Source: Candidatus Bacteroides intestinavium (lineage in GTDB: Bacteria > Bacteroidota > Bacteroidia > Bacteroidales > Bacteroidaceae). From it: a DNA stretch of 61,588 bases. The DNA is taken from positions 1 to 61,588 of the forward strand of contig DWZE01000136.1 in the NCBI GenBank assembly GCA_019118325.1. Reading direction: 5' to 3'. Positions 1 to 61,588 of this stretch are shown piece by piece. How positions within the stretch are numbered: the stretch's first letter is position 1; every line of letters starts with the position of its first letter. The notes beneath the pieces were generated by a model. It was given only the letters and a program-made list of their open reading frames with translations. It was not told the origin of the DNA and did no database searches. A program made the translations under genes and the position numbers.

Positions 1-131
1 CGAAACATCTCCAGAAAGACACGATTCCCTTGGGCAGTGCATGTAGTGAGATTCTTCGACTACGCCCTACGGGCTTCGCTCAGAATGACAGATACGTCGA
101 TAGTATAAACTAAATAGGAATGATTACTTAT
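1..131. repeat. 131-bp inverted repeat, left end of window
   Basis: The first 131 bases are the exact reverse complement of the last 131 (61458-61588). The block contains a dispersed palindromic element (GAGATTCTTCGACTACG, then GGGCTTCGCTCAGAATGACA) related to an internal copy at 42271-42361. The outermost bases CGAAACATCTC match the far edge of the internal copy, so the window seems to stop inside a repeat. The last two codons and stop of the neighbouring cupin frame lie in this block. Confidence 0.95.
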
Positions 132-441
132 CCGGTAGAAATTCAAGCTGCATCAAGGTGCATCCCTTCTCACCCGCTTCAAACTTATGCGAAACATGAG
201 GAGGAAGCAGCATCAGGTCGCCCTCTTGAAACGACACGCTTCCCTCTTCCAGCAGAATTCGGCACGAACCTTTTTTAACGTAGTTCAGTTCAATACGCAG
301 GTGGCAGTGCGGGCCGTATGATTCTCCCGCCACAAAAGAGACAAACCGGAATACATCCGCCAGCCGTCTTTGTTTCAAGGACTTTACCAACTCTTTGAGC
401 GCTTCCGAAAAGAGAATCTTATGATCACGCGTATTGTCCAT
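124..441 (-). pseudogene. Cupin (AraC-type ligand-binding) fragment, HTH missing
   Basis: This 105-residue frame has the small beta-barrel cupin pattern (GPHCHLRIELNYVKKGSCRI, then EGDLMLLPPHVSHKF) seen in the N-terminal sensor half of AraC-family regulators. Such regulators are usually about 270-300 residues and end with two helix-turn-helix motifs; none follows here. The frame ends PDK-stop, and the junction with the 131-bp terminal repeat falls within the Asp codon at 130-132. The true 3' half was therefore either lost at the repeat or cut off by assembly. A free-standing cupin protein is the alternative, but a stop located exactly in the repeat argues against it. The start follows a Bacteroides-type promoter at 474-503 on the same strand. 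Confidence 0.6.
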
Positions 442-473
442 CTCATCTGTTTGTTAGAGGTCGTTTTATCCGG

Positions 474-503
474 CAAAGATATGATTTTTCTTTCAAAGAC
501 AAA
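474..503 (-). promoter_or_regulatory. Putative promoter of the cupin gene
   Basis: Read on the minus strand, TATCTTTG (-7 type TAnnTTTG, 474-481) lies 18 nt from TTTG (500-503). The spacing is one or two bases short of the usual 19-21. Confidence 0.45.
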
Positions 504-745
504 TGCCGCTTCATGGTGTGTTGTTTCATGGGAATATCTTTGCAGTTTCGCAATGCCTGTAGCTGGCTTTTCAATAAAGTTTGTGCATTTTAGTCGTGGC
601 AGGTGCTGAAAATTCTTGATATCCTATTCTTAATGCAGCATTCCGTTTTTTGATGAAAGTATGTTACAAAATTTATTTTTGTAAGCATTCTTCTTAATGC
701 GACAAATTGATAATCAGCTTATTACATTTTCTTAAACATCCTCCA

Positions 746-831
746 AAAAACACTGAACAATTTCTTCCGAAACTGTGAAGTATTTCCCGGGAAATTGCGA
801 AGTGTTATGCGAGAAATTGTTCAGTGTTTTT
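746..831. repeat. Long dyad with AACACTGAACA arms (copy 1)
   Basis: Perfect 20-bp inverted arms, AAAAACACTGAACAATTTCT (746-765) and its complement (812-831), enclose a 46-nt loop that contains a 14-bp palindrome centred on CCCGGG (782-795). A related element of similar size occurs at 53104-53191. Confidence 0.85.
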
Positions 832-1155
832 GCGGAAGTTGTGAACCATCGAATTTTGCCGTCTCAAAAAAGTGTCCAGAATACAAAAAAAGCATACAAA
901 TAGGATAAAATGGCATCTGACGTGAGGAGGAATGCGAAGAGACACCTGAAGTGTATTTTTTTGTTTTGCACAAAATTATATCGTGCAACGTATAATTGTC
1001 GTTTGTCGGTTTTCACAAAAGCGGTCAGGGAGGGCGGCTCATTTTGCCGTTCGCAGGCAGGTGTGGCGACGCCTCTTTGTAACTGCATGATTTCCAACTT
1101 CAAAATCATTATTCTGCGGAAAGTGTGTTTTTTCTCCCTATTTGTCCCTTTGTTT

Positions 1156-1187
1156 TTTGGCAAATCTTGGCAGAGTTTTTATCTTTG
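1156..1187 (+). promoter_or_regulatory. Promoter of the exbB-exbD operon
   Basis: TTTG (1156-1159), 20 nt, TATCTTTG (1180-1187): a full match to the Bacteroides housekeeping promoter form. Transcription would start about 1195. This excludes the upstream in-frame starts and supports ATG 1302 as the start of exbB. Confidence 0.75.
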
Positions 1188-1301
1188 TGGCGCGGAGAGG
1201 CTGGCTTTGTTTGGCAGAGGGATACCGCTTTTCCTTGTGGTTGGTGCCTCCGCCCGCAGCCGTCCTCCCGGGAGCAGCGTACAGCTGCAAAGCGAAGAAA
1301 A

Positions 1302-2117
1302 ATGTTAGAAAAACGACGTATGAGAAGATTTCTTGTCTTTTGGGCCGTCTTGTGCGCGGCCTTGTTCCTGGCCCTGCCGCCCGTGGCGGCGCAGGGGTTT
1401 CCCGAAGGCTTTCCCGTGGAGGAGGAGGCGACGGACTTGCCTCTGTCGGACGTCGGGGATGCCGGGGCGGAGGTTTCCGGTTTCCACCAGGTGCTGAAGA
1501 AGAAGTTCATCGAGGGTTCGGCCTTTTTTATGAGTTGGATTGCGGCGGCTTTTGTCATCGGTCTGGCTTTCTGCATCGAGCGCATCATCTACTTGAGTCT
1601 GGCGGAGGTGGACACGAAACGGTTCACGGCCTCCGTAGAGCGTGCCTTGGAGGAGGGCGATGTGGACCGTGCCAAGGATATTGCCCGTGGCACACGCGGT
1701 CCGGTGGCTTCCATTTACTATCAGGGCCTGATGCACCTGGATCAGGGGGTGGATGTGGTGGAGAAGTCTGTTGTGGCCTACGGGGGCGTGCAGGCGGGTT
1801 ATCTGGAAAGGGGTTGCTCGTGGATCACGCTCTTCATTGCCATGGCGCCCTCGTTGGGATTCCTGGGTACGGTGATCGGTATGGTGCAGGCGTTCGACAA
1901 TATTCAGCAGGTGGGCGACATTTCGCCGGCGGTAGTGGCAGGTGGCATGAAAGTAGCGCTCATCACGACTATCTTCGGACTGATTGTTGCGTTGATTCTC
2001 CAGCTGTTCTACAACTATGTGTTGTCCAAGATAGAAGCCTTGACGCAGGAGATGGAGGACTCGTCTGTCACGTTGCTGGATATGGTGATCAAGTATGACC
2101 TGCGTTACGGGAGATAA
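1302..2117 (+). CDS. exbB: ExbB/TolQ/MotA-family proton channel protein
   Basis: The 271-residue inner-membrane protein belongs to the MotA/TolQ/ExbB proton-channel family, which with ExbD couples the proton motive force to TonB-type outer-membrane transport. Residues 10-31 form a hydrophobic leader (the first helix or a signal peptide ending VAAQ). Further membrane segments are at about 74-98, 174-197 (with the family motif SLGFLGTVIGMVQAF) and 216-238. The frame is open upstream to 1125, but a promoter at 1156-1187 makes ATG 1302 (or 1320) the realistic start. It is the first gene of a four-gene operon with an unknown membrane protein and two ExbD proteins. No tonB gene is present in the operon. 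It probably energises SusC-type transporters. Confidence 0.88.
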   Translation: MLEKRRMRRFLVFWAVLCAALFLALPPVAAQGFPEGFPVEEEATDLPLSDVGDAGAEVSGFHQVLKKKFIEGSAFFMSWIAAAFVIGLAFCIERIIYLSLAEVDTKRFTASVERALEEGDVDRAKDIARGTRGPVASIYYQGLMHLDQGVDVVEKSVVAYGGVQAGYLERGCSWITLFIAMAPSLGFLGTVIGMVQAFDNIQQVGDISPAVVAGGMKVALITTIFGLIVALILQLFYNYVLSKIEALTQEMEDSSVTLLDMVIKYDLRYGR

Positions 2118-2138
2118 CCGGAAAGGAGAGGTGTGGGC

Positions 2139-2639
2139 ATGATGAGAAAATTCCGGATACAAAACGCGTCGGGTGCCGTGTGTTACGTCTTATTGGGCGT
2201 GACGGTGCTGGTGCTTGCCCTGTTTTTCATGGGCGGGGAGACGCCGCTGGAGGAGCGTCTGGTGGCAGACCTGACGAAAGACGAACCCCGGTATACGGAT
2301 GCGCTGCTGGTGTGGATGTATGTGTTGCTGGGCCTGGCTGTGGCGGTGACGCTGGGTGCGATGGCGTGCCAGTTCCTGCGCCGCCTGGCGGTTTCGCCTC
2401 GCGAAGTCTGGCGCTCGTTGGCGGGCGTGGGGGCACTGATACTGCTGCTGGGCGTGTCCTGGCTCTGCGGGAGCGAACGTCCGCTGGATCTGCCGGGATA
2501 TGACGGAGGGGAGAACACCCCCTTCTGGTTGCGCTTGGCGGATATGTTCCTTTATGCGGTGTATGTGTTGCTGGGCGTGGGAGTGGCGCTGGTGGTGGGG
2601 TTCGGAGTGCGTAAACGGTGGATGAGGAGGGGCTTATGA
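2139..2639 (+). CDS. Four-helix membrane protein of the exbBD operon
   Basis: I do not recognise a named family. The 166-residue product has four hydrophobic segments, at about 11-30, 58-80, 95-112 and 137-157, and a strongly basic C-terminus. The start ATG 2139 is preceded by AAAGGAGAG at about 8 nt; a GTG at 2133 is less likely. It sits between exbB and the first exbD. Its stop overlaps the exbD start as ATGA, so translation is coupled. From context it is probably an accessory subunit or scaffold of the ExbB-ExbD motor; this is inference only. Confidence 0.75.
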   Translation: MMRKFRIQNASGAVCYVLLGVTVLVLALFFMGGETPLEERLVADLTKDEPRYTDALLVWMYVLLGLAVAVTLGAMACQFLRRLAVSPREVWRSLAGVGALILLLGVSWLCGSERPLDLPGYDGGENTPFWLRLADMFLYAVYVLLGVGVALVVGFGVRKRWMRRGL

Positions 2640-3211
2640 TATATCGGCGTCCCAATCGTAAAATCCCGGAAATCAACGCCAGTTCTACGGCGGACATTGC
2701 CTTCCTGCTTTTGATTTTCTTCCTGCTGACCACCTCTATGGACACGGACCGCGGGCTGCTTCGCCGCTTGCCTCCACCCGGACGTCCTGAGGAGGCGATG
2801 AAGTTGCAGGAGCGGAATGTTTTGCTGATAGACATTGAGGAGGATGACCGCGTGAAGTGTGCCGGCGACTATGTGGACTTGCCGGAGTTGCGCGCGAGGG
2901 CCAAGCTCTTCATTGCCAATCCGCAGGATGACCCCGGCCTGCCCGAACGGGTGCCGGTGGAGGTGCCTCTGCTGGGCACGGTGCCTGTGACGGAGCAGCA
3001 TGTCATTGCCCTGCGTTGCTCGCGCCGTGCGTCCTATCGCGCCTACATTGCCGTGCAGGATGAGCTGGCGGGCGCCTATCGGGACTTGCGCGACGAACTG
3101 TCCCGGAGCCGGTGGGGGCAGAATTATGCCGACCTGACGCCTGACAGGAAGCAGGCTGTGCGAGAGGTCTTTCCGCAAAAAATTTCCGAAGTCAAAGCCG
3201 AAAATGATTAA
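2636..3211 (+). CDS. exbD: ExbD/TolR-family biopolymer transport protein (first copy)
   Basis: The 191-residue protein has a short cytoplasmic N-terminus, one membrane helix at about 19-34 (STADIAFLLLIFFLLTTS) and a periplasmic domain. Asp20 at the start of the helix corresponds to the proton-carrying Asp of ExbD. The start ATG 2636 overlaps the preceding stop and has AGGAGG upstream, so the upstream GTG at 2618 is rejected. The periplasmic part is longer than in the second ExbD (158 residues). Bacteroidetes operons often carry two different ExbD genes. It likely forms a hetero-oligomer with ExbB in the inner membrane. Confidence 0.88.
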   Translation: MIYRRPNRKIPEINASSTADIAFLLLIFFLLTTSMDTDRGLLRRLPPPGRPEEAMKLQERNVLLIDIEEDDRVKCAGDYVDLPELRARAKLFIANPQDDPGLPERVPVEVPLLGTVPVTEQHVIALRCSRRASYRAYIAVQDELAGAYRDLRDELSRSRWGQNYADLTPDRKQAVREVFPQKISEVKAEND

Positions 3212-3242
3212 TCTCTTACCTCCTAAAAATGAATAGTTGCTT

Positions 3243-3719
3243 ATGCTGAAAGGTCGTTTTAACCGCACGGGCCGGCGGGAGATGCCTACGCTGAACACCT
3301 CTTCCTTGCCCGACTTGATTTTCACTCTTTTGTTCTTCTTCATGATTGTGACCACCATGCGTGAATCACGCCTGAAGGTGGAGTTCACCGTGCCGCAAGC
3401 TGCCGAGCTGGAGCGCTTGGAGCGGAAGTCGCTGGTCACCTATCTTTACGTGGGGCGTCCCGCCGGGCCCTATCGTGTCCGTTTGGGGGAGGAAAGCTGC
3501 ATCCAGTTGAACGATGTCCTGGCTGACACCGGTGATATCCGTCCCTACATTGAGGCGGAGCGTGCCCGCTTGTCGGAGGCTGATCGTCCCCGGATGCAGG
3601 TTTCCCTGAAGATTGATGAAAATACGCAGATGGGCATCGTGGCGGATATCAAGGAAGTGCTCCGGAAGGTGCACGCACTGAATGTCAACTATTCGGCACG
3701 GAAGCGGGAGGGGGAATAA
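3243..3719 (+). CDS. exbD: ExbD/TolR-family biopolymer transport protein (second copy)
   Basis: The 158-residue ExbD-family protein has a membrane helix at about 23-40 (PDLIFTLLFFFMIVTTM) led by Asp24, the expected proton-relay residue. Its periplasmic domain ends in the usual ExbD segment (IDENTQMGIVADIKEVLRKV). ATG 3243 is chosen over TTG 3237. It is the last gene of the operon, 31 bp after the first exbD. With ExbB and the first ExbD it should drive TonB-dependent or Tol-like envelope work. Confidence 0.87.
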   Translation: MLKGRFNRTGRREMPTLNTSSLPDLIFTLLFFFMIVTTMRESRLKVEFTVPQAAELERLERKSLVTYLYVGRPAGPYRVRLGEESCIQLNDVLADTGDIRPYIEAERARLSEADRPRMQVSLKIDENTQMGIVADIKEVLRKVHALNVNYSARKREGE

Positions 3720-3773
3720 GCTTGAGGAAGTAGTGATAGAGTGTTGATAGGGAGGGAGGTATTGCTTCGTTTC

Positions 3774-3838
3774 AAGGAGTTAGAGGCCAATACCTTTGGC
3801 AAAATCGACAGACAAAGCTATCGGGCTCTAACTTCCAA
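3774..3838. repeat. Dispersed intergenic repeat, GGAGTTA/GGCCAATA family (copy 1)
   Basis: AAGGAGTTAGAGGCCAATA is followed about 30 nt later by GGGCTCTAACTTCC, an imperfect inverted partner. Related copies are at 6904-7051, 25969-26092 and 40034-40168, with a partial copy at 43703-43727. It lies between convergent exbD and GNAT genes. Confidence 0.55.
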
Positions 3839-3843
3839 TCCCC

Positions 3844-4386
3844 TCACAACGAACAACCATACACCTCTCGATGGATGCGCGCGCACACCGTGTCGAAAGC
3901 CATTTCCGGGTCGATGTCTCCGTAGGCCATGAGGCGCATGGGTAGGAATCCGTCCCCCGGCTTGTAGGGAGGTTGCTGGTAGGGTTTGTCCCAAAGGGTG
4001 AATCTCTGGCGCTGGTAGAAGCCGATGCGTCGTCGGGACATTTCCTCCACGGGCATCTCCACTTCCAGGACGATGGGGCGTGGGTGTACCTGTCGGCACA
4101 ATTCCTCCAAGGCACGTTTGCCTTGCCCTCCGTTGCGTCGGGCGGGGTCGATGGCGAAATGTTCACCATAGCAGAAAGTGCCGAAATCCCAGTAGTTGAA
4201 AAGTCCGATGGGGGTATCGTCCTCATCGAGGATGACGTTGCATCGGAAAGTCTCGCGGCTGTCTGCATACTGGCGTAGTTGATCCAGGTCGCGGTATTCT
4301 TCCGCAGGGAAGGAGGCCACCAGAAGGTTCTCCATGAAGTCATACAAGGCCTTGTCGGCCGTGTGGATGCGTTGTAATCTGAGCAT
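3844..4386 (-). CDS. GNAT-family N-acetyltransferase
   Basis: The 180-residue protein shows the acetyl-CoA-binding pattern of GNAT enzymes: a central strand (GEHFAIDPARRNGGQGKRAL, the R/Q-x-x-G-x-G/A loop) followed by IVLEVEMPVEEMSRRRIGFY. The substrate cannot be deduced. The frame is open to 4431, but that start would lie inside the upstream gene; ATG 4386 fits better. It follows the M64 peptidase gene by 25 bp on the same strand, so the two are probably co-transcribed, though no functional link is obvious. Confidence 0.8.
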   Translation of the reverse strand: MLRLQRIHTADKALYDFMENLLVASFPAEEYRDLDQLRQYADSRETFRCNVILDEDDTPIGLFNYWDFGTFCYGEHFAIDPARRNGGQGKRALEELCRQVHPRPIVLEVEMPVEEMSRRRIGFYQRQRFTLWDKPYQQPPYKPGDGFLPMRLMAYGDIDPEMAFDTVCARIHREVYGCSL

Positions 4387-4411
4387 AAGTGTCTGTTTTC
4401 TGATAATTAAT

Positions 4412-5689
4412 CTATTCCGTATAAAATTCAATCAGTCTCCGGAGTGCGCGTTGGCATACGGGGCAGAAGGCCGGATAGTCGTTGGTGCGCATGCGGCAAT
4501 TGTAGGAACCGCGATACAGGCCCTTGAATGAATAGGCTGCTCCTTCGTAGAGACCCACCTGGTAGGTGTTGAAGTCCTCGGCGGGTGTGGGCATGGGGGT
4601 GCCTTCCGGGATCAGGTCCGCCCATTTGGAGGCGAAGTTTACGCGGGTGGTGACATTAGGCTCCCAGGGTTCCACATCGGTGGGATAGGTGTCGCTCATG
4701 ATGTCCTCTTCGTAGAAATATTCGTCCGCCAAGCCTCCGAAACTATGTCCGAACTCATGCACCACGACTGGGCGGAAACTTTCGTGATGGGCGGTGGTCA
4801 GTGTATAGGAGTTGTATATGCCTCCGCCTCCGTATTCGTCCGTATTGGCCAGGACGATGATGTGCTCATAGTCGATGCCTGCCAGCGCATCATGCAGGGC
4901 TTTGAGGCGCGAGGTGGTGAGGTAACGGTCGGAGTAGAAGGTGCTGAAGTGCGAGTGGAAGGCTGTGTTCTTCCACTGGTCGAGGCGCGGGATGCTCACT
5001 CCACTGTCTTCCGAGGGACTGGCCACGGCTACGATATTGAAACGTTGCTTCATCGAGCGGAACGGTTCGTGGCCGAAGAGGCTTTCGCAGGCCACCTTGG
5101 CGTCCTGGTAGAAGGTGTCCATTTCCTCTTCCGTATAGCCTTCGGCCAGGATGGCTACGTCGATGCACCGGTCGGCCGGGCCGCTCTGGAGCAGGTAGCG
5201 GTGGGGCGTGATGTGCGTGTGTCCTTTCTCGTGGATGAGAATGTCCTCCGGATTCACGGTGTGGGTCAGGCGGGTGCGTACCTGGTGGTGTGGGTCGAGG
5301 AGGGTGATTTCCACCACGGCTTTTCGCCGGGGATAGGGCAGGAGGAAGGTATTCTCAAAGCCTCTGTCCACAGTGCGTGCCTCGTCCGTCTCCAGCCACT
5401 CCAGGAAGAGGGAGGAGAAAGAAGTGCGATAGATGACGGAGTCGCTTGCAGCGTCGCGCATCGTAATCTGTCCGTTGCCCTCCAGGGGCAATTCTGCCAG
5501 GTGGTGTCGGCGTCCTGCCCATCGGGGCAGGGCGGAAAGTTCGTCCACACAGATGGCTTGGTGGCTGGTGTTGCCAGTGAAGAGGTAATCCACGCGCAGT
5601 GTCTTGTCCGTGAAATACTCGTCAAAATTCTGTGCGCTCACTCCCGTGCAGGCCAGGAGGAACGCGAGGAGCAGGTTTCTTCTTTTCAT
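4412..5689 (-). CDS. Secreted M64-family (IgA-type) zinc metallopeptidase
   Basis: The 425-residue protein has a signal peptide (1-20, cleavage after VSAQ), an N-terminal beta domain typical of the M64 family (about 20-160), and a catalytic domain with the zinc motif HEFGHSFGGLADEY (His311, Glu312, His315, with Asp322 downstream). M64 peptidases include the clostridial IgA protease, but substrates of the Bacteroides homologues are mostly unknown. The protein should act in the periplasm or outside the cell. A -7 type element (TATCTTTG on the minus strand, 5713-5720) precedes the start. A second, more distant M64 protein is encoded at 44038-45756. Confidence 0.88.
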   Translation of the reverse strand: MKRRNLLLAFLLACTGVSAQNFDEYFTDKTLRVDYLFTGNTSHQAICVDELSALPRWAGRRHHLAELPLEGNGQITMRDAASDSVIYRTSFSSLFLEWLETDEARTVDRGFENTFLLPYPRRKAVVEITLLDPHHQVRTRLTHTVNPEDILIHEKGHTHITPHRYLLQSGPADRCIDVAILAEGYTEEEMDTFYQDAKVACESLFGHEPFRSMKQRFNIVAVASPSEDSGVSIPRLDQWKNTAFHSHFSTFYSDRYLTTSRLKALHDALAGIDYEHIIVLANTDEYGGGGIYNSYTLTTAHHESFRPVVVHEFGHSFGGLADEYFYEEDIMSDTYPTDVEPWEPNVTTRVNFASKWADLIPEGTPMPTPAEDFNTYQVGLYEGAAYSFKGLYRGSYNCRMRTNDYPAFCPVCQRALRRLIEFYTE

Positions 5690-5864
5690 GTCGATAGTTG
5701 GTTTTATCGCCGCAAAGATACGCTTTTGTCTGTCATTTATTCTTTTTTAGGGGAGAAAAGTAACAAATTGTAGGCAGATTGGGGGAAAATGTCTAACTTT
5801 GCATCTGCCCCGACGGGCAAGAGAGCTATTATATTCATTATAAACATAAATACGTGAAACGATA

Positions 5865-6365
5865 ATGGGACATCATCAATTAGATAGTCTGGACGAACAG
5901 ATCTTGCGGCTGATAGCTGACAATGCGCGCATTCCCTTCCTGGAAGTGGCTCGTGCGTGCAATGTGTCGGGAGCGGCCATCCATCAGCGTGTGCAGAAGC
6001 TGACCAACCTGGGCGTGCTGAAAGGATCGGAGTTCATCATTGACCCGGAGAAAATCGGTTATGAGACGTGTGCCTACATTGGCATATATCTGAAGGATCC
6101 GGCCTCGTTTGATGCCGTGACCAAGGCGTTGGAGGCCATCCCGGAGATTGTGGAGTGCCACTTCACTACGGGGAAATATGATATGTTCATCAAACTGTAT
6201 GCACGCAACAACCACCACCTTCTCAGCATCATCCACGACAAGCTCCAACCCCTTGGGCTGGCGCGGACAGAAACGCTCATCTCCTTCCACGAGGCCATCA
6301 AGCGTCAGGTGCCGATATTGCCGGTGGAAGATGACGAGGATTACGTGGAGGGAACCCAAGCTTAG
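5865..6365 (+). CDS. Lrp/AsnC-family transcriptional regulator
   Basis: The 166-residue protein has an N-terminal helix-turn-helix (LDEQILRLIADNARIPFLEV, to about residue 60) and a C-terminal RAM/AsnC ligand-sensing domain (about 70-145, with YDMFIKLYARNNHHLLSII). Such proteins sense amino acids and act as octameric DNA-binding particles. A TAACTTTG -7 element at 5794-5801 lies about 60 nt upstream of the start. The last 4 bp overlap the end of the convergent folA gene. The regulated genes cannot be identified from the window. Confidence 0.9.
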   Translation: MGHHQLDSLDEQILRLIADNARIPFLEVARACNVSGAAIHQRVQKLTNLGVLKGSEFIIDPEKIGYETCAYIGIYLKDPASFDAVTKALEAIPEIVECHFTTGKYDMFIKLYARNNHHLLSIIHDKLQPLGLARTETLISFHEAIKRQVPILPVEDDEDYVEGTQA

Positions 6366-6850
6366 CGTCGTACGTACTCCACGAAAGCGTAGGGGCAGGG
6401 ATGTTTCTCGTCGGCAGGACGGGCATCTCTGCTTTTTTCGTACCATATCTCCGGGTCGAGGGGCGGAAACCAGGCGTCGGCCTTCGGAGCTTCTGCACCT
6501 ATTTCCGTCAGGCAAAGCTCGTCGGCCAAAGGAAGCGCCTGGCGATAAAGGCTCTCCCCGCCGATGATGTACACGTGCTCGTCCGTACCGCAGGAGGCGA
6601 GGGCTTCTTCCAGTGAATGGAAAACTTCTGCACCGGGCAGCACAAGGTCATTCGAGGAGAGCACCACGTTTCTGCGGTTGGGCAACGCTCCCTTGGGCAA
6701 GGATTCGAAAGTCTTGCGGCCCATCAGGATAGTGTGGCCCGTGGTGAGTGACTTGAAGCGCTTCAGGTCGTTGGGGAGCCAGAAGAGTAACTTATTTTGA
6801 TAGCCGATGGCACGCCGGCGGTCGATAGCGGCGATGAGGGAAAGTTTCAT
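6362..6850 (-). CDS. folA: Dihydrofolate reductase
   Basis: The 162-residue protein matches bacterial DHFR in length and landmarks: MKLSLIAAIDRRRAIG at the N-terminus, WLPNDLKRFKSLT (substrate-binding helix with the catalytic acid in PNDL), GRKTFESLP (NADPH-binding) and VYIIGGESLYRQ. It reduces dihydrofolate to tetrahydrofolate and restores the folate oxidised by ThyA, which is encoded just upstream on the same strand. A 225-bp repeat-rich gap separates the two. Its stop overlaps that of the convergent Lrp-type gene. Confidence 0.95.
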   Translation of the reverse strand: MKLSLIAAIDRRRAIGYQNKLLFWLPNDLKRFKSLTTGHTILMGRKTFESLPKGALPNRRNVVLSSNDLVLPGAEVFHSLEEALASCGTDEHVYIIGGESLYRQALPLADELCLTEIGAEAPKADAWFPPLDPEIWYEKSRDARPADEKHPCPYAFVEYVRR

Positions 6851-6903
6851 AAACGGTTAATGATAAATGGTTAATCTTTGAGGCGTGTAAAGGGGGTTAG
6901 AAT

Positions 6904-7051
6904 GAGTTAGAGGAAGTTTGAGGCCAATAGTTGGTCCGGCGATACACGCGGGTGTATCAAAATAGAGATTACCTGTCATTTGATAGTTGTTTGTCATTTT
7001 GATACATCCTCTCTGGTGCGAAACAATATTCCTTCCAACTCCTTTAAACTT
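6904..7051. repeat. Repeat-rich folA-thyA spacer with nested dyads
   Basis: The block GAGTTAGAGGAAGTTTGAGGCCAATA starts a copy of the GGAGTTA family, with an imperfect inverted partner near 7020-7050. Inside it GATACAC/GTGTATC (6941-6947, 6952-6958) forms a short hairpin. TGTATCAAAAT (6953-6963) pairs perfectly with ATTTTGATACA (6996-7006), so two alternative stems share one arm. The stretch ATAGTTGGTCCGGCGAT also occurs in the copy at 40034-40168. Confidence 0.6.
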
Positions 7052-7075
7052 CTCGTTACATTTTTAATGTCCCCT

Positions 7076-7870
7076 TCACACGGACACCGTCCCCGCGATG
7101 TGTGGCCACGGGTCATAATCCGTCAGTTCAAAATCCTCATAGCGGAAACCGAAGATGTCCTTTACCTCCGGATTGAGGCGCATCCGAGGCAGGGGGCGCG
7201 GTGTGCGGGTAAGTTGGAGACGGACTTGTTCAAGGTGGTTGAGGTAGATGTGCGCATCGCCCAGTGTGTGGATGAAGTCACCTGCCTTCAGGCCTGTGAC
7301 TTGTGCCATCATCTGGAGCAGCAGGGCATAGGAGGCGATGTTGAAGGGCACGCCCAGGAAAGTGTCTGCACTGCGCTGGTACATCTGCAGGCTGAGGCGC
7401 CCGTCGGCCACGTAAAACTGGAAGAGCAGGTGGCACGGGGGCAGGTTCATTCGTCCGAGGTCGGCCACATTCCATGCGCTGACGATGATGCGGCGTGAGT
7501 CGGGGTTATGCCGGATGGTATTCACAGCTTCGCTGATCTGGTCGATGAAGCCGCCTTGATAGTCGGGCCATGAGCGCCACTGGTAGCCATAGATGTGCCC
7601 CAGGTCGCCGTCGGGGCCTGCCCATTCATTCCATATGCGGACGCCGTGTTCTTGCAGGTAATGCACGTTGGTGTCGCCGCTGAGGAACCACAGCAACTCG
7701 TGGATGATGGACTTGAGGTGCAGCTTCTTGGTGGTGAGGCAGGGGAAGCCGTCGTCCAGGCGGAAGCGCATCTGATGGCCGAAGACGCTCAGAGTCCCCG
7801 TGCCCGTACGGTCTTCCTTGTGTACACCCTCGTCGAGGATGCGTTGGAGGAGGTCTAAGTATTGTTTCAT
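7076..7870 (-). CDS. thyA: Thymidylate synthase
   Basis: ThyA methylates dUMP to dTMP using methylenetetrahydrofolate. From ATG 7870 the protein has 264 residues, the classic E. coli length, and starts [15 protein letters not shown]. The active-site cysteine is Cys146 in [23 protein letters not shown] (folate/phosphate loop) and [13 protein letters not shown] near the C-terminus are intact. Seventeen extra in-frame codons upstream are rejected. It follows the phospholipase-D-type gene by 17 bp, so it probably shares its transcript. Confidence 0.96.
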
Positions 7871-7887
7871 AATCAGGATGTGGTGTG

Positions 7888-9135
7888 TTATAAGACAGGT
7901 GTGAACAAGTGGGCAAACCACCCTTTGATTTTTTTTCTACGCGGGCGTTGCATCCACCACTCCCGGGTCAATCTTGTGCTGTTGAGGCAGTCGCGGTGGA
8001 AGAGTGCGTTGAGGCGGTTCGTGGTCTGCGGGTCGAAGACGAAAGCGTTCGTCTCATAGTCGTAGCGCAGGCTGCGGCTGTTCAGGTTAGCCGTGCCCAC
8101 GGTGCAGAAGGTGTCGTCCACGGTCATCACCTTGGAGTGGTGGAAACCACCGTTGAAGAGGTAAATCTTAGCGCCGCGGCGGGCCAGCTTATGGGCGAAG
8201 TAGAGGGCGGCGTCGGGTGTGAAGGGGACGTCGCTGACGGAGGGCATCATGATTTCCACCTGTACGCCGCGCCGGAGGGCGTCCTTCAGTGCGCGGCGGA
8301 TGGAGCGTGTGGGCACGAAGTAGGGATTGATGATGCGGATAACCTGTTTCGCGCTGTCTATGGCCGCGGTGTAGGTTCGCCGGATGATGCGCGGCGTTTC
8401 GCGGGGCACGCGGTCTACAATGGCCACTTCCACGGCTTTGTCCGTCGGGATGGGGACATCGGCATAGTACTCCGGCCCGCCTACGTGCTGGCCTGTCTCG
8501 CGGTTCCATGTGGTGAGGAAAATGCCTTGCAGGTAGCGTACGGCGTCTCCCTCTATGCGGAGGTGCATGTCATGCCATTGTCCTATCTTGGGCAGACCGT
8601 GCAGATAGTAGTCGGCTACGTTCATGCCGCCTGTATAACCTATGCAGCCGTCAATGACCACTATCTTACGATGGTCGCGGTGGAGGGCGTGGTTTACCCA
8701 CGGGAAAGTGATGGGGTCGAATTTCACCAACTCGATACCTCGTTTGCGGATAGCTTTCATGTGGCGGTTGCGCAGAGGACGGTTGTTCGACCAGTTGCCG
8801 AAAGCGTCGAACATGGCGCGCACCTCCACACCTTCAGCCACCTTTTCGGCCAATAGGTCGAAGAGGGCATTGGCGATGGAGTCGTTGCGGAAGTTGAAGT
8901 ACTCCAGGTGTACATGGTGCCGGGCCTGGCGGATGGCGGCGAACAGGTCGTCGAACTTTTCCTGGCCGGAAGTCAGTAGTCGGACGCGGTTGCGGTCGCT
9001 GACGGGGACGCCCTGGCTCTGCAGCCAAGCCTTCATGGCGCGTTCGCTCCCCTCGTCCTGGGCGTGCAGGGCGGCGGGGCGGGGCAGTAGGAGAAACGCA
9101 AGTGCGTATAATGCAAATAATAAAGTATGCTTCAA
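7888..9135 (-). CDS. Exported phospholipase D / cardiolipin-synthase-type protein
   Basis: The 415-residue protein has an N-terminal signal peptide (1-25) and two HKD motifs: His155-Arg-Lys157 with Asp162 (HRKIVVIDG), and His333-Ser-Lys335 with Asp340 (HSKVMTVDD). Paired HKD motifs form one PLD active site, as in cardiolipin synthases, which join two phosphatidylglycerols. The exported N-terminus, in place of two membrane helices, suggests a periplasmic phospholipase or transphosphatidylase. A -7 element (TACCTTTG on the minus strand, 9168-9175) lies about 35 nt upstream. It is probably co-transcribed with thyA. Confidence 0.85.
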
Positions 9136-9193
9136 GATGATTACCTGTTTAGGGGGTTATCGGGGCGCAAAGGTACGCTTTTTCCCCGAAAGT

Positions 9194-9523
9194 TCACGCC
9201 AGAGAGGCAATCTTCTTGTAGCCGAGGAACAATAATACCGCCCCTGCGACCAGTAGCGCGCGCGGATCCGCGTCGGCGGGAAGCCCTTGTGCCAGCACGC
9301 CGTCCAGGGCCTCTTGCAGTGATTGCCATACCACGCGTACGCCGTCCAGGGCGAGGAACAGTGCGATTGCCAGTGTGAATCCTGTGCAGGTCCACACGCG
9401 GGCCAGGCGGTCGCGGCGGTCTGGCACGCGCTGCATGACGCGTCGTGTGAATCCATTGTCGGGGATGTCCCGTCGTGCCGGGGCGAGGAATTGTCCTATC
9501 AGTTGGTCTTCATTTTCTGTCAT
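9194..9523 (-). CDS. Small membrane protein, DUF5056-like, sigma-operon partner
   Basis: The 109-residue protein has a polar N-terminal half (about 1-40, with RRDIPDNGFTRRVMQRVPDR) and two hydrophobic stretches, about 45-62 and 88-104. The start overlaps the end of the sigma-factor gene by 14 bp. This arrangement is usual for membrane proteins that bind or restrain ECF sigma factors, and Bacteroides relatives are filed as DUF5056. An anti-sigma role is inference; no zinc-binding anti-sigma motif is present. Confidence 0.72.
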   Translation of the reverse strand: MTENEDQLIGQFLAPARRDIPDNGFTRRVMQRVPDRRDRLARVWTCTGFTLAIALFLALDGVRVVWQSLQEALDGVLAQGLPADADPRALLVAGAVLLFLGYKKIASLA

Positions 9524-10055
9524 AGCCGTTTTGTTTTAAGTAAGTAGCCAGTTTTTGTTTACCCCGTGCCAAGTGGCTCTTTACCGTCCCGGCGGGCATG
9601 CCTGTGATGTCCGCTATGCGGTCGATGCTGAGATCATCCTGGTAGAAGAGGGTGATGCACGTCCGTTCGGCTTCCTTGAGCGTGGCGAGGGCGCTGTAGA
9701 TGTCCATCTCGCGGCCGATGTCGGGTTGCTGCGTGCTGGCCTGCGCGTCCACGCGGACGGTGTCCAGCGGGTCCGTCTCGTGCCGGCTGCGAAGATAGTC
9801 ATAAAAAACGTTATATGCAATACGATAGAGCCAGGTGCTGAAGTTGGCCAGCCCGTGGAAGGATGCCAGCGCAGTGTATGCCTTGAGGAAGGTGTCCTGT
9901 GCCAGGTCATCGCTCAGTGCGGCGTCGCCGCACGTTTGGTGGAGGAAGAAGCGGCGGACGGGTGACTGGTAGCGGCGCACCAACTGGTCGAAGGCGCGGG
10001 TGTCGTGCAGTGTCGCCACTCGTGCCACGAGGGCTAGGTCACTGAGCCGGCTCAT
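9510..10055 (-). CDS. ECF-type RNA polymerase sigma factor
   Basis: The 181-residue protein carries sigma region 2 (DDLAQDTFLKAYTALASF, then FSTWLYRIAYNVFYDYLR; promoter melting and -10 binding, about 10-85) and region 4 (ERTCITLFYQDDLSIDRIAD plus GTVKSHLARGKQKL; -35 binding, about 125-175). Region 3 is absent, as expected for ECF (extracytoplasmic function) factors. It is the middle gene of a tightly overlapping trio: 17 bp shared with the upstream DUF6249-like gene and 14 bp with the downstream membrane protein. The operon probably forms an envelope-sensing unit. The signal is unknown. Confidence 0.9.
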   Translation of the reverse strand: MSRLSDLALVARVATLHDTRAFDQLVRRYQSPVRRFFLHQTCGDAALSDDLAQDTFLKAYTALASFHGLANFSTWLYRIAYNVFYDYLRSRHETDPLDTVRVDAQASTQQPDIGREMDIYSALATLKEAERTCITLFYQDDLSIDRIADITGMPAGTVKSHLARGKQKLATYLKQNGYDRK

Positions 10056-10719
10056 CGTCGCGTGTTTTCGGTTCGCGGTCTTCCGTGCGTCCTCCGTCCG
10101 CCGGTTGCTCCGTCTTGGGTCGCGTGTAGTGTATGGCCAGTTGGCCGAAGCCCACGAACATGATGAGCAGGCCCACGCAGGCCAGGCCGAATGTGTCCGT
10201 CAGCGCCCAGATGAAGATGAAGAGTCCCAGGCCCAGAAAGATGTTGCGGAAACCCTTCGTGCGGTTGTCTGGCAGGGCAATTTCGCGGAAAGCCTCGCGC
10301 GGCAGGGGCTGGCCGTTGGCCAGGGCTTGCTGTAGAAGCAGGTACTTGCGCTTGCGGTTCTTGTTGCGGAAGTAGACGATAATCAGGATGAGGATGACGG
10401 GGAAGCCCAGGAAGAGCATGACCAGGAGCAGTATCAGCCCATTGACAAACGCCGTGTTGAAGGGCCAGAAGTCATCCAGATGCCAGTCGCCGCTGACGGT
10501 GACAGTGCGGTTGGAAGAGGCTTTGTCTACAGGCTCCTCGTAGGTCGTGATGCTCAGCGTGTCGGTTTCGGCTCGTCCGTCGCGCACGGTGTCCCTCACT
10601 TCAATGATGCGCGTCGTGCGTCCCAGGCTGTCGCGTTCGAAGACGGTGCGTGGTTGTGCGGAGACTGCCAGGCTGATAATCTCTGCTGCCAGGATAGAAA
10701 GAATCAGATGTTTCGTCAT
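10039..10719 (-). CDS. DUF6249-like membrane protein, first gene of sigma operon
   Basis: The 226-residue protein has a signal peptide (1-19, ending AVSAQ), a periplasmic segment, then membrane helices at about 80-105 (GLILLLVMLFLGFPVILILI) and near 150-165 and 172-190. The pattern YFRNKNRKRKYLLLQQALAN followed by GQPLPREAF is typical of the Bacteroides DUF6249 group found beside ECF sigma genes. The frame is open to 10803, but ATG 10719 gives the signal peptide directly and fits the TTCCTTTG -7-like element at 10781-10788. Its 3' end overlaps the sigma gene. It may help sense or transmit an envelope signal. Confidence 0.72.
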   Translation of the reverse strand: MTKHLILSILAAEIISLAVSAQPRTVFERDSLGRTTRIIEVRDTVRDGRAETDTLSITTYEEPVDKASSNRTVTVSGDWHLDDFWPFNTAFVNGLILLLVMLFLGFPVILILIIVYFRNKNRKRKYLLLQQALANGQPLPREAFREIALPDNRTKGFRNIFLGLGLFIFIWALTDTFGLACVGLLIMFVGFGQLAIHYTRPKTEQPADGGRTEDREPKTRDDEPAQ

Positions 10720-11139
10720 ATCGTTTCGTTTTTTAGGGTTTATTCTATGCATTGGACGGAAGAACCGTTTCGTTTGGTTGCAAAGGAACGAAAATTTTTT
10801 CATTTCGGAAATGATAATCCGGTAGTGTGGTTAGGAATGAATGATGAGGGACAACTGATTATTGCCTACCCTGCATCTGATGTGGAAATGCACAATTCCA
10901 TCCCGCACGCCGTATAATTCTTCATCCTTTTACATTGTCCCGGCCTTGACATTGCAAAGGTAAGGCCAATGCCGGTGAGAGCCAAAAATCGGGGCGGGGT
11001 AAGGGGACGTTTTTTTGTCCTGATTTCTGAAAAATGCATTTTGGGCTGGCAATCAAAGGCTTACAAGACGGAATGCGTTTTTATGCTCCTCTCAAATCTC
11101 AATTATCTCAGATCTCAATTGTCTCAGATCTCAATTATC
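10720..11139. other. 420-bp gene-free region with a 16-nt tandem repeat
   Basis: No gene is recognised. The right end (about 11089-11155) is a tandem array that reaches the stop codon of the truncated oxidoreductase gene. The rest shows only AT-rich promoter-like sequence upstream of the sigma operon. Confidence 0.5.
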
Positions 11140-11155
11140 TCAAATCTCAATTACC
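11089..11155. repeat. 16-nt tandem repeat, about 4 copies
   Basis: Three full units, AATTATCTCAGATCTC at 11101-11116, then 11117-11132 and 11133-11148 with one or two changes each, are flanked by partial units. The last unit and the trailing AATTACC contain the stop codon (11140-11142) and final codons of the truncated GltD-type gene. Confidence 0.85.
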
Positions 11156-13152
11156 AAGAATGGGAAACCGAAAAAAACATGGTGTGAGTCGGCCAGGTAT
11201 TCAATGGGGTTGTGCAAGGTGAGGAACTCCACGCCTTCTTCCTTGGCGTGCTTTACCTCCTCTATTCTTGCGGGCATCTCGGCCTCGCTGCGGCGATAGA
11301 CTATCATTGCACGCTCGGCACCCAGGCGTTTGGCCGTACGTACAGAGTCCATGGCCGTGTTGCCGCCGCCGATGACTACCACGCGCTTGCCGAAGGGCAC
11401 AGGGGTGTCGCTGTCCTCGCTGGCGGCGTCCATCAGGTTGACGCGCGTCAGGTATTCGTTGGACGAGAGGATGTTGATGGAGTTCTCGCCGGGGATGTTC
11501 ATGAAGTTGGGCAGGCCCGCGCCGCTGGCTACGAACACGCCGCGGAAGCCGGCTTCCTTCAGCTCGGCGATGCTGAGCGTCTTGCCGATGATGCAGTCTT
11601 TCTCGAACTGCACGCCCATCTTGGCCAGGTTGTCTATCTCCACGTCCACAATCTTGTTGGGCAGGCGGAACTCGGGGATGCCGTACTTCAGCACGCCGCC
11701 AATCTCGTGCAGCGCCTCGAAGACGGTGACATCGTAGCCCTTCTTCGCCATGTCGCCCGCGAAGGACAGACCGGCGGGGCCGCTTCCGACCACGGCCACC
11801 TTGATGCCATTCTTCTCCTTAATCTCGGGCACGGAGATCTGGCCGCTGTCGCGTTCGTAGTCGGCGGCGAAGCGTTCCAGGTAGCCGATGGCCACGGCGG
11901 GCTCGTTCATCTTCAGGTGGATACACTGGGATTCGCACTGCTTCTCCTGCGGGCAGACACGTCCGCAGACGGCGGGCAGGGCGCTGGTCTCCTTCAGGGT
12001 CTTGGCGGCCTCGAGGAATTCGCCTTTCTCGATGTGCTTGATGAAGCGCGGGATGTCGATGCCCACGGGGCAGCCGGTCATGCAGCCGGGGTTGGCGCAG
12101 TCCAGGCAACGCTTGGCTTCGGTCAAGGCCTGCTCTTCGTTGAGGCCGAGGTTCACCTCCTCGCGGCGGCTGTGGCTGCGGTATTCGGGGTCGAGTTCGG
12201 GCATCTTGACGCGGGGGATGGCGGTGCGTTCCTTGGGCTTCATGGCCTTGCGCAGTTCCACGCGCCAGGGGGCGTTGCGGGTCTTGTCCTCTTCGGCGGG
12301 CTGGACGGGTTCGCCCGTGGCCTGGCAGGTGTCGGGATGCTCCAGCTTGTGCATCTCCTCCTGTTCGTAGGGCTTGAAGGCGCCCATGCGTTTCAGCATC
12401 TCGTCGAAGTCCACCTGGTGGCCGTCGAACTCGGGGCCGTCGACGCAGACAAACTTGGTCTTGCCGCCCACGGTGATGCGGCAGGCACCGCACATGCCCG
12501 TGCCGTCCACCATGATGGTGTTGAGCGATACGTCGGTGGGGATGTCATATTTCTTGGTCAGCAGGCAGACGAACTTCATCATGATGGCAGGGCCGATGGC
12601 GAAGCACTTGTCCACCTTCTCGCGCAGGATGACCTGTTCCACGCCATTGGTCACCAGACCTTTCTGCCCGTAGCTGCCGTCGTCGGTCATGATGATGACC
12701 TCGTCGCTGGAGGCACGCATCTCTTTTTCCAGGATAATCAGTTCCTTGGTGCGTCCGGCCAGGACGGTGATGACGCGATTGCCGGCAGCCTTCAGAGCCT
12801 GTACGATGGGCAGCATCGGGGCGACTCCCACGCCGCCTCCGGCGCAGACCACGGTGCCGAACTTCTCGATGTGCGTGGCTTGTCCCAGGGGGCCTACGAC
12901 GTCGGTGATGTAGTCGCCTTCGTTCAGCTCGCAGAGGCGGGTGGAGGAGAGGCCTACTTCCTGCACCACGAGGGTGATGGTGCCGGCCACGGGGTCAGCT
13001 TCGGCAATGGTGAGGGGCATACGTTCGCCCTTCTCGCCCACACGGACGATAACGAAGTGCCCGGCCTTGCGCGACCGGGCGATGAGGGGGGCTTCAACCA
13101 CGAGTTTGAAGACCTTCTCGGAGAAATGTTCTTTGTGGAGAATCTTGTTCAT
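11140..13152 (-). pseudogene. DHOD-B-like/GltD fused oxidoreductase, 3'-truncated
   Basis: The 670-residue product fuses two modules. Residues 1-255 resemble dihydroorotate dehydrogenase electron-transfer subunit/SudB: FAD- and NAD-binding (CAGGGVGVAPMLPI) and a [2Fe-2S] cysteine cluster (GMCGACRITVGGKTKFVC). Residues about 285-670 resemble the glutamate synthase small subunit: the Fe-S domain (CLDCANPGCMTGCPVGIDIP, CGRVCPQEKQCESQC), the FAD loop (VVGSGPAGLSFAGDMA) and the NADPH loop (VIGGGNTAMDSVRTAKRLGA). In this family roughly 80-100 further residues, including the GGD-type FAD-closing segment, should follow IEYLAD. Here the frame runs into unrelated residues (SHHVFFGFPFLVIEI) and stops in a tandem repeat. 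A functional enzyme is doubtful. ATG 13152 is the start; the upstream extension is ignored. Confidence 0.75.
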
Positions 13153-13198
13153 ATCAGTTAGTATGTAATTACGTGCTTTACTTACCCTGCAAAAGTAC

Positions 13199-13235
13199 AA
13201 AAAAAGGCGGACGCCGGGGCGGGCGTCCACCTTTT
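13199..13235 (-). terminator. Rho-independent terminator after nudC
   Basis: On the minus strand GGTGGACGCC, loop CGCCCC, GGCGTCCGCC is followed by seven T residues. It ends the tkt-rpiB-nudC run and insulates the oxidoreductase gene. Confidence 0.75.
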
Positions 13236-13308
13236 CTTGTATTTTTTTAGGGTTTGCCGAAGGAGCTTCATCGATTGGCTGCGATACTGTCGGTTTCTGA
13301 GGCAGTTG

Positions 13309-14079
13309 TCATGACCGTTCGTTCAGCCAATGGTCGATGAGGCGGCGGGCGATGCTGAGCTTTTGCGGCAGTTCCGGCAGATGGTCGCGGTGGTAGAAGG
13401 CGCCGGCGCTGAGTTCATCATCCTGTAGCTTGATGGTGCCGCCGGCATATTCGGCCGTGAATCCTACCATCAGGCCGCTGGGGTAGGGCCAAGGCTGGCT
13501 GTCGAAGTAGGTGATGTTGCGGACGCGGAGCCCGGTCTCTTCACGCACCTCGCGTTCCACGCATTGCTCCAACGTTTCGCCCGGTTCCAGAAAGCCTGCG
13601 ACCAAGCCGTAGAACGTGCCTCGAAAGTTGCGGGCGTGGACCAGCAACACCTCGTCCTCGCCGCGACGGATGAGAACGATGATGGCGGTGGAGATAGGTG
13701 GATAGATTTCGTAGCCGCACGCGGGGCACTTCTTCATGATGGGGGTCTGCTTCTCCGTGGGTGTGCCGCAGACGGGACAGAAGTGGCTGTGGCGATCCCA
13801 CCAGATAATCTGGAAAGCCTTGCCCGCGGCTTTGTATTCGTTGAGCGGCAGGTAGTCGAACGAGGCGCGTAGTCCTACCATCCGTTGGGTGTCGTCTTCC
13901 GGGATCTCGTGGTCAATGTCGGTGGCCCGGATGGTAGAGCCGTTGGGCAACAGCACCTCGTGCGAGAGCCTCTGCTTCAACAGTTCGTCGGGCAGTTCGC
14001 TTTCGTAGGGTACATGGTAGCGTCCTTCGCTGTCTTTCCGAAGCAGCAACCGGTCTTTGTGGAAGATGTAGTCTTGCAT
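13309..14079 (-). CDS. nudC: NAD+ diphosphatase (NudC-type Nudix hydrolase)
   Basis: The 256-residue protein contains a four-cysteine zinc ribbon (CPVCGTPTEKQ then KKCPACGYE, about 103-127), a complete Nudix box (GFLEPGETLEQC, then REVREETGL, about 168-190) and the NudC signature SQPWPYPSGLM. It cleaves NAD(H) to NMN(H) and AMP; relatives also remove NAD caps from RNA. It begins 6 bp after the rpiB stop, so they form an operon on the minus strand. A terminator follows. Confidence 0.93.
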   Translation of the reverse strand: MQDYIFHKDRLLLRKDSEGRYHVPYESELPDELLKQRLSHEVLLPNGSTIRATDIDHEIPEDDTQRMVGLRASFDYLPLNEYKAAGKAFQIIWWDRHSHFCPVCGTPTEKQTPIMKKCPACGYEIYPPISTAIIVLIRRGEDEVLLVHARNFRGTFYGLVAGFLEPGETLEQCVEREVREETGLRVRNITYFDSQPWPYPSGLMVGFTAEYAGGTIKLQDDELSAGAFYHRDHLPELPQKLSIARRLIDHWLNERS

Positions 14080-14085
14080 GTCTGT

Positions 14086-14523
14086 CTATTTCCGTACAGG
14101 TATCTTGTCTACCCTGCGTTGGTGGCGTCCGCCTTCGAAATCTGTATTGAAGAAAGCCTCCATGATGGCATCTGCTTGCTCATTGCTGATGAAGCGTCCG
14201 GGCATGGCCAGCACGTTGGCGTCATTGTGCTGGCGGGCGAGGGCTGCCAGTTCGGGCTGCCAGCAGAGGGCGCAGCGTACGCCTTGATGCTTGTTCATGG
14301 TCATGCTGATGCCCTGTCCGCTGCCGCAGATGGCAATACCGGGATAGCACTCGCCGGCTTCGATGGCCTCGGCCATCGGGTGGGCATAGTCAGGATAGTC
14401 GCAACTTTCTTCGCTGTAGGTGCCGAAGTCTTTGTAGGGCCATCCTTTCGCTTCAAGCCATTGTTTGACGTGTTGTTTCAGCGGAAATCCGGCGTGGTCG
14501 GAGCAAAGTCCTATAGTCTTCAT
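14086..14523 (-). CDS. rpiB: Ribose-5-phosphate isomerase B
   Basis: The 145-residue RpiB/LacAB-family enzyme interconverts ribose 5-phosphate and ribulose 5-phosphate. Landmarks are the N-terminal SDHAGFPLK, the substrate loop ICGSGQGISM with the conserved cysteine, and RCALCWQPELAALARQHNDA near residue 100. It is encoded just downstream of transketolase, forming a non-oxidative pentose-phosphate unit. The 88-bp tkt-rpiB spacer contains a strong two-part hairpin (14555-14600). Confidence 0.94.
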   Translation of the reverse strand: MKTIGLCSDHAGFPLKQHVKQWLEAKGWPYKDFGTYSEESCDYPDYAHPMAEAIEAGECYPGIAICGSGQGISMTMNKHQGVRCALCWQPELAALARQHNDANVLAMPGRFISNEQADAIMEAFFNTDFEGGRHQRRVDKIPVRK

Positions 14524-14554
14524 TGTTTCTTGCTTTGGTTATGAAATGAGTGAA

Positions 14555-14600
14555 GCACACAGAGGCCGCAGGGATATGACCTGCGGTATCATCTGTGTGC
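14555..14600. other. Two-tier hairpin in the tkt-rpiB spacer
   Basis: The outer arms GCACACAGA (14555-14563) and TCTGTGTGC (14592-14600) and the inner arms CCGCAGG (14566-14572) and CCTGCGG (14580-14586) are both perfect. No T-run follows, so it looks more like an mRNA processing or stability element, or a small dispersed repeat, than a terminator. Confidence 0.6.
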
Positions 14601-14611
14601 GTGGTTGATGT

Positions 14612-16621
14612 TTAGAGCATAGCTTTTACTTGGTTGTAGACGTTTTCTGCCGTGAAGCCCAGCTTCTCATCCAATACCTTGTACGGAGCGGAGAAGCCGA
14701 AGGAGGGCAGTCCCCAGATTTTGCCGTTGTGACCTACCAGGCTTTCCAGCGTGACTGGCAGTCCGGCGGTGAGGCCGAATATCTTGATGTGGCGGGGTAA
14801 GATACTTTCCTGATATTCGGGAGTCTGGCAGCGGAACAGGCCTTCGGAGGGGACGGAGACGATGCGCACCCGTATGCCATCTTTGCGCAACAGTCCGGCT
14901 CCGGCAACCAAGGTAGACACTTCCGAACCGGAAGCCAGCAGGATGATATCCGGATTTTCGTCCGAGCCGGCTACGATGTAGGCACCCTTGGTGGCTTGGC
15001 TGTAGTCTGTTCCCTCAGGCAGGTTGTTGACGTTCTGGCGGGAAAAGATGAGACCTGTGGGGGTCGCATTGTTCTCCATGGCCAATTGCCAGGCCACGGT
15101 AGCCTCTTCGACGTCGGCAGGACGGAGCACCAGCATGGAGTTGTGGCCCTTGTGGTTCTGTACTTTTTCCATCAGGCGGATTTGGGCTTCCTGTTCCACG
15201 GGTTGGTGGGTGGGACCGTCTTCGCCCACGCGGAATGCATCGTGCGACCAGATGAATTTGACGGGCAGTTCCATCAGGGCAGCCATGCGGATGGCCGGTT
15301 TCATATAGTCGGAGAATACGAAGAAGGTGCCACAGGCCGGAATGACGCCGCCATGCAGGGCCATGCCGATGCAGCAGCAGGCCATGGTCAGTTCGGCCAC
15401 GCCGGCTTGGAGGAAAGCACCGCTGAAGTCGCCCTTGGTGAATGCGTGGGTTTTCTTCAGGAAGCCGTCCGTTTTGTCCGAGTTGGAGAGGTCGGCATCA
15501 GCCACGATCATGTTCTCAACCTGTTCGGCCAAGAGTCCCAATGCGGCAGCCGATCCGGCGCGGGTAGGCCCGTTGGGTTTTTGCTGTATGCTGCTCCAGT
15601 CTATTTGGGGAGCCTTGCCGGAAAAGAATTGTTCCAGTTTGGCTGCTTTTGCCGGATTGGCTTTGGCCCATTCGGCTTTGATGGCATGTTGTTTGGCTAC
15701 GATTTCCTTCAATTCTGCGGTACGTCTGGCATATAGTTCGGATACTTCGGGGAAGAATACGAAGGGGTCTTCCGGGTCGCCGCCAAGGTTTTTGATGGTG
15801 TTGATATAAGCGTCTCCACCCAACGGGGCGCCGTGTGTGGCGCAGCAGGCCTCGTAGCTGGAGCCATCGGCCCGGCGGGCGCCTTTGCCCATGACGGTGT
15901 GTCCGATGATGAGCGTCGGGCGTTCCGTCTCGGCTTTGGCCTCGTTCAGGGCGTTGCGGATGGCATCCGGGTCGTTTCCGTCAATAGTGATAGTCTTCCA
16001 TCCCCAGGCTTCGTATTTCAAGGCAGTATCTTCGGTGGAGACATCCTTGGTTTCAGTGGAGAGTTGTATGTCGTTGGCGTCATAGAACATGATGAGATTG
16101 TCCAGTCCCAATGTGCCTGCAATGCGGCCGGCGCCTTGGGAGATTTCTTCCTGGATGCCGCCGTCGGAGATGTAGGCGTAGATGGTTTGGGGCATCACTT
16201 CGGGGAAGCGGGCTTTCAGGAATTTGGCGGCGATGGCGGCACCTACGGCAAAGGTGTGCCCTTGTCCCAGCGGGCCGGAAGTATTCTCTATGCCGTGCGT
16301 GACATCCAGTTCGGGATGTCCGGGCGTCGGGCTGCCCCATTGACGGAATTGCTTCAGGTCGTCCATTGTAAACTTGCCGGCCAATGCCAACGTGGCGTAG
16401 AGCATCGGTGACATGTGTCCCGGGTCGAGGAAAAACCGGTCACGACCTTCCCACGTCGGATTCTCGGGGTCGTATACCAGGAATTCAGAGTAAAGTACAT
16501 TAATGAAATCGGCACCCCCCATGGCGCCGCCTGGGTGACCAGAGTTGGCTTTTTCCACCATCGAAGCAGCAAGGATACGGATGTTGTCTGCTGCGCGGTT
16601 CATAAGTTTACTGTCATTCAT
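14612..16621 (-). CDS. tkt: Transketolase
   Basis: The 669-residue thiamine-diphosphate enzyme transfers two-carbon units between sugar phosphates. The N-terminal half has ANSGHPGGAMGGA and the TPP/metal motif region (YISDGGIQEEISQGAGRIAG, then YDANDIQLS). The middle has GVAELTMACCCIGMALHGG, and the substrate-binding loop FIWSHDAFRVGEDGPTHQPV is intact. A -7-like element (TATCTTTG on the minus strand, 16682-16689) lies about 60 nt upstream. It is followed by rpiB and nudC. Length and motifs are complete. Confidence 0.96.
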   Translation of the reverse strand: MNDSKLMNRAADNIRILAASMVEKANSGHPGGAMGGADFINVLYSEFLVYDPENPTWEGRDRFFLDPGHMSPMLYATLALAGKFTMDDLKQFRQWGSPTPGHPELDVTHGIENTSGPLGQGHTFAVGAAIAAKFLKARFPEVMPQTIYAYISDGGIQEEISQGAGRIAGTLGLDNLIMFYDANDIQLSTETKDVSTEDTALKYEAWGWKTITIDGNDPDAIRNALNEAKAETERPTLIIGHTVMGKGARRADGSSYEACCATHGAPLGGDAYINTIKNLGGDPEDPFVFFPEVSELYARRTAELKEIVAKQHAIKAEWAKANPAKAAKLEQFFSGKAPQIDWSSIQQKPNGPTRAGSAAALGLLAEQVENMIVADADLSNSDKTDGFLKKTHAFTKGDFSGAFLQAGVAELTMACCCIGMALHGGVIPACGTFFVFSDYMKPAIRMAALMELPVKFIWSHDAFRVGEDGPTHQPVEQEAQIRLMEKVQNHKGHNSMLVLRPADVEEATVAWQLAMENNATPTGLIFSRQNVNNLPEGTDYSQATKGAYIVAGSDENPDIILLASGSEVSTLVAGAGLLRKDGIRVRIVSVPSEGLFRCQTPEYQESILPRHIKIFGLTAGLPVTLESLVGHNGKIWGLPSFGFSAPYKVLDEKLGFTAENVYNQVKAML

Positions 16622-16758
16622 ATCTGTAAAAAGGTTGTTGAATATTGCTTTTTAAGTTGGGTCGGTTGCGATTACCTGTTGCAAAGATAGGCGTTTATGG
16701 CTAATTATCTTCCACAAAAAGTATCTTTTCTTGTTTTTGAATGTTGTAGATACAAAAA

Positions 16759-16829
16759 AGACGCGGATTTCGTGGTTACCACGGACCATTTGATGAAGGG
16801 AATCCGTGAAATCCGCGCAATCCGCGTCT
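16759..16829. repeat. Dispersed CGCGGATT inverted repeat (copy 1)
   Basis: The perfect arms AGACGCGGATT (16759-16769) and AATCCGCGTCT (16819-16829) flank shorter inner complementarity (GGATTTCG/CGTGAAATCC). A second copy with the same internal word order is at 39935-40006. It lies between galK and tkt. Confidence 0.75.
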
Positions 16830-16850
16830 AAGAGAAATCAAAAAGTCTGC

Positions 16851-18005
16851 TTATTCCAGTCTGCGGGCACCATCGCTGATAACCACATCGTAGATTTTGG
16901 GGCTTCTGTTGAATTTCTTCTTGAATTCTTCCTTGGCCTTTTCGATGAAGGTGCTGTACAGTTCTTCTTTTACGAGGTTGATGGTACAGCCACCGAAGCC
17001 ACCGCCCATTACGCGCGATCCCGTGACGCCACAGTCAAATGCCAGGTCGTTCAGGAAGTCCAGTTCTTCGCAGCTCACCTCATACAGCTTGCTCATGCCA
17101 TAGTGTGTCTCGTACATCTTCTGTCCGACGGTTTCGTAGTCGTCCTTTTCCAGGGCATCGCAGACATCCAGCACCCGTTGGATTTCTTCAATCACGTATT
17201 CGGCGCGCTTGTAGTCCTCTTCACTGATTTCGGCCTGTACTTCCTGCAGCATTTCCATGGAGCAGTCGCGCAGGAATTCTACGTGCGGATGTCTCTTCTG
17301 GATAGCGGCCACGACATGTTCACAACTCTGGCGTCTCTTGTTGTAGGCTGATGAGGCCAATTCGTGCTTCACGACGGAGTCTACCAATACCAGGCGGTAT
17401 CCTTTCGGCTCGAAGTGGAAATACTGGTATTCCAAAGAGCGGCAGTCCAGACGGATGAGGTTGTCTTTCTTGCCGAACACGGAGGCGAACTGGTCCATGA
17501 TGCCGCAATTGACGCCGCAATAGTTATGCTCCGTGGCTTGTCCGACTTTGGCCAACTCGAACTTGTCGATTTTGTTTTCGCCGAAGAGGTCGTTCAGTGC
17601 GTAGGCATACGTGCTCTCCAGGGCAGCCGATGATGACATGCCGGCACCAAGAGGAACATCACCGGCAAAAGCCGTGTTGAAACCCTTCACGTCAACACCG
17701 CGCTTTATCATTTCGCGGCATACACCGAAGATGTAGCGGGCCCAGCTGGCGCGAGGGGCGTCTTCTTCCTTCAGTCCGAACTCTACATAATCTTTCAGGT
17801 CGATGGAGTAGGCCTTCACGATGTCCGTCCCGTTGGGTTTGATTTCGGCGATCATGCCCTTGTCAATGGCGCCGGGAAATACAAAACCACCGTTGTAATC
17901 TGTATGCTCACCTATGAGGTTGATGCGTCCCGGAGCCGCATATATGGCTCCTGTAGTTCCGTCAAAATGCTTGATGAAACGACTTCTTACATGTTCTATA
18001 TCCAT
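16851..18005 (-). CDS. galK: Galactokinase
   Basis: The 384-residue GHMP-family kinase phosphorylates galactose to galactose 1-phosphate. It contains the galactokinase signature GRINLIGEHTDYNGG (about 26-40), the ATP loop PLGAGMSSSAALE (about 122-134) and the C-terminal GGGFGGCTINLV. It is the third gene of a galactose cluster on the minus strand (galM, permease, galK; gaps of 31 and 41 bp). galT and galE are not in the window. Confidence 0.96.
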   Translation of the reverse strand: MDIEHVRSRFIKHFDGTTGAIYAAPGRINLIGEHTDYNGGFVFPGAIDKGMIAEIKPNGTDIVKAYSIDLKDYVEFGLKEEDAPRASWARYIFGVCREMIKRGVDVKGFNTAFAGDVPLGAGMSSSAALESTYAYALNDLFGENKIDKFELAKVGQATEHNYCGVNCGIMDQFASVFGKKDNLIRLDCRSLEYQYFHFEPKGYRLVLVDSVVKHELASSAYNKRRQSCEHVVAAIQKRHPHVEFLRDCSMEMLQEVQAEISEEDYKRAEYVIEEIQRVLDVCDALEKDDYETVGQKMYETHYGMSKLYEVSCEELDFLNDLAFDCGVTGSRVMGGGFGGCTINLVKEELYSTFIEKAKEEFKKKFNRSPKIYDVVISDGARRLE

Positions 18006-18046
18006 ACCTTTTATGTATTAAATGAATAATAAGTTTGTAGTCTTTG

Positions 18047-19342
18047 TTAGTCCACAGGGATATCTTTGTTGACGTTCTTGCTGCCGATGAGGGCGTAGTA
18101 CAGCAGATAGGCCGCACAGAACAATACGACGATGTAGCTGGTCAGGAACGAACCGGTGGCGTCGGCCACAAATGCCTGGATGGCTACCAGCACGGCACAA
18201 CCGAATACCATCGTCATGAAGGCGCCTGAAGCAATGGCCGTGTACTTGCCAAGTCCTTCGGTGGCCATGTTGAAGATGCCACCCCACATCACAGAGGTAC
18301 AGAGACCAACCAGAATGAAGGCGAAGATGCCTACGGGAATTTCTGCCCAAATCACGCTTACGTTGGCCCAGTCAATGCCCGGTACATTCACCTTGACGTC
18401 AACCGGTGCGAACATGCCGAACAAAACCAACAGGATGCTGAGCGTGGAGGCTGCCGTAATCATGGCACGGCTGGATACTTTGCTGCCAATGGCGCTGCCG
18501 ATGAAACGTCCCACCAGCATCATGAGCCAGTATACGGCCACGATAAGTCCCACAATGCCGGCATCCATACCCAAACCGGGCGTGGCGGCATCGGGCGAAG
18601 AAGACAGGTATTGGAGAATGTAAGTCGGTACGCCTACCTCGATGCCCATGTATAGGAAGATGCCTAAGATACCGAGCTTGAAGTGGCGGAACGAGAATGC
18701 GCTGTATTTGTCTTTCTCTTTCTTCTGTTCAACATGCTGCTGGGGTTCCTGGACTTTGGTGAAGAGCAATACGACGAAAGCGGCTACGAATACGCCCAGT
18801 GCAATGAACAGGGCGGGAGTGGCGTCGGAAATCTTGGCCTTGGTGGCATCACCGATCAAAGCACCCATAATGATGTATACGGCCACAGCGGCTGCCGAGT
18901 TGAATACACCACCGATTTGAATGAGCTGGTTACCTTTGTTGCCGCCGCCGCCCAACAGGTTCAGCATGGGGTTGACCACCGTGTTCAGCATACACATGCA
19001 GAAGCCGGAAATGAAGGCTCCTACCAGGTAGACGCCGAAGCTCTGAATGCTGTCCCAGCCGCTCATCCATTGGGTGATGACACCCACAATGCCCACGAGC
19101 AGGGCCAGCAAGGCCGTCTTCTTGTAGCCGTATTTCTTGATCAGCATGCCCGACGGGATGCCCATGACCAGATAGGCGATGAAGTTACCATAGTTGCCGA
19201 TTTGTGCCAGCACATTGGATGCGCCGAATTGATTCTTTACTATGATTGCCATCGGTGAACACAAGTTGGTTACAAAGGCAATCATGGCGAATAGGGCGAT
19301 CATCATAATAATGGCACCCCACTGTTTTGTTTGGTTACTCAT
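18047..19342 (-). CDS. MFS sugar permease (glucose/galactose, FucP-like)
   Basis: The 431-residue major-facilitator protein has about 12 hydrophobic helices. The loop GIPSGMLIKKYGYKKTALLA between helices 2 and 3 is the MFS motif-A region of FucP/GluP-type transporters. A central cytoplasmic loop with basic and acidic residues (VQEPQQHVEQKKEKDKYSAF, about 197-216) separates the two halves. The position between galM and galK makes galactose or glucose the likely substrate. Confidence 0.88.
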   Translation of the reverse strand: MSNQTKQWGAIIMMIALFAMIAFVTNLCSPMAIIVKNQFGASNVLAQIGNYGNFIAYLVMGIPSGMLIKKYGYKKTALLALLVGIVGVITQWMSGWDSIQSFGVYLVGAFISGFCMCMLNTVVNPMLNLLGGGGNKGNQLIQIGGVFNSAAAVAVYIIMGALIGDATKAKISDATPALFIALGVFVAAFVVLLFTKVQEPQQHVEQKKEKDKYSAFSFRHFKLGILGIFLYMGIEVGVPTYILQYLSSSPDAATPGLGMDAGIVGLIVAVYWLMMLVGRFIGSAIGSKVSSRAMITAASTLSILLVLFGMFAPVDVKVNVPGIDWANVSVIWAEIPVGIFAFILVGLCTSVMWGGIFNMATEGLGKYTAIASGAFMTMVFGCAVLVAIQAFVADATGSFLTSYIVVLFCAAYLLYYALIGSKNVNKDIPVD

Positions 19343-19373
19343 AATGATTTTAGATATGTTTTTGGATTAATGA

Positions 19374-20474
19374 TTAATCTTCGTCTTGAATTCCGAATTT
19401 ATATACAGTGATTTGTTGGTATTCGTCGTTGGGCAATAGGACGGCTGACGGGAAATGGGCCTTGTTGGGCGTGTCGGGGAAGCATTGCGCCTCGAAGCAG
19501 ACGGCACTGCGTGCAGGGAAAGTGGCTCCATGACTGCCGCTGAATCCGTTCAACCAGTTACCCGTGTAGAGTTGTACGCCATTTTCGGTGGTATAGACTT
19601 CCATCGTGCGTCCGCTGGCGGGGCATAGACAAGTGGCGGCCAGATCCAACGCACCGCGTTCGCTCTTGTTCAACACATAACAATGGTCATAGCCGCTTCC
19701 GTTTTTCAGTTGTTCGAAGGGCTCGTTTATACGTTCGCCCAAAGTATGCGGAGTGCGGAAGTCCATCGGTGTGCCTTCTACTTTTAATATTTCGCCAGTC
19801 GGGATGGATACTTCGTCGATGGGGACATAGAAGTCGGCATTGATGGTGACCACGTTGTCCATCACGCTGGGGCTGGGGTTGCCGATGCCGGCCAGATTGA
19901 AGAAGCCGTGGTTCGTGAGGTTAACGAGGGTTGCCTTGTCGGTCGTGGCCTTATATTCTATGGAAAGGGCATTGATTTCGTCCTCCAGCCGATAGGTCAT
20001 TTCCACCTCCAGGTTGCCGGGGAATCCTTCTTCGCCGTCAACGGAGGTGTAGTGGAAGATGACGCAGGTCGGCGCAGGCTGTACGGCCTCCCAGACGCGT
20101 GCGTGAAATCCCGTCGGACCTCCGTGCAAAGAGTTGGGACCATTGTTGATGGTCAACTGATGTTCCTCGCCATAAAGGATGAACCTTCCTTTGGCAATGC
20201 GGTTGCCATAGCGCCCGATAGTGGTGCTCAGAAACGGTTCGGGGCTGTGGATGACATGCTCCAAACTGTCATGGCCCAAAATGACATTGGCATATTGGCC
20301 ATTCCGATCGGGCACCATAATAGAAAGAATGGCACACCCGTAGTTGGTTACTGCAACTTCCATACCTTTGGCGTTGCGCAAGATGAACAGATCGGTCTTT
20401 TGGCCGTTGATTACCTGCTGGAAGTCTTCTCTTCTCAGTCCTGACATATTGTCTTTTGTTGTAATGACTGTCAT
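19374..20474 (-). CDS. galM: Aldose 1-epimerase (galactose mutarotase)
   Basis: The 366-residue GalM-family enzyme interconverts alpha and beta anomers of galactose, supplying the alpha form to GalK. Motifs are RYGNRIAKGRF (substrate loop), NNGPNSLHGGPTGFHARVWE (catalytic His region), LTNHGFFNLAG (second catalytic His) and FEAQCFPDTPNKAHFPSAVL (with the C-terminal catalytic Glu). ATG 20474 is used; ATG 20447 is nearly as plausible. It is the first gene of the galactose cluster and diverges from manA across a 229-bp spacer. Confidence 0.93.
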   Translation of the reverse strand: MTVITTKDNMSGLRREDFQQVINGQKTDLFILRNAKGMEVAVTNYGCAILSIMVPDRNGQYANVILGHDSLEHVIHSPEPFLSTTIGRYGNRIAKGRFILYGEEHQLTINNGPNSLHGGPTGFHARVWEAVQPAPTCVIFHYTSVDGEEGFPGNLEVEMTYRLEDEINALSIEYKATTDKATLVNLTNHGFFNLAGIGNPSPSVMDNVVTINADFYVPIDEVSIPTGEILKVEGTPMDFRTPHTLGERINEPFEQLKNGSGYDHCYVLNKSERGALDLAATCLCPASGRTMEVYTTENGVQLYTGNWLNGFSGSHGATFPARSAVCFEAQCFPDTPNKAHFPSAVLLPNDEYQQITVYKFGIQDED

Positions 20475-20623
20475 ATCATGGTATGTTAAAAATTAAATTT
20501 TATGCAAATAAAGGGATTTTCTTTTGTTCTCCCAAGTAAATGGCGGGAAATGTGCTAAGTCATTTAGGAAAGTTTAGCGTTTGGCAAAATGGCGGATTTA
20601 ATTCATTATTTTTTTACCGTTTT

Positions 20624-20655
20624 TTTGATATAGTATTTATTTTTTCGTATGTTTG
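20624..20655 (+). promoter_or_regulatory. Promoter of manA
   Basis: TTTG (20624-20627), 20 nt, TATGTTTG (20648-20655). The start site would fall near 20662, about 40 nt before the manA ATG. Confidence 0.75.
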
Positions 20656-20703
20656 CCGCATAATCAGAGTTAACCACAACATTAACGATTTTATTTTAGA
20701 CAA

Positions 20704-21675
20704 ATGTATCCTTTAAAATTTGAGCCTATCCTGAAGCAGACGCTTTGGGGAGGCGAGAAAATCATTCCGTTCAAGCATTTGAATGAAACCTTGTCCAATG
20801 TGGGCGAGAGTTGGGAAGTATCGGCCGTCGAGGGTAGCGAATCGGTAGTTGCCAATGGCCCGGAAAAGGGTATGACCTTGCCCGAGATGGTACGCCGCTA
20901 CAAGGAGGAACTGGTGGGTGAAGCCAATTATGCCCGTTTTGGCGAGAAGTTTCCTTTGCTTATCAAGTTCATCGATGCCAAACTGGATTTGTCCATACAG
21001 GTACATCCGGATGATGCCTTGGCTAAAAAACGCCACAACAGTTTTGGCAAGAACGAAATGTGGTATGTCATTTCTGCCGATCCGGGTGCCAAGCTGATTT
21101 CCGGTTTTTCGCAGGAAATAACACCTAAAGAATATAAAGAACGCGTACACGACGGCACGTTTGCCGAAGTGCTGCAGAGTTGTGCGATTCAGCCTGGTGA
21201 TGTGTTCTATGTGCCGGCCGGCCGGGTGCATGGAATAGGGGCAGGTGCTTTCGTGGCAGAAATCCAACAGACATCGGACATCACTTACCGCATCTATGAC
21301 TACAACCGTAAGGACAAAAATGGCAAGACGCGTGAACTGCATACGGCCCAGGCTGTGGATGCCATCAACTTTGCGGATGTGCAGGACGATTTCCGTACGG
21401 CATACGACCATGTGCAGAACGAACCGGTGGAGGTAGTGGCTTGTCCGTACTTCACCACTTCTGTATATGACATGACGGAGGAGATTACTTGTGATTACTC
21501 CGAATTGGATTCATTCGTCATCTTTATTTGTGTGGAGGGTTCATGCCGCTTGACTGATAATGAGAACAATGAGATTTCCCTTCAGGCTGGCGAAACGGTA
21601 CTGCTGCCTGCTACCACGCAGAACATCACGATAGTGCCCGACCAGCATGTGAAGTTGCTCGAAACCTATGTCTGA
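20704..21675 (+). CDS. manA: Mannose-6-phosphate isomerase, class I
   Basis: The 323-residue cupin-fold zinc enzyme interconverts mannose 6-phosphate and fructose 6-phosphate. Landmarks are YPLKFEPILKQTLWGG at the N-terminus, the zinc motif IQVHPDDALAKK (about 98-109), GKNEMWYVI, and PAGRVHGIGAGAFVAEIQQ with the second metal/catalytic segment. The C-terminal cupin half is complete (LQAGETVLLPATTQNITI). A consensus promoter precedes it and a strong terminator follows. It is divergent from the galactose genes, fitting hexose entry into glycolysis. Confidence 0.94.
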   Translation: MYPLKFEPILKQTLWGGEKIIPFKHLNETLSNVGESWEVSAVEGSESVVANGPEKGMTLPEMVRRYKEELVGEANYARFGEKFPLLIKFIDAKLDLSIQVHPDDALAKKRHNSFGKNEMWYVISADPGAKLISGFSQEITPKEYKERVHDGTFAEVLQSCAIQPGDVFYVPAGRVHGIGAGAFVAEIQQTSDITYRIYDYNRKDKNGKTRELHTAQAVDAINFADVQDDFRTAYDHVQNEPVEVVACPYFTTSVYDMTEEITCDYSELDSFVIFICVEGSCRLTDNENNEISLQAGETVLLPATTQNITIVPDQHVKLLETYV

Positions 21676-21706
21676 GGAAGAAGATTCAAGCGAAGATAGG
21701 CAAAGA

Positions 21707-21735
21707 AGGGCGGGCTTTGAGTCCGCTCTTTTTTT
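21707..21735 (+). terminator. Rho-independent terminator after manA
   Basis: A ten-pair stem with three G-U pairs, AGGGCGGGCT / AGTCCGCTCT, with a three-base loop, is followed by a T-run (21730-21735). Confidence 0.8.
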
Positions 21736-21916
21736 GAATGAATGTCCGCATTCTCTCTGATGAGGCTTTGGGTAAGGGTACTATGCTTCAACCGGCATAG
21801 AAGCAAGGATAAATGGCAAAGTATCCAATAATACTTGGCCGCAGAAGCTTGCTTGTATAAGCTTCACGTCTCTGTTGAGTCTATCTGCTTTGAGCGTTGT
21901 CTGTTTCCGGGGGCTG

Positions 21917-22216
21917 TCAATAGCGGTATTTGCTCTTGCTACCGAAGAAAGTCTTGAACTTGCGCATCACTCTCACGCCCAGCATGAGGCCGTCGAATAC
22001 GGCCATGCCCCGATTGAAGGCGCGCAACAAACTGTTGCCTTTATGGGCGGCCGGAGCGAAAGGAGCTGTCAGTTCGCTGCCCAACCGTGCCAAGGTGGCT
22101 TTCTGTGTCTGGATTTGTTGCTGCAGGGCTGCTTTCTGTTGCATCAACTGTTCCAGCGTGGTGGGGACTGTCGGCGTAGAAGGGCGAAAATCTGATTCTG
22201 GATGCGCAGTTGTCAT
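21917..22216 (-). CDS. Small coiled-coil protein of the YtxH/holin-like operon
   Basis: The 99-residue product is not assigned to a named family. Residues about 18-48 (LEQLMQQKAALQQQIQTQKA onward) are predicted coiled coil. The C-terminal half is basic with one amphipathic or hydrophobic stretch (FNRGMAVFDGLMLGVRVMRK). The start overlaps the preceding gene as ATGA. It ends an operon of three small envelope proteins. Confidence 0.7.
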   Translation of the reverse strand: MTTAHPESDFRPSTPTVPTTLEQLMQQKAALQQQIQTQKATLARLGSELTAPFAPAAHKGNSLLRAFNRGMAVFDGLMLGVRVMRKFKTFFGSKSKYRY

Positions 22217-22590
22217 GGGGCTGGAGTGTTTTTGTCGGTTGGTTTCAGGAAGAGGCCTGCAATGAATTTCACCATCGGGTCAATGATGAGTCGTTTGCGG
22301 AAGGCGACCAATAAGATGGCCAATACGATATAGAGGGCAGCAATCAGACTGAAGCTCAATGTGATGCTCCCTACTGTGGGTGCCAGTAAGTAGGCCAGTG
22401 TGAATGACAGATAAAACAGAGCCATCATGCCCAAGATGACAGTTAGCAGGACAATGATGAGCATGGAAAGCAATACCGAAAGCTTTTCGGTGACTTCCAG
22501 CTTGGTGTATTCCTTCTGCAGGTTCAGGTATTTCTTGAATTCCACGAACAGTTGCCGAAGGCTGTCGATGCTCTTATCGCTTGCAAACAT
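22213..22590 (-). CDS. Holin-like/phage-holin superfamily membrane protein
   Basis: The 125-residue protein has an amphipathic N-terminal helix (about 8-32), then two strong membrane helices at about 38-63 and 72-96, and a basic C-terminal tail. This matches the Phage_holin_3_6 type of membrane protein that in Bacteroidetes sits beside YtxH proteins. A lysis role is not implied: no phage genes are near. It lies 24 bp after the YtxH gene. Confidence 0.75.
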   Translation of the reverse strand: MFASDKSIDSLRQLFVEFKKYLNLQKEYTKLEVTEKLSVLLSMLIIVLLTVILGMMALFYLSFTLAYLLAPTVGSITLSFSLIAALYIVLAILLVAFRKRLIIDPMVKFIAGLFLKPTDKNTPAP

Positions 22591-22614
22591 GGTGGCTCTG
22601 TCTTCTGTTTCAAG

Positions 22615-22824
22615 TTATTCAGCTGCGTCGCTCTTGATTTCAGAAGCGATTTCGTCCACCAGGTCGTCCATTTCGTTCCGGCTCAGGCGGATGCCTCTCT
22701 TACGCAATGCGTCAGCGATTTTGCTGCGCGTGTCCTCGCCTTTTTCAGGGGCGAACAAGATACCCAGGACTGCACCTACTGCGGCGCCGCCCAGAAAAGC
22801 TGCTAATACATTTAATCCTTTCAT
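22615..22824 (-). CDS. YtxH-domain protein
   Basis: The 69-residue protein has the YtxH pattern: a glycine-rich hydrophobic N-terminus (FLGGAAVGAVLGILFAPEKG) followed by a charged helical tail. YtxH proteins are small general-stress or envelope proteins of unknown mechanism. A TATATTTG -7 element on the minus strand (22851-22858) lies about 30 nt upstream, so this is the first gene of the three-gene operon. Confidence 0.82.
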   Translation of the reverse strand: MKGLNVLAAFLGGAAVGAVLGILFAPEKGEDTRSKIADALRKRGIRLSRNEMDDLVDEIASEIKSDAAE

Positions 22825-23087
22825 GATACCATAGTTTTAAAAGTTCTGCACAAATATAAGACTTTTTATTGAATGCTGTATCATTTTGCCTTCTTTTTTT
22901 CGTAAAAATCTGCGGGAAGTCCTTTCCGCCCGTTCCGGGCCTCCTGAACTTCTACGCCTTGCATTAAATTTTTGGCATTATTCTTTGATAGGTGGTGGAT
23001 TTTCTATTATTTTGCTCCTTGAAATGGGAAACGGCCCGTCAGGCTGCTTCCTTATCGGTGGAATATTAACGAAAATCAGATGGTAAA

Positions 23088-23609
23088 ATGAAGAAACAGA
23101 CAATTTTGTTAGGAATCGGAGTTTGCATGGCCTTGGCATTCTCTTCATGCAAGTCCAGTGAGAGTGCTTATAAAAAAGCGTATGAAAAGGCCCAGCAGCA
23201 GGAACTGGCCGAGCAGTCTGCTGCAACGGCTCCCGTGGAAACTACACCCGTAGTGACGGCTCCTGTGGAAACCAAGGTGGTGGAAAGCGCTCCTGTGGCA
23301 GTGAGTGACGCTGAGGTACGCCACGAGAAAGTGACGGTGGTTTCCGGCAATGAAAGCGGCTTGCAGGACTACAGTGTAGTTTGCGGCAGCTTTGGCATTA
23401 AGGCCAATGCGGAAGGTGTGAAGAGAGATTTGGAGGCCGAGGGCTATTCCCCCTTCATCGTATTTAATGCCGATGCGGCCACCTACCGCGTAGTGGTCAG
23501 CACGCATCCCGACCGCGCTTCTGCCGCTGCCGCACGCGACGCTTTCAAGGCAAAGCATCCGGACCGTAAGGATTTCCAGGCTTCTTGGCTGCTTTATCGC
23601 GTTCAGTAA
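23088..23609 (+). CDS. SPOR-domain lipoprotein
   Basis: The 173-residue protein has a lipoprotein signal (1-21, lipobox FSSC at Cys21). A low-complexity Pro/Val/Thr linker follows (about 48-75, with repeated APVET-like words). The C-terminal SPOR domain is at about 93-172 (VVCGSFGIKANAEGVKRDLE, YRVVVSTHPDRASAAAARDA). SPOR domains bind denuded glycan strands of peptidoglycan, often at division sites. It is a single gene, divergent from the YtxH operon, and a terminator follows. Confidence 0.9.
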   Translation: MKKQTILLGIGVCMALAFSSCKSSESAYKKAYEKAQQQELAEQSAATAPVETTPVVTAPVETKVVESAPVAVSDAEVRHEKVTVVSGNESGLQDYSVVCGSFGIKANAEGVKRDLEAEGYSPFIVFNADAATYRVVVSTHPDRASAAAARDAFKAKHPDRKDFQASWLLYRVQ

Positions 23610-23662
23610 GACTGGAAACCCGTTAGGAACTTCTTTCCTGCGGGGGAATTTGAAAAGACACA

Positions 23663-23714
23663 GGGCTGCGAGGGGCGGCCGGCACGATGCCGGGCTCCTT
23701 GCAGCCCCTTTTTT
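23663..23714 (+). terminator. Terminator after the SPOR lipoprotein gene
   Basis: GGGCTGCGAGG (23663-23673) pairs with CCTTGCAGCCC (23697-23707) with one G-U pair. The 23-nt loop contains a further GCCGGC/GCCGGG mini-stem. A T-run follows. Confidence 0.75.
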
Positions 23715-23794
23715 GTTCCGTCGGGCATAGCAAAGATTATGCTTTTTCTTTATAAGCCTTTTTTGTACCTTTGCCCCGCTAAAACCGAGACTGA

Positions 23795-25948
23795 ATGATA
23801 GTATGCATTGCCGAGAAGCCCTCCGTGGCACGCGATATCGCCGACGTGCTGGGGGCGAGGGAGAAGAAAGACGGATACATTGAGGGAAACGGATATCAGG
23901 TGACGTGGACCTTCGGGCACCTTTGTACGCTGAAGGAGCCTCATGAATACACACCCGACTGGAAGCAGTGGCGCCTGGAGTATCTGCCGATGATTCCCCC
24001 GCGCTTTGGCATCAAGCTGATAGACAATCCCACATACGAGAAGCAATTCCGCATCATCGAGCGCTTGATGCAGGCCGCGGACATGATTATCAACTGCGGC
24101 GATGCCGGGCAGGAAGGGGAACTTATCCAGCGGTGGGTGATGCAGAAGGCGGGAGCGCATTGCCCGGTGAAGCGTCTGTGGATATCTTCGTTGACGGAAG
24201 AGGCCATCCGCGAGGGCTTTGCCAAGTTGCACGACGACACGGATTTCCAGCCGCTCTACGAGGCGGGATTGAGCCGGGCCATCGGTGACTGGCTGCTGGG
24301 CATGAACGCCACGCGGCTCTATACGATGAAGTACGGGCAGAACCGTCAGGTGCTTTCCATCGGACGGGTGCAGACCCCGACGCTGGCCTTGATTGTCAAC
24401 CGGCAACTGGAAATCCTGCATTTCGTGCCCAAACAATACTGGATATTGAACACGGTTTATCGTGATACCACATTCTCGGCCCTTATCCGGAAAAGCGAAG
24501 AGGAGTTGATTCTGGAAGCCGAGAAGCAGAAAGATAATCCGGCAGCCAGGAAACCCAGAAAAGAAGAGGAAAACCGGGGCATAGACCCCATTACAGACCG
24601 CGCGCGTGGCGAGGAATTGCTGGCTCATATCCGGGATTTGCCTTTCACGGTGACTTCCGTCACGCGCAAGGAAGGACGTGAGGCTCCTCCGCGTCTGTTC
24701 GACCTTACTTCCCTCCAGGTGGAGTGCAACAAAAAGTTCTCTTATTCCGCCGACGAAACGCTGAAGCTTATCCAGTCTCTTTACGAAAAGAAGGTGGCCA
24801 CTTATCCGCGTGTAGACACCACTTTCTTGAGTGATGATATATATCCCAAGTGCCCCGGCATCCTGAAGGGGTTGCGCGGTTATGAGTCTTTCACGGCTCC
24901 CTTGGACGGAAGCCCGTTGCCCAAGTCGAAGAAGGTCTTCGACAACACCAAGGTGACGGACCACCATGCCATTATCCCTACGGGCCAGCCTCCGGTCAAT
25001 CTGACAGATATGGAGCGCCGGGTGTTCGACCTGATTGCACGCCGTTTCATCGCGGTGTTCTATCCGGATTGCAAGTTTGCCACGACCACGGTGCTTGGTG
25101 AGACGGGGGGCATTGAGTTCAAAGCCACGGGACGTCAGATTCTTGAACCGGGTTGGCGGGTCATCTTCGCCACGCCGGCCGCATCGGCCACCCCTGCGGA
25201 AGACAAGGATGAGAAGGAGGGGGGCGAGGCCGACCGCGTGTTGCCTGCTTTTGTCCGGGGGGAAAGCGGTCCCCATGTGCCAGACTTGGTAGAGAAATGG
25301 ACGCAGCCGCCCAAACCCTATACGGAGGCTACCCTGCTGCGCGCCATGGAAACGGCGGGTAAGCTGGTGGACAACGATGAGTTGCGCGATGCCTTGAAGG
25401 AAAATGGTATCGGGCGTCCCTCCACCCGGGCGGCCATCATAGAAACCTTGTTCAAGCGCAATTATATCCGTAAGGAACGCAAGGCGCTGATAGCTACTCC
25501 TACAGGCGTGGAGTTGATCCAGACCATTCACGAAGAATTGCTGAAGTCGGCCGAACTGACCGGTATTTGGGAAAAGAAGTTGCGCGAGATAGAAAAGCGC
25601 ACGTACAACGCCGCCCAATTCCTGGAAGAACTGAAGCAGATGGTGCGCGAGATAGTGGCCAGTGTCCTGGCCGACCGTACCAACCGGCGCATCACCGTAG
25701 AGGCTGCCGCACCGGCGAAGCCCGCCAAAGGCAAATCCGTTGTTTCGAAAGAGAAATCGGCCGATAAGCCCGCTAAAGAGCCCCGGAAGCGTAAGGCTGG
25801 GAAAAAAGACACTCCGGCCGGTGATGCTTGGGTGGGGCAACCTTGTCCCGTATGCGGCAAGGGGGTGATAATCAAAGGAAAAACGGCTTACGGGTGCTCT
25901 GAGTGGAGGAATGGATGCACGTTCCGTAAGCCGTTCGGGGAGGAGTAA
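23795..25948 (+). CDS. topB: DNA topoisomerase III (type IA)
   Basis: The 717-residue enzyme relaxes or decatenates DNA through a 5'-phosphotyrosine. It starts MIVCIAEKPSVARDIADVLG (Glu7). The TOPRIM acidic motif is GDAGQEGE (Asp103, Glu107, Glu109) and the catalytic tyrosine is Tyr337 in VATYPRVDTTFLS. A basic Ala/Lys/Pro linker (about 632-675) precedes one C-terminal zinc-finger-like segment (CPVCGKGVIIKGKTAYGCSE). TopB is also common on Bacteroides conjugative elements, but here all neighbours are housekeeping genes. A TACCTTTG -7 element is at 23766-23773. Confidence 0.94.
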   Translation: MIVCIAEKPSVARDIADVLGAREKKDGYIEGNGYQVTWTFGHLCTLKEPHEYTPDWKQWRLEYLPMIPPRFGIKLIDNPTYEKQFRIIERLMQAADMIINCGDAGQEGELIQRWVMQKAGAHCPVKRLWISSLTEEAIREGFAKLHDDTDFQPLYEAGLSRAIGDWLLGMNATRLYTMKYGQNRQVLSIGRVQTPTLALIVNRQLEILHFVPKQYWILNTVYRDTTFSALIRKSEEELILEAEKQKDNPAARKPRKEEENRGIDPITDRARGEELLAHIRDLPFTVTSVTRKEGREAPPRLFDLTSLQVECNKKFSYSADETLKLIQSLYEKKVATYPRVDTTFLSDDIYPKCPGILKGLRGYESFTAPLDGSPLPKSKKVFDNTKVTDHHAIIPTGQPPVNLTDMERRVFDLIARRFIAVFYPDCKFATTTVLGETGGIEFKATGRQILEPGWRVIFATPAASATPAEDKDEKEGGEADRVLPAFVRGESGPHVPDLVEKWTQPPKPYTEATLLRAMETAGKLVDNDELRDALKENGIGRPSTRAAIIETLFKRNYIRKERKALIATPTGVELIQTIHEELLKSAELTGIWEKKLREIEKRTYNAAQFLEELKQMVREIVASVLADRTNRRITVEAAAPAKPAKGKSVVSKEKSADKPAKEPRKRKAGKKDTPAGDAWVGQPCPVCGKGVIIKGKTAYGCSEWRNGCTFRKPFGEE

Positions 25949-25968
25949 GGCTATTCATATTTTTATAG

Positions 25969-26092
25969 TTAGGAGTTAAGAAGTGAAGGAGTTATCACTC
26001 CGCTTTGCTCCGTCAGGAGTTAAGCCAATAGTAAGTCAAAGAATCGTATGTACAGAAGAGGTATTGGCTTAACTCCTTAACTTCTTAACTCC
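25969..26092. repeat. Dispersed GGAGTTA inverted repeat (copy 3)
   Basis: Inner perfect arms AGGAGTTAAGCCAATA (26015-26030) and TATTGGCTTAACTCCT (26062-26077), and outer perfect arms GGAGTTAAGAAGT (about 25971-25983) and ACTTCTTAACTCC (about 26080-26092). It lies between convergent topB and the M20 dipeptidase gene and could form a long cruciform or RNA hairpin. Confidence 0.8.
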
Positions 26093-26098
26093 TTCATC

Positions 26099-27457
26099 TT
26101 ATAAGGTGGGATAGAGGCGGTAGAATTCCACCACTGCCTCGATACCTTTTCGCAGGATGTCCAGCGGCATGTTCTCGTTGGGCGAGTGGATGGCGTTGCT
26201 CTCCAGTCCGAATCCCATCAGTACGGTCTTGATGCCCAGTACCTGTTCGAAAGTGGCAATGATGGGGATGCTTCCACCCCGTCGTACGGCCAGGGGCTTT
26301 TTGCCGAATGCTTTCTCGAAGCCCTTCTCGGCGGCCCGGTAGGCGGGCAGGGAGATGGGGCAGACGTAGCCTTGTCCGCCGTGCAGGGGTGTCACCTTCA
26401 CTTGCACCGTGTCCGGCGCAAGGGCCTGCACGTAGTCGGCCATCATCTGCGAAATCTTCTCATGGTCCTGGTGCGGCACCAACCGGCAGGACACCTTGGC
26501 ATAAGCCTTGGAGGGCAGCACCGTTTTGGCGCCTTCGCCCGTATAGCCTCCCCAGATGCCGCATACGTCAAATGACGGGCGGCAGCTGTTGCGCTCCAGG
26601 GTACTGTATCCCTTCTCGCCGGTCAAGGCCTTCACGCCGATAGCCTGCTTGTATTTCTCTTCGTCAAAAGGAATGCTGGCTATCATGGCGCGTTCCTCTG
26701 GCGATACTTCCTCTACGTCGTCATAGAATCCGGGCACGGTGATGCGTCCGTCCTCGTCTGTCAGTCGGGCAATCAGCTGGCAGAGCACGTTGATGGGGTT
26801 GGCCACGGCGCCGCCGAAGTGTCCGGAATGCAGGTCGCGGTTGGGGCCGGTCACCTCAATCTCCCAGTAGGCCAGTCCGCGCAGGCCGGTGGTCAGCGAG
26901 GGCAGGTCGGCTCCCAGCATACTGGTGTCGGACACGAGGATGATGTCTGCCTTCAGCAGTTCCTTGTGTTCCCGGCAGAAAGCCTCCAGGCTGGGCGAGC
27001 CAATTTCTTCCTCGCCCTCGAAAATGAATTTTACGTTGACTTTCAGTTCCCCGCTCCTCACCAGATATTCGAAGGCCTTGGCCTGGATGAAAGACTGTCC
27101 CTTGTCGTCATCGGCTCCGCGTGCCCAGATACGTCCGTCGCGCACTTCGGGTTCAAAAGGAGCGCTCTGCCAGAGTTCCAGCGGTTCGGCGGGCATCACG
27201 TCGTAGTGGGCGTACACCAGCACGGTCTTTGCCTGAGGGTCAACGGTCTTTTGGGCGAACACCACGGGGTTGCCGGCCGAGGGCATCACGTGTGCCTCGT
27301 CCGCTCCCGCTTCCAGCAGGAGTTGGCGCCAGCGTTGGGCGCAGGCCAGCATGTCGTCTTTGTGTTCGGGCTGGGCACTGATGCTGGGGATGCGGATGAG
27401 GCTGAACAGTTCGTCCAGCATCCGCGTCTCGTTGTCTTGGATATAGTCTTTAATCAT
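26099..27457 (-). CDS. M20-family dipeptidase
   Basis: The 452-residue zinc-dependent peptidase belongs to the carnosinase/CPG2-like M20 group. Metal ligands are seen in VYAHYDVMPAEP (His-x-Asp), WARGADDDKGQS (bridging Asp), FEGEEEIGSPSL (catalytic and metal Glu), VSDTSML and the C-terminal SNAIHSPNENM. The dimerisation domain (about 190-360) is present. It likely hydrolyses cytosolic dipeptides; no signal peptide is seen. A short repeat-rich gap separates it from upstream aroC. Confidence 0.92.
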   Translation of the reverse strand: MIKDYIQDNETRMLDELFSLIRIPSISAQPEHKDDMLACAQRWRQLLLEAGADEAHVMPSAGNPVVFAQKTVDPQAKTVLVYAHYDVMPAEPLELWQSAPFEPEVRDGRIWARGADDDKGQSFIQAKAFEYLVRSGELKVNVKFIFEGEEEIGSPSLEAFCREHKELLKADIILVSDTSMLGADLPSLTTGLRGLAYWEIEVTGPNRDLHSGHFGGAVANPINVLCQLIARLTDEDGRITVPGFYDDVEEVSPEERAMIASIPFDEEKYKQAIGVKALTGEKGYSTLERNSCRPSFDVCGIWGGYTGEGAKTVLPSKAYAKVSCRLVPHQDHEKISQMMADYVQALAPDTVQVKVTPLHGGQGYVCPISLPAYRAAEKGFEKAFGKKPLAVRRGGSIPIIATFEQVLGIKTVLMGFGLESNAIHSPNENMPLDILRKGIEAVVEFYRLYPTL

Positions 27458-27496
27458 GATTAATGAAGGATAAGGAGTGAGGAATGAAGGATTGGG

Positions 27497-27592
27497 AATG
27501 AAGAATGAAGGATTGGGAATGAAGAACTTTGTGCTGTTCTCCGGGGAACATTCTTCATCTCTCCGCGAAGCGGATATCCTTCATTCTTCATT
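27497..27592. repeat. GAATGAAGGAT inverted repeat
   Basis: The perfect 17-bp arms AATGAAGAATGAAGGAT (27497-27513) and ATCCTTCATTCTTCATT (27576-27592) are preceded by tandem words GAATGAAGGATTGG. The same word family frames the larger element at 42234-42384. Confidence 0.75.
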
Positions 27593-27596
27593 GAAT

Positions 27597-28673
27597 TCAC
27601 AGTTGTGTCATGCGGTCTATCAGGTAGAAGTCCAGTATCGTCATGGCCGCCATGGCCTCCACGATGGGCACGGCGCGTGGCAGGACGCATGGGTCGTGGC
27701 GTCCGCGGGCTTTCAGCGTGGTGTCCAGTCCGTCGATGTTGACGGTGTGCTGCTCCATCAGCACGGTGGCTACAGGCTTGAAGGCCACGCGGAAGTAGAT
27801 GTCCTCGCCGTTGCTGATGCCTCCCTGGATGCCGCCGGAGTGGTTGGTGCGCGTCTCGATGCGGCCGCTGTTGTTGTAGAAAACGTCGTTCTGTTCCGAA
27901 CCTTTCATCTTCAGTCCGCGGAATCCCTCGCCATATTCGAAAGCCTTGGCCGCGTTGATGCTCAGCACGCCCGAGGCCAGGGCCGATTGCAGCTTGCCGA
28001 AGACGGGCTGTCCCAAGCCTATGGGGCAACCTTGGATGACGCAGGTCACCACGCCGCCTATCGTGTCGCCCTCTTCCTTTATCTTATATATATAGTCCTC
28101 CATTTCCTTGGCTTTCGCCGGATCCGGGCAGCGCACGGGGTTGGTCTCGATGAGGTCCAGGTCGTAGGCCGTGTAGTTCTCTTCCAGGCGGATGGGGCCG
28201 ACCTGCGAGGTGTAGGCCTGGATGCTGATGCCCAGTTGGCGCAGGGCGATTTTGGCCAAGGCGCCTCCGACGACGCGCGCGATGGTTTCGCGGGCCGACG
28301 AACGTCCGCCTCCCCGGTAGTCGCGGATGCCGTATTTCAGTTTGTAGGTATAGTCGGCGTGCGAGGGGCGGTAAGTGCTTTGCATTTCGCTGTAGTCACT
28401 GGAGTGCTGGTTTTTGTTCCACACCAGGAAACCGATGGGGCTGCCTGTCGATTTCCCCTCGAAGATGCCGGAGAGGAATTCCACCTTGTCGTCTTCCGAG
28501 CGCGAGGTGGTGATGCGTGACTGTCCCGGGCGCCGGCGGTTCAGTTCGGCCTGCACAAAGTCCATGTCGATGGTGACACCGGAGGGAAATCCATCTATTA
28601 CGCCTCCGATGGCCTTGCCGTGCGATTCCCCAAAGGTGGTAAGGCGGAGGATGTTTCCGAATGAGTTAAACAT
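27597..28673 (-). CDS. aroC: Chorismate synthase
   Basis: The 358-residue enzyme makes chorismate from 5-enolpyruvylshikimate 3-phosphate using reduced FMN, the last shared step to aromatic amino acids. Signatures: [18 protein letters not shown] near residue 16, [14 protein letters not shown], the [17 protein letters not shown] motif (about 125-141), and [12 protein letters not shown] near residue 265. Length is normal for the family. It stands alone between repeats, upstream of the M20 dipeptidase gene on the same strand. Confidence 0.96.
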
Positions 28674-28833
28674 ACTTCAGTTGCTTTAAAGGTTAATAAT
28701 CAGGTTGATACGGCACTTTCCCATGCGAAAGCGACTTTGTTTCTTTCAAAGTTAAGCATTTCTTTTGGAAAACGTGCATGAAATTTCTCTTTTTTTTCAT
28801 TTCTCTTGCCGCTTTTCTTCCTTTGTACCCTGT

Positions 28834-28921
28834 GATATCTTCGCCCGTGTCCCGTGATATCTTCGTCCGCGCCCCGCGATATCTGTGTCTGTGCACGGCG
28901 ATGTCCTTGCCTGTGTCCGGG
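28834..28921 (+). repeat. 22-nt tandem repeat array A (4 units)
   Basis: Cores GATATC at 28834, 28856, 28878 and GATGTC at 28900 are spaced exactly 22 nt. The remainder of each unit follows a pattern like TTCGCCCGTG plus CCCGY. Two related arrays are at 43902-43999 and 59409-59476. A period of 22 is not a multiple of three, so this is not a protein repeat. Confidence 0.88.
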
Positions 28922-29024
28922 GAAGCGGCTAAGTACATTCTTTCACCTTTTCTTTTGCTCCTTTTCTCTCTTGGGATTTTAAGGGAGCATCTTAAAAAAA
29001 GGACATCTATTTTGTGTAAAAGAC

Positions 29025-29055
29025 TTGCCAAGTTGCTATAAAAAGCGTTACTTTG
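29025..29055 (+). promoter_or_regulatory. Putative promoter of the lipoprotein gene at 29133
   Basis: TTG (29025-29027), 20 nt, TTACTTTG (29048-29055), one mismatch to TAnnTTTG. Confidence 0.5.
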
Positions 29056-29132
29056 CACGCTGAAATTAAAAAAAGAAAACCCAACGGCCCGTTGACGGGT
29101 CATTTATTAACTAAACAAATGTTTAAGAAAGT

Positions 29133-30533
29133 ATGAAGAAAAATTGGTTTTACTTATTTGCGCTGATTTGTTCGGTGGCGCTGTTTACGGCTTGTAGCGA
29201 TGATGAGGATACAAGTTGGATGGAGTATCAGGATCCGACGGAGTATACTGAGTCCATGCAGACGGTAACGGTTGATGGGAATGTCCAGAGTAATGCGATT
29301 GTAACTTTTGCAGCTACTTCAGCTAATACAGGTACGGTTACATTTGATAATTTGCTGGGTGAGTCTAATTTGTTGATTGATGTAAATTTGCTTAAGACGG
29401 ATACGGGTTATGATTTTTCCGGTGCAAAGGATTTGAAAGAAGGCTATACGGTGAATGTGGCCGGTTCTGTAACCTCTGAAACTATTACGGTTACGGTGAC
29501 TACCACTGGATATGCTACTATTGATGGTAGTTATTATATGTCTAGCGGTAATTTGTCGTTGACCTTGAACGGGGTAGCCGTAGATGCCGCTTCTTCTACA
29601 GCAAGTGTTTCCGTTGCTACTGTTTCTGATTCGCAGGTTACAATATCTTTGTCCGGCGTATTGCCTGCTGTTTATGATGCTGAGCAAAGCGGTTTGTATT
29701 TTACAATGGAAAATCTGACTTTGGCTCAAGAAGAAGGTACGGAAGTTTATAACATTAGCGGTACAGCCACCTATGGTGCTGCTACTTATACTGTCAGCGG
29801 TTCTGTTTCGGCAGATAATGTGCTGTCATTGAGTGTGGATACTAATATTGATTCGCCGGTAGTGGGTGAATGGGCTGTCCGGATGGGTGACCAGGGTGCT
29901 GTGGTGATAGCTGAAGTCAACACGCCGGGTCAAAGCATTACATTGCCGGATAGCATATATAATTATGTGCCGGCCGAAATGCGTCCGTTTTTGTCTCAGA
30001 CGATGACCGATGCGCAGATTATGAATGTAGCTCAGATGTTCTTGGGACAATATGTTCCATATTTGAAATCTCTTAACTTCAAGGCTACGGGTGATATTGA
30101 CATCGTATATGTTGATATGGCTAATCCGACAGTAGAACAGACTTTGAGTGGCCTGCTCAGTTATGTGGTATTGGATGATCAGATTTTGCTGGCTCCTAAT
30201 ATCAATGCTTTGTTGGGCATGTTTATGTCCACTTCTAATACGAAGGCTATTGATTTCGATCCTTCCGGCTTGTTGGTGGGTGCTCCTATTCCTCTCTTCT
30301 TTGAAGGTAATGGCAGTTCTCTTTCTTTCTGGGTGGACGAGACGGTTGTAGGTCCGTTAGCTTCGTTCGTTGACGGATTGATGCCTCTTATCAGCATGAT
30401 GTTGCCTTCTATGGGTGTTGATGTTGATCCTGTTGTGTTGAAGATGGTGGGTGACATTATTACTTATGTGAATGTTACATTGGCTGAACAAAATATTGGC
30501 CTGAAATTAGGTCTGCAGATGGTCAATAATTAA
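29133..30533 (+). CDS. Large surface lipoprotein, DUF4925-like
   Basis: The 466-residue product has a lipoprotein signal (MKKNWFYLFALICSVALFTAC, Cys21) followed by SDDED, an acidic stretch typical of surface export in Bacteroides. Residues about 40-240 are Thr/Ser/Val-rich beta repeats (two similar TVTVDG / GSYYMSSGNLSLTLNG units). Residues about 245-466 form a second domain with hydrophobic helices (MLPSMGVDVDPVVLKMVGDI). It resembles the Bacteroides DUF4925 group; function is unknown. The gene is visibly more AT-rich than its neighbours, possibly acquired. It has its own promoter and terminator. Confidence 0.75.
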   Translation: MKKNWFYLFALICSVALFTACSDDEDTSWMEYQDPTEYTESMQTVTVDGNVQSNAIVTFAATSANTGTVTFDNLLGESNLLIDVNLLKTDTGYDFSGAKDLKEGYTVNVAGSVTSETITVTVTTTGYATIDGSYYMSSGNLSLTLNGVAVDAASSTASVSVATVSDSQVTISLSGVLPAVYDAEQSGLYFTMENLTLAQEEGTEVYNISGTATYGAATYTVSGSVSADNVLSLSVDTNIDSPVVGEWAVRMGDQGAVVIAEVNTPGQSITLPDSIYNYVPAEMRPFLSQTMTDAQIMNVAQMFLGQYVPYLKSLNFKATGDIDIVYVDMANPTVEQTLSGLLSYVVLDDQILLAPNINALLGMFMSTSNTKAIDFDPSGLLVGAPIPLFFEGNGSSLSFWVDETVVGPLASFVDGLMPLISMMLPSMGVDVDPVVLKMVGDIITYVNVTLAEQNIGLKLGLQMVNN

Positions 30534-30562
30534 TTCAGCCGTTTCTTACGGTCTTAGAATGG

Positions 30563-30595
30563 AGCGCTTCGCGGTTTTTCTGCGAAGCGCTTTTT
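30563..30595 (+). terminator. Rho-independent terminator
   Basis: A perfect 10-bp stem, AGCGCTTCGC / GCGAAGCGCT, with a 9-nt loop and a T-run. Confidence 0.88.
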
Positions 30596-30640
30596 CGTTT
30601 TCTCTTTTATGGATAGTGGGAAGATTGTCCCAGGAAAAGT

Positions 30641-30749
30641 TACCTAACAGCAGATAGCCAAGATTTGATTGGCGGATTAGAACGTGCCGTTGATTATTGG
30701 CTCTCACCCGATGGGGTGAGGATGCTGCGGATAAAGATGAATCTTTGTG
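30641..30749 (+). pseudogene. Possible remnant of a HEPN toxin gene
   Basis: One frame reads DYWLSPDGVRML at about 30692-30727, close to DYLLSPEGMKNL of the intact HEPN protein encoded at 31107-31487. The DNA is about 75% identical over 36 nt. It is followed directly by the 53-bp segment that also follows the intact HEPN gene. This fits a decayed upstream duplicate of the toxin-antitoxin module, but the homology is short. Confidence 0.35.
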
Positions 30750-30802
30750 AAATAAAATTCCTCCTAACCGTTTGCAACTTATGAAATAATCACTATTTTT
30801 GC
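30750..30802 (+). repeat. 53-bp direct repeat, copy A (promoter-bearing)
   Basis: It matches 31518-31570 at 44 of 53 positions, starting AAATAAAATTCCTCCTAA and ending TATTTTTGC. It contains the promoter of the MNT-HEPN pair. Confidence 0.85.
30771..30801 (+). promoter_or_regulatory. Promoter of the MNT-HEPN module
   Basis: TTTG (30771-30774), 19 nt, TATTTTTG (30794-30801). The start codon follows 22 nt later. Confidence 0.75.
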
Positions 30803-30823
30803 GGTAAATACCAACTTAGGGAT

Positions 30824-31123
30824 ATGATGACCCGCAACCAATGTATAAGCCTGTTACGCTCCTGTGCAGATGTCCTGCGCCAGCGCTTTGGCATCCGATC
30901 GCTTTGCCTGTTTGGTTCCATGGCTCGGAATGAACAGCGTGAAGAGAGCGATGTGGATGTCTGCGTGGAGATGCCGCCTAAACTATTCCTGCTGGTAGAA
31001 CTCGGCATGTATCTGGAAGAGTTGCTAGGTTGTCACGTGGATGTGGTGCGCAGGCATCGCAATATGAATGAACTTCTTCGGAAAGAAATAGAAAAGGACG
31101 GTATCTATGTCATACAAGCATAA
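30824..31123 (+). CDS. MNT-type nucleotidyltransferase antitoxin (MntA-like)
   Basis: The 99-residue minimal nucleotidyltransferase has the catalytic signature Gly31-Ser32 ... Asp43-x-Asp45 (FGSMARNEQREESDVDVCVE). In MNT-HEPN (MntA-HepT) systems the antitoxin transfers AMP to a tyrosine of the HEPN RNase and switches it off. The gene overlaps the HEPN gene by 17 bp, so translation is coupled. ATG 30824 is used; ATG 30827 is equivalent. A near-perfect promoter lies immediately upstream within a duplicated 53-bp segment. Confidence 0.88.
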   Translation: MMTRNQCISLLRSCADVLRQRFGIRSLCLFGSMARNEQREESDVDVCVEMPPKLFLLVELGMYLEELLGCHVDVVRRHRNMNELLRKEIEKDGIYVIQA

Positions 31124-31487
31124 GGAACGAGTGTTGCAATCGCTACGTCAAATAGAAAATTCCATCCTGCTGCTTCAAGAATGGAATGCCGGGCTAAAAA
31201 GTGCAGATGATTATCTACTCTCACCCGAAGGGATGAAAAATCTGGCCGCCAGTTGTATGCTTGTCGAGGCTATTGGAGAAGCTTATAAGAAGATAGACGT
31301 GATGACAGACGGTGCATTACTGCCTCTATTTCCCTCTGTCCCATGGAAGGCTGTGAAAGGAATCCGGGATCATATTGCGCATGGTTATTTTGAAATAGAT
31401 GCAGATGTCATATACGAAACCGTCAAGAACGATTTAGGTCCCTTGCTGGATGCTACCCGCTTTTTCTTGGAAGAAGTGGCAAAATGA
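31107..31487 (+). CDS. HEPN-domain RNase toxin (HepT-like, DUF86)
   Basis: The 126-residue all-helical protein has the HEPN RNase motif RX4HXY as Arg87-DHIA-His92-Gly-Tyr94 (RDHIAHGY). The tyrosine is the usual AMPylation site for the partner MNT protein. The upstream helix segment NLAASCMLVEAIGEAYK is typical of the DUF86 subgroup. All key residues are present, so the toxin should be active when free. Such modules act in stress response, plasmid maintenance or phage defence; the role here is not known. It is followed by a 53-bp promoter segment that drives the Rel/Spo gene. Confidence 0.88.
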   Translation: MSYKHKERVLQSLRQIENSILLLQEWNAGLKSADDYLLSPEGMKNLAASCMLVEAIGEAYKKIDVMTDGALLPLFPSVPWKAVKGIRDHIAHGYFEIDADVIYETVKNDLGPLLDATRFFLEEVAK

Positions 31488-31517
31488 AGAATAACTGTAG
31501 ACAAAGGCGTTCTCCGT

Positions 31518-31570
31518 AAATAAAATTCCTCCTAATCGCTTGTTCCTTATAAAATAATGCTTATTTTTGC
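31518..31570 (+). repeat. 53-bp direct repeat, copy B
   Basis: Second copy of the segment at 30750-30802 (44/53 identical). It lies immediately upstream of the (p)ppGpp synthetase/hydrolase gene and contains its promoter. Confidence 0.85.
31539..31569 (+). promoter_or_regulatory. Promoter of the Rel/Spo gene
   Basis: CTTG (31539-31542), 19 nt, TATTTTTG (31562-31569). Confidence 0.65.
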
Positions 31571-31606
31571 AAAACACTCCGTTTGATATGGGATAAAGCG
31601 GAGCGA

Positions 31607-33886
31607 ATGGATATAAAGCTTACAACTATGGAAGAGCATTTGAGTCTGAAAGAAAAGGAACAGGCCGAGGAAGTCATGATACAACAGGCGTTTCAAGAGT
31701 TGCTGAACGACTATCTGGCCACCAAGCACCGCAAGCGCGTGGAGATCATCACCAAGGCATTCAACTTTGCCAACCATGCCCATAAGGGCATCAAACGGCG
31801 ATCGGGCGAGCCATACATCCTGCACCCCATTGCCGTAGCCAAGATTGTGTGCAACGAAATCGGACTGGGCTCCACTTCCATCTGCGCCGCCCTGCTGCAC
31901 GACGTGGTAGAGGACACAGACTATACCGTGGAAGACATCGAGAACATCTTCGGACACAAAATTGCCCAGATTGTGGACGGGCTGACCAAAATCTCCGGCG
32001 GCATCTTCGGCGACCGTGCCTCCGCGCAGGCCGAGAACTTCAAGAAGCTGCTGCTGACCATGAGTGACGACATCCGCGTCATCCTTATCAAGATTGCCGA
32101 CCGCCTGCACAACATGCGTACGCTGGGCTCCATGCTCCCCAACAAACAATATAAAATCGCGGGCGAGACCCTCTATATCTACGCTCCCCTGGCCAACCGC
32201 CTGGGACTGAACCGCATCAAGACCGAACTGGAAAACCTCAGCTTCAAGTATGAACATCCCGAGGAATATGCCGAGATAGAGAAGAAACTGGCTGCCACCG
32301 CTGCCGAGCGTGACAAGGTGTTCCAGGAGTTCACCGCCCCTATCCGCGCCCAACTGGACAAGATGGGGTTGCAATACCACATACTGGCCCGCGTCAAATC
32401 CATCTACTCCATCTGGAACAAGATGCAGACCAAGCACGTCCCCTTCGAGGAAATCTACGACATCCTGGCCGTGCGTATCATCTTCAAGCCTAAGAATATG
32501 GAGGAGGAGCTGAACGACTGTTTCGACATCTACGTGGCCATCTCCAAGATATACAAGCCGCACCCCGACCGCCTGCGCGACTGGGTGAGCCATCCCAAAA
32601 GCAACGGCTACCAAGCCCTGCACGTCACCCTGATGGGCAACAACGGACAGTGGATAGAGGTACAAATCCGCAGCGAGCGTATGGACGACGTGGCCGAGCA
32701 GGGATTTGCCGCCCACTGGAAATATAAAGAAGGGGGAGGCAGTGAGGACGAAGGCGAACTGGAACGCTGGCTCCGCACCATCAAGGAAATCCTGGACGAC
32801 CCGCAGCCCGATGCCATCGACTTTCTGGATACCATCAAGCTGAATCTCTTTGCTTCGGAGATATTCGTCTTTACGCCCAAGGGCGAGCTGAGGACCATGC
32901 CGCAGGACGCTACGGCACTGGATTTCGCTTTCTCCCTGCACACTGATATCGGCACACACTGCATCGGCGCCAAGGTCAATCATAAGTTGGTGCCCTTGAG
33001 CCATCGTCTGAAGAGTGGCGACCAGGTGGAAATATTGACCTCGAAGGCCCAACGCATTCAGCCGGAGTGGGAGAATTTCGTCACCACCGCCCGTGCCAAG
33101 GCCAAAATCAGTGAAATCCTGCGCCGTGAGGCCAAAGCGAATCAGCAGAAAGGTGAAGGCATGCTGAGGGAGTTCCTGCAAAAGGAGGGGATCACCTTTG
33201 ATACTTCCGCTATTGACCGTCTCACCAACCTGCACAATTTCCATACGCCGGACGAGTTGTTGGTGGCCATCGGAAGCGGCAAGCTCGTCTTGGGCGATGC
33301 GGACCGCAACCTCTTCAAGGAGAAGGCCGGGAAGAACTGGAAGAAACTGCTTTCTTTCTCCTTCGGCAAAGAAGGCAAGGAGAACAAGGAAGAGGCCCAG
33401 CCGGCGGAAGGAAAATCCGAAAAGATAGATACCAAGAAAATACTGAAACTGACCGAGGAGGCCATCTCCAAGGAATACATCATGGCCGAGTGTTGCCATC
33501 CCATCCCCGGCGATGACGTCTTGGGCTACATAGACGAACACAACCGCGTCATCATCCACAAGCGCCAGTGTCCCGTGGCTGTCAAGTTGAAGAGCAGCTA
33601 TGGCAACCGCATCATCGCCACGCAATGGGACACGCACAAGGACCTTTCGTTCCTCGTCACAATTTACGTGAGAGGCATCGACGGCGTGGGCGTACTGAAT
33701 GAAGTGACGCAGGTCATCTCCCGGCAACTCAACGTGAATATCCGCAAGCTGGTCATTGATGCCAACGACGGCATCTTCGAAGGGAAAATCCAGCTTTACG
33801 TACACGACGTGGACGATGTTCGCACCATCTGCAACAATCTGAAACAGGTGCAGCACATCAAGGAAGTGGCGCGTATCGAAGATTAG
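31607..33886 (+). CDS. Bifunctional (p)ppGpp synthetase/hydrolase (Rel/SpoT)
   Basis: The 759-residue long RelA/SpoT homologue controls the stringent response. Hydrolase domain: HAHKGIKRRSGEPYILHP and LLHDVVEDT (His98, Asp99, Glu102-Asp103) are intact, so degradation is expected. Synthetase domain: RVKSIYSIWNKM and the GYQALHVTLMG region are also intact. TGS (about 400-460, FTPKGELRTMPQDATALDFA) and ACT (C-terminal, FLVTIYVRGIDGVGVLNEVT) regulatory domains follow. ATG 31607 has GGAG nearby and follows the promoter; TTG 31583 is too close to the start of transcription. Bacteroides usually carry two such enzymes. Confidence 0.94.
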   Translation: MDIKLTTMEEHLSLKEKEQAEEVMIQQAFQELLNDYLATKHRKRVEIITKAFNFANHAHKGIKRRSGEPYILHPIAVAKIVCNEIGLGSTSICAALLHDVVEDTDYTVEDIENIFGHKIAQIVDGLTKISGGIFGDRASAQAENFKKLLLTMSDDIRVILIKIADRLHNMRTLGSMLPNKQYKIAGETLYIYAPLANRLGLNRIKTELENLSFKYEHPEEYAEIEKKLAATAAERDKVFQEFTAPIRAQLDKMGLQYHILARVKSIYSIWNKMQTKHVPFEEIYDILAVRIIFKPKNMEEELNDCFDIYVAISKIYKPHPDRLRDWVSHPKSNGYQALHVTLMGNNGQWIEVQIRSERMDDVAEQGFAAHWKYKEGGGSEDEGELERWLRTIKEILDDPQPDAIDFLDTIKLNLFASEIFVFTPKGELRTMPQDATALDFAFSLHTDIGTHCIGAKVNHKLVPLSHRLKSGDQVEILTSKAQRIQPEWENFVTTARAKAKISEILRREAKANQQKGEGMLREFLQKEGITFDTSAIDRLTNLHNFHTPDELLVAIGSGKLVLGDADRNLFKEKAGKNWKKLLSFSFGKEGKENKEEAQPAEGKSEKIDTKKILKLTEEAISKEYIMAECCHPIPGDDVLGYIDEHNRVIIHKRQCPVAVKLKSSYGNRIIATQWDTHKDLSFLVTIYVRGIDGVGVLNEVTQVISRQLNVNIRKLVIDANDGIFEGKIQLYVHDVDDVRTICNNLKQVQHIKEVARIED

Positions 33887-33910
33887 TCAACAAACATAAA
33901 ATAGAATATT

Positions 33911-35674
33911 ATGAATAAGAGACGAATCAGTATCTTGTCATTGCTATTGGCATTGACATCTTTCTGCTTTGCGCAGCAGATTGAGACTTTTGAGGAATTG
34001 ACAGACACGAAGCCGCATGACGGCCAGGAAGTGTGGGACAAGATAGGTGCTCCCGTCCAGTTGGGGTGGGGCAGTGTGGATGTCCGTTACAAGAAGTTGG
34101 ACGTGCCCGACGTGCAGCCTTCGAACCAACTGAAGCTAAAGGCGTGGCGTGGAGAGAGAGTGCATGGGCAGGCTGTCCTGTGGACCAACCGCGATTTGAA
34201 GAAGGTATCTGTGGAGGTCAGTGACCTGAAGAACGGGTCGGCCGTCATTCCGGCTTCGAAGGTGACCACCCACTTTGTGCGTTACGTGATGACGGACGAA
34301 CTGAACCCCGGCGGCGGAGGTTGTGGCCATCGTGAGAACAAAGCCGAATGGGATTCGTCGCTCGTGGCCGACATGCTGGACATCACCGAAGAAATGGATA
34401 TCCGCGCCCAGAGCACCCGGCCGATTTGGGTGAAGGTCAATGTGCCGTCGGATGCCCGTCCCGGCAAGTATCGTGGCACGCTGACGGTGTCCGCTGCCGA
34501 CTGTAAGGCCATGTCGTTGCCATTGGAAGTGCAGGTGGTGAACCGCACCTTGCCGGCTCCGAAGGATTGGGCCTTCAACTTGGACCTGTGGCAGAATCCG
34601 TATGCCGTGGCCCGTTATTACAATGTTCCTTTGTGGAGCAAGGAACACTTCGACTTGATGCGTCCGATTATGAAGATGTTGGCCGGCGTGGGGCAGGATG
34701 CCATCACCGCCAGTATCATGCACAAACCTTGGAACGGACAGACCGAGGACCATTATGACAGTATGATAGGCCGTATCAAGAAGCTGGACGGTACGTGGAG
34801 TTTTGATTATACCGTGTTCGACAAGTGGGTGACCTTCATGCGCGAGGACGTGGGCATTGACGGCATCATCAGCTGCTACACGATGATTCCTTGGGCCATG
34901 CGTTTCGATTACTACGACCAGGCCACCAGCCGCATCCAGTTTGTAGAAGCCCAGCCGGACGAGCCGGCTTACGCAGCATACTGGTTGCCCTTCCTGAAAG
35001 ACTTCTCGCGCCACCTGCGTGAGAAAGGCTGGTTCGAACAGACGGCCATCTCGATGGACGAGCGTCCGATGGAGGCGATGCAGGGAGCCATCAAAATCAT
35101 CCGTGAGGCCGACCCGGAGTTCAAGATTACGTTGGCCGGCAATTATCATGCCGAAATCGTGGACGACTTGTATTATCTTGCCATTCCTTACGGCCATCAG
35201 TTCCCGGCCGACGTGAAAGCTAAGCGTGAGAAGAACGGCCAGCTGAGTTGTGTGTACACGTGCTGCACGGAGACGTTCCCCAATATCTTTACCTTCTCGG
35301 ATCCTGCCGAGGCTGCCTGGACACCCATACATGCCGTGGCCGGAGGCTATGACGGCTTCCTGCGTTGGTCCATCAATTCCTGGACGGCCGATCCGTTGCA
35401 CGATTCCCGTTTCCGCTCGTGGGCTGCCGGCGATACGTACAGCATCTATCCCGGTCCGCGCAGCAGCATCCGGTTCGAACGCTTGATGGAGGGACTGCAG
35501 GATTGCGAGAAGATCCACGTCCTGCGTACGGAACTGTCCGCCAAGGGTGCCAAGAGTAAGCTGGCCAAGCTCGACAAGGTATTGGCCAAGTTCACACCGG
35601 AAGGCATGAAAGACGGCAAGCAGACGACTGCCGAGATGATGCAGGAACTGAATGCCTTGCTGAATTCATTGTAA
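33911..35674 (+). CDS. Exported glycosidase, GH123/DUF4091-like
   Basis: The 587-residue protein has a signal peptide (1-21, cleavage after CFAQ), an N-terminal beta-sandwich (about 30-215) and a catalytic-barrel-like domain (about 220-520, with the DUF4091 segment GYDGFLRWSINSWTADPLHD near 477-496). GH123 enzymes are beta-N-acetylgalactosaminidases that use substrate assistance with an adjacent Asp-Glu pair; MDERP (Asp383-Glu384) is the natural candidate here. Host glycolipid or mucin glycans would be plausible substrates. It follows the Rel/Spo gene by 24 bp and shares a terminator with convergent merR. Confidence 0.78.
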   Translation: MNKRRISILSLLLALTSFCFAQQIETFEELTDTKPHDGQEVWDKIGAPVQLGWGSVDVRYKKLDVPDVQPSNQLKLKAWRGERVHGQAVLWTNRDLKKVSVEVSDLKNGSAVIPASKVTTHFVRYVMTDELNPGGGGCGHRENKAEWDSSLVADMLDITEEMDIRAQSTRPIWVKVNVPSDARPGKYRGTLTVSAADCKAMSLPLEVQVVNRTLPAPKDWAFNLDLWQNPYAVARYYNVPLWSKEHFDLMRPIMKMLAGVGQDAITASIMHKPWNGQTEDHYDSMIGRIKKLDGTWSFDYTVFDKWVTFMREDVGIDGIISCYTMIPWAMRFDYYDQATSRIQFVEAQPDEPAYAAYWLPFLKDFSRHLREKGWFEQTAISMDERPMEAMQGAIKIIREADPEFKITLAGNYHAEIVDDLYYLAIPYGHQFPADVKAKREKNGQLSCVYTCCTETFPNIFTFSDPAEAAWTPIHAVAGGYDGFLRWSINSWTADPLHDSRFRSWAAGDTYSIYPGPRSSIRFERLMEGLQDCEKIHVLRTELSAKGAKSKLAKLDKVLAKFTPEGMKDGKQTTAEMMQELNALLNSL

Positions 35675-35698
35675 GGGACGGACTTAAGGTTTAAGTGG

Positions 35699-35729
35699 AG
35701 GCGCGTCGGGAGGTTATTCCGGCGCGCCT
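35699..35729. terminator. Bidirectional terminator between GH123-like gene and merR
   Basis: AGGCGCGTCGG (35699-35709) pairs with CCGGCGCGCCT (35719-35729), one G-U pair, nine-base loop. The merR stop lies inside the loop. Confidence 0.7.
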
Positions 35730-36130
35730 TCTTTGGGTTCCTGCGAGGCCTCGATGTTTTGCCGCAATGCTTCCACATCGTTGTAGGTGAAAGCGCTGAG
35801 TGCGTCGCGCATGGCCACCAGTTCTTCGCGGATGCTCTTCAGGCGTTCCACGGCCTCGAAGTTGCGCAGGGTGGTTTCCCGGTTGTCCTTCAGCCGTTGG
35901 CGGGCACCTTGCAGGGTCATGCCGCGTTCCTTCACCAGGTGGTAGATCAGTTTCAGTGCCTCGATGTCTTCGGCGTTGTATTGGCGTACGCCGCGTCCGG
36001 CCCGCTTGGGTTTGAGCTGTTGCGGGAATTCGTCCTCCCAATAACGCAGGAGCGACTCGTTGACACCCAACAGCTGCGCCACTTCGCTGATGGAGTAGTA
36101 TAGTTTCAGGTTTTTGTCTTTGTTCAGCAT
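35714..36130 (-). CDS. MerR-family transcriptional regulator
   Basis: The 138-residue protein starts with a winged helix of MerR type (YYSISEVAQLLGVNESLLRY, then WEDEFPQQLKPKR and RQYNAEDIEALKLI, to about residue 75). A long dimerisation coiled coil follows. No cysteine metal site is seen, so it is not a metal-sensing MerR. It lies 87 bp downstream of the M23 peptidase gene on the same strand, with a small tandem repeat between. Bacteroidetes commonly pair these two genes. Confidence 0.87.
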   Translation of the reverse strand: MLNKDKNLKLYYSISEVAQLLGVNESLLRYWEDEFPQQLKPKRAGRGVRQYNAEDIEALKLIYHLVKERGMTLQGARQRLKDNRETTLRNFEAVERLKSIREELVAMRDALSAFTYNDVEALRQNIEASQEPKEGAPE

Positions 36131-36153
36131 ATCCTTAGTCTATAGTGTTTGGA

Positions 36154-36214
36154 GAGGTAGCCTCGTATCTCATGGCGAGATAGCCTCGTATCTCACGATG
36201 AGATAGCCTCGCGG
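36154..36214. repeat. 23-nt tandem repeat, 2.6 units
   Basis: Units GAGGTAGCCTCGTATCTCA plus TGGC (36154-36176), GAGATAGCCTCGTATCTCA plus CGAT (36177-36199) and a partial third unit. Each unit is itself a GAGATA/TATCTC dyad. Confidence 0.8.
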
Positions 36215-36217
36215 TTG

Positions 36218-37186
36218 TCAGTCCATCATCTTGCCGTGGTTGGCGGCCAGTTGTATCATGCGGTCGTAGTCCTCGGCACTCAGGTCCATGAAGTAGTAGT
36301 TGACCGGATTCACCACTTGTCCCCGGACGTGTACCTCGTAGTGCAGGTGTGGCCCGGTGCTTTTGCCTGTGCTCCCCACGCCGCCAATGACCTCTCCGCG
36401 CACGACCTTCTTGCCCGGCTTGGTACGGAATTCTTTCAGATGCGCGTACCACGTCTGGTAACCGAAGCCGTGGTCAATGATGATGGTGTTGCCGTAGCCG
36501 GTCTGCCATCCCATTTTCACCACTGTGCCGTCGCCCGTGGCGTAGACGTCCGTGCCCGGTGCGGCAGAGAAGTCCATGCCCGAGTGGAAGCGTGTGGTGC
36601 CGTAGATGGGGTCTATGCGTGTGCCGTAGCCGGAAGCCGTCTGTTTCAGGTCTTTGTTGGAGATGGGTTGGATGGCGGGGATGCAGCGTAGCATCTCGTC
36701 GTGTTGCCGGCACATTTCCACCACTTCGTCGAAGGACTGGGACTGGATGTACAGTTGCTTGGTCAGCATGTCCAGCTTTTGCGTGGTGCCTACCACCAGC
36801 TCGGCGTCGGCCATGTCCATCAGGTGTTCATAGCGGTTGGTGCCGCCGTATCCTGCCTGCCGGATGGCGGAGGGGATGGGGTCGGCCTGGAAGATGACGC
36901 GGTAGAGGTTGTCATCGCGTTGCTGGATGTCCTGCAAGACGCCCATCGCCTCGTCCATGCGTCGCGACAGCACGTTGTATTGGGCTTCGAGCCGGCTGTT
37001 CTCCTTGCGCAGCTCTTTTTCCGAGGGCGATCCGAAGAGGATAATCGGGGCGATGAAGCACGCCGCGCCCAGCCCCATACCGATGAACAGGCGGCGCAGG
37101 TGGCTCATCAGCCGTTGGCGGACGGTGGGGTAGATGCGGTCGTAGGTCTGTGTACGAGGGTTGTAGATGTAGTAAACTTTGCGCAT
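36218..37186 (-). CDS. M23-family (LytM) peptidoglycan peptidase
   Basis: The 322-residue protein has an N-terminal membrane anchor (about 34-52), a coiled-coil region (about 55-90) and a C-terminal M23 domain. Zinc ligands are in TRFHSGMDFSAAPGTDVYA (His, Asp) and GPHLHYEVHV (His-x-His); the turn GYGNTIIIDHGFGYQTWYAH is also typical. Intact ligands suggest an active endopeptidase acting on the wall or activating one. A divergent promoter region with alaS holds TACTTTTG on the minus strand (37216-37223). Confidence 0.9.
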   Translation of the reverse strand: MRKVYYIYNPRTQTYDRIYPTVRQRLMSHLRRLFIGMGLGAACFIAPIILFGSPSEKELRKENSRLEAQYNVLSRRMDEAMGVLQDIQQRDDNLYRVIFQADPIPSAIRQAGYGGTNRYEHLMDMADAELVVGTTQKLDMLTKQLYIQSQSFDEVVEMCRQHDEMLRCIPAIQPISNKDLKQTASGYGTRIDPIYGTTRFHSGMDFSAAPGTDVYATGDGTVVKMGWQTGYGNTIIIDHGFGYQTWYAHLKEFRTKPGKKVVRGEVIGGVGSTGKSTGPHLHYEVHVRGQVVNPVNYYFMDLSAEDYDRMIQLAANHGKMMD

Positions 37187-37280
37187 GATAGGGAATTATT
37201 TGGCTGTCGATGCGGCAAAAGTAATAAAAACAAGCTATCTTTGCGCAGTTTTTTGAGAATATTAACCGCTAAACAAGAGT

Positions 37281-39902
37281 ATGTTGACAGCAAATGAAAT
37301 CAGAGACTCGTTCAAGAGTTTCTTTGAGAGCAAGGGACACCACATTGTCCCCTCCGCTCCGATGGTGATTAAGGATGACCCCACGCTGATGTTCACCAAC
37401 GCGGGCATGAACCAGTTCAAGGATATTATCCTGGGAAACCATCCGGCCAAATGGAAGCGGGTGGCCGATTCGCAGAAGTGCCTGCGCGTCAGCGGTAAGC
37501 ACAACGACCTGGAAGAAGTGGGGCACGATACGTACCACCACACCATGTTCGAGATGCTGGGCAACTGGTCCTTCGGCGACTACTTCAAGAAAGAGGCTAT
37601 CTCTTGGGCTTGGGAGTACCTGGTGGACGTCCTGAAGATAAATCCGGCCAATCTCTATGCCACCGTTTTCGAGGGTAGTCCCGAGGAGGGCTTGAGCCGC
37701 GATGACGAGGCGGCCGCCTATTGGGAACAATTCCTCCCGAAAGACCATATCATTAACGGCAACAAGCACGATAACTTCTGGGAGATGGGCGACACGGGTC
37801 CCTGCGGACCCTGCTCCGAAATCCACATCGACCTCCGCAGCGAGGAAGAGAAAGCCAAGGTGCCCGGACGGGACATGGTGAACCACGACCACCCGCAGGT
37901 CATCGAGATCTGGAACCTCGTCTTCATGCAGTTCAACCGCAAGGCCGACGGCAGCCTGGAGGAACTTCCCGCCAAGGTTATTGACACCGGCATGGGCTTC
38001 GAACGTCTCTGCATGACCCTGCAGGGAAAGACATCCAACTATGACACCGACGTCTTCCAGCCCCTCATCCAAGCCATCGCCGCCATGTCCGGCACGGCCT
38101 ACGGAACCGACCCGCAGAAGGACGTGGCCATGCGTGTAGTGGCCGACCACATCCGTACCATTGCCTTCTCCATCACCGACGGACAGTTGCCCGGCAATGC
38201 CAAGGCCGGCTACGTCATCCGCCGCATCCTGCGCCGCGCCGTGCGCTACGGATATACGTTCCTGGGGCAGAAGCAGGCGTTTCTGTACCGGCTGTTGCCT
38301 GTGCTCATCGAGGACATGGGAACTGCCTATCCCGAATTGTCTGCCCAGAAGGAACTTATTTCCAAAGTAATAAAGGAAGAGGAGGAGGCTTTCCTCCGCA
38401 CGTTGGACACGGGCATCCGCCTGCTGGATAAGACCATGGCCGATGCCAAGGCTGCCGGAAAGACGGAAATCAGCGGTAAGGACGCTTTTACCCTTTATGA
38501 TACCTTCGGTTTCCCCTTGGACTTGACGGAGCTTATCCTGCGCGAGAACGGCATGACCGCCGACATCGACGCCTTCAACGCAGAGATGCAGCAGCAGAAG
38601 CAGCGTGCCCGCAATGCCGCCGCCGTCGAGACGGGCGACTGGATTACGCTGAAGGAAGGTACCACCGAGTTCGTGGGCTATGACTATACGGAATATGAGA
38701 CCAGCATCCTGCGCTACCGTCAGGTGAAGCAGAAGAACCAGACGCTTTATCAGATTGTTCTCGACAAGACACCCTTCTACGCCGAAAGCGGTGGTCAGGT
38801 GGGCGATACGGGCGTGCTGGTCAGCGAATACGAGACTATCGAGATTGTGGATACGAAGAAGGAGAACAACCTGCCCATCCACATAGCCAAGACGTTGCCC
38901 GCGCATCCCGAGGCTCCGATGATGGCCTGTGTGGACGTGGAGAAGCGTGCAGCCTGTGCCGCCAACCACTCTGCCACGCACCTGCTGGACGAGGCTTTGC
39001 GTCAGGTCCTTGGCGACCACGTGGAGCAGAAAGGTTCGCTGGTGACGCCCGATTCGCTGCGCTTTGACTTCTCTCACTTCCAGAAGGTGACGGACGAGCA
39101 ACTGCGCGAGGTGGAGCACCGTGTCAACGCCAAGATACGCGCCAATGTCCCCTTGACCGAACACCGCAACATCCCCATCGAGGAAGCCCGGCAGCTGGGC
39201 GCCATCGCCCTCTTTGGCGAGAAATATGGTGACCACGTGCGCGTCATACAGTTCGGTTCGTCCATCGAGTTCTGCGGCGGCACGCACGTACCTGCTACAG
39301 GCTGCATCGGCATGGTCAAGATTATCTCCGAAAGCTCTGTGGCTGCCGGTGTGCGCCGCATCGAGGCCCTGACCGGCGCTAAGGTAGAGGAGATGCTGGA
39401 CGGCGTGCAGGACACGCTGCGTGACCTGCGTTCACTCTTCAACAACGCCCCGGACCTGACGGCCGCCATCCGTCGCTATATCGACGAGAACACCGGCCTG
39501 AAGAAGCAAATCGAGGACTTTATGAAGGAAAAGGAAGCGCAACTGAAGGAAAAGCTCCTGCAGGGCGCGAAAGAAGTGCATGGAGTGAAGGTCATCTCCT
39601 TCTGCGCACCCATCGCCCCGGACATGGCCAAGAACATCGCCTTTCAACTGCGGGGCGAGCTGGGCGACAGCTTCTGCTTCGTGGCAGGAACCGTCTTCGA
39701 GGGCAAACCCATGCTGACAGTGATGCTGGGCGAGAAGCTCGTGGCCGATGGATTGAAGGCCGGTGCGCTGGTGAAGGAAGCTGCCAAGCTGATTCTGGGC
39801 GGCGGCGGCGGACAGCCCCATTTCGCCACGGCGGGCGGCAAGAATCCCGACGGTCTCCAGGCTGCCGTAGATAAGGTACTGGAACTGGCCGGGCTGCAAT
39901 GA
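37281..39902 (+). CDS. alaS: Alanyl-tRNA synthetase
   Basis: The 873-residue class II synthetase has the catalytic core ([31 protein letters not shown]), tRNA-recognition domain, editing domain with the zinc motif [11 protein letters not shown] plus [11 protein letters not shown], and the C-terminal domain ending in a Gly-rich stretch ([14 protein letters not shown]). It charges tRNA-Ala. A -7 type TATCTTTG at 37236-37243 lies about 37 nt upstream. The gene is complete. Confidence 0.97.
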
Positions 39903-39934
39903 TTGCGAACGGTTGAGTCGTCTGAGAAATAGTA

Positions 39935-40006
39935 AGGCGCGGATTACGCGGATTGCACGGATAAATTCATGAACTGAATATCCGTAAATCCGTGTGATCC
40001 GCGCCT
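39935..40006. repeat. Dispersed CGCGGATT inverted repeat (copy 2)
   Basis: Arms AGGCGCGGAT (39935-39944) and ATCCGCGCCT (39997-40006), with the internal order CGCGGATT, then CACGGAT, as in the copy at 16759-16829. It may act as the 3' structure of alaS. Confidence 0.75.
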
Positions 40007-40033
40007 GTTATATTTATCTTTGAGGAATGGGAG

Positions 40034-40168
40034 GGAGTTATAAGGAGTTAGAGGGAATTATAGGCCGATAGTTGGTCCGGCGATTTCCGGCAGCATCCAT
40101 GCAAATATGGTATTGGCCTTTAACTCCCCAAGCGAAGCGATAACTCCTTCTAACTCCTTTTAATTCCT
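40034..40168. repeat. Dispersed GGAGTTA/GGCCAATA inverted repeat (copy 4)
   Basis: GGAGTTATAAGGAGTTAGAG is followed by GGCCGATAGTTGGTCCGGCG, then TATTGGCCTTTAACTCC and ATAACTCCTTCTAACTCC as an imperfect complement. It shares ATAGTTGGTCCGGCGAT with 6904-7051. It lies between convergent alaS and DUF4954 genes. Confidence 0.7.
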
Positions 40169-40199
40169 GCGGGCAAAGCCTTATTATATAAGGTGTCTC

Positions 40200-42188
40200 T
40201 TACCGGTTCACCTGCTTCATGCGCTCAATCAACTCGTCGCCGAGCGCTGTCTTCACCTTGATGTGTTCCAGCACGGCCGTCACGAAGGGGTTGCTCTCAA
40301 AGTCGCCGCGCACCTGCTCGAAGTCCAGTTCTTTCTCCAGTCGCGAGCCGTCGGCACCGAAGCCCGTCATGGAGGCCAGGGAGAATTCCTTGCGTGCGTC
40401 CTCATACAGCATCCGGTCCAGGCCGACGACTGCTTCCTTCCACTGCTCCACGATGCGGATGATGTCTGCCGCGGTCATCTCCTCCGGTCGTACGCCGTAG
40501 AATTCCTCCAGACGGTCGTAGGCCCAAGTCCATTCATAAGTGTAATATTGGCGGTGCATCTCGCCGAAAGCCAGGTTGATGTCCTCCAGCCGGTTGATGT
40601 CGCCCTGTTCGATGGCGTCCAGCAGGCGGTCCACCTCGCTCTTCGGGGCAATCAGTCCGGAGATGTCCACCCATTCGCCGCTGCCCACCGGCGTATCCGG
40701 GCGGAGGCGGTCGCGGATTTCCTGGTCCGTACGGAAGTGCGTTTCCTCCAGGCGTTTGATGACGGAGTTGCCCAGGAACTTGTGGATGGCCGTTTCGTAG
40801 AAGCCGATGCCCTTCATGAGGGCCGAGTTGCGTATCTTGGCGCTGTGGTACGAGTAGATGTCGGACAGTTCGCCCGAGGCGCGGCGCAAGGTGCGCAGGA
40901 TGTCCAGTCCTTTGAACATCTTCTGCACGGTGTAGGGGCTCAGCAGGTTGTAGTTGATATAGTCCAGCCGGTGTGGATCGGTCCGTCCGTCGCGTTTAGG
41001 CCACTTCTGTGCGTCGCGGATGGTGCCTACGCTACGCAGGTTGACACCCGGCGCCAGGTAGGTGGTGTTCTGTTGCTCAATGAGGTAGGAGAAGGGCAGG
41101 TTCGACGTGTCTGCGTGGTTGACGTGGCGTCCCATCACGAGCGAGAAGGCACCCACCCGTGCCGGCCACAGGATGTAGCTGTCCGACGATGTCTTGGCTC
41201 CGCGCTCCAGTGTGCCCTGATGAATGGGCCCCAGTTTGTACATATGGTTGCTTTGGTTGGACCCCGAACCGGCGTTCATGAAGGAGAACATGCCTGCGAT
41301 GAGCAGCGTCGACTTGTGGTGCGTCACGGTGAACGGCCCTGCGAAGATGGCGCACGCCTCGCCGTTCTCCCCCTGGCAGTTGCTGAAGAACAACGAGTCC
41401 GAGGCCGAGTAGTTATGTCCTAACTTGCAGGCCTGCCCCACGAAGCAGCGCGTCAGCATGGCCCCGTCGTCCACGTGCGAGCCGCTGGAGATGATGAAGT
41501 CTTCGCACACCACCCCCTGTCCGATGTGTACCGGTGCCGCCTCGTTGCTGTTGATACTGCCGTTGTACAGGCGGCCCGCTCCCGAGATGCGGCAGTGGTC
41601 GCCGATGCGCACGTTTTTGATGCTGCCCGTGTTCAGGATGGTCACATGGCAGCCTATCCGTCCGCGGTCCGAGGCATGCTTGCGGGCATAGAAGTCGGTG
41701 ATTTCCCTCAGCCGGGCCGTCAGTACGGGGCGGTGGCGGTAGAGGGCCATGATGTAGGCGATGTGTGCGGACAGTTTGTCGTTGATGGCCACCTCGCGGC
41801 CGCCGGTCTCGTTCAGCACGGCTGCCTCCACGCCGTTGCCGAAGGTCGATGTGCCGTCCACCAGGATACGGTCTACATTCTCGATGAAGGTATCATCGCC
41901 GATTTCGTAGTTGGCAATGTAGTTCTGGATGTTTTCGATGCAGCAGTTGTTGCCCACGGAGACGTTGTGCAGCGTCACGTGGCGCAGGGAGGCATGTTTC
42001 TTGATGCCGCCCGGCAGCGTGAACTCTCCTTGGAACACGCCCAGGCGGACCTCGCCCGAGAAGCGCGTGTGGTGAACATAGTCTGTGGTGAAGCCTTCGG
42101 CCACACTCACTCTCTCCCAATCGTCGGCCAGGCAGGACTGGGCTTGCAGGCGGGCGATTTCGTCGTTTGTCAGTTTACGGTAGTTCAT
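40200..42188 (-). CDS. DUF4954-family protein (beta-helix, nucleotidyltransferase-like)
   Basis: The 662-residue protein fits the Bacteroidetes DUF4954 family. Residues about 60-330 show hexapeptide-like repeats of a left-handed beta helix (IGDHCRISGAGRLYNGSINS, IGQGVVCEDFIISSGSHVDD). Residues about 330-430 contain conserved SNHMYKLGPIHQGTLERG, and the C-terminal third is helical. No signal peptide is present. Sugar-nucleotide or acyl-transfer chemistry is suggested by the fold class but is not established. Confidence 0.8.
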   Translation of the reverse strand: MNYRKLTNDEIARLQAQSCLADDWERVSVAEGFTTDYVHHTRFSGEVRLGVFQGEFTLPGGIKKHASLRHVTLHNVSVGNNCCIENIQNYIANYEIGDDTFIENVDRILVDGTSTFGNGVEAAVLNETGGREVAINDKLSAHIAYIMALYRHRPVLTARLREITDFYARKHASDRGRIGCHVTILNTGSIKNVRIGDHCRISGAGRLYNGSINSNEAAPVHIGQGVVCEDFIISSGSHVDDGAMLTRCFVGQACKLGHNYSASDSLFFSNCQGENGEACAIFAGPFTVTHHKSTLLIAGMFSFMNAGSGSNQSNHMYKLGPIHQGTLERGAKTSSDSYILWPARVGAFSLVMGRHVNHADTSNLPFSYLIEQQNTTYLAPGVNLRSVGTIRDAQKWPKRDGRTDPHRLDYINYNLLSPYTVQKMFKGLDILRTLRRASGELSDIYSYHSAKIRNSALMKGIGFYETAIHKFLGNSVIKRLEETHFRTDQEIRDRLRPDTPVGSGEWVDISGLIAPKSEVDRLLDAIEQGDINRLEDINLAFGEMHRQYYTYEWTWAYDRLEEFYGVRPEEMTAADIIRIVEQWKEAVVGLDRMLYEDARKEFSLASMTGFGADGSRLEKELDFEQVRGDFESNPFVTAVLEHIKVKTALGDELIERMKQVNR

Positions 42189-42233
42189 AGTAGTTTAATG
42201 ATGAATGAAGAATCTTGTTGAATGAAGAAAGAT

Positions 42234-42384
42234 GAATGAAGAATTTCCCGACTGTCCTTTCTTCTTGCCCTGTCATGTTGAGCGAAGCCCGCAGGGCGCA
42301 GTCGAAACATCTCAAGAAAAGAAAGGCTTAGTGAGATCCTTCGACTTCGCTCAGGATGACATCCAGCCGGGAAATTCTTCGTTC
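42234..42384. repeat. Composite palindromic element with TGTCAT...GAGCGAAG core
   Basis: The outer arms GAATGAAGAATTTCCCG (42234-42250) and CGGGAAATTCTTCGTTC (42368-42384) match at 16 of 17. The inner arms TGTCATGTTGAGCGAAG (42271-42287) and CTTCGCTCAGGATGACA (42345-42361) match at 15 of 17. The inner unit is the same family as the 131-bp terminal repeats. It lies between the DUF4954 and hflX genes. Confidence 0.8.
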
Positions 42385-42385
42385 T

Positions 42386-43654
42386 TCATTCTTCATTGAT
42401 TTCGTATGTCTGGTACAGGAAGTCGTTGTACGGGTACTTCTGCACATGCAGTTCGCGGACGCGGTCGTAGACCACGCGGCGCAGTTCCTCCAGGTTGGTG
42501 CGTTGCTTGGCGGAGATGAAGAGGCAGCCGCCGGGTTCCAGCTTGGCCATCCACGTCTGCATCAGTTCTTCCAGCGTCCAGTTGGCCTTGGTGCGGGGGG
42601 TGAGGTCGTCGTCGGCCTTGTGGATGTAGGTGTAAGCGTCTATCTTGTTGAAGACGATCATCATCGGTTTGCCCGCCGCGCCGATGTCCGCCAGCGTCTT
42701 GTTCACCACTTCGATCTGTTCTTCGAAGTCCGGGTGGCTGATGTCCACCACGTGTAGGAGCAAGTCCGCCTCGCGCACCTCGTCCAGTGTGGACTTGAAG
42801 GAGTCCACCAGGTCGGTGGGCAGCTTGCGGATGAAGCCCACGGTGTCGCTCAGGAGGAAGGGCAGGTTGTCGATGATGACCTTGCGCACCGTGGTGTCCA
42901 GCGTGGCGAAGAGCTTGTTCTCGGCAAAGACCTCGCTCTTGGCCAGCAGGTTCATCAAGGTCGATTTGCCCACGTTGGTATATCCCACCAGTGCCACGCG
43001 GATCAGCCGTCCGCGGTTCTTGCGCTGGGTGGACTTCTGTTTGTCTATCTCTGCCAGGCGTTGTTTTAGCAAGGCCATGCGGTTCAGGATGATGCGGCGG
43101 TCCATCTCCAACTGCGTCTCGCCTGGGCCGCGCAAGCCTACCGAGCCTTTTCCGCCTCCGGCGCCCGAGCCGCCTCCCTGTCGTTCAAGGTGTGTCCACA
43201 GGCGTTGCAGGCGGGGCAACATATATTTATATTGCGCCAGTTCCACCTGTGTCTTGGCGTTGGCCGTCTGTGCCCGCATGGCGAAGATGTCGAGGATGAG
43301 CGACGTGCGGTCCAATATCTTCACCTTCAGCGCGCCCTCGATGTTGCGTATCTGCTTGGCGGACAGCTCGTCGTCGAAGATGACCATGCCCACCTCGCGT
43401 TCCTGTTCCTCCTCGCTGTCGATGTATGCCTTTATCTCGTCCAGCTTGCCCTTGCCCACGTAGGTAACGGAGTTGGGCTGGTCCAGTTTCTGCGTGAAGC
43501 GTTTCACCACCTCCGCTCCGGCCGTCTCGGCCAGGAAGGCCAGTTCGTCCAGGTATTCCGCGGTCTTTCGTTCGTTCTGTGTCTGGGTGACGAGGCCCAC
43601 GAGTACGGCGGTTTCCACCTTGGCCTCGGATATGACGAATTCTTTCATTGCCAT
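42386..43654 (-). CDS. hflX: GTPase HflX
   Basis: The 422-residue ribosome-associated GTPase has an N-terminal HflX domain (about 1-190, with the glycine-rich QGGGSGAGGGKGSVGLRGPG) and a GTPase domain: P-loop GYTNVGKSTLMN, switch II DTVGFIRKLPTDLV, and NKID. HflX splits stalled or heat-damaged 70S ribosomes. ATG 43654 is used; ATG 43648 is equally possible. The gene stands alone, flanked by repeat elements on both sides. Confidence 0.94.
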   Translation of the reverse strand: MAMKEFVISEAKVETAVLVGLVTQTQNERKTAEYLDELAFLAETAGAEVVKRFTQKLDQPNSVTYVGKGKLDEIKAYIDSEEEQEREVGMVIFDDELSAKQIRNIEGALKVKILDRTSLILDIFAMRAQTANAKTQVELAQYKYMLPRLQRLWTHLERQGGGSGAGGGKGSVGLRGPGETQLEMDRRIILNRMALLKQRLAEIDKQKSTQRKNRGRLIRVALVGYTNVGKSTLMNLLAKSEVFAENKLFATLDTTVRKVIIDNLPFLLSDTVGFIRKLPTDLVDSFKSTLDEVREADLLLHVVDISHPDFEEQIEVVNKTLADIGAAGKPMMIVFNKIDAYTYIHKADDDLTPRTKANWTLEELMQTWMAKLEPGGCLFISAKQRTNLEELRRVVYDRVRELHVQKYPYNDFLYQTYEINEE

Positions 43655-44037
43655 ATTGTGGTATTCCTATATAATAAGTAGATGTTGATATTTAGTTTAT
43701 GTTTAGGAGTTAAGGAGTTATCACTCCATCCGGTCATTGGCCTGTTTGCTTCGTGAGTCCAATATGTGAAAATAATAATCCGCCAAATGCATATTTTTGT
43801 CAATCGCTGCCATAGTTGTCTCGTTCTTGTTAATCGCGACAAAGTTATGCGTTTGGATTCATATATCAAAATAATGTATTTCAAAGTTGCTGTAAGGCAG
43901 GTATATCTCCGTCCTCGGGCGCAGATATCCCCGTCCGTGGGCGGCGGTATCTCTGCCCGTGTCCGGAAATACCGCCGCCTGTACCCGCTGGTATGAGACA
44001 GGGACTAAAGGATTATAACTGTTGAATCATCATGTGC
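43655..44037. other. 383-bp gene-free region with 22-nt array B
   Basis: No gene is seen. It contains a partial GGAGTTA-family word (about 43703-43727), AT-rich promoter-like sequence and array B (43902-43999). Confidence 0.5.
43902..43999 (+). repeat. 22-nt tandem repeat array B (about 4.5 units)
   Basis: Cores TATATC (43902), GATATC (43924), GGTATC (43946), AATACC (43968) and GGTATG (43990) are spaced exactly 22 nt, with intervening words such as TCCGTCCTCG and CCCGTCCGTGG. Degeneracy increases to the right. Same orientation as array A. Confidence 0.85.
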
Positions 44038-45756
44038 TCATGGACGGGCATATATCAGCGGCCGTCCGGCGAAACGGGGTGCTGCGAATGGCTTTGTACC
44101 ACCATCCGCAGCTTTTGTCTGTGTGCCGACAGGTTGCGGCAGGTGAGCCTGGTCAAAGGCAACAAACTCCTCGTAGTCATAGTTCCAGTTGTCTCCGTAG
44201 GCCAGCTTCATGATGCGCTTGTAGATAGCCTCTCGCGAGGGTGCGTTGAAACCGTTCTTGTTGCTGCGCATCATGCTCTCGTTGGTAGGACGGTAGGCAC
44301 CGCTCCAATACGTGCAGGCTCCTTGATAAATGCCCAGTGTCTCGCCGTAGGCATCCGCCCCTTGATAACGTTCGTCGTAGAGGAAACGGCTCCATACCAC
44401 CTCCTGCGAATTGGGTGTGAAGTCCACATTCATGGCCCAGCCCAGTTCCTCCTGCCATGTCTGATGAGTCTGAATCTCTGATTCTGGCATGGCTCCCATC
44501 TCTTGGTAGGAATATTCGTCCATCAACTTGGCGAAGCCGTGGCCTCCGGCCTCGTGACACAGCACACGGCGGAACATATCGTCCTCCAATCCATAAATCA
44601 TGGGGCAATAGCATACGGCAAATTCCATAACCTGGCCGGCATTGTTAAAACCAAACCAGCAAGTACCGGCATAAACCGTAGAGTTCAGAACGACGATGCA
44701 CAGAGCCTCTTCGAACAAGTCCGGGTTAGCGGCCAGTTCGGGCACCAACTGCGCATACGCCATTACTTTTTCATCATCACCAGCTATGAGTGTGCTATTG
44801 GCATTTCCGTTCAGTGCATCCACCTGGCTGCTGAAGGCTGTGCTGTAACCGCTGGTGAAGGCGTTGTTGCGCGAGACGGCAGTCACCATCCACACATCGA
44901 ACAGGTCGCGCAGCGAGCGGTAAGGCTCTTCGGTGAAAAGGTTTTCCATAGCTTGCTGCATTGCCTGCTCGTAATAACCGCTGCTGATGTCCGTGTCCAG
45001 GAATCCGTCGCCCATCAGCACCAGAGGAACGCCATTGCCTTCGCTGTGCGTTTGCAGTTGGTACACTTGCTTGTCGTCCGCCATGCTCTGCGAGGTGCCT
45101 ACGCTACGGGCCGCCTGGGTGAGGGTGAAAGTGTTCGAGGAAACGGTTGCGCCGTTTTCATCCGTGCCTTGCAATATCAATTGTGCGCTACGTTCGTTGT
45201 CATAGGGGTTCTTAGCCACTTGCAATGTCAGCTCTCCGTTTTGCATGGTACGCGACTCCGGAGCCGTCTGTACCCAGTCTACGGAGTTACCATCGGCCGT
45301 GAGCAGCGTAAACGGACCGGTCAGGTTGGTCTGGTAGTCCAGCGTGAATGCGCCCCCTGCCGCAGGAACGGGATAAACATCCTGCCCGGTCGTTATTACC
45401 GGCATGACCGATTGGGTGAATTTCACTGTCAAGGTCAGTTCACCGGCCTTAATGGTCAGTACACCCTGGCGGTTATTGCCTGTATCGTTTTTCGTTGAGG
45501 CCAGCAGATTGAGAGTAGCGGCTCCTGCCGTGCCTCTCTGCGGAGAAGGTACCGCCCAGCTGACATTAGTACTTGCTTGCCAATCGCTTGTCGAAGTAAA
45601 AGACACGGCAAGCATAGCATTGCGGTCTGCTCCTAGCACGAACTCTGCATCCGGATTGGCCAATTCTAACGAGGGTTGCGGTCCCTCATCGTTCGAGCAA
45701 CCTGTCCATAACACAAGGTTCAGGACTGCCCATAATGATAAAAGGATTTTCTTCAT
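44038..45756 (-). CDS. Surface lipoprotein with BACON domains and M64-type peptidase domain
   Basis: The 572-residue protein has a lipoprotein signal (Cys20 in VLWTGC) followed by acidic SNDEG, and two BACON-type beta domains (about 30-118 and 118-216, with SWAVPSPQRGTAGAATLNL and VDWVQTAP), usually carbohydrate- or mucin-binding. An M64-type metallopeptidase domain follows. Its motif reads HEAGGHGFAKLMDEY: His401, Glu402, His406, so three residues rather than two separate Glu and the second His, unlike HEFGH in the peptidase at 4412-5689. It is separated from the upstream SusC-SusD-lipoprotein operon by a hairpin but could be functionally linked in using host glycoproteins. Confidence 0.82.
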   Translation of the reverse strand: MKKILLSLWAVLNLVLWTGCSNDEGPQPSLELANPDAEFVLGADRNAMLAVSFTSTSDWQASTNVSWAVPSPQRGTAGAATLNLLASTKNDTGNNRQGVLTIKAGELTLTVKFTQSVMPVITTGQDVYPVPAAGGAFTLDYQTNLTGPFTLLTADGNSVDWVQTAPESRTMQNGELTLQVAKNPYDNERSAQLILQGTDENGATVSSNTFTLTQAARSVGTSQSMADDKQVYQLQTHSEGNGVPLVLMGDGFLDTDISSGYYEQAMQQAMENLFTEEPYRSLRDLFDVWMVTAVSRNNAFTSGYSTAFSSQVDALNGNANSTLIAGDDEKVMAYAQLVPELAANPDLFEEALCIVVLNSTVYAGTCWFGFNNAGQVMEFAVCYCPMIYGLEDDMFRRVLCHEAGGHGFAKLMDEYSYQEMGAMPESEIQTHQTWQEELGWAMNVDFTPNSQEVVWSRFLYDERYQGADAYGETLGIYQGACTYWSGAYRPTNESMMRSNKNGFNAPSREAIYKRIMKLAYGDNWNYDYEEFVAFDQAHLPQPVGTQTKAADGGTKPFAAPRFAGRPLIYARP

Positions 45757-45875
45757 ACGTATATGTCTGATTATAGGTGATTGGTTTTATTCATCTTCTT
45801 GCCTTTGCATTTCTCTTTGCGGGGACTGCGCTCTCGGACTTGAGGAGGACAAGGACCACCAGGCGGAAGAGTAAA

Positions 45876-45905
45876 GAAGGGCATGTCGGTGAGGACATGC
45901 CCTTC
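45876..45905 (-). terminator. Hairpin at the end of the left Sus operon
   Basis: The perfect 12-bp stem GAAGGGCATGTC / GACATGCCCTTC has a 6-nt loop. On the minus strand it is followed by TTTACTC, a weak T-tract. It may end or attenuate the operon before the M64 gene. Confidence 0.65.
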
Positions 45906-45955
45906 TCCAAAGGTCATACTTGTTTATAGGGTATGAATAGGTGACAAGTGTCGGT

Positions 45956-46852
45956 TTACTGCTTGGTCATTACCACATTGCCATAGACTGAATAGAAGCC
46001 CATATATTGGCCGCTGTCATCGTCATAAACGCCTACGCCCAACAAACCGCCCTCATCAAATGTGATGGAATTGAAGTCTTCGCTCCACGTACCGACTAGT
46101 TCTGTTGCTTCGTTGGCATCTGAGGTCATCGGGATAATAGCTACACTGCCAATGAATGAACCAAAGTTCAATCCCGTAGCGAAGAAGTCACCTTGTACCA
46201 CAGTCAGCTGCTGGCTGCTTTCATTGTATTCAATAATCCACGGCTCATTGGTGGTGACACTGTTGTCAAAGCCAACAGCCACATAACGCTTGTGCTCATT
46301 GGCTTCTTGTTCTTCCAGTGTGGAGCCACCGGTCAGCGTCACTGTAAACGATACATTCCCTCCGTTGTAAGCATCTACGGCTGAGAGCGTATAGGTTCCC
46401 ATCAGTTTATAATAAGGATCTTTGTCTACATCGGCAATCGTCATCTGACAAGTGGAGTTCGTGCCGACCGAAGCACCCTCCACACTGTTGATGGTGATAG
46501 TCAGCGTCCGGTCATCGTTTTCCGTCATGTCGTCATCTATCAGGCGGATTTCACAACCATAGCCCGTGTTGTCATCTGCCGGAATGAGGATGGTGTTAGT
46601 TGTGACGATATAGTGTTCATTTTCCACTGCCGTGCCAGCTTGTACGGAGAAGTTAACACGGATAGCTCCGTTTTGCTCGCCTTCCACGACGAAAGGAACC
46701 GTAATGAGGCCAGCATTTTCATTATAAGTCACTTGCGCATTTTCAAAGCCTACGGTAGCACTGGTATTGTTCATAGCCACCTCTTCGTCATCCGAACAGG
46801 CCGCAAATGCCAAGGCTGCCAAGGCCATTGCATAATATTTCAGTTGTTTCAT
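45956..46852 (-). CDS. Calx-beta-like surface lipoprotein of the left Sus operon
   Basis: The 298-residue protein has a lipoprotein signal (Cys19 in LAFAAC) followed by SDDEE, the acidic surface-export pattern. Residues about 33-140 resemble a Calx-beta domain (VTYNENAGLITVPFVVEG, TLTITINSVEGASVG). The remaining domain (about 150-298) is unassigned and may bind glycan. It is the third gene after susC and susD, the position of surface glycan-binding proteins in Sus-type loci. The right Sus operon ends with a comparable lipoprotein. Confidence 0.78.
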   Translation of the reverse strand: MKQLKYYAMALAALAFAACSDDEEVAMNNTSATVGFENAQVTYNENAGLITVPFVVEGEQNGAIRVNFSVQAGTAVENEHYIVTTNTILIPADDNTGYGCEIRLIDDDMTENDDRTLTITINSVEGASVGTNSTCQMTIADVDKDPYYKLMGTYTLSAVDAYNGGNVSFTVTLTGGSTLEEQEANEHKRYVAVGFDNSVTTNEPWIIEYNESSQQLTVVQGDFFATGLNFGSFIGSVAIIPMTSDANEATELVGTWSEDFNSITFDEGGLLGVGVYDDDSGQYMGFYSVYGNVVMTKQ

Positions 46853-46876
46853 AACTTGTTGTCTTTAGTTTATTGA

Positions 46877-48424
46877 TTAATAACCGGGATTCTGCTGCCC
46901 GCGCAGTTGCGGGTTCACGTCCATCTCAGCCTGCGGAATGGGCCAAGTGAAGCGGTAATCGTCGGCACTGACTGTCAGTGAGGTTCCATTAGAAAGTCCG
47001 ACACCAAAAGTCAGGTCATCGTTCTGTGCATTGTTACCACGATCAACGCCCAAGCCCCAACGTTTCAGGTCGGCCAGGCGGAAACCTTCACCAATCAGTT
47101 CTTTGTTACGCTCTTCGCGGATGGCGGAACGCAGGGACTCGGTGCTGCTTGAAGACAAACCCGCATAGCCAGCAATACGGTTGCTGCACAGCGTGTTCAA
47201 GTAGTTGGTTGCTTCGGTAGTGTTGCCGGATTCCAAGTAAGCCTCAGCGGCAATCAGGTACTGCTCGGCAATGCGGAAGGGCTTGGACATGTTAATATAG
47301 TGGTCGTCCGTGCTGAGCCCCATCGTGGGATTGCCGGGATATTTGTCGAACTTGTAAATCGCGCCCGATGCACCGGTACTGGCCTCGTAGGTGAAGGGCA
47401 TGAAGAAAGCAGCGAAACGGATGTCGTTCTCCTGGTCGTACATGTCAATCACCGTCTGCGAGGGATAGTAAGACGGTCTTTGCGGAGTCGTGCCATATTG
47501 GCCATGGAAATAAAGACCTGTGGGATTGCCCAGTTCGTTAGGGTTGCTCATATAGATTTGCCAGATGGTCTCGGCGCCGTTGTCTTCCTCCCAGATTCCG
47601 CGGTAGGTGGCCGCATCGCTGACCAGCGCGTACTCACCACTGTTAATCAAAGCCGTAGAGGCACTGATGGCCGTGTTATAGTCCTTCATCTGGAGAGCCA
47701 CACGGGCTTGCAGGGCAGTGATGGCGTCCGGTGTGATGTAATACAAGGCGTTGGTTGCGTTTGAGTTGAGTGCATAGAGTCCTTGCAACAGACGGGAAGC
47801 TTCAGACAAGTCGCTGTTAATCTGCGCATAGGTGTCAGCCAACGATGAACGTCCAGGATAGGTGGATGCATCCGACGAGGGTGAATATGTCAACTGCAAC
47901 GGCAGACCCATTTCACTGGAAGCCGTTGAAGCGTCATAGGGATGACAGAACAGGACGGCCAGGTTGTAATAGCAGAAGGCGCGCGTGAAATAAGCTTCAG
48001 CTGCATACGAACCAATTTCCGTCATATTTTCTTCCGTGAAGCCTGTCACCGTGCCGTCCACTACCCGCTGGTAGCCGTCGATGTAATAGTTACAACGGGC
48101 AATTGTGCTGTAATAACCACTCCACATCGACTCTATGTCGCCATTGCCTGTCTGGATATCCCAACGGTAGAAATAGCCGAAATAGTTGCCATAATCCACT
48201 GTGGCGTAGAAATTGTCCGCCTGCATCTCCGTGTTAAGGATATAGCCACCGGTTGTGAGGCCGCGATAATTGGAATAAATGCCATAGCGTGCCGCCTGGA
48301 AGTCACCCAATTGGGTCATGTACTGGCTTTCTTCCACGGAATTATAGGGATATTTCTCCATGTCGCACGAAGCAAGGCCTGCCGTGGCCAAGAAAGCCGC
48401 AAGAAGTATATGTATCTTTTTCAT
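46877..48424 (-). CDS. SusD/RagB-family nutrient-binding lipoprotein (left operon)
   Basis: The 515-residue protein has a lipoprotein signal with Cys20 (GLASCDMEKYP). The N-terminal TPR-like helices include YFTRAFCYYNLAVLFCHPYD, the hallmark SusD segment. The C-terminal segment ELIGEGFRLADLKRWGLGV matches the family end. SusD proteins form the lid on SusC and capture glycans or peptides at the surface. It lies 27 bp after susC and is co-transcribed with it from the invertible promoter. Confidence 0.93.
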   Translation of the reverse strand: MKKIHILLAAFLATAGLASCDMEKYPYNSVEESQYMTQLGDFQAARYGIYSNYRGLTTGGYILNTEMQADNFYATVDYGNYFGYFYRWDIQTGNGDIESMWSGYYSTIARCNYYIDGYQRVVDGTVTGFTEENMTEIGSYAAEAYFTRAFCYYNLAVLFCHPYDASTASSEMGLPLQLTYSPSSDASTYPGRSSLADTYAQINSDLSEASRLLQGLYALNSNATNALYYITPDAITALQARVALQMKDYNTAISASTALINSGEYALVSDAATYRGIWEEDNGAETIWQIYMSNPNELGNPTGLYFHGQYGTTPQRPSYYPSQTVIDMYDQENDIRFAAFFMPFTYEASTGASGAIYKFDKYPGNPTMGLSTDDHYINMSKPFRIAEQYLIAAEAYLESGNTTEATNYLNTLCSNRIAGYAGLSSSSTESLRSAIREERNKELIGEGFRLADLKRWGLGVDRGNNAQNDDLTFGVGLSNGTSLTVSADDYRFTWPIPQAEMDVNPQLRGQQNPGY

Positions 48425-48451
48425 TTCAAATTCGTTATTTAGGTTTGATAT

Positions 48452-51445
48452 TTAGAATTTCAGTTCCAAGCCGAAGGTGAATTGTTTCGTGTTCGGATAG
48501 TTACCCAGCTGTACGTTGGTGTCCACCTCGGGGTCGTAGCCCTGATATTTGGTCACCGTCCACAGGTTACGTCCTACGAAGAATACGCGGCAACCTTCCA
48601 TAAAGCCAGTCTTCTGCATCCAGCGTTTCGGCAGGTCGTAACTGATGGTCAGGTTCTTCAGACGCATGAATGAAGCATTCTCCAGCAAGTGCGTGTCAAA
48701 CTGTCTTTCGGACTCAGGAGAGGATATATCTGTCACGTCACCCGGGTTTTTCCACATGTTCAGCATAGCGGTGCTCTGATTTTGAGTAGAAGCGAATGTA
48801 GGATTCTCCGTAAAGAAGCGTTCGTTGTTCATCATATACTGTCCCAACATGAACGAGAAGTCCGCGCTGACCGTGATGCCCTTCCAACGGATGGTAGAAC
48901 CGAAACCGCCGGACCACGGGGCAAAACGCTGTTTGCCGGTGAAGACGGCATCGTCATCGCTGTAGTTCTTGGTCAGGTTGCCGTTTTTGTCATACCACAT
49001 ATCCAGACCATCGCGTGGGTCTACACCGGCCCAGCGGGTATAGAAGAACTCACCGTAAGGCTTGCCTACCTGCAACTTCAGGCCAGTTCCCGTAATGATA
49101 TATTCGTCCAGGCCATTGAACAGTTCGATGATTTCGTTCTTGTTATAGTTGACATTGGCATTCACGCTCCAGTCTATGCCGTGGAAGTTCTTGAAGATGT
49201 CCACGCCGGCTGTGATGTCCATACCACGGTTGCGCATGCTACCCACATTGCCCCAGCCGGAACCGAAACCTGTTGTATAGGAATAAGGAATATCCATCAG
49301 CATGTCTTCCGTTACACGGTTATAGAACTCCACATCCAACGTCAGACGGTCGAACAAGCGCATGTTCACACCTACATTGGTAGACTTCACCGTCTCCCAC
49401 GTCAGGTCGGGATTGGCCGCATTGGACACAGCCGTACCCGTTCCTTCATAATACCGGTTGCCTGTACCTACACGACCGAATGCCTGATAAGCCTCAATAC
49501 CTGCCGAGTTACCCACCGAACCGTAGCTGACTTTCAGCTGCAAGTCGTTCAGCCAGTCTACATCGGAGAGGAAATACTCCTTTTTCAAGTCCCACATGGC
49601 GCCCACAGACCAGAAGTTACCCCACTGGTTGTTGAGGCCAAACAATGACGAACCGTCGCGACGGAAAGAAGCGTCGAAGAAGTACTTATCAGCATAGTCA
49701 TAGCTGAATGTTGCAAAATAGGAGTTATATACTGTTTCTGACTTACTGTGCGAAGGAACCTCCAGGCCATTGCTCGGGGCTGCGCTGAGCAGCATCAGAC
49801 GTTCGTCATCCAGGTGGTTGACCGTAACGCCGAATGCTTGATTCTTGTTCATGATAGCTTCCTGACCCACCAATACCGTAAAGTCGTGGTCATCCCAAGC
49901 TGTGAATTTATATTCAGCCGTGTTGGTGAACGTGAATTGATAGAAACGCTGGAAACTTTCTACAGCCGTACCGTCATTGACAAACGGATTCTCACCATCA
50001 TCCGTAGGATATGCCTTTTGACTGGTACGGAAGTCATAGGCCTCCATAGCCTGTGCGGCACGAATGTTCAAGCCCTTGATGGGATTGAGGTTGAAATACG
50101 TACTGGCATTGAGGTGAACCAAATCACGAATGCCGGGCTGCAATTCCGACAAATAATAAGGATTATAGAAGCCCATGGTAGAGAATTGGTTCAGGCGGTC
50201 GCCATAGCCAATGAAGTTTCCGTTGTCGTCTGTCAGAATCTCATAGTATTCCTGGTCGGGACGATATGTGCGGGCGGCATAGGCCTTGTTGTACACACTG
50301 TTACCCGTCGTTCCGAAAGCTGTTGTAGAGTAACGTTGGTAGGTGAGGCTCAGATTCACACCAGCCTTCAACCATTTCGTAATATTTGCATCTACATTAG
50401 AACGCAACGTCTCGCGGCGCATGCTGGAGTCATCCATGATACCCTCCATATCATAGTGGCCGAAAGAGAGGTAATAGTTTACCATGTCCGAGCCGCCCGT
50501 CACGCTCACGTCATACTGCTGCACGGGTTTCGTGTCTCCGAAGAACACATCGGTCCAATCGGTAGAGATTCCATTATTAATATAGAAAGCCTTACGTTGT
50601 TGGAAAGCAGCATCGTTTACCAATGACGGGGTAAGCACCTCCTGGAAGTTCAAGTATTGCTCAGTGTTCATCATCGTCACCCGGTCGCCGGTCATCTTTG
50701 ACAGACCGTATTGAGCCGTCACCGTGACATGAGCTTTTTCGCCACGCTTACCTTTCTTGGTAGTAATGATGACCACACCGTTGGCGGCACGCGCACCATA
50801 GATGGCTGTGGATGAAGCGTCCTTCAGCACAGTCATGTTCTCAATGTCGTTCGGGTTCAACGAAGTGAAAACATTGCTGGATACCGGTGCTCCGTCCAAA
50901 ATGAACAAAGGAGCCGTAGTACCATTGATAGAACTGACACCGCGCAGACGGATATTGACGCTGGCACTCGGTTCTCCTGAAGGTGTAAATACTTGCAAAC
51001 CAGCTACCTGTCCTTGTAAGGCATCGCCTGCATTGGCCACCGGCTTGTTTTCCAGTTTCTGTCCCTCTACAGCCGTCACCGATCCGACCACCGACCCCAG
51101 TTTCTTGGCCGTACCGTAACCCACGATAACCACTTCATCCAACAGTTCATCATTCGCCTTCATACGGATAGTCATATTCGGCTGAATTTCAAGCTCTTCC
51201 GTCTTCATACCCACGAAGGAAACTACGAGGGTTCCCGCGGAACTTGGTACGTTCGGCAGAGTGAACTTACCATCTACGTCAGTAATTGTACCTTGTTGGG
51301 TACCTTTTACTTGTACTGACGCTCCGATCACCGGCTGCCCGTCTTCATCAGAAATCACAACACCTGTGACCCTCTGAGTTTGGGCAGTCACCAAGCCTAT
51401 CCCGACGAAGAGACAGGCCAATAACAGCATTAATTTTCTTTTCAT
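48452..51445 (-). CDS. SusC/RagA TonB-dependent transporter, complete (left, expressed form)
   Basis: The 997-residue protein has a signal peptide (1-22, ending VTAQ), a carboxypeptidase-regulatory-like domain (about 24-90, GVVISDEDGQPVIGASVQVK), a plug domain (NIRLRGVSSINGTTAPLFIL, AIYGARAANGVVIITTKKG) and a 22-strand-type barrel ending in FTFGLELKF with a terminal aromatic. It should import an oligosaccharide or peptide with its SusD, powered by TonB-ExbBD. Residues 66-79 are encoded by a 40-bp sequence repeated in inverse orientation in the right susC (53564-53603). Everything upstream of it, including the promoter, lies in a putative invertible segment. Confidence 0.94.
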   Translation of the reverse strand: MKRKLMLLLACLFVGIGLVTAQTQRVTGVVISDEDGQPVIGASVQVKGTQQGTITDVDGKFTLPNVPSSAGTLVVSFVGMKTEELEIQPNMTIRMKANDELLDEVVIVGYGTAKKLGSVVGSVTAVEGQKLENKPVANAGDALQGQVAGLQVFTPSGEPSASVNIRLRGVSSINGTTAPLFILDGAPVSSNVFTSLNPNDIENMTVLKDASSTAIYGARAANGVVIITTKKGKRGEKAHVTVTAQYGLSKMTGDRVTMMNTEQYLNFQEVLTPSLVNDAAFQQRKAFYINNGISTDWTDVFFGDTKPVQQYDVSVTGGSDMVNYYLSFGHYDMEGIMDDSSMRRETLRSNVDANITKWLKAGVNLSLTYQRYSTTAFGTTGNSVYNKAYAARTYRPDQEYYEILTDDNGNFIGYGDRLNQFSTMGFYNPYYLSELQPGIRDLVHLNASTYFNLNPIKGLNIRAAQAMEAYDFRTSQKAYPTDDGENPFVNDGTAVESFQRFYQFTFTNTAEYKFTAWDDHDFTVLVGQEAIMNKNQAFGVTVNHLDDERLMLLSAAPSNGLEVPSHSKSETVYNSYFATFSYDYADKYFFDASFRRDGSSLFGLNNQWGNFWSVGAMWDLKKEYFLSDVDWLNDLQLKVSYGSVGNSAGIEAYQAFGRVGTGNRYYEGTGTAVSNAANPDLTWETVKSTNVGVNMRLFDRLTLDVEFYNRVTEDMLMDIPYSYTTGFGSGWGNVGSMRNRGMDITAGVDIFKNFHGIDWSVNANVNYNKNEIIELFNGLDEYIITGTGLKLQVGKPYGEFFYTRWAGVDPRDGLDMWYDKNGNLTKNYSDDDAVFTGKQRFAPWSGGFGSTIRWKGITVSADFSFMLGQYMMNNERFFTENPTFASTQNQSTAMLNMWKNPGDVTDISSPESERQFDTHLLENASFMRLKNLTISYDLPKRWMQKTGFMEGCRVFFVGRNLWTVTKYQGYDPEVDTNVQLGNYPNTKQFTFGLELKF
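51210..51249 (-). repeat. Inverted repeat of the Sus switch, left copy
   Basis: Read in the coding direction it is TACCAAGTTCCGCGGGAACC (51249-51230), one variable base (C, 51229), then TCGTAGTTTCCTTCGTGGG (51228-51210). The right copy differs only at the central base (A). The core GTTCC-GCG-GGAAC is a short dyad, as expected of tyrosine-recombinase crossover sites. Codons are in the same frame in both genes. Confidence 0.92.
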
Positions 51446-51897
51446 AAATTCTCTCTTAAAGTTTAACTTTACATTAATTGATTCTTTACTCTAACAGGAT
51501 GCAAATATATTAATAAATATGAAAGCTACAATTGATTCTTTGAAAAAACCTTGTATTTCTATCAAATTGTTATTCTAATGACCGTATTTATGCTGAATAG
51601 CACATATTTTATTCCCGAAACCACCCTTGACGTTGTAATAAGATTGCAATATGTGCGGTATAAATGATTCTCTCGTTTTAAGAAATGCACGTTTTTTAAA
51701 ACAAAATGGTTAAAAAACGCCCTAAAATTCCTTCATTCCTGCCTCATCGAAAGGGAAGATGCCCCGAAATGCGTGCAGGATATGCCTCCTAAATGCCCTT
51801 TTATCTCGTCTTTTGTAATTAAAGTAACGCTTATGATTGGCTTTTTGAACGGCTTGGCTTCTCTTGGCTTGACAAAGTGGATCCCAAATAAGAAAAG
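51446..51897. other. 452-bp regulatory spacer inside the invertible segment
   Basis: No gene is seen. It contains the susC promoter (51502-51531), CACATATT/AATATGTG arms (51601-51608, 51648-51655) and the perfect dyad CGTTTTTTAA/TTAAAAAACG (51690-51699, 51710-51719). No clear promoter for the recombinase was found; its RBS is weak (AAGAAAAG), suggesting low expression. Confidence 0.5.
51502..51531 (-). promoter_or_regulatory. Invertible promoter of susC
   Basis: On the minus strand TTG (51531-51529), 19 nt, TATATTTG (51509-51502). The susC ATG follows about 55 nt later. It lies within the segment bounded by the 40-bp inverted repeats. Confidence 0.7.
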
Positions 51898-53058
51898 ATG
51901 GATAAAATAGTTTACAAACTGGTGTACAACCGTAAAAGAACCCTCAACCGTAGAGGAATGGCCTTGGTGCAAGTGGAGGCTTATCAAGGCGGACAGAAAA
52001 GGTACTTCTCCACACACGTTTACCTACAGCCCGAACAATGGGACACCCGGCGCAGGCGGGTGCGGAACCATCCGAATGCCGACGGGCTGAATCGGCGTCT
52101 TTATGGCCTTATGGCTGACTTGGAGCGGCGCGAGCTGCAATTGTGGCAACAGGGGAAAGCCGTTTCCCCGGATTTACTCAAAGAGACTGGCAAGGACGTG
52201 GCCGACAAGCTGTCCTTCACGGACTTCATGAAGCAGGAGGTGGAGCAGGCCGCAGTGAAGGAGAGTACCCGGCGAAATCTGCTGTCCACACTGAATCTGC
52301 TGCACGCTTTCCGGTCGCAAATACAATTTGCCGACCTGACTTATGAGTTCATGGCCGATTTTGAGTTTTTCCTGCGACAGAAAGGCTACCACACCAATAC
52401 CATCGCCAAGCACCTGAAGCATCTGAAGCAGCAGGCGAATGCGGCCATCCGCAAGCATGGACCGATGATGTACGAACGTTCCTGTCTGGATTTCAAGATA
52501 AAGACGAGTGATTGCAAACATACGCACCTGATGCCCGATGAACTGGCGAAACTTGAACAACTGCAACTGTCCGAAAGGCATCGCGGTCTGCAAAAGACCC
52601 TGGACGCTTTCTTGTTCTGCTGTTATGCCGGCCTGCGCTATTCCGATTTCACCTCCCTGCAGCCTGAGAACATCGTAAACATCGAGGCAGAACGCTGGCT
52701 GATGTATCGTTCGGTAAAGACGCAAGTCGAAGTGCGCCTGCCGCTCTATCTGCTCTTCAACGGCAAGGGGCTGGCTTTGCTGGATAAGTATGCCGGATGT
52801 TTGGAGGACTTCTTCCAATTGAAGAACAATTCGAATGTCAACAAGCAACTTCGACGCCTGGGGCAAATGGCCGGACTGGAAAAGCACATCTCTTTCCACA
52901 CGGCCCGTCATACCAACGCCACCTTATTAATATATAAAGGTGTCAACATCACGACCGTCCAAAAACTATTGGGGCATAAGAATGTGCGGACCACCCAAAT
53001 CTATGCGATGGTGATGGACCGTACCCTTGTGCACGACCTGGAGTTACATAGAGACTGA
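51898..53058 (+). CDS. Tyrosine recombinase, probable inversion enzyme of the Sus switch
   Basis: The 386-residue site-specific recombinase has an Arm-type N-terminal domain (about 5-90), a SAM-like core-binding domain (about 105-200) and a catalytic domain. All catalytic residues are visible: Arg247 (AGLRYSDF), Lys274 (YRSVKTQ), His334 and Arg337 (HTARHT), His360 (LLGHKNVRTT) and Tyr369 (QIYA). No excisionase, relaxase, transfer or phage genes are near, so an ICE integrase is unlikely. The position inside a segment bounded by 40-bp inverted repeats indicates a DNA invertase acting on the two susC genes. Confidence 0.9.
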   Translation: MDKIVYKLVYNRKRTLNRRGMALVQVEAYQGGQKRYFSTHVYLQPEQWDTRRRRVRNHPNADGLNRRLYGLMADLERRELQLWQQGKAVSPDLLKETGKDVADKLSFTDFMKQEVEQAAVKESTRRNLLSTLNLLHAFRSQIQFADLTYEFMADFEFFLRQKGYHTNTIAKHLKHLKQQANAAIRKHGPMMYERSCLDFKIKTSDCKHTHLMPDELAKLEQLQLSERHRGLQKTLDAFLFCCYAGLRYSDFTSLQPENIVNIEAERWLMYRSVKTQVEVRLPLYLLFNGKGLALLDKYAGCLEDFFQLKNNSNVNKQLRRLGQMAGLEKHISFHTARHTNATLLIYKGVNITTVQKLLGHKNVRTTQIYAMVMDRTLVHDLELHRD

Positions 53059-53563
53059 TTGTATAATATTTTGCTTGTCAGAAGCAGCACTGCACAGCGG
53101 CTGAAAAAACACTGAACAGAAACTTGAGAAATACTTAAGTTTTTCTGGAGTTTTTGTTCAGTGTTACTGGAGTTTTTGTTCAGTGTTTTTTTGAGCCCAG
53201 TCTGAAATTCGCAAACACCTGTTATTCAGTAGTATATATTAAGAACAATATTTACAACATAGGCCACTTGTAAAGATACGTAAAAACAAGAATGTCCGCA
53301 TATTTCAATCTCGTACAATGGCCGTCACGAGCCTGTCAAATGGTGTCCTGCATCGCGCGGGTAGAAAAAGAGCATCATAAAGAGGCTCTCCCTGAAAGTC
53401 ATAAGGTATTATAAATTAGTCTGTTGCAAGAAGAATCGGGTAGAAAATGGGTAGAAAAAGCTCCAGGATGCTTCCGGCTAATCACTTGATAGTCAACAAT
53501 AGGATGGAGCAAGGATACGTACCGGCAATTTTATAGTCTGTTGATAGTTAGGCGATTGGCAAT
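53059..53563. other. 505-bp noncoding tail of the invertible segment
   Basis: No gene is recognised. The dyad at 53104-53191 follows the recombinase stop. The sequence next to the right repeat has a stop (TAG, 53545-53547) in the susC frame and no promoter, so the right susC is not translated from here. Confidence 0.55.
53104..53191. repeat. Dyad with AACACTGAACA arms (copy 2)
   Basis: AAAAAACACTGAACA (53104-53118) pairs with either TGTTCAGTGTT at 53155-53165 or TGTTCAGTGTTTTTT at 53177-53191, so alternative stems are possible. An inner AAACTT/AAGTTT pair is present. Size and arms resemble 746-831. With its T-run it can end recombinase transcripts. Confidence 0.8.
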
Positions 53564-53603
53564 TACCAAGTTCCGCGGGAACCATCGTAGTTTCCTTCGT
53601 GGG
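53564..53603 (+). repeat. Inverted repeat of the Sus switch, right copy
   Basis: TACCAAGTTCCGCGGGAACC (53564-53583), variable base A (53584), TCGTAGTTTCCTTCGTGGG (53585-53603). It encodes PSSAGTIVVSFVG; the left susC has PSSAGTLVVSFVG. Homology between the two genes begins exactly at this repeat; upstream bases are unrelated. Confidence 0.92.
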
Positions 53604-56553
53604 CATGCATACGGAAGAGGTTGATATTCAGCCGAATATGACAATCCGCATGAAGACTAATGCGGAACTGCTGGACGAGGTGATGGTCGTGGCCTATGGT
53701 ACGGCTAAGAAGTCGGCATTTACGGGTTCGGCTGGTGTAGTCGGATCGGAGGATATCGAGAAAATCCAGAGCTCTAACGTGGTGAATGCGTTGAATGGTA
53801 AGGTGTCCGGCGTGCAGCTGAACAATTCTTCCGGCCAGCCGGGTGCCACGACGCCGACCATCCGCATCCGTGGTATCAGCTCCATCAATGCCGGCAATGA
53901 CCCGCTGATCATCCTGGACGGCGTGCCCTACGATGGCGACCTGAACAATATCAGTTCGCAGGACATTGAGTCCATGACCGTACTGAAGGATGCTGCTTCT
54001 TCGGCCCTGTACGGTGCGCGCGGTGCCAACGGCGTCATCATCATCACGACCAAGAAGGGAACTTCCGGCAAGGCCAAGATAACGGTGGATGCCAAGTGGG
54101 GCAGCAACTCACGCGCTTTGCCTAACTACGAATATGTGAACAGCCCTGCCAAGTATTATGAAATGTGGTACAGTGCCTTGAAGAACTACTTCGTGAACGC
54201 TCAGGGCTATTCGGACATGGAGGCCCACAACATGGCCAACCAGCATTTGACGACCAACGACGCATACGGTTTGGGTTATAATGTATATTCTGTGCCCGAA
54301 GGCCAATACATGATTGGCACCAACGGCAAGCTGAACCCCAACGCCACGTTGGGCAACGTCGTGAACTACAACGGACAAGACTATATGCTGTTGCCGGACG
54401 ACTGGACAGACGCTGCCTACAAGACCGGCCTGCGCCAGGAGTATTCGCTGACGGCCACCGCCGGCACGGACAAGTCCTCGTTCTTCGCTTCGTTCAACTA
54501 CCTGAGCAACGAGGGTATCTCCCCCAATTCGGATTATGAGCGTATCGCCGGCCGTCTGAAGGCCGACTACCAGCTGACCGACTGGTTGAAAATCGGCGCA
54601 AACATGGGCTACACGCACTTCGATTCCAACTCCTTGGGTGAGGATGGCTCTTCCAATTCTTCCGGAAACGTGTTCGCCCTAACGATGATGGCCCCCATCT
54701 ATCCGCTGTACTTGCGCGACGGACAGGGAAACATCATGGTAGACGGCAACGGCATTACCCGCTATGACTATGGTGACGGTTCCAACGCCGGCAACAGCCG
54801 TCCGTATCTGGGACAGAGCAACGCCTTGTCTGCCAATATCCTGGACAAGAACAGTGCGGAAGGCAACTCGATGAGTGCCGTGGGCTTTGCGGAAATCCGC
54901 TTCCTGAAGGACTTCAAGTTCAGCAGCACCAACAGTGTGTATATTGACGAGACACGTGCCACGAGCTTCACCAACCCGTATTATGGTTCGTATGCAAGTT
55001 CCAATGGTATGCTGACCAAGGCTCATTCGCGCCAACTGATGTACAACTTCCAACAGTTGTTGACGTGGAAGCGCAACTTCGGCCTGCACAATGTGGATGC
55101 CATGATCGGTCATGAATCTTACCGTTACAAATACTATTATTTGTCGGCCAACAAGAACAATATGTTCGACCCGACCAATATGGAACTGGATGGAGCCATT
55201 GTAAATGGCAGCAGCGGTTCTTATACGACAGACTACAACACGGAAGGTTACTTCGGGCGTTTACAGTATGACTTCGCCGAGAAGTACTTCGGTTCGGTAT
55301 CTTACCGCCGCGACGCTTCCAGCCGTTTCCATCCGGACAATCGCTGGGGTAACTTCTGGTCGGCCGGTGCCGCCTGGATTATTTCCAAGGAAGACTTCTT
55401 CGATGTAGAGTGGATTGACCTGTTGAAAATCAAGGCTTCCTACGGTTCGCAGGGTAATGACCGAATCGGTGACTACCGCTATGTCAACACGTTCAGCATC
55501 GTGAACTCCAACGGCAATCCTGCTGCCGTGCCCAACGTAATGGGTAACAAGGACATTACGTGGGAGACGAACGCCAACTTCAACGCCGGTGTGGAATTTG
55601 AATTGCTCGGCACCCGTCTGAACGGTAGCGTAGATTTCTTCACCCGCAAGACCAGCGACATGCTGTTCACCTTCACCCTGCCGCCTTCGTATGGCTATAC
55701 CTATTATTATGCCAACATCGGCGACATGCGCAACCTGGGTGTGGAACTGGAACTGAACGGCACGGTCATCAAGCATCGCGACCTGGAGTGGAACATCAAC
55801 CTCAACCTGACTCACTACAAGAACAAAGTGACCTACCTGGCCGACGAGCACAAGACGACTACGGTAGACGGCGTGGAAGGTTATGAGAACGGCAATATGT
55901 TCATCGGCGAGGGTATTCCTTTGTACACCTACGAACTGGTGCAGTATGCCGGCGTCAACGAGAACGGCGAATCCCTGTTCTACGTGGATGGCACGGATGA
56001 AAACGGCAACCCGACCCGTACCACGACTACCAATCCGAACAACGCCACCAAGCATCTGTGTGGTACGGCCTTGCCCGACGTCTATGGTGGTTTCGGCACG
56101 GAACTGACTTGGAAAGGCTTGGACTTCTCGGCCAACTTCAGCTACCAGCTGGGCGGCCAGGTGTATGACAGCGACTATGCTTCGTCCATGTCCGCCAACA
56201 AGGGTCATGCCTTCCATGTCGACCTGCTGAATGCCTGGTCTACGGAGAACCCGACGAGCAACATCCCGCGCCTGCAATACAACGACAGCTATACGGCTGC
56301 TTCGTCCGACCGCTGGCTGACCAGCGCTTCCTACCTCAGCCTGCAGAACATCACGCTGGGTTATACGTTGCCTTCACGCTGGTGCCAGACCCTGGGAATG
56401 GAGAAACTGCGCCTCTACGTCACGGCAGACAACGTATGGCTGTGGTCCAAGCGCCAGGGCCTTGACCCGCGCCAGAGCATCAGTGGCTCGGTGACATCCG
56501 CCTATTATGCGCCCATGCGTACCATCTCAGGAGGTATCACACTGACATTCTAA
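53599..56553 (+). CDS. SusC/RagA TonB-dependent transporter, headless silent copy (right)
   Basis: The open frame encodes a SusC plug and barrel (984 residues from the nominal GTG 53599) but has no signal peptide and only the end of the N-terminal regulatory domain. Susceptible homology to the left susC starts at 53566 (PSSAGTIVVSFVGMHTEEVD); 53545-53547 is a stop in frame. GTG 53599 encodes the Val of SFVGM and is not a real start. Plug motifs (TIRIRGISSINAGNDPLIIL, ALYGARGANGVIIITTKKG) and the C-terminal TISGGITLTF are intact, so this is an archived, functional body waiting for a head rather than a decayed gene. Inversion of 51210-53603 would restore it. Confidence 0.88.
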   Translation: MGMHTEEVDIQPNMTIRMKTNAELLDEVMVVAYGTAKKSAFTGSAGVVGSEDIEKIQSSNVVNALNGKVSGVQLNNSSGQPGATTPTIRIRGISSINAGNDPLIILDGVPYDGDLNNISSQDIESMTVLKDAASSALYGARGANGVIIITTKKGTSGKAKITVDAKWGSNSRALPNYEYVNSPAKYYEMWYSALKNYFVNAQGYSDMEAHNMANQHLTTNDAYGLGYNVYSVPEGQYMIGTNGKLNPNATLGNVVNYNGQDYMLLPDDWTDAAYKTGLRQEYSLTATAGTDKSSFFASFNYLSNEGISPNSDYERIAGRLKADYQLTDWLKIGANMGYTHFDSNSLGEDGSSNSSGNVFALTMMAPIYPLYLRDGQGNIMVDGNGITRYDYGDGSNAGNSRPYLGQSNALSANILDKNSAEGNSMSAVGFAEIRFLKDFKFSSTNSVYIDETRATSFTNPYYGSYASSNGMLTKAHSRQLMYNFQQLLTWKRNFGLHNVDAMIGHESYRYKYYYLSANKNNMFDPTNMELDGAIVNGSSGSYTTDYNTEGYFGRLQYDFAEKYFGSVSYRRDASSRFHPDNRWGNFWSAGAAWIISKEDFFDVEWIDLLKIKASYGSQGNDRIGDYRYVNTFSIVNSNGNPAAVPNVMGNKDITWETNANFNAGVEFELLGTRLNGSVDFFTRKTSDMLFTFTLPPSYGYTYYYANIGDMRNLGVELELNGTVIKHRDLEWNINLNLTHYKNKVTYLADEHKTTTVDGVEGYENGNMFIGEGIPLYTYELVQYAGVNENGESLFYVDGTDENGNPTRTTTTNPNNATKHLCGTALPDVYGGFGTELTWKGLDFSANFSYQLGGQVYDSDYASSMSANKGHAFHVDLLNAWSTENPTSNIPRLQYNDSYTAASSDRWLTSASYLSLQNITLGYTLPSRWCQTLGMEKLRLYVTADNVWLWSKRQGLDPRQSISGSVTSAYYAPMRTISGGITLTF

Positions 56554-56580
56554 TCATTTAACTCAGAAAAAGGAAAAGCA

Positions 56581-58185
56581 ATGAAACATATATCGAAAAT
56601 CTTAACGGGTGCTTGCCTCTCCTCCCTGTTGTGGGTGAACACAGGCTGCATCGAAGAAACATTCCCCACCAGCGGTGCCACGCAGGACCAGCTGGGTGCT
56701 TCCGCCCAAGCCACGGAAGCCTTGATGTGGGCCATGCCGGCTTTCTTCAACAACTGGGCTACCATCAGCAGTAGCTATCACTATGACTGGGGCTACGGTT
56801 CCATCATGCACATCCGCGACGTGATGACGGAAGACATGGCCGTGGTGTACAGCAACAGTGGTTATGACTGGTATGAGTCATGGGAAACCAACAAGTATCA
56901 AGGCCAGGACTACGTATATGCCCAGTTCATCTGGAACTACTACTACCAGTTCATCCAGACGTCCAACAACTTGATTGGCGCCGTGGATGAGACTTCGGCC
57001 ACCGAACAGCAGTTGGGCTACCTGGGAGCAGCCCTTGCCTTCCGCGCCTTGGCTTACCTGGACCTGGCACAGATGATTGAGTTCCTGCCCAATGACGGCA
57101 CCAACGGAGTGAACGAAGCCGGCAACGATGTGACCAACCTGACCGTACCCATCGTCCGTGAAACCACTACACAGGATGAGGCACGCAACAATCCCCGCGT
57201 CTCCCGCGAGGAAATGGCCGCCTTCATTCTGGGCGACCTGGACAAGGCCGAGCAATACATCGTCAACCTGGAGCGCAGCAGCCGTACGTTGCCCGACCTC
57301 TCGGTGGTTTATGGTTTGAAAGCACGCTATTATATGTGGCTGGGTGAATATGCTTCTGCGCAGAACTATGCCCGCCAAGCCATCAATGCCGCAGACGTGA
57401 CACCGATGACGGAAGATCAGTGCCTGAACACAACCAGCGGCTTCAACGACCTGTCCTGCTGGATGTGGGGATCACAATTGAGAGCAGAAGATAACCAGGT
57501 GCAAACGGGTATTGTCAACTGGACTTCCTGGATGTCCAATGAGGCCACGTATGGCTATACAGCCGTAGAGCCTCATCTGATGATCAACAAACGCACCTAC
57601 GATCGCATCAGTGACACGGACTTCCGCAAGAAACTGTGGAAAGCGCCGGCCGGTTCTGCCTTGGAGGGACAGACGCCCTTCATCGATGCCTCCTGGGGAG
57701 CAAGTTTGGAAGACTATTGTAGCGTGAAGTTCCGCCCCAATGCCGGTAATACGTTAGATTATCTGGAAGGTTCGGCTTCTGCTTTCCCCGTGATGCGTGT
57801 AGAAGAGATGTATTTCATCGAGGCTGAAGCTGCCGCCCATCAGAATGCCGGCGAAGGCCGCACCTTGCTGGAGGACTTCATGCGCAACTATCGTGACCCG
57901 CAATACACCTGCACGGCCAGCGATGTGGTGGACGAAATCGTCTTCCAGAAGCGCGTGGAACTGTGGGGTGAAGGTTTGACTTTCTTCGATGTGAAGCGTC
58001 TGAACATGCCTGTTACCCGCGGCTATGACGGCACGAACTTCCACGACATGGCCCGTCTGAACACAACGACCCGTCCTGCCTGGATGAACATCTGCATCGT
58101 CCGCAATGAGAAGGCCAACAATCCGGCTCTGACCGGCTATGAGAATCCCGACCCGACGGATGTCTACACGCCGTGGACTGAATAA
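56581..58185 (+). CDS. SusD/RagB-family lipoprotein (right operon)
   Basis: The 534-residue protein has a lipoprotein signal with Cys23 (LLWVNTGCIEETFP), the SusD segment ALAFRALAYLDLAQMIEFLP (about 140-160) and the C-terminal KRVELWGEGLTFFDVKRLNM. It is the SusD partner of the headless right SusC, 27 bp upstream, with the same spacing as in the left operon. Sequence similarity to the left SusD is low, so the two systems probably bind different ligands. Expression should depend on the switch. Confidence 0.93.
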   Translation: MKHISKILTGACLSSLLWVNTGCIEETFPTSGATQDQLGASAQATEALMWAMPAFFNNWATISSSYHYDWGYGSIMHIRDVMTEDMAVVYSNSGYDWYESWETNKYQGQDYVYAQFIWNYYYQFIQTSNNLIGAVDETSATEQQLGYLGAALAFRALAYLDLAQMIEFLPNDGTNGVNEAGNDVTNLTVPIVRETTTQDEARNNPRVSREEMAAFILGDLDKAEQYIVNLERSSRTLPDLSVVYGLKARYYMWLGEYASAQNYARQAINAADVTPMTEDQCLNTTSGFNDLSCWMWGSQLRAEDNQVQTGIVNWTSWMSNEATYGYTAVEPHLMINKRTYDRISDTDFRKKLWKAPAGSALEGQTPFIDASWGASLEDYCSVKFRPNAGNTLDYLEGSASAFPVMRVEEMYFIEAEAAAHQNAGEGRTLLEDFMRNYRDPQYTCTASDVVDEIVFQKRVELWGEGLTFFDVKRLNMPVTRGYDGTNFHDMARLNTTTRPAWMNICIVRNEKANNPALTGYENPDPTDVYTPWTE

Positions 58186-58214
58186 TGAATCCTTAAACCA
58201 ACGAATGAATATAT

Positions 58215-59033
58215 ATGAAGACTATCAATAAACTCTTTGGCGCCCTGGCTTGCCTCAGTTTGATACTGGGGTTGGGTGCATGTACCGAGGAATATGAATA
58301 TACCCCGGTCGAAATGCCAAGCGGCTCTCAAGTCTATTTTTCCACAACTACCGTGGCAACCACACAAGTAGACTTGAGCAGTACCGAAAGCTCTTTCACC
58401 GTAGAAGTTTGCCGCGCAGAGACGAGCAGTGCCGCGACTGTGAATCTGAGCGTCACGGATGAATCCGGCCTGTTCACCATCCCTTCTTCTGTAAGTTTCA
58501 ATGCAGGTGAGGCTACTGCCCAGCTGACCATCGGTTATAACCCGGCAGAGCTGGTGTTTGGCACTTATTACCCCATTACCTTGACTGTAGAAGAATCCGT
58601 ATCGACTCCCTATGCTCCGGCTACCTATGCTTTCAATGCGGGTATCCCGATGACATGGACGGCTGTGGCAACAGGTGATTATGCGTATTCCCTGTTCTTT
58701 AGCGGTGCAGACCCCGGCCTGACGCTTTATCAGTGCGACCAGGATCCGAGTCTCTTCCGGATTCCCAACTGGGGCTATGGCGTGGACTTCACTTTCACGT
58801 ACGATGCTGCAGCCAATACAGTCGTAGTGGATGATTTCTTCATTGGCTATACGGATGCGACCAACGGTGATGTCTATGTGATGGATGTAGATACGTATGC
58901 CGGACAGACAGTGGCAGGTCCCGGATATTTTGAGGACAACGTATTCTACTTTAATGTCATCTACTATGTGAGTGCCGGTTACTATGGCATGGGTACCGAA
59001 ACCTTCACCCTTACTGAAGGCAGCATTAACTGA
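58215..59033 (+). CDS. Beta-domain surface lipoprotein of the right Sus operon
   Basis: The 272-residue product has a lipoprotein signal with Cys23 (LILGLGACTEEYEY). Residues about 35-140 form a Calx-beta or DUF4843-like beta domain (STESSFTVEVCRAETSSAAT, FNAGEATAQLTIGYNPAEL). The C-terminal half is Tyr/Asp/Val-rich and unassigned. It ends the right operon, matching the left operon in layout but not closely in sequence. A glycan- or peptide-binding role at the surface is inferred. Confidence 0.75.
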   Translation: MKTINKLFGALACLSLILGLGACTEEYEYTPVEMPSGSQVYFSTTTVATTQVDLSSTESSFTVEVCRAETSSAATVNLSVTDESGLFTIPSSVSFNAGEATAQLTIGYNPAELVFGTYYPITLTVEESVSTPYAPATYAFNAGIPMTWTAVATGDYAYSLFFSGADPGLTLYQCDQDPSLFRIPNWGYGVDFTFTYDAAANTVVVDDFFIGYTDATNGDVYVMDVDTYAGQTVAGPGYFEDNVFYFNVIYYVSAGYYGMGTETFTLTEGSIN

Positions 59034-59070
59034 TTGATGAATTCACGCAACTTGCTTGCTGAATAATTTG

Positions 59071-59097
59071 CGGCTCTCCGGCAACGGGGAGCCGTTT
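59071..59097 (+). terminator. Rho-independent terminator of the right Sus operon
   Basis: CGGCTCTCC pairs with GGGGAGCCG (one G-U pair) around a 6-nt loop and is followed by TTTTT. Confidence 0.8.
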
Positions 59098-59408
59098 TTA
59101 TGTATGCCCGTCATGAGTATGGGCTAACGGATGTCGGTTCCAAAACCTCCTACGATACCCTCCAAAGTATCCTTGGATACTTGACCATAGAAGCTTGCTT
59201 CGTGGGCACTTTATCCTATAATACTTTTGGTGTCCAGCCTATATGCACGAAATCCATTCCACACAAGGTAGAGAAGGTGTGCATATCGTCTCTACTGCAG
59301 CAATGGTATTGGCGAATAAAGTTTTTAGGGTTATACCCATAAATAATACAAGAATAATCCCTATACCCATTGGCGGAATTAATCAATCTATGACAGGCCA
59401 CGGACGGA

Positions 59409-59476
59409 GATATCTGCGGGCAAGGACGGAGATATCTGCGGACAAAAGCGGAGATATCCGCCCGCAAAGCCGCACG
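59409..59476 (-). repeat. 22-nt tandem repeat array C (3 units, inverted)
   Basis: GATATC at 59409, 59431 and 59453, exactly 22 nt apart, with words such as TGCGGGCAAGGACGGA between. Read on the minus strand, the unit is GATATCTCCGTCC followed by a TTGCCCGCA-like word, the same as arrays A and B. It therefore lies inverted relative to array B, on the other side of the Sus switch. Confidence 0.87.
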
Positions 59477-59615
59477 ATGGACCGACAGGATAAAGTGTAT
59501 ATGGGTTTCAATTCCGCCAACGGGTTCCCTATATTTACGGATGTAATCGTAGATAGAACCAACCACGATGGAAAGAACCCGTGCGACGTATAAATACGAG
59601 TTCCTACTTATATCT

Positions 59616-59647
59616 TTTGTTTTTTCAGGCGAATTGGCTTACCTTTG
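59616..59647 (+). promoter_or_regulatory. Promoter of the DUF1703 gene
   Basis: TTTG (59616-59619), 20 nt, TACCTTTG (59640-59647). It makes an upstream start at 59645 impossible and points to ATG 59672. Confidence 0.75.
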
Positions 59648-59671
59648 TATGCATATTTACACAGAGGCCCT

Positions 59672-61420
59672 ATGATGCAAGCAGCCATTACCATACCCTA
59701 TGCCATAGCCGATTACGCCATCCTGCGCGAACGTGGCTATTATTACGTGGACAAGACACGCTACATTCCGCTGCTGGAGCGGTACAGCGCACCTGTGTTC
59801 CTGCGTCCGCGCCGTTTTGGCAAGAGCCTGCTTGTGTCCACACTGGCCTATTATTACGATGTGAACGAAACGGGGCGTTTCAGCAACCTTTTTGGCGACA
59901 CCTATGTGGGAAACTACCCTACCGGCGAACAGAACCGCTACATGGTCCTGCGTTTCGACTTTTCCAAGATGGTCATTTCGGATAACCTGGCGGGATTGGA
60001 AAGGAATTTCAATGACTTGCTGTGCCCGGCCATCAAGGAATGCGTGAAAAGCCCGCAACGTTATGCCCGCTTCTTTACAGACTTTACGTTCAATGATGAG
60101 CGGAATGCCGCCAAGATGTTGTCGGAGGTAATCAATCTGGTGAACAGCAGAAAGTTGCCTCCCCTGTACATCCTTATCGACGAATATGACAACTTTACCA
60201 ACCAGTTGCTGACCGCCTTCAAGGATCCCCTGTATGAGGAGGTGACAACGGGCGAGAGTTTCCTGCGCACTTTCTTCAAGGTCATCAAGAGCGGTATTGG
60301 GGAGGGCAGCATCCGCACCTGTTTCTGTACGGGCGTGTTGCCTGTGACGATGGACGACCTGACCAGCGGTTATAACATGGCTGAAATGCTGACGCTGAAG
60401 CCGGAATTCGTGACAATGTTGGGCTTTGACCACGAGGAAGCTGCCGCTTACTTGCGCTATGTGATGCAGAAATACGACCGCCGGGACAGCTCTTTCGAGG
60501 AGATTTGGACCCTTTTGCTCAACAATTATGACGGTTATCGCTTTCTGCCCGGGGCTCCTCCCTTGTTCAACTCCACCATTCTGACTTACTTCTTCAAGAA
60601 TTTTGCCGAACTGGGCGGCGATATCCCCAACGAACTGGTGGACGAGAACCTGCGCACGGACATCGGCTGGCTGAAACGACTGACTATCACGCTGGAGAAT
60701 GCCCAAGAAATGCTGGATGCTCTGCTGATTGATGACGAACTGTTGTATTCGCAAGCCGATTTGCGCAGCAAGTTCAACAAACGGAAATTTTTTGAGAAGC
60801 AGTTCTATCCGGTCAGCCTCTACTACCTGGGGATGACTACACTGAAGAGCAACTACAAGATGTGCCTCCCCAACCTGACAATGCGCAGCATCTATGTGGA
60901 TTATTACAATGAACTGCATCAGGTGCATGACGATGCGCGGCGTTTTGCCCCGGCTTACGAGCGTTTCACGAAAGACGGGCGCTTTGAGCCGTTGGTCATG
61001 AACTATTTGGAGGAATACTTGGGACAGTTCCCGGCGCAAGTATTCGACAAGATAAACGAAAATTTCATCCGCTGTTCCTTTTATGAACTGATGAGCCGCT
61101 ACTTGAGCCAGTGCTATACGTTTGCCCTGGAGATGAACCTGCCATCAGGACGGGCGGACTTGGTGCTGACAGGCATACCCGGCACGGGATTCCACAACGA
61201 TTGCCGGGTAGTGGAATTCAAGTATTTCAAGTCCAAAGACGCCATCTCAGTATCTGGCGCCAACGCTCCGACATCTGAGGATGTGAAACAGGTGAACGGT
61301 TATGCCCGCGACATCCATGCGGCATTTCCCAACTATCGGTTGCGTACCTATGTAGTCTATCTGGCCGCCGGAAAAACGTGCAAGGTTTGGGAATGCACCG
61401 ATGGAATTTCCTGCCGGTAG
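59672..61420 (+). CDS. DUF1703 protein: AAA-ATPase-like with PD-(D/E)XK nuclease-like C-terminus
   Basis: The 582-residue protein starts MMQAAITIPYAIADYAILRE. The ATPase-like part has a P-loop variant (FLRPRRFGKSLLVSTL, about 43-58) and a Walker-B-like LYILIDEYDNF. The C-terminal part has a PD-(D/E)XK pattern (SGRADLVLTG then VVEFKYFK; Asp ... Glu-x-Lys). These multi-copy Bacteroidetes proteins have no proven role; defence or mobile-element association has been suggested from architecture. ATG 59672 follows AGAGG by about 6 nt; ATG 59675 is also possible. The gene has its own promoter and ends about 40 bp before the terminal repeat. Confidence 0.85.
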   Translation: MMQAAITIPYAIADYAILRERGYYYVDKTRYIPLLERYSAPVFLRPRRFGKSLLVSTLAYYYDVNETGRFSNLFGDTYVGNYPTGEQNRYMVLRFDFSKMVISDNLAGLERNFNDLLCPAIKECVKSPQRYARFFTDFTFNDERNAAKMLSEVINLVNSRKLPPLYILIDEYDNFTNQLLTAFKDPLYEEVTTGESFLRTFFKVIKSGIGEGSIRTCFCTGVLPVTMDDLTSGYNMAEMLTLKPEFVTMLGFDHEEAAAYLRYVMQKYDRRDSSFEEIWTLLLNNYDGYRFLPGAPPLFNSTILTYFFKNFAELGGDIPNELVDENLRTDIGWLKRLTITLENAQEMLDALLIDDELLYSQADLRSKFNKRKFFEKQFYPVSLYYLGMTTLKSNYKMCLPNLTMRSIYVDYYNELHQVHDDARRFAPAYERFTKDGRFEPLVMNYLEEYLGQFPAQVFDKINENFIRCSFYELMSRYLSQCYTFALEMNLPSGRADLVLTGIPGTGFHNDCRVVEFKYFKSKDAISVSGANAPTSEDVKQVNGYARDIHAAFPNYRLRTYVVYLAAGKTCKVWECTDGISCR

Positions 61421-61457
61421 CTTCATACTTCCGCCTTGAGTAATTAATCATTTGCAA

Positions 61458-61588
61458 ATAAGTAATCATTCCTATTTAGTTTATACTATCGACGTATCTG
61501 TCATTCTGAGCGAAGCCCGTAGGGCGTAGTCGAAGAATCTCACTACATGCACTGCCCAAGGGAATCGTGTCTTTCTGGAGATGTTTCG
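61458..61588. repeat. 131-bp inverted repeat, right end of window
   Basis: Exact reverse complement of 1-131. It contains TGTCATTCTGAGCGAAGCCC followed by GTAGGGCGTAGTCGAAGAAT, the same family as the element near 42271-42361. The flank 61421-61457 is ordinary intergenic sequence after the DUF1703 gene, so this copy looks native. Confidence 0.95.

Follow-up and report, generated by a model that had tools for sequence, protein, structure and literature searches.

In gut Bacteroidales, SusC/SusD pairs are major importers of nutrients and major surface antigens. In Candidatus Bacteroides intestinavium (contig DWZE01000136.1; the 61,588-nt stretch analyzed here is referred to as the window), two such pairs point away from each other across a tyrosine recombinase gene, and only one of the two susC genes has a head with a signal peptide. 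The locus raises the question of whether the recombinase moves this head between transporter genes, and how many operons the head serves.

Layout of the locus

The features of the locus, by position in the window, are as follows.

44038..45756, minus strand: M64-family peptidase with a BACON domain, 3' of the left operon
45956..46852, minus strand: left small lipoprotein-type gene, Calx-beta domain
46877..48424, minus strand: left susD
48452..51445, minus strand: left susC, bearing the head and ON as deposited
51210..51249, minus strand: left 40-bp arm of the inverted repeat, within left susC (codons ~66-79)
51250..51445, minus strand: shared head (start codon, signal peptide, first half of a CarboxypepD_reg-like domain)
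51502..51509, minus strand: promoter element TATATTTG, fitting the Bacteroides -7 element TAnnTTTG and beginning 64 nt 5' of the ATG
51898..53058, plus strand: tyrosine recombinase, Tsr0667-like, 386 aa
53059..53563, plus strand: headless leader, the non-coding end of the segment, from the recombinase to the right site
53548..56553, plus strand: right susC, headless, with full plug and barrel and no signal peptide
53564..53603, plus strand: right 40-bp arm of the inverted repeat, in the 5'-terminal part of the right susC body
56581..58185, plus strand: right susD
58215..59033, plus strand: right small lipoprotein-type gene, without a Pfam match

Both susC genes match TIGR04056, both susD genes match SusD families, and a SusD and a small lipoprotein-type gene trail each susC, in agreement with the two divergent SusC-SusD-lipoprotein operons described in the initial annotation. 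Among solved structures, RagA is the nearest to the left SusC by sequence. The open right susC frame runs from 53548 to 56553, and a stop at 53545 lies six codons ahead of the first scored body residue, so that the description of a headed left gene and a right gene intact in plug and barrel, headless and with a nearby upstream stop, is accurate. The shared head corresponds to residues 1 to ~66 of the left SusC, in which CarbopepD_reg_2 spans residues 26-107; its signal peptide was assigned by eye. Together with the promoter element, whose consensus TAnnTTTG is quoted in the available portion of PMC4747536, sequence and domains confirm the claim that a single segment holds promoter, start codon, signal peptide, the start of the N-terminal domain and the recombinase. 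A search for a second head elsewhere in the genome returned only two weaker matches, the repeat end on contig C29 and a 66-bp, 75% match on contig C60. No Rfam match at gathering threshold was obtained for 51100-53700, and a simple scan of 53040-53620 found no terminator-like site.

Repeat arms and a third operon

The two 40-bp arms are identical at 39 of 40 positions and surround the recombinase, and a frame check places them in equal codon phase in the divergent susC genes, as had been proposed. They are nested in a longer inverted pair (148 nt, 85% identity) that reflects susC homology as well. When the assembly (2.71 Mb, 138 contigs, 82% complete) was searched for the repeat at ≤3 mismatches, three occurrences were found and none for a reversed-pattern control, so that neither chance nor general similarity among susC genes accounts for the repeat. 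Comparison of headed and headless sites places the conserved core at 51244-51230 in the left arm (AGTTCCGCGGGAACC) and at 53569-53583 in the right arm; the family consensus core, by our reading of the aligned sites, is AGTTCNGCGRRRACT. Measured against AGTYYYN4GDACT, which we take to be the Tsr0667 site motif, AGTTCCGCGGGAACC fits at all but its final base; the family consensus departs at one other base. Inversion in silico yielded an uninterrupted right SusC of 1,061 aa and left the left SusC headless. The full right protein that had been predicted is thus obtained, with about 66 residues contributed by the shared head rather than the 70 initially assigned.

The third copy of the repeat, an exact one, lies on contig C29 at the start of a complete headless SusC-SusD operon with its own leader and with Plug and SusD_RagB domains; the contig ends 10 bp past the repeat. 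More than two recombination sites are therefore present, as in a shufflon, and the claim that the head serves exactly two operons does not hold. The right-flank genes of the sister-species loci are those adjoining the C29 operon, which probably places this operon to the right of the window in the same array.

The window recombinase frame is intact, and the protein contains Arm-DNA-bind_5, Phage_int_SAM_5 and Phage_integrase domains (Pfam). Its relative P0053, which carries the NCBI name 'Tsr0667 family tyrosine-type DNA invertase', is 58% identical over 382 aa and is itself 83% identical to the enzyme of B. fragilis Q1F2. From these domains and this named relative, the window enzyme can be assigned to the Tsr0667 family; an NCBIfam search of the recombinase returned no Tsr0667-named model, and none of the nine matches listed reached its cut-off. 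Among 36 congeners, the copy in G032 is interrupted by stops and that in G011 is a fragment.

Both orientations in sister species and B. fragilis

The initial annotation had asked for the opposite orientation in related genomes. At the syntenic locus, both flanks are conserved in three sister species (amino acid identity 89-97% for left-flank genes and 85-92% for right-flank genes); one has the window orientation, and in the other two the recombinase-head segment is reversed. In one of these two (G015), the head is fused to the counterpart of the operon that is headless on the right of the window, with identities of 91.8% for SusC, 90.4% for SusD and 76.5% for the small protein. In sister species G033, a gene 73% identical to the M64-family peptidase also trails a left-type operon. 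When body clusters were placed on the syntenic contigs, five cassette types were found over four sister species, each with two to four cassettes, of which one is headed.

The B. fragilis Q1F2 chromosome record has ends that repeat one another over ~47 kb at 99.6-99.7% identity, the exception being 9,160 bp that lie in opposite orientation (99.98%) and are bounded by head/body sites. Both states of a homologous locus are thus present in one chromosome record. With both orientations observed among homologous loci, in the sister species as in Q1F2, there is strong support for the central proposal of the annotation, namely that a head carrying the recombinase inverts and so drives one susC or the other.

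A survey of recombinase loci

One head copy was found at 60 of 81 recombinase loci, always divergent from the adjoining recombinase (60/60); headless partners accompany it at 54 of the 60, and 19 have two or three. The layout, which had been presented as a minimal switch, is therefore common rather than new; it also occurs in complete Phocaeicola vulgatus ATCC 8482 (L114) and in cultured commensals such as B. clarus and B. fluxus. The B. thetaiotaomicron BT1041 region may be a further parallel to the window locus. Intact heads on both susC genes, the state named beforehand as speaking against a switch, were looked for and were absent both at the syntenic locus and in the 60 one-head loci. These counts treat the G033 and G015 loci as L055 and L056, and L065 and L067 come from one strain, Q1F2. 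In 58 of 59 heads taken for the count (from the 60), TAnnTTTG occurs within 150 nt upstream, and in 46 it is at -64.

The remaining 21 loci have a recombinase relative without a head as scored, some of them being cut by contig ends. Two of the loci outside the 60 (L132, L133) have weak head matches (64-69%) on the other strand, about 5-6 kb off. L062 does have a head, and the sole body scored there is that of another susC with a different head, 9.6 kb past the recombinase. Five loci (L078, L079, L088, L101, L122) have 8.5-10 kb of upstream flank in which no SusC head or body was found at the thresholds used, and at the distant loci L100 and L119, also outside the 60, each of the two susC genes next to the recombinase carries a different head of its own. 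The enzyme family is thus not tied to the one-head layout alone.

Over 71 non-redundant headless sites, similarity between headless and headed sequences begins at an AGTTC core. This comparison omitted 15 head-lacking loci and kept six others likewise without a head (L074, L075, L089, L103, L108, L131); also set aside were a site that lacks AGT and any sites containing N or lying too close to an end. Bodies were clustered by single linkage at ≥70% amino acid identity, omitting eight head-lacking loci, L062 and bodies <350 aa, and 14 of the 22 multi-locus clusters mix headed and headless members (the Q1F2 pair accounts for two of these).

Proposed mechanism and alternatives

The locus is very probably a SusC/SusD shufflon of the Tsr0667 type, in which one expression head serves at least three SusC bodies. 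The recombinase would act at the core within the SusC N-terminal domain and invert the segment on which it is encoded, together with the promoter, a conserved 5' UTR and start codon, and the sequence for the signal peptide and the first half of the CarboxypepD_reg-like domain. The head would thereby be joined, in frame, to the left, the right or the C29 body, which make up the minimum of three. Operons not selected would be left silent, with neither promoter nor start codon, and one operon would be expressed at a time. It appears likely that the window recombinase performs this inversion and retains its activity in this strain. A simple two-state invertible promoter was considered as a description of the locus and rejected; the repeats are intragenic, and the segment includes coding sequence and the recombinase.

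A strictly bistable switch, with a head common to the left and right operons only, would fit the two sites inside the window and the two bodies that are all that was found at the G015 locus, but it is highly improbable given the exact third repeat at the start of the C29 operon and the array in another sister species (G064), where a 91%-identical version of the C29 body is one of three headless bodies. Alternatively, the inversion may have been active formerly, leaving the right operon as a silent remnant in this lineage. Only a single state is deposited for this strain, as such a fossil would have it; however, none of the three right-operon frames (susC, susD, small protein) is broken, the recombinase is uninterrupted and the repeat arms differ at one position in 40. 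Compared with G015, where the same body is headed, the right SusC body has a dN/dS of 0.069, and the values for susD and the small protein are 0.068 and 0.119. The silent right body is under purifying selection, the intact frames and low dN/dS make it unlikely that the right operon is a silent pseudogene, and we regard a fossil switch as very unlikely.

Exchange of heads by general homologous recombination between susC paralogues, with no dedicated site-specific recombinase, could draw on the extension of the arms to 148 nt. It could also draw on the C29 body, which shares 129 of the 130 nt adjoining the site with the left body and, beyond about 180 nt, matches it at 38-87% per 60-nt block, a pattern that looks like conversion. 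Conservation that starts at one AGTTC core over all 71 headless sites and a divergent recombinase beside the head in every headed locus nevertheless render this explanation extremely unlikely. Finally, in a draft genome of 138 contigs in which C29 breaks off just past the repeat, the headless right susC might be a misjoin at the repeat, but since the layout recurs elsewhere, including in P. vulgatus ATCC 8482 and B. fragilis Q1F2, an assembly artefact is scarcely credible.

Relation to known systems

That the switch at the window locus is a further instance of a known, widespread type is well supported. In the portions of the literature available, Tsr0667 is reported to drive shufflon-type inversions at three SusC/SusD clusters of B. 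fragilis (PMC4747536) and to act on nine other regions besides (Nakayama-Imaohji et al. 2009, via PMC4747536 and PMC11852207). The window locus resembles these shufflons in its same-family tyrosine recombinase (by NCBI naming) and in multiple inversion at SusC/SusD clusters, and differs in number, with three sites (≤3 mismatches) in an incomplete genome here as compared to three clusters and nine regions there. B. fragilis region EE, as far as the excerpt of PMC5729914 describes it, likewise has repeats at susC/ragA 5' ends and alternative SusC/SusD under one promoter, but there the repeats overlap the start codon and lie 3' of an invertible promoter, whereas at the window locus the crossover falls some 66 codons inside the gene, and signal peptide and half domain would therefore be common to all SusC forms of the locus. 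The inversions of B. intestinalis PVR3 and similar regions are likewise large and involve clusters of TonB-dependent transporter and SusD genes; a dedicated integrase gene often flanks them, and PVR3 was found inverted following phage exposure (PMC8375218, in part). Alternative surface proteins also arise by DNA inversion in the Mycoplasma agalactiae Vpma and Ureaplasma MBA systems, through promoter addition or chimeric structures; organisms, proteins and recombinases are unrelated, and from the portions available of PMC2268961, PMC3047005 and PMC11868660 the likeness is one of analogy only. Within the available excerpts of the SusC/SusD inversion literature, no description of the one-head, many-body anatomy was found.

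Implications

Judging from the gene families, switching may serve to alter uptake of peptides or other nutrients, a surface antigen or a phage receptor. Invertible regions in or near SusC/SusD differ between IBD patients and controls, according to the part of PMC10939037 available. With a single head, the state of the locus could be readable from one junction, and orientation could therefore be counted in many-species metagenomes by means of one conserved 5' sequence plus the core. More tentatively, and with somewhat less than even confidence, the locus may be a conserved Bacteroidaceae expression site, in which a near-invariant promoter-UTR-head and recombinase occupy a slot fixed among sister species, while interchangeable headless SusC-SusD cassettes, some accompanied by proteases of their own, pass from species to species and are expressed singly, accessory sites in the leaders guiding the recombinase (the leader motifs were picked only after the leaders had been inspected). 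Syntenic comparison offers a direct route to study transporter cassettes entering and leaving one slot, in which a recombinase-borne promoter and head segment probably selects among at least three transporter operons in this gut Bacteroides.

Architecture of the probable SusC head switch

The recombinase gene lies between two divergent SusC-SusD-small lipoprotein operons. As deposited, the left susC carries a head (promoter, start codon, signal peptide and N-terminal part of SusC), and the right consists of a headless plug-and-barrel body:

48452-51445, minus strand: left susC, headed
51210-51249 and 53564-53603: 40-bp repeat arms, 39/40 identical
51898-53058: tyrosine recombinase, 386 aa, between the diverging susC genes
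53548-56553, plus strand: right susC frame, headless

The in-frame inverted repeat around the recombinase, on which the initial annotation based a head switch, was borne out. Both arms have the same codon phase, and scripted inversion of the segment gave a right SusC of 1,061 residues with no internal stop while stripping the left SusC of its start codon and signal peptide. A stop codon at 53545 interrupts the right frame six codons ahead of the scored body. The repeat junction falls within a CarboxypepD_reg-like domain (residues 26-107), so plug and barrel come from the bodies, and promoter, start codon and signal peptide come from the head. The right body, with a dN/dS of 0.069, is under purifying selection. 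Downstream of the recombinase, a palindromic element (53104-53191) belongs to a dispersed family: sequences resembling it (67-78% identity) were found on 14 further contigs of the source genome.

A third operon shares the repeat

At least three operons share the repeat. The source genome contains three copies at ≤3 mismatches, two in the window and one on a second contig, C29, where it sits 10 bp from the contig end with a leader of its own, unlike the head and unlike the right leader. The C29 operon reads SusC body, SusD, Calx-beta protein, C10 peptidase that carries a Spi inhibitor domain, and Mfa-like protein. Of the first 130 nt of its body, 129 agree with the left body, and the whole bodies share 54% amino-acid identity. 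The claim that the switch serves exactly two operons is not supported, given this third repeat and its SusC-SusD operon. A second head was sought in the source genome and not found. Since sister-species arrays sit between the left-window and C29-side flank genes, we infer that the C29 operon belongs to the right of the window.

Past the right operon, an element at 59364-59525 contains a 22-bp tandem repeat (59396-59461); stretches 95-98% identical to it lie past the C29 operon (10845-11028 of the C29 stretch, L034), and the neighbouring 11049-11111 matches window 26014-26082 at 86%. Between the right operon and the third operon's inferred position is an AAA-ATPase_like/PDDEXK_9 gene (59645-61420); a relative of 95.6% identity comes after the array in locus L057, and none was found in the three sister-species stretches searched.

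The opposite state in sister species and B. fragilis

An array lies between the same flanks in G064 (Candidatus Bacteroides merdigallinarum, L054), G033 (L055, a Bacteroides) and G015 (taken as L056, Candidatus B. pullicola). Ten window frames from the left flank (16.9-43.7 kb) were compared: 3, 6 and 6 of them, respectively, had counterparts at 89-97% aa identity, in every case with the nearest three among them, and some of the remaining four to seven fall outside the fetched stretch. Of three genes from the C29 side, the right flanks held 2, 2 and 3, at 85-92%. The window's orientation recurs in G064, where a single body is headed and three are headless; one of the three is 91% identical to the C29 body. 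In G033 and G015, the recombinase and head are reversed. G033 has a headless operon whose left-type SusC body is 81% identical to the window's left. The headed operon of G015 adjoins the right flank, the same place as in the window, and resembles the window's headless right operon (SusC 91.8%, SusD 90.4%, small protein 76.5% identical). The G015 arrangement is the state predicted for an inverted window.

In the B. fragilis Q1F2 record (NZ_CP018937.1), bases 1-47,236 repeat 5,148,905-5,196,111 in direct orientation at 99.6-99.7%, the pattern expected of a circular overlap left untrimmed; only 22,989-32,148 departs from it, being inverted (99.98%). The inverted part is bounded by the head/body sites of a homologous locus; therefore, the head is on one body in one copy and on another body in the other, and this single record would hold both states from one isolate. 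While an assembly error at the repeats of a single record is possible, it would need to be exact at both sites. As comparative evidence, the sister species and Q1F2 strongly support the inversion model. L074 and L075, almost identical copies of the recombinase in opposite orientation, are ~10 kb apart on one B. salyersiae scaffold that has an N gap close to a site; both states may have left this trace in the assembly.

Spread of the layout

Of 36 congeners, 20 have a near full-length relative of the recombinase (50-77% identical), with the G032 copy interrupted by stops; G011, beyond these 20, has only an 83-residue piece. Among the matches listed, the next covering most of the query reach ≤31% identity. 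The layout, which had been thought novel, proved widespread: the conserved head occurs once in 60 of 81 loci (the window plus named loci, the best 80 of 143), 55 of these with a scored headed body, 54 with at least one headless body and 19 with two or three. The head diverges from the recombinase in 60/60, most often at a spacing of 453-454 bp. Both headed and headless members occur in 14 of 22 body clusters spanning loci, two of the 14 being the Q1F2 pair.

As scored, 21/81 loci have no head, some being cut by contig ends. No SusC was found, at the thresholds used, in the 8.5-10 kb upstream flank of L078, L079, L088, L101 and L122. In L100 and L119, the recombinase, a distant relative, sits between two susC genes, each with its own head; this may represent an older arrangement of the enzyme family, or simply a different one. 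Because such loci without the conserved head exist (these five, L100 and L119), the family probably has further targets. Phocaeicola vulgatus ATCC 8482 (L114) has a second recombinase relative (48% identity) ~1.2 Mb away.

Conserved heads and variable leaders

The window's TATATTTG (51502-51509) agrees with the Bacteroides -7 element, whose consensus is quoted in excerpts of PMC4747536. Among the 59/60 heads with enough sequence, TAnnTTTG occurs ≤150 nt upstream in 58, and at -64 in 46 of those. The 5' UTR and codons 1-12 are almost invariant in nucleotides, third codon positions included, in the window (51410-51505) and other heads (n=59; mean consensus 0.88 in UTR -60..-1, 0.90 in codons 1-12 vs 0.58-0.76 in later codons). 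This near-invariance suggests a constraint on RNA or DNA, or frequent head transfer.

Conservation at headless sites begins at AGTTC and runs on into the body, with leaders near background. Two motifs, picked after inspecting the leaders, were counted over 71 non-redundant headless sites: AGTTC ~52 bp upstream of the core (21/71 within -70..-25; shuffles mean 2.8, max 11) and [CT]TGATNATNA ~27 bp upstream (11/71; shuffles mean 0.3, max 3). Both are possible arm-type sites for the recombinase; neither is present exactly in the window leader (53490-53563).

Relation to known systems and putative function

Excerpts of published work describe Tsr0667 of B. fragilis, which is reported to carry out shufflon-type inversion of three SusC/SusD clusters and of nine further regions (PMC4747536), B. 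fragilis region EE, whose repeats lie over the susC start codon (PMC5729914), and recombinase-flanked inversions of TonB/SusD clusters in B. intestinalis (PMC8375218). A protein named 'Tsr0667 family tyrosine-type DNA invertase' at NCBI shares 83% identity with the Q1F2 enzyme and 58% with that of the window. Given these parallels, the window locus is best classed as a further case of an already known switch type, and the in-frame one-head layout may itself have been described.

By sequence, RagA is the best solved-structure match for the left and third SusC; the right scored 340 bits against a SusC homologue and 317 against RagA. Peptidases follow the left and third operons, and from general knowledge of RagAB, putative peptide uptake by these two operons is a reasonable guess. 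Shifts at such loci under phage are reported in excerpts of PMC8375218 and PMC12548429; in the latter, deleting the shifted genes did not back the idea that they act directly as the receptor of the phage studied there. From the protein family and these reported shifts, SusC cassettes may have phage-receptor and antigen roles.
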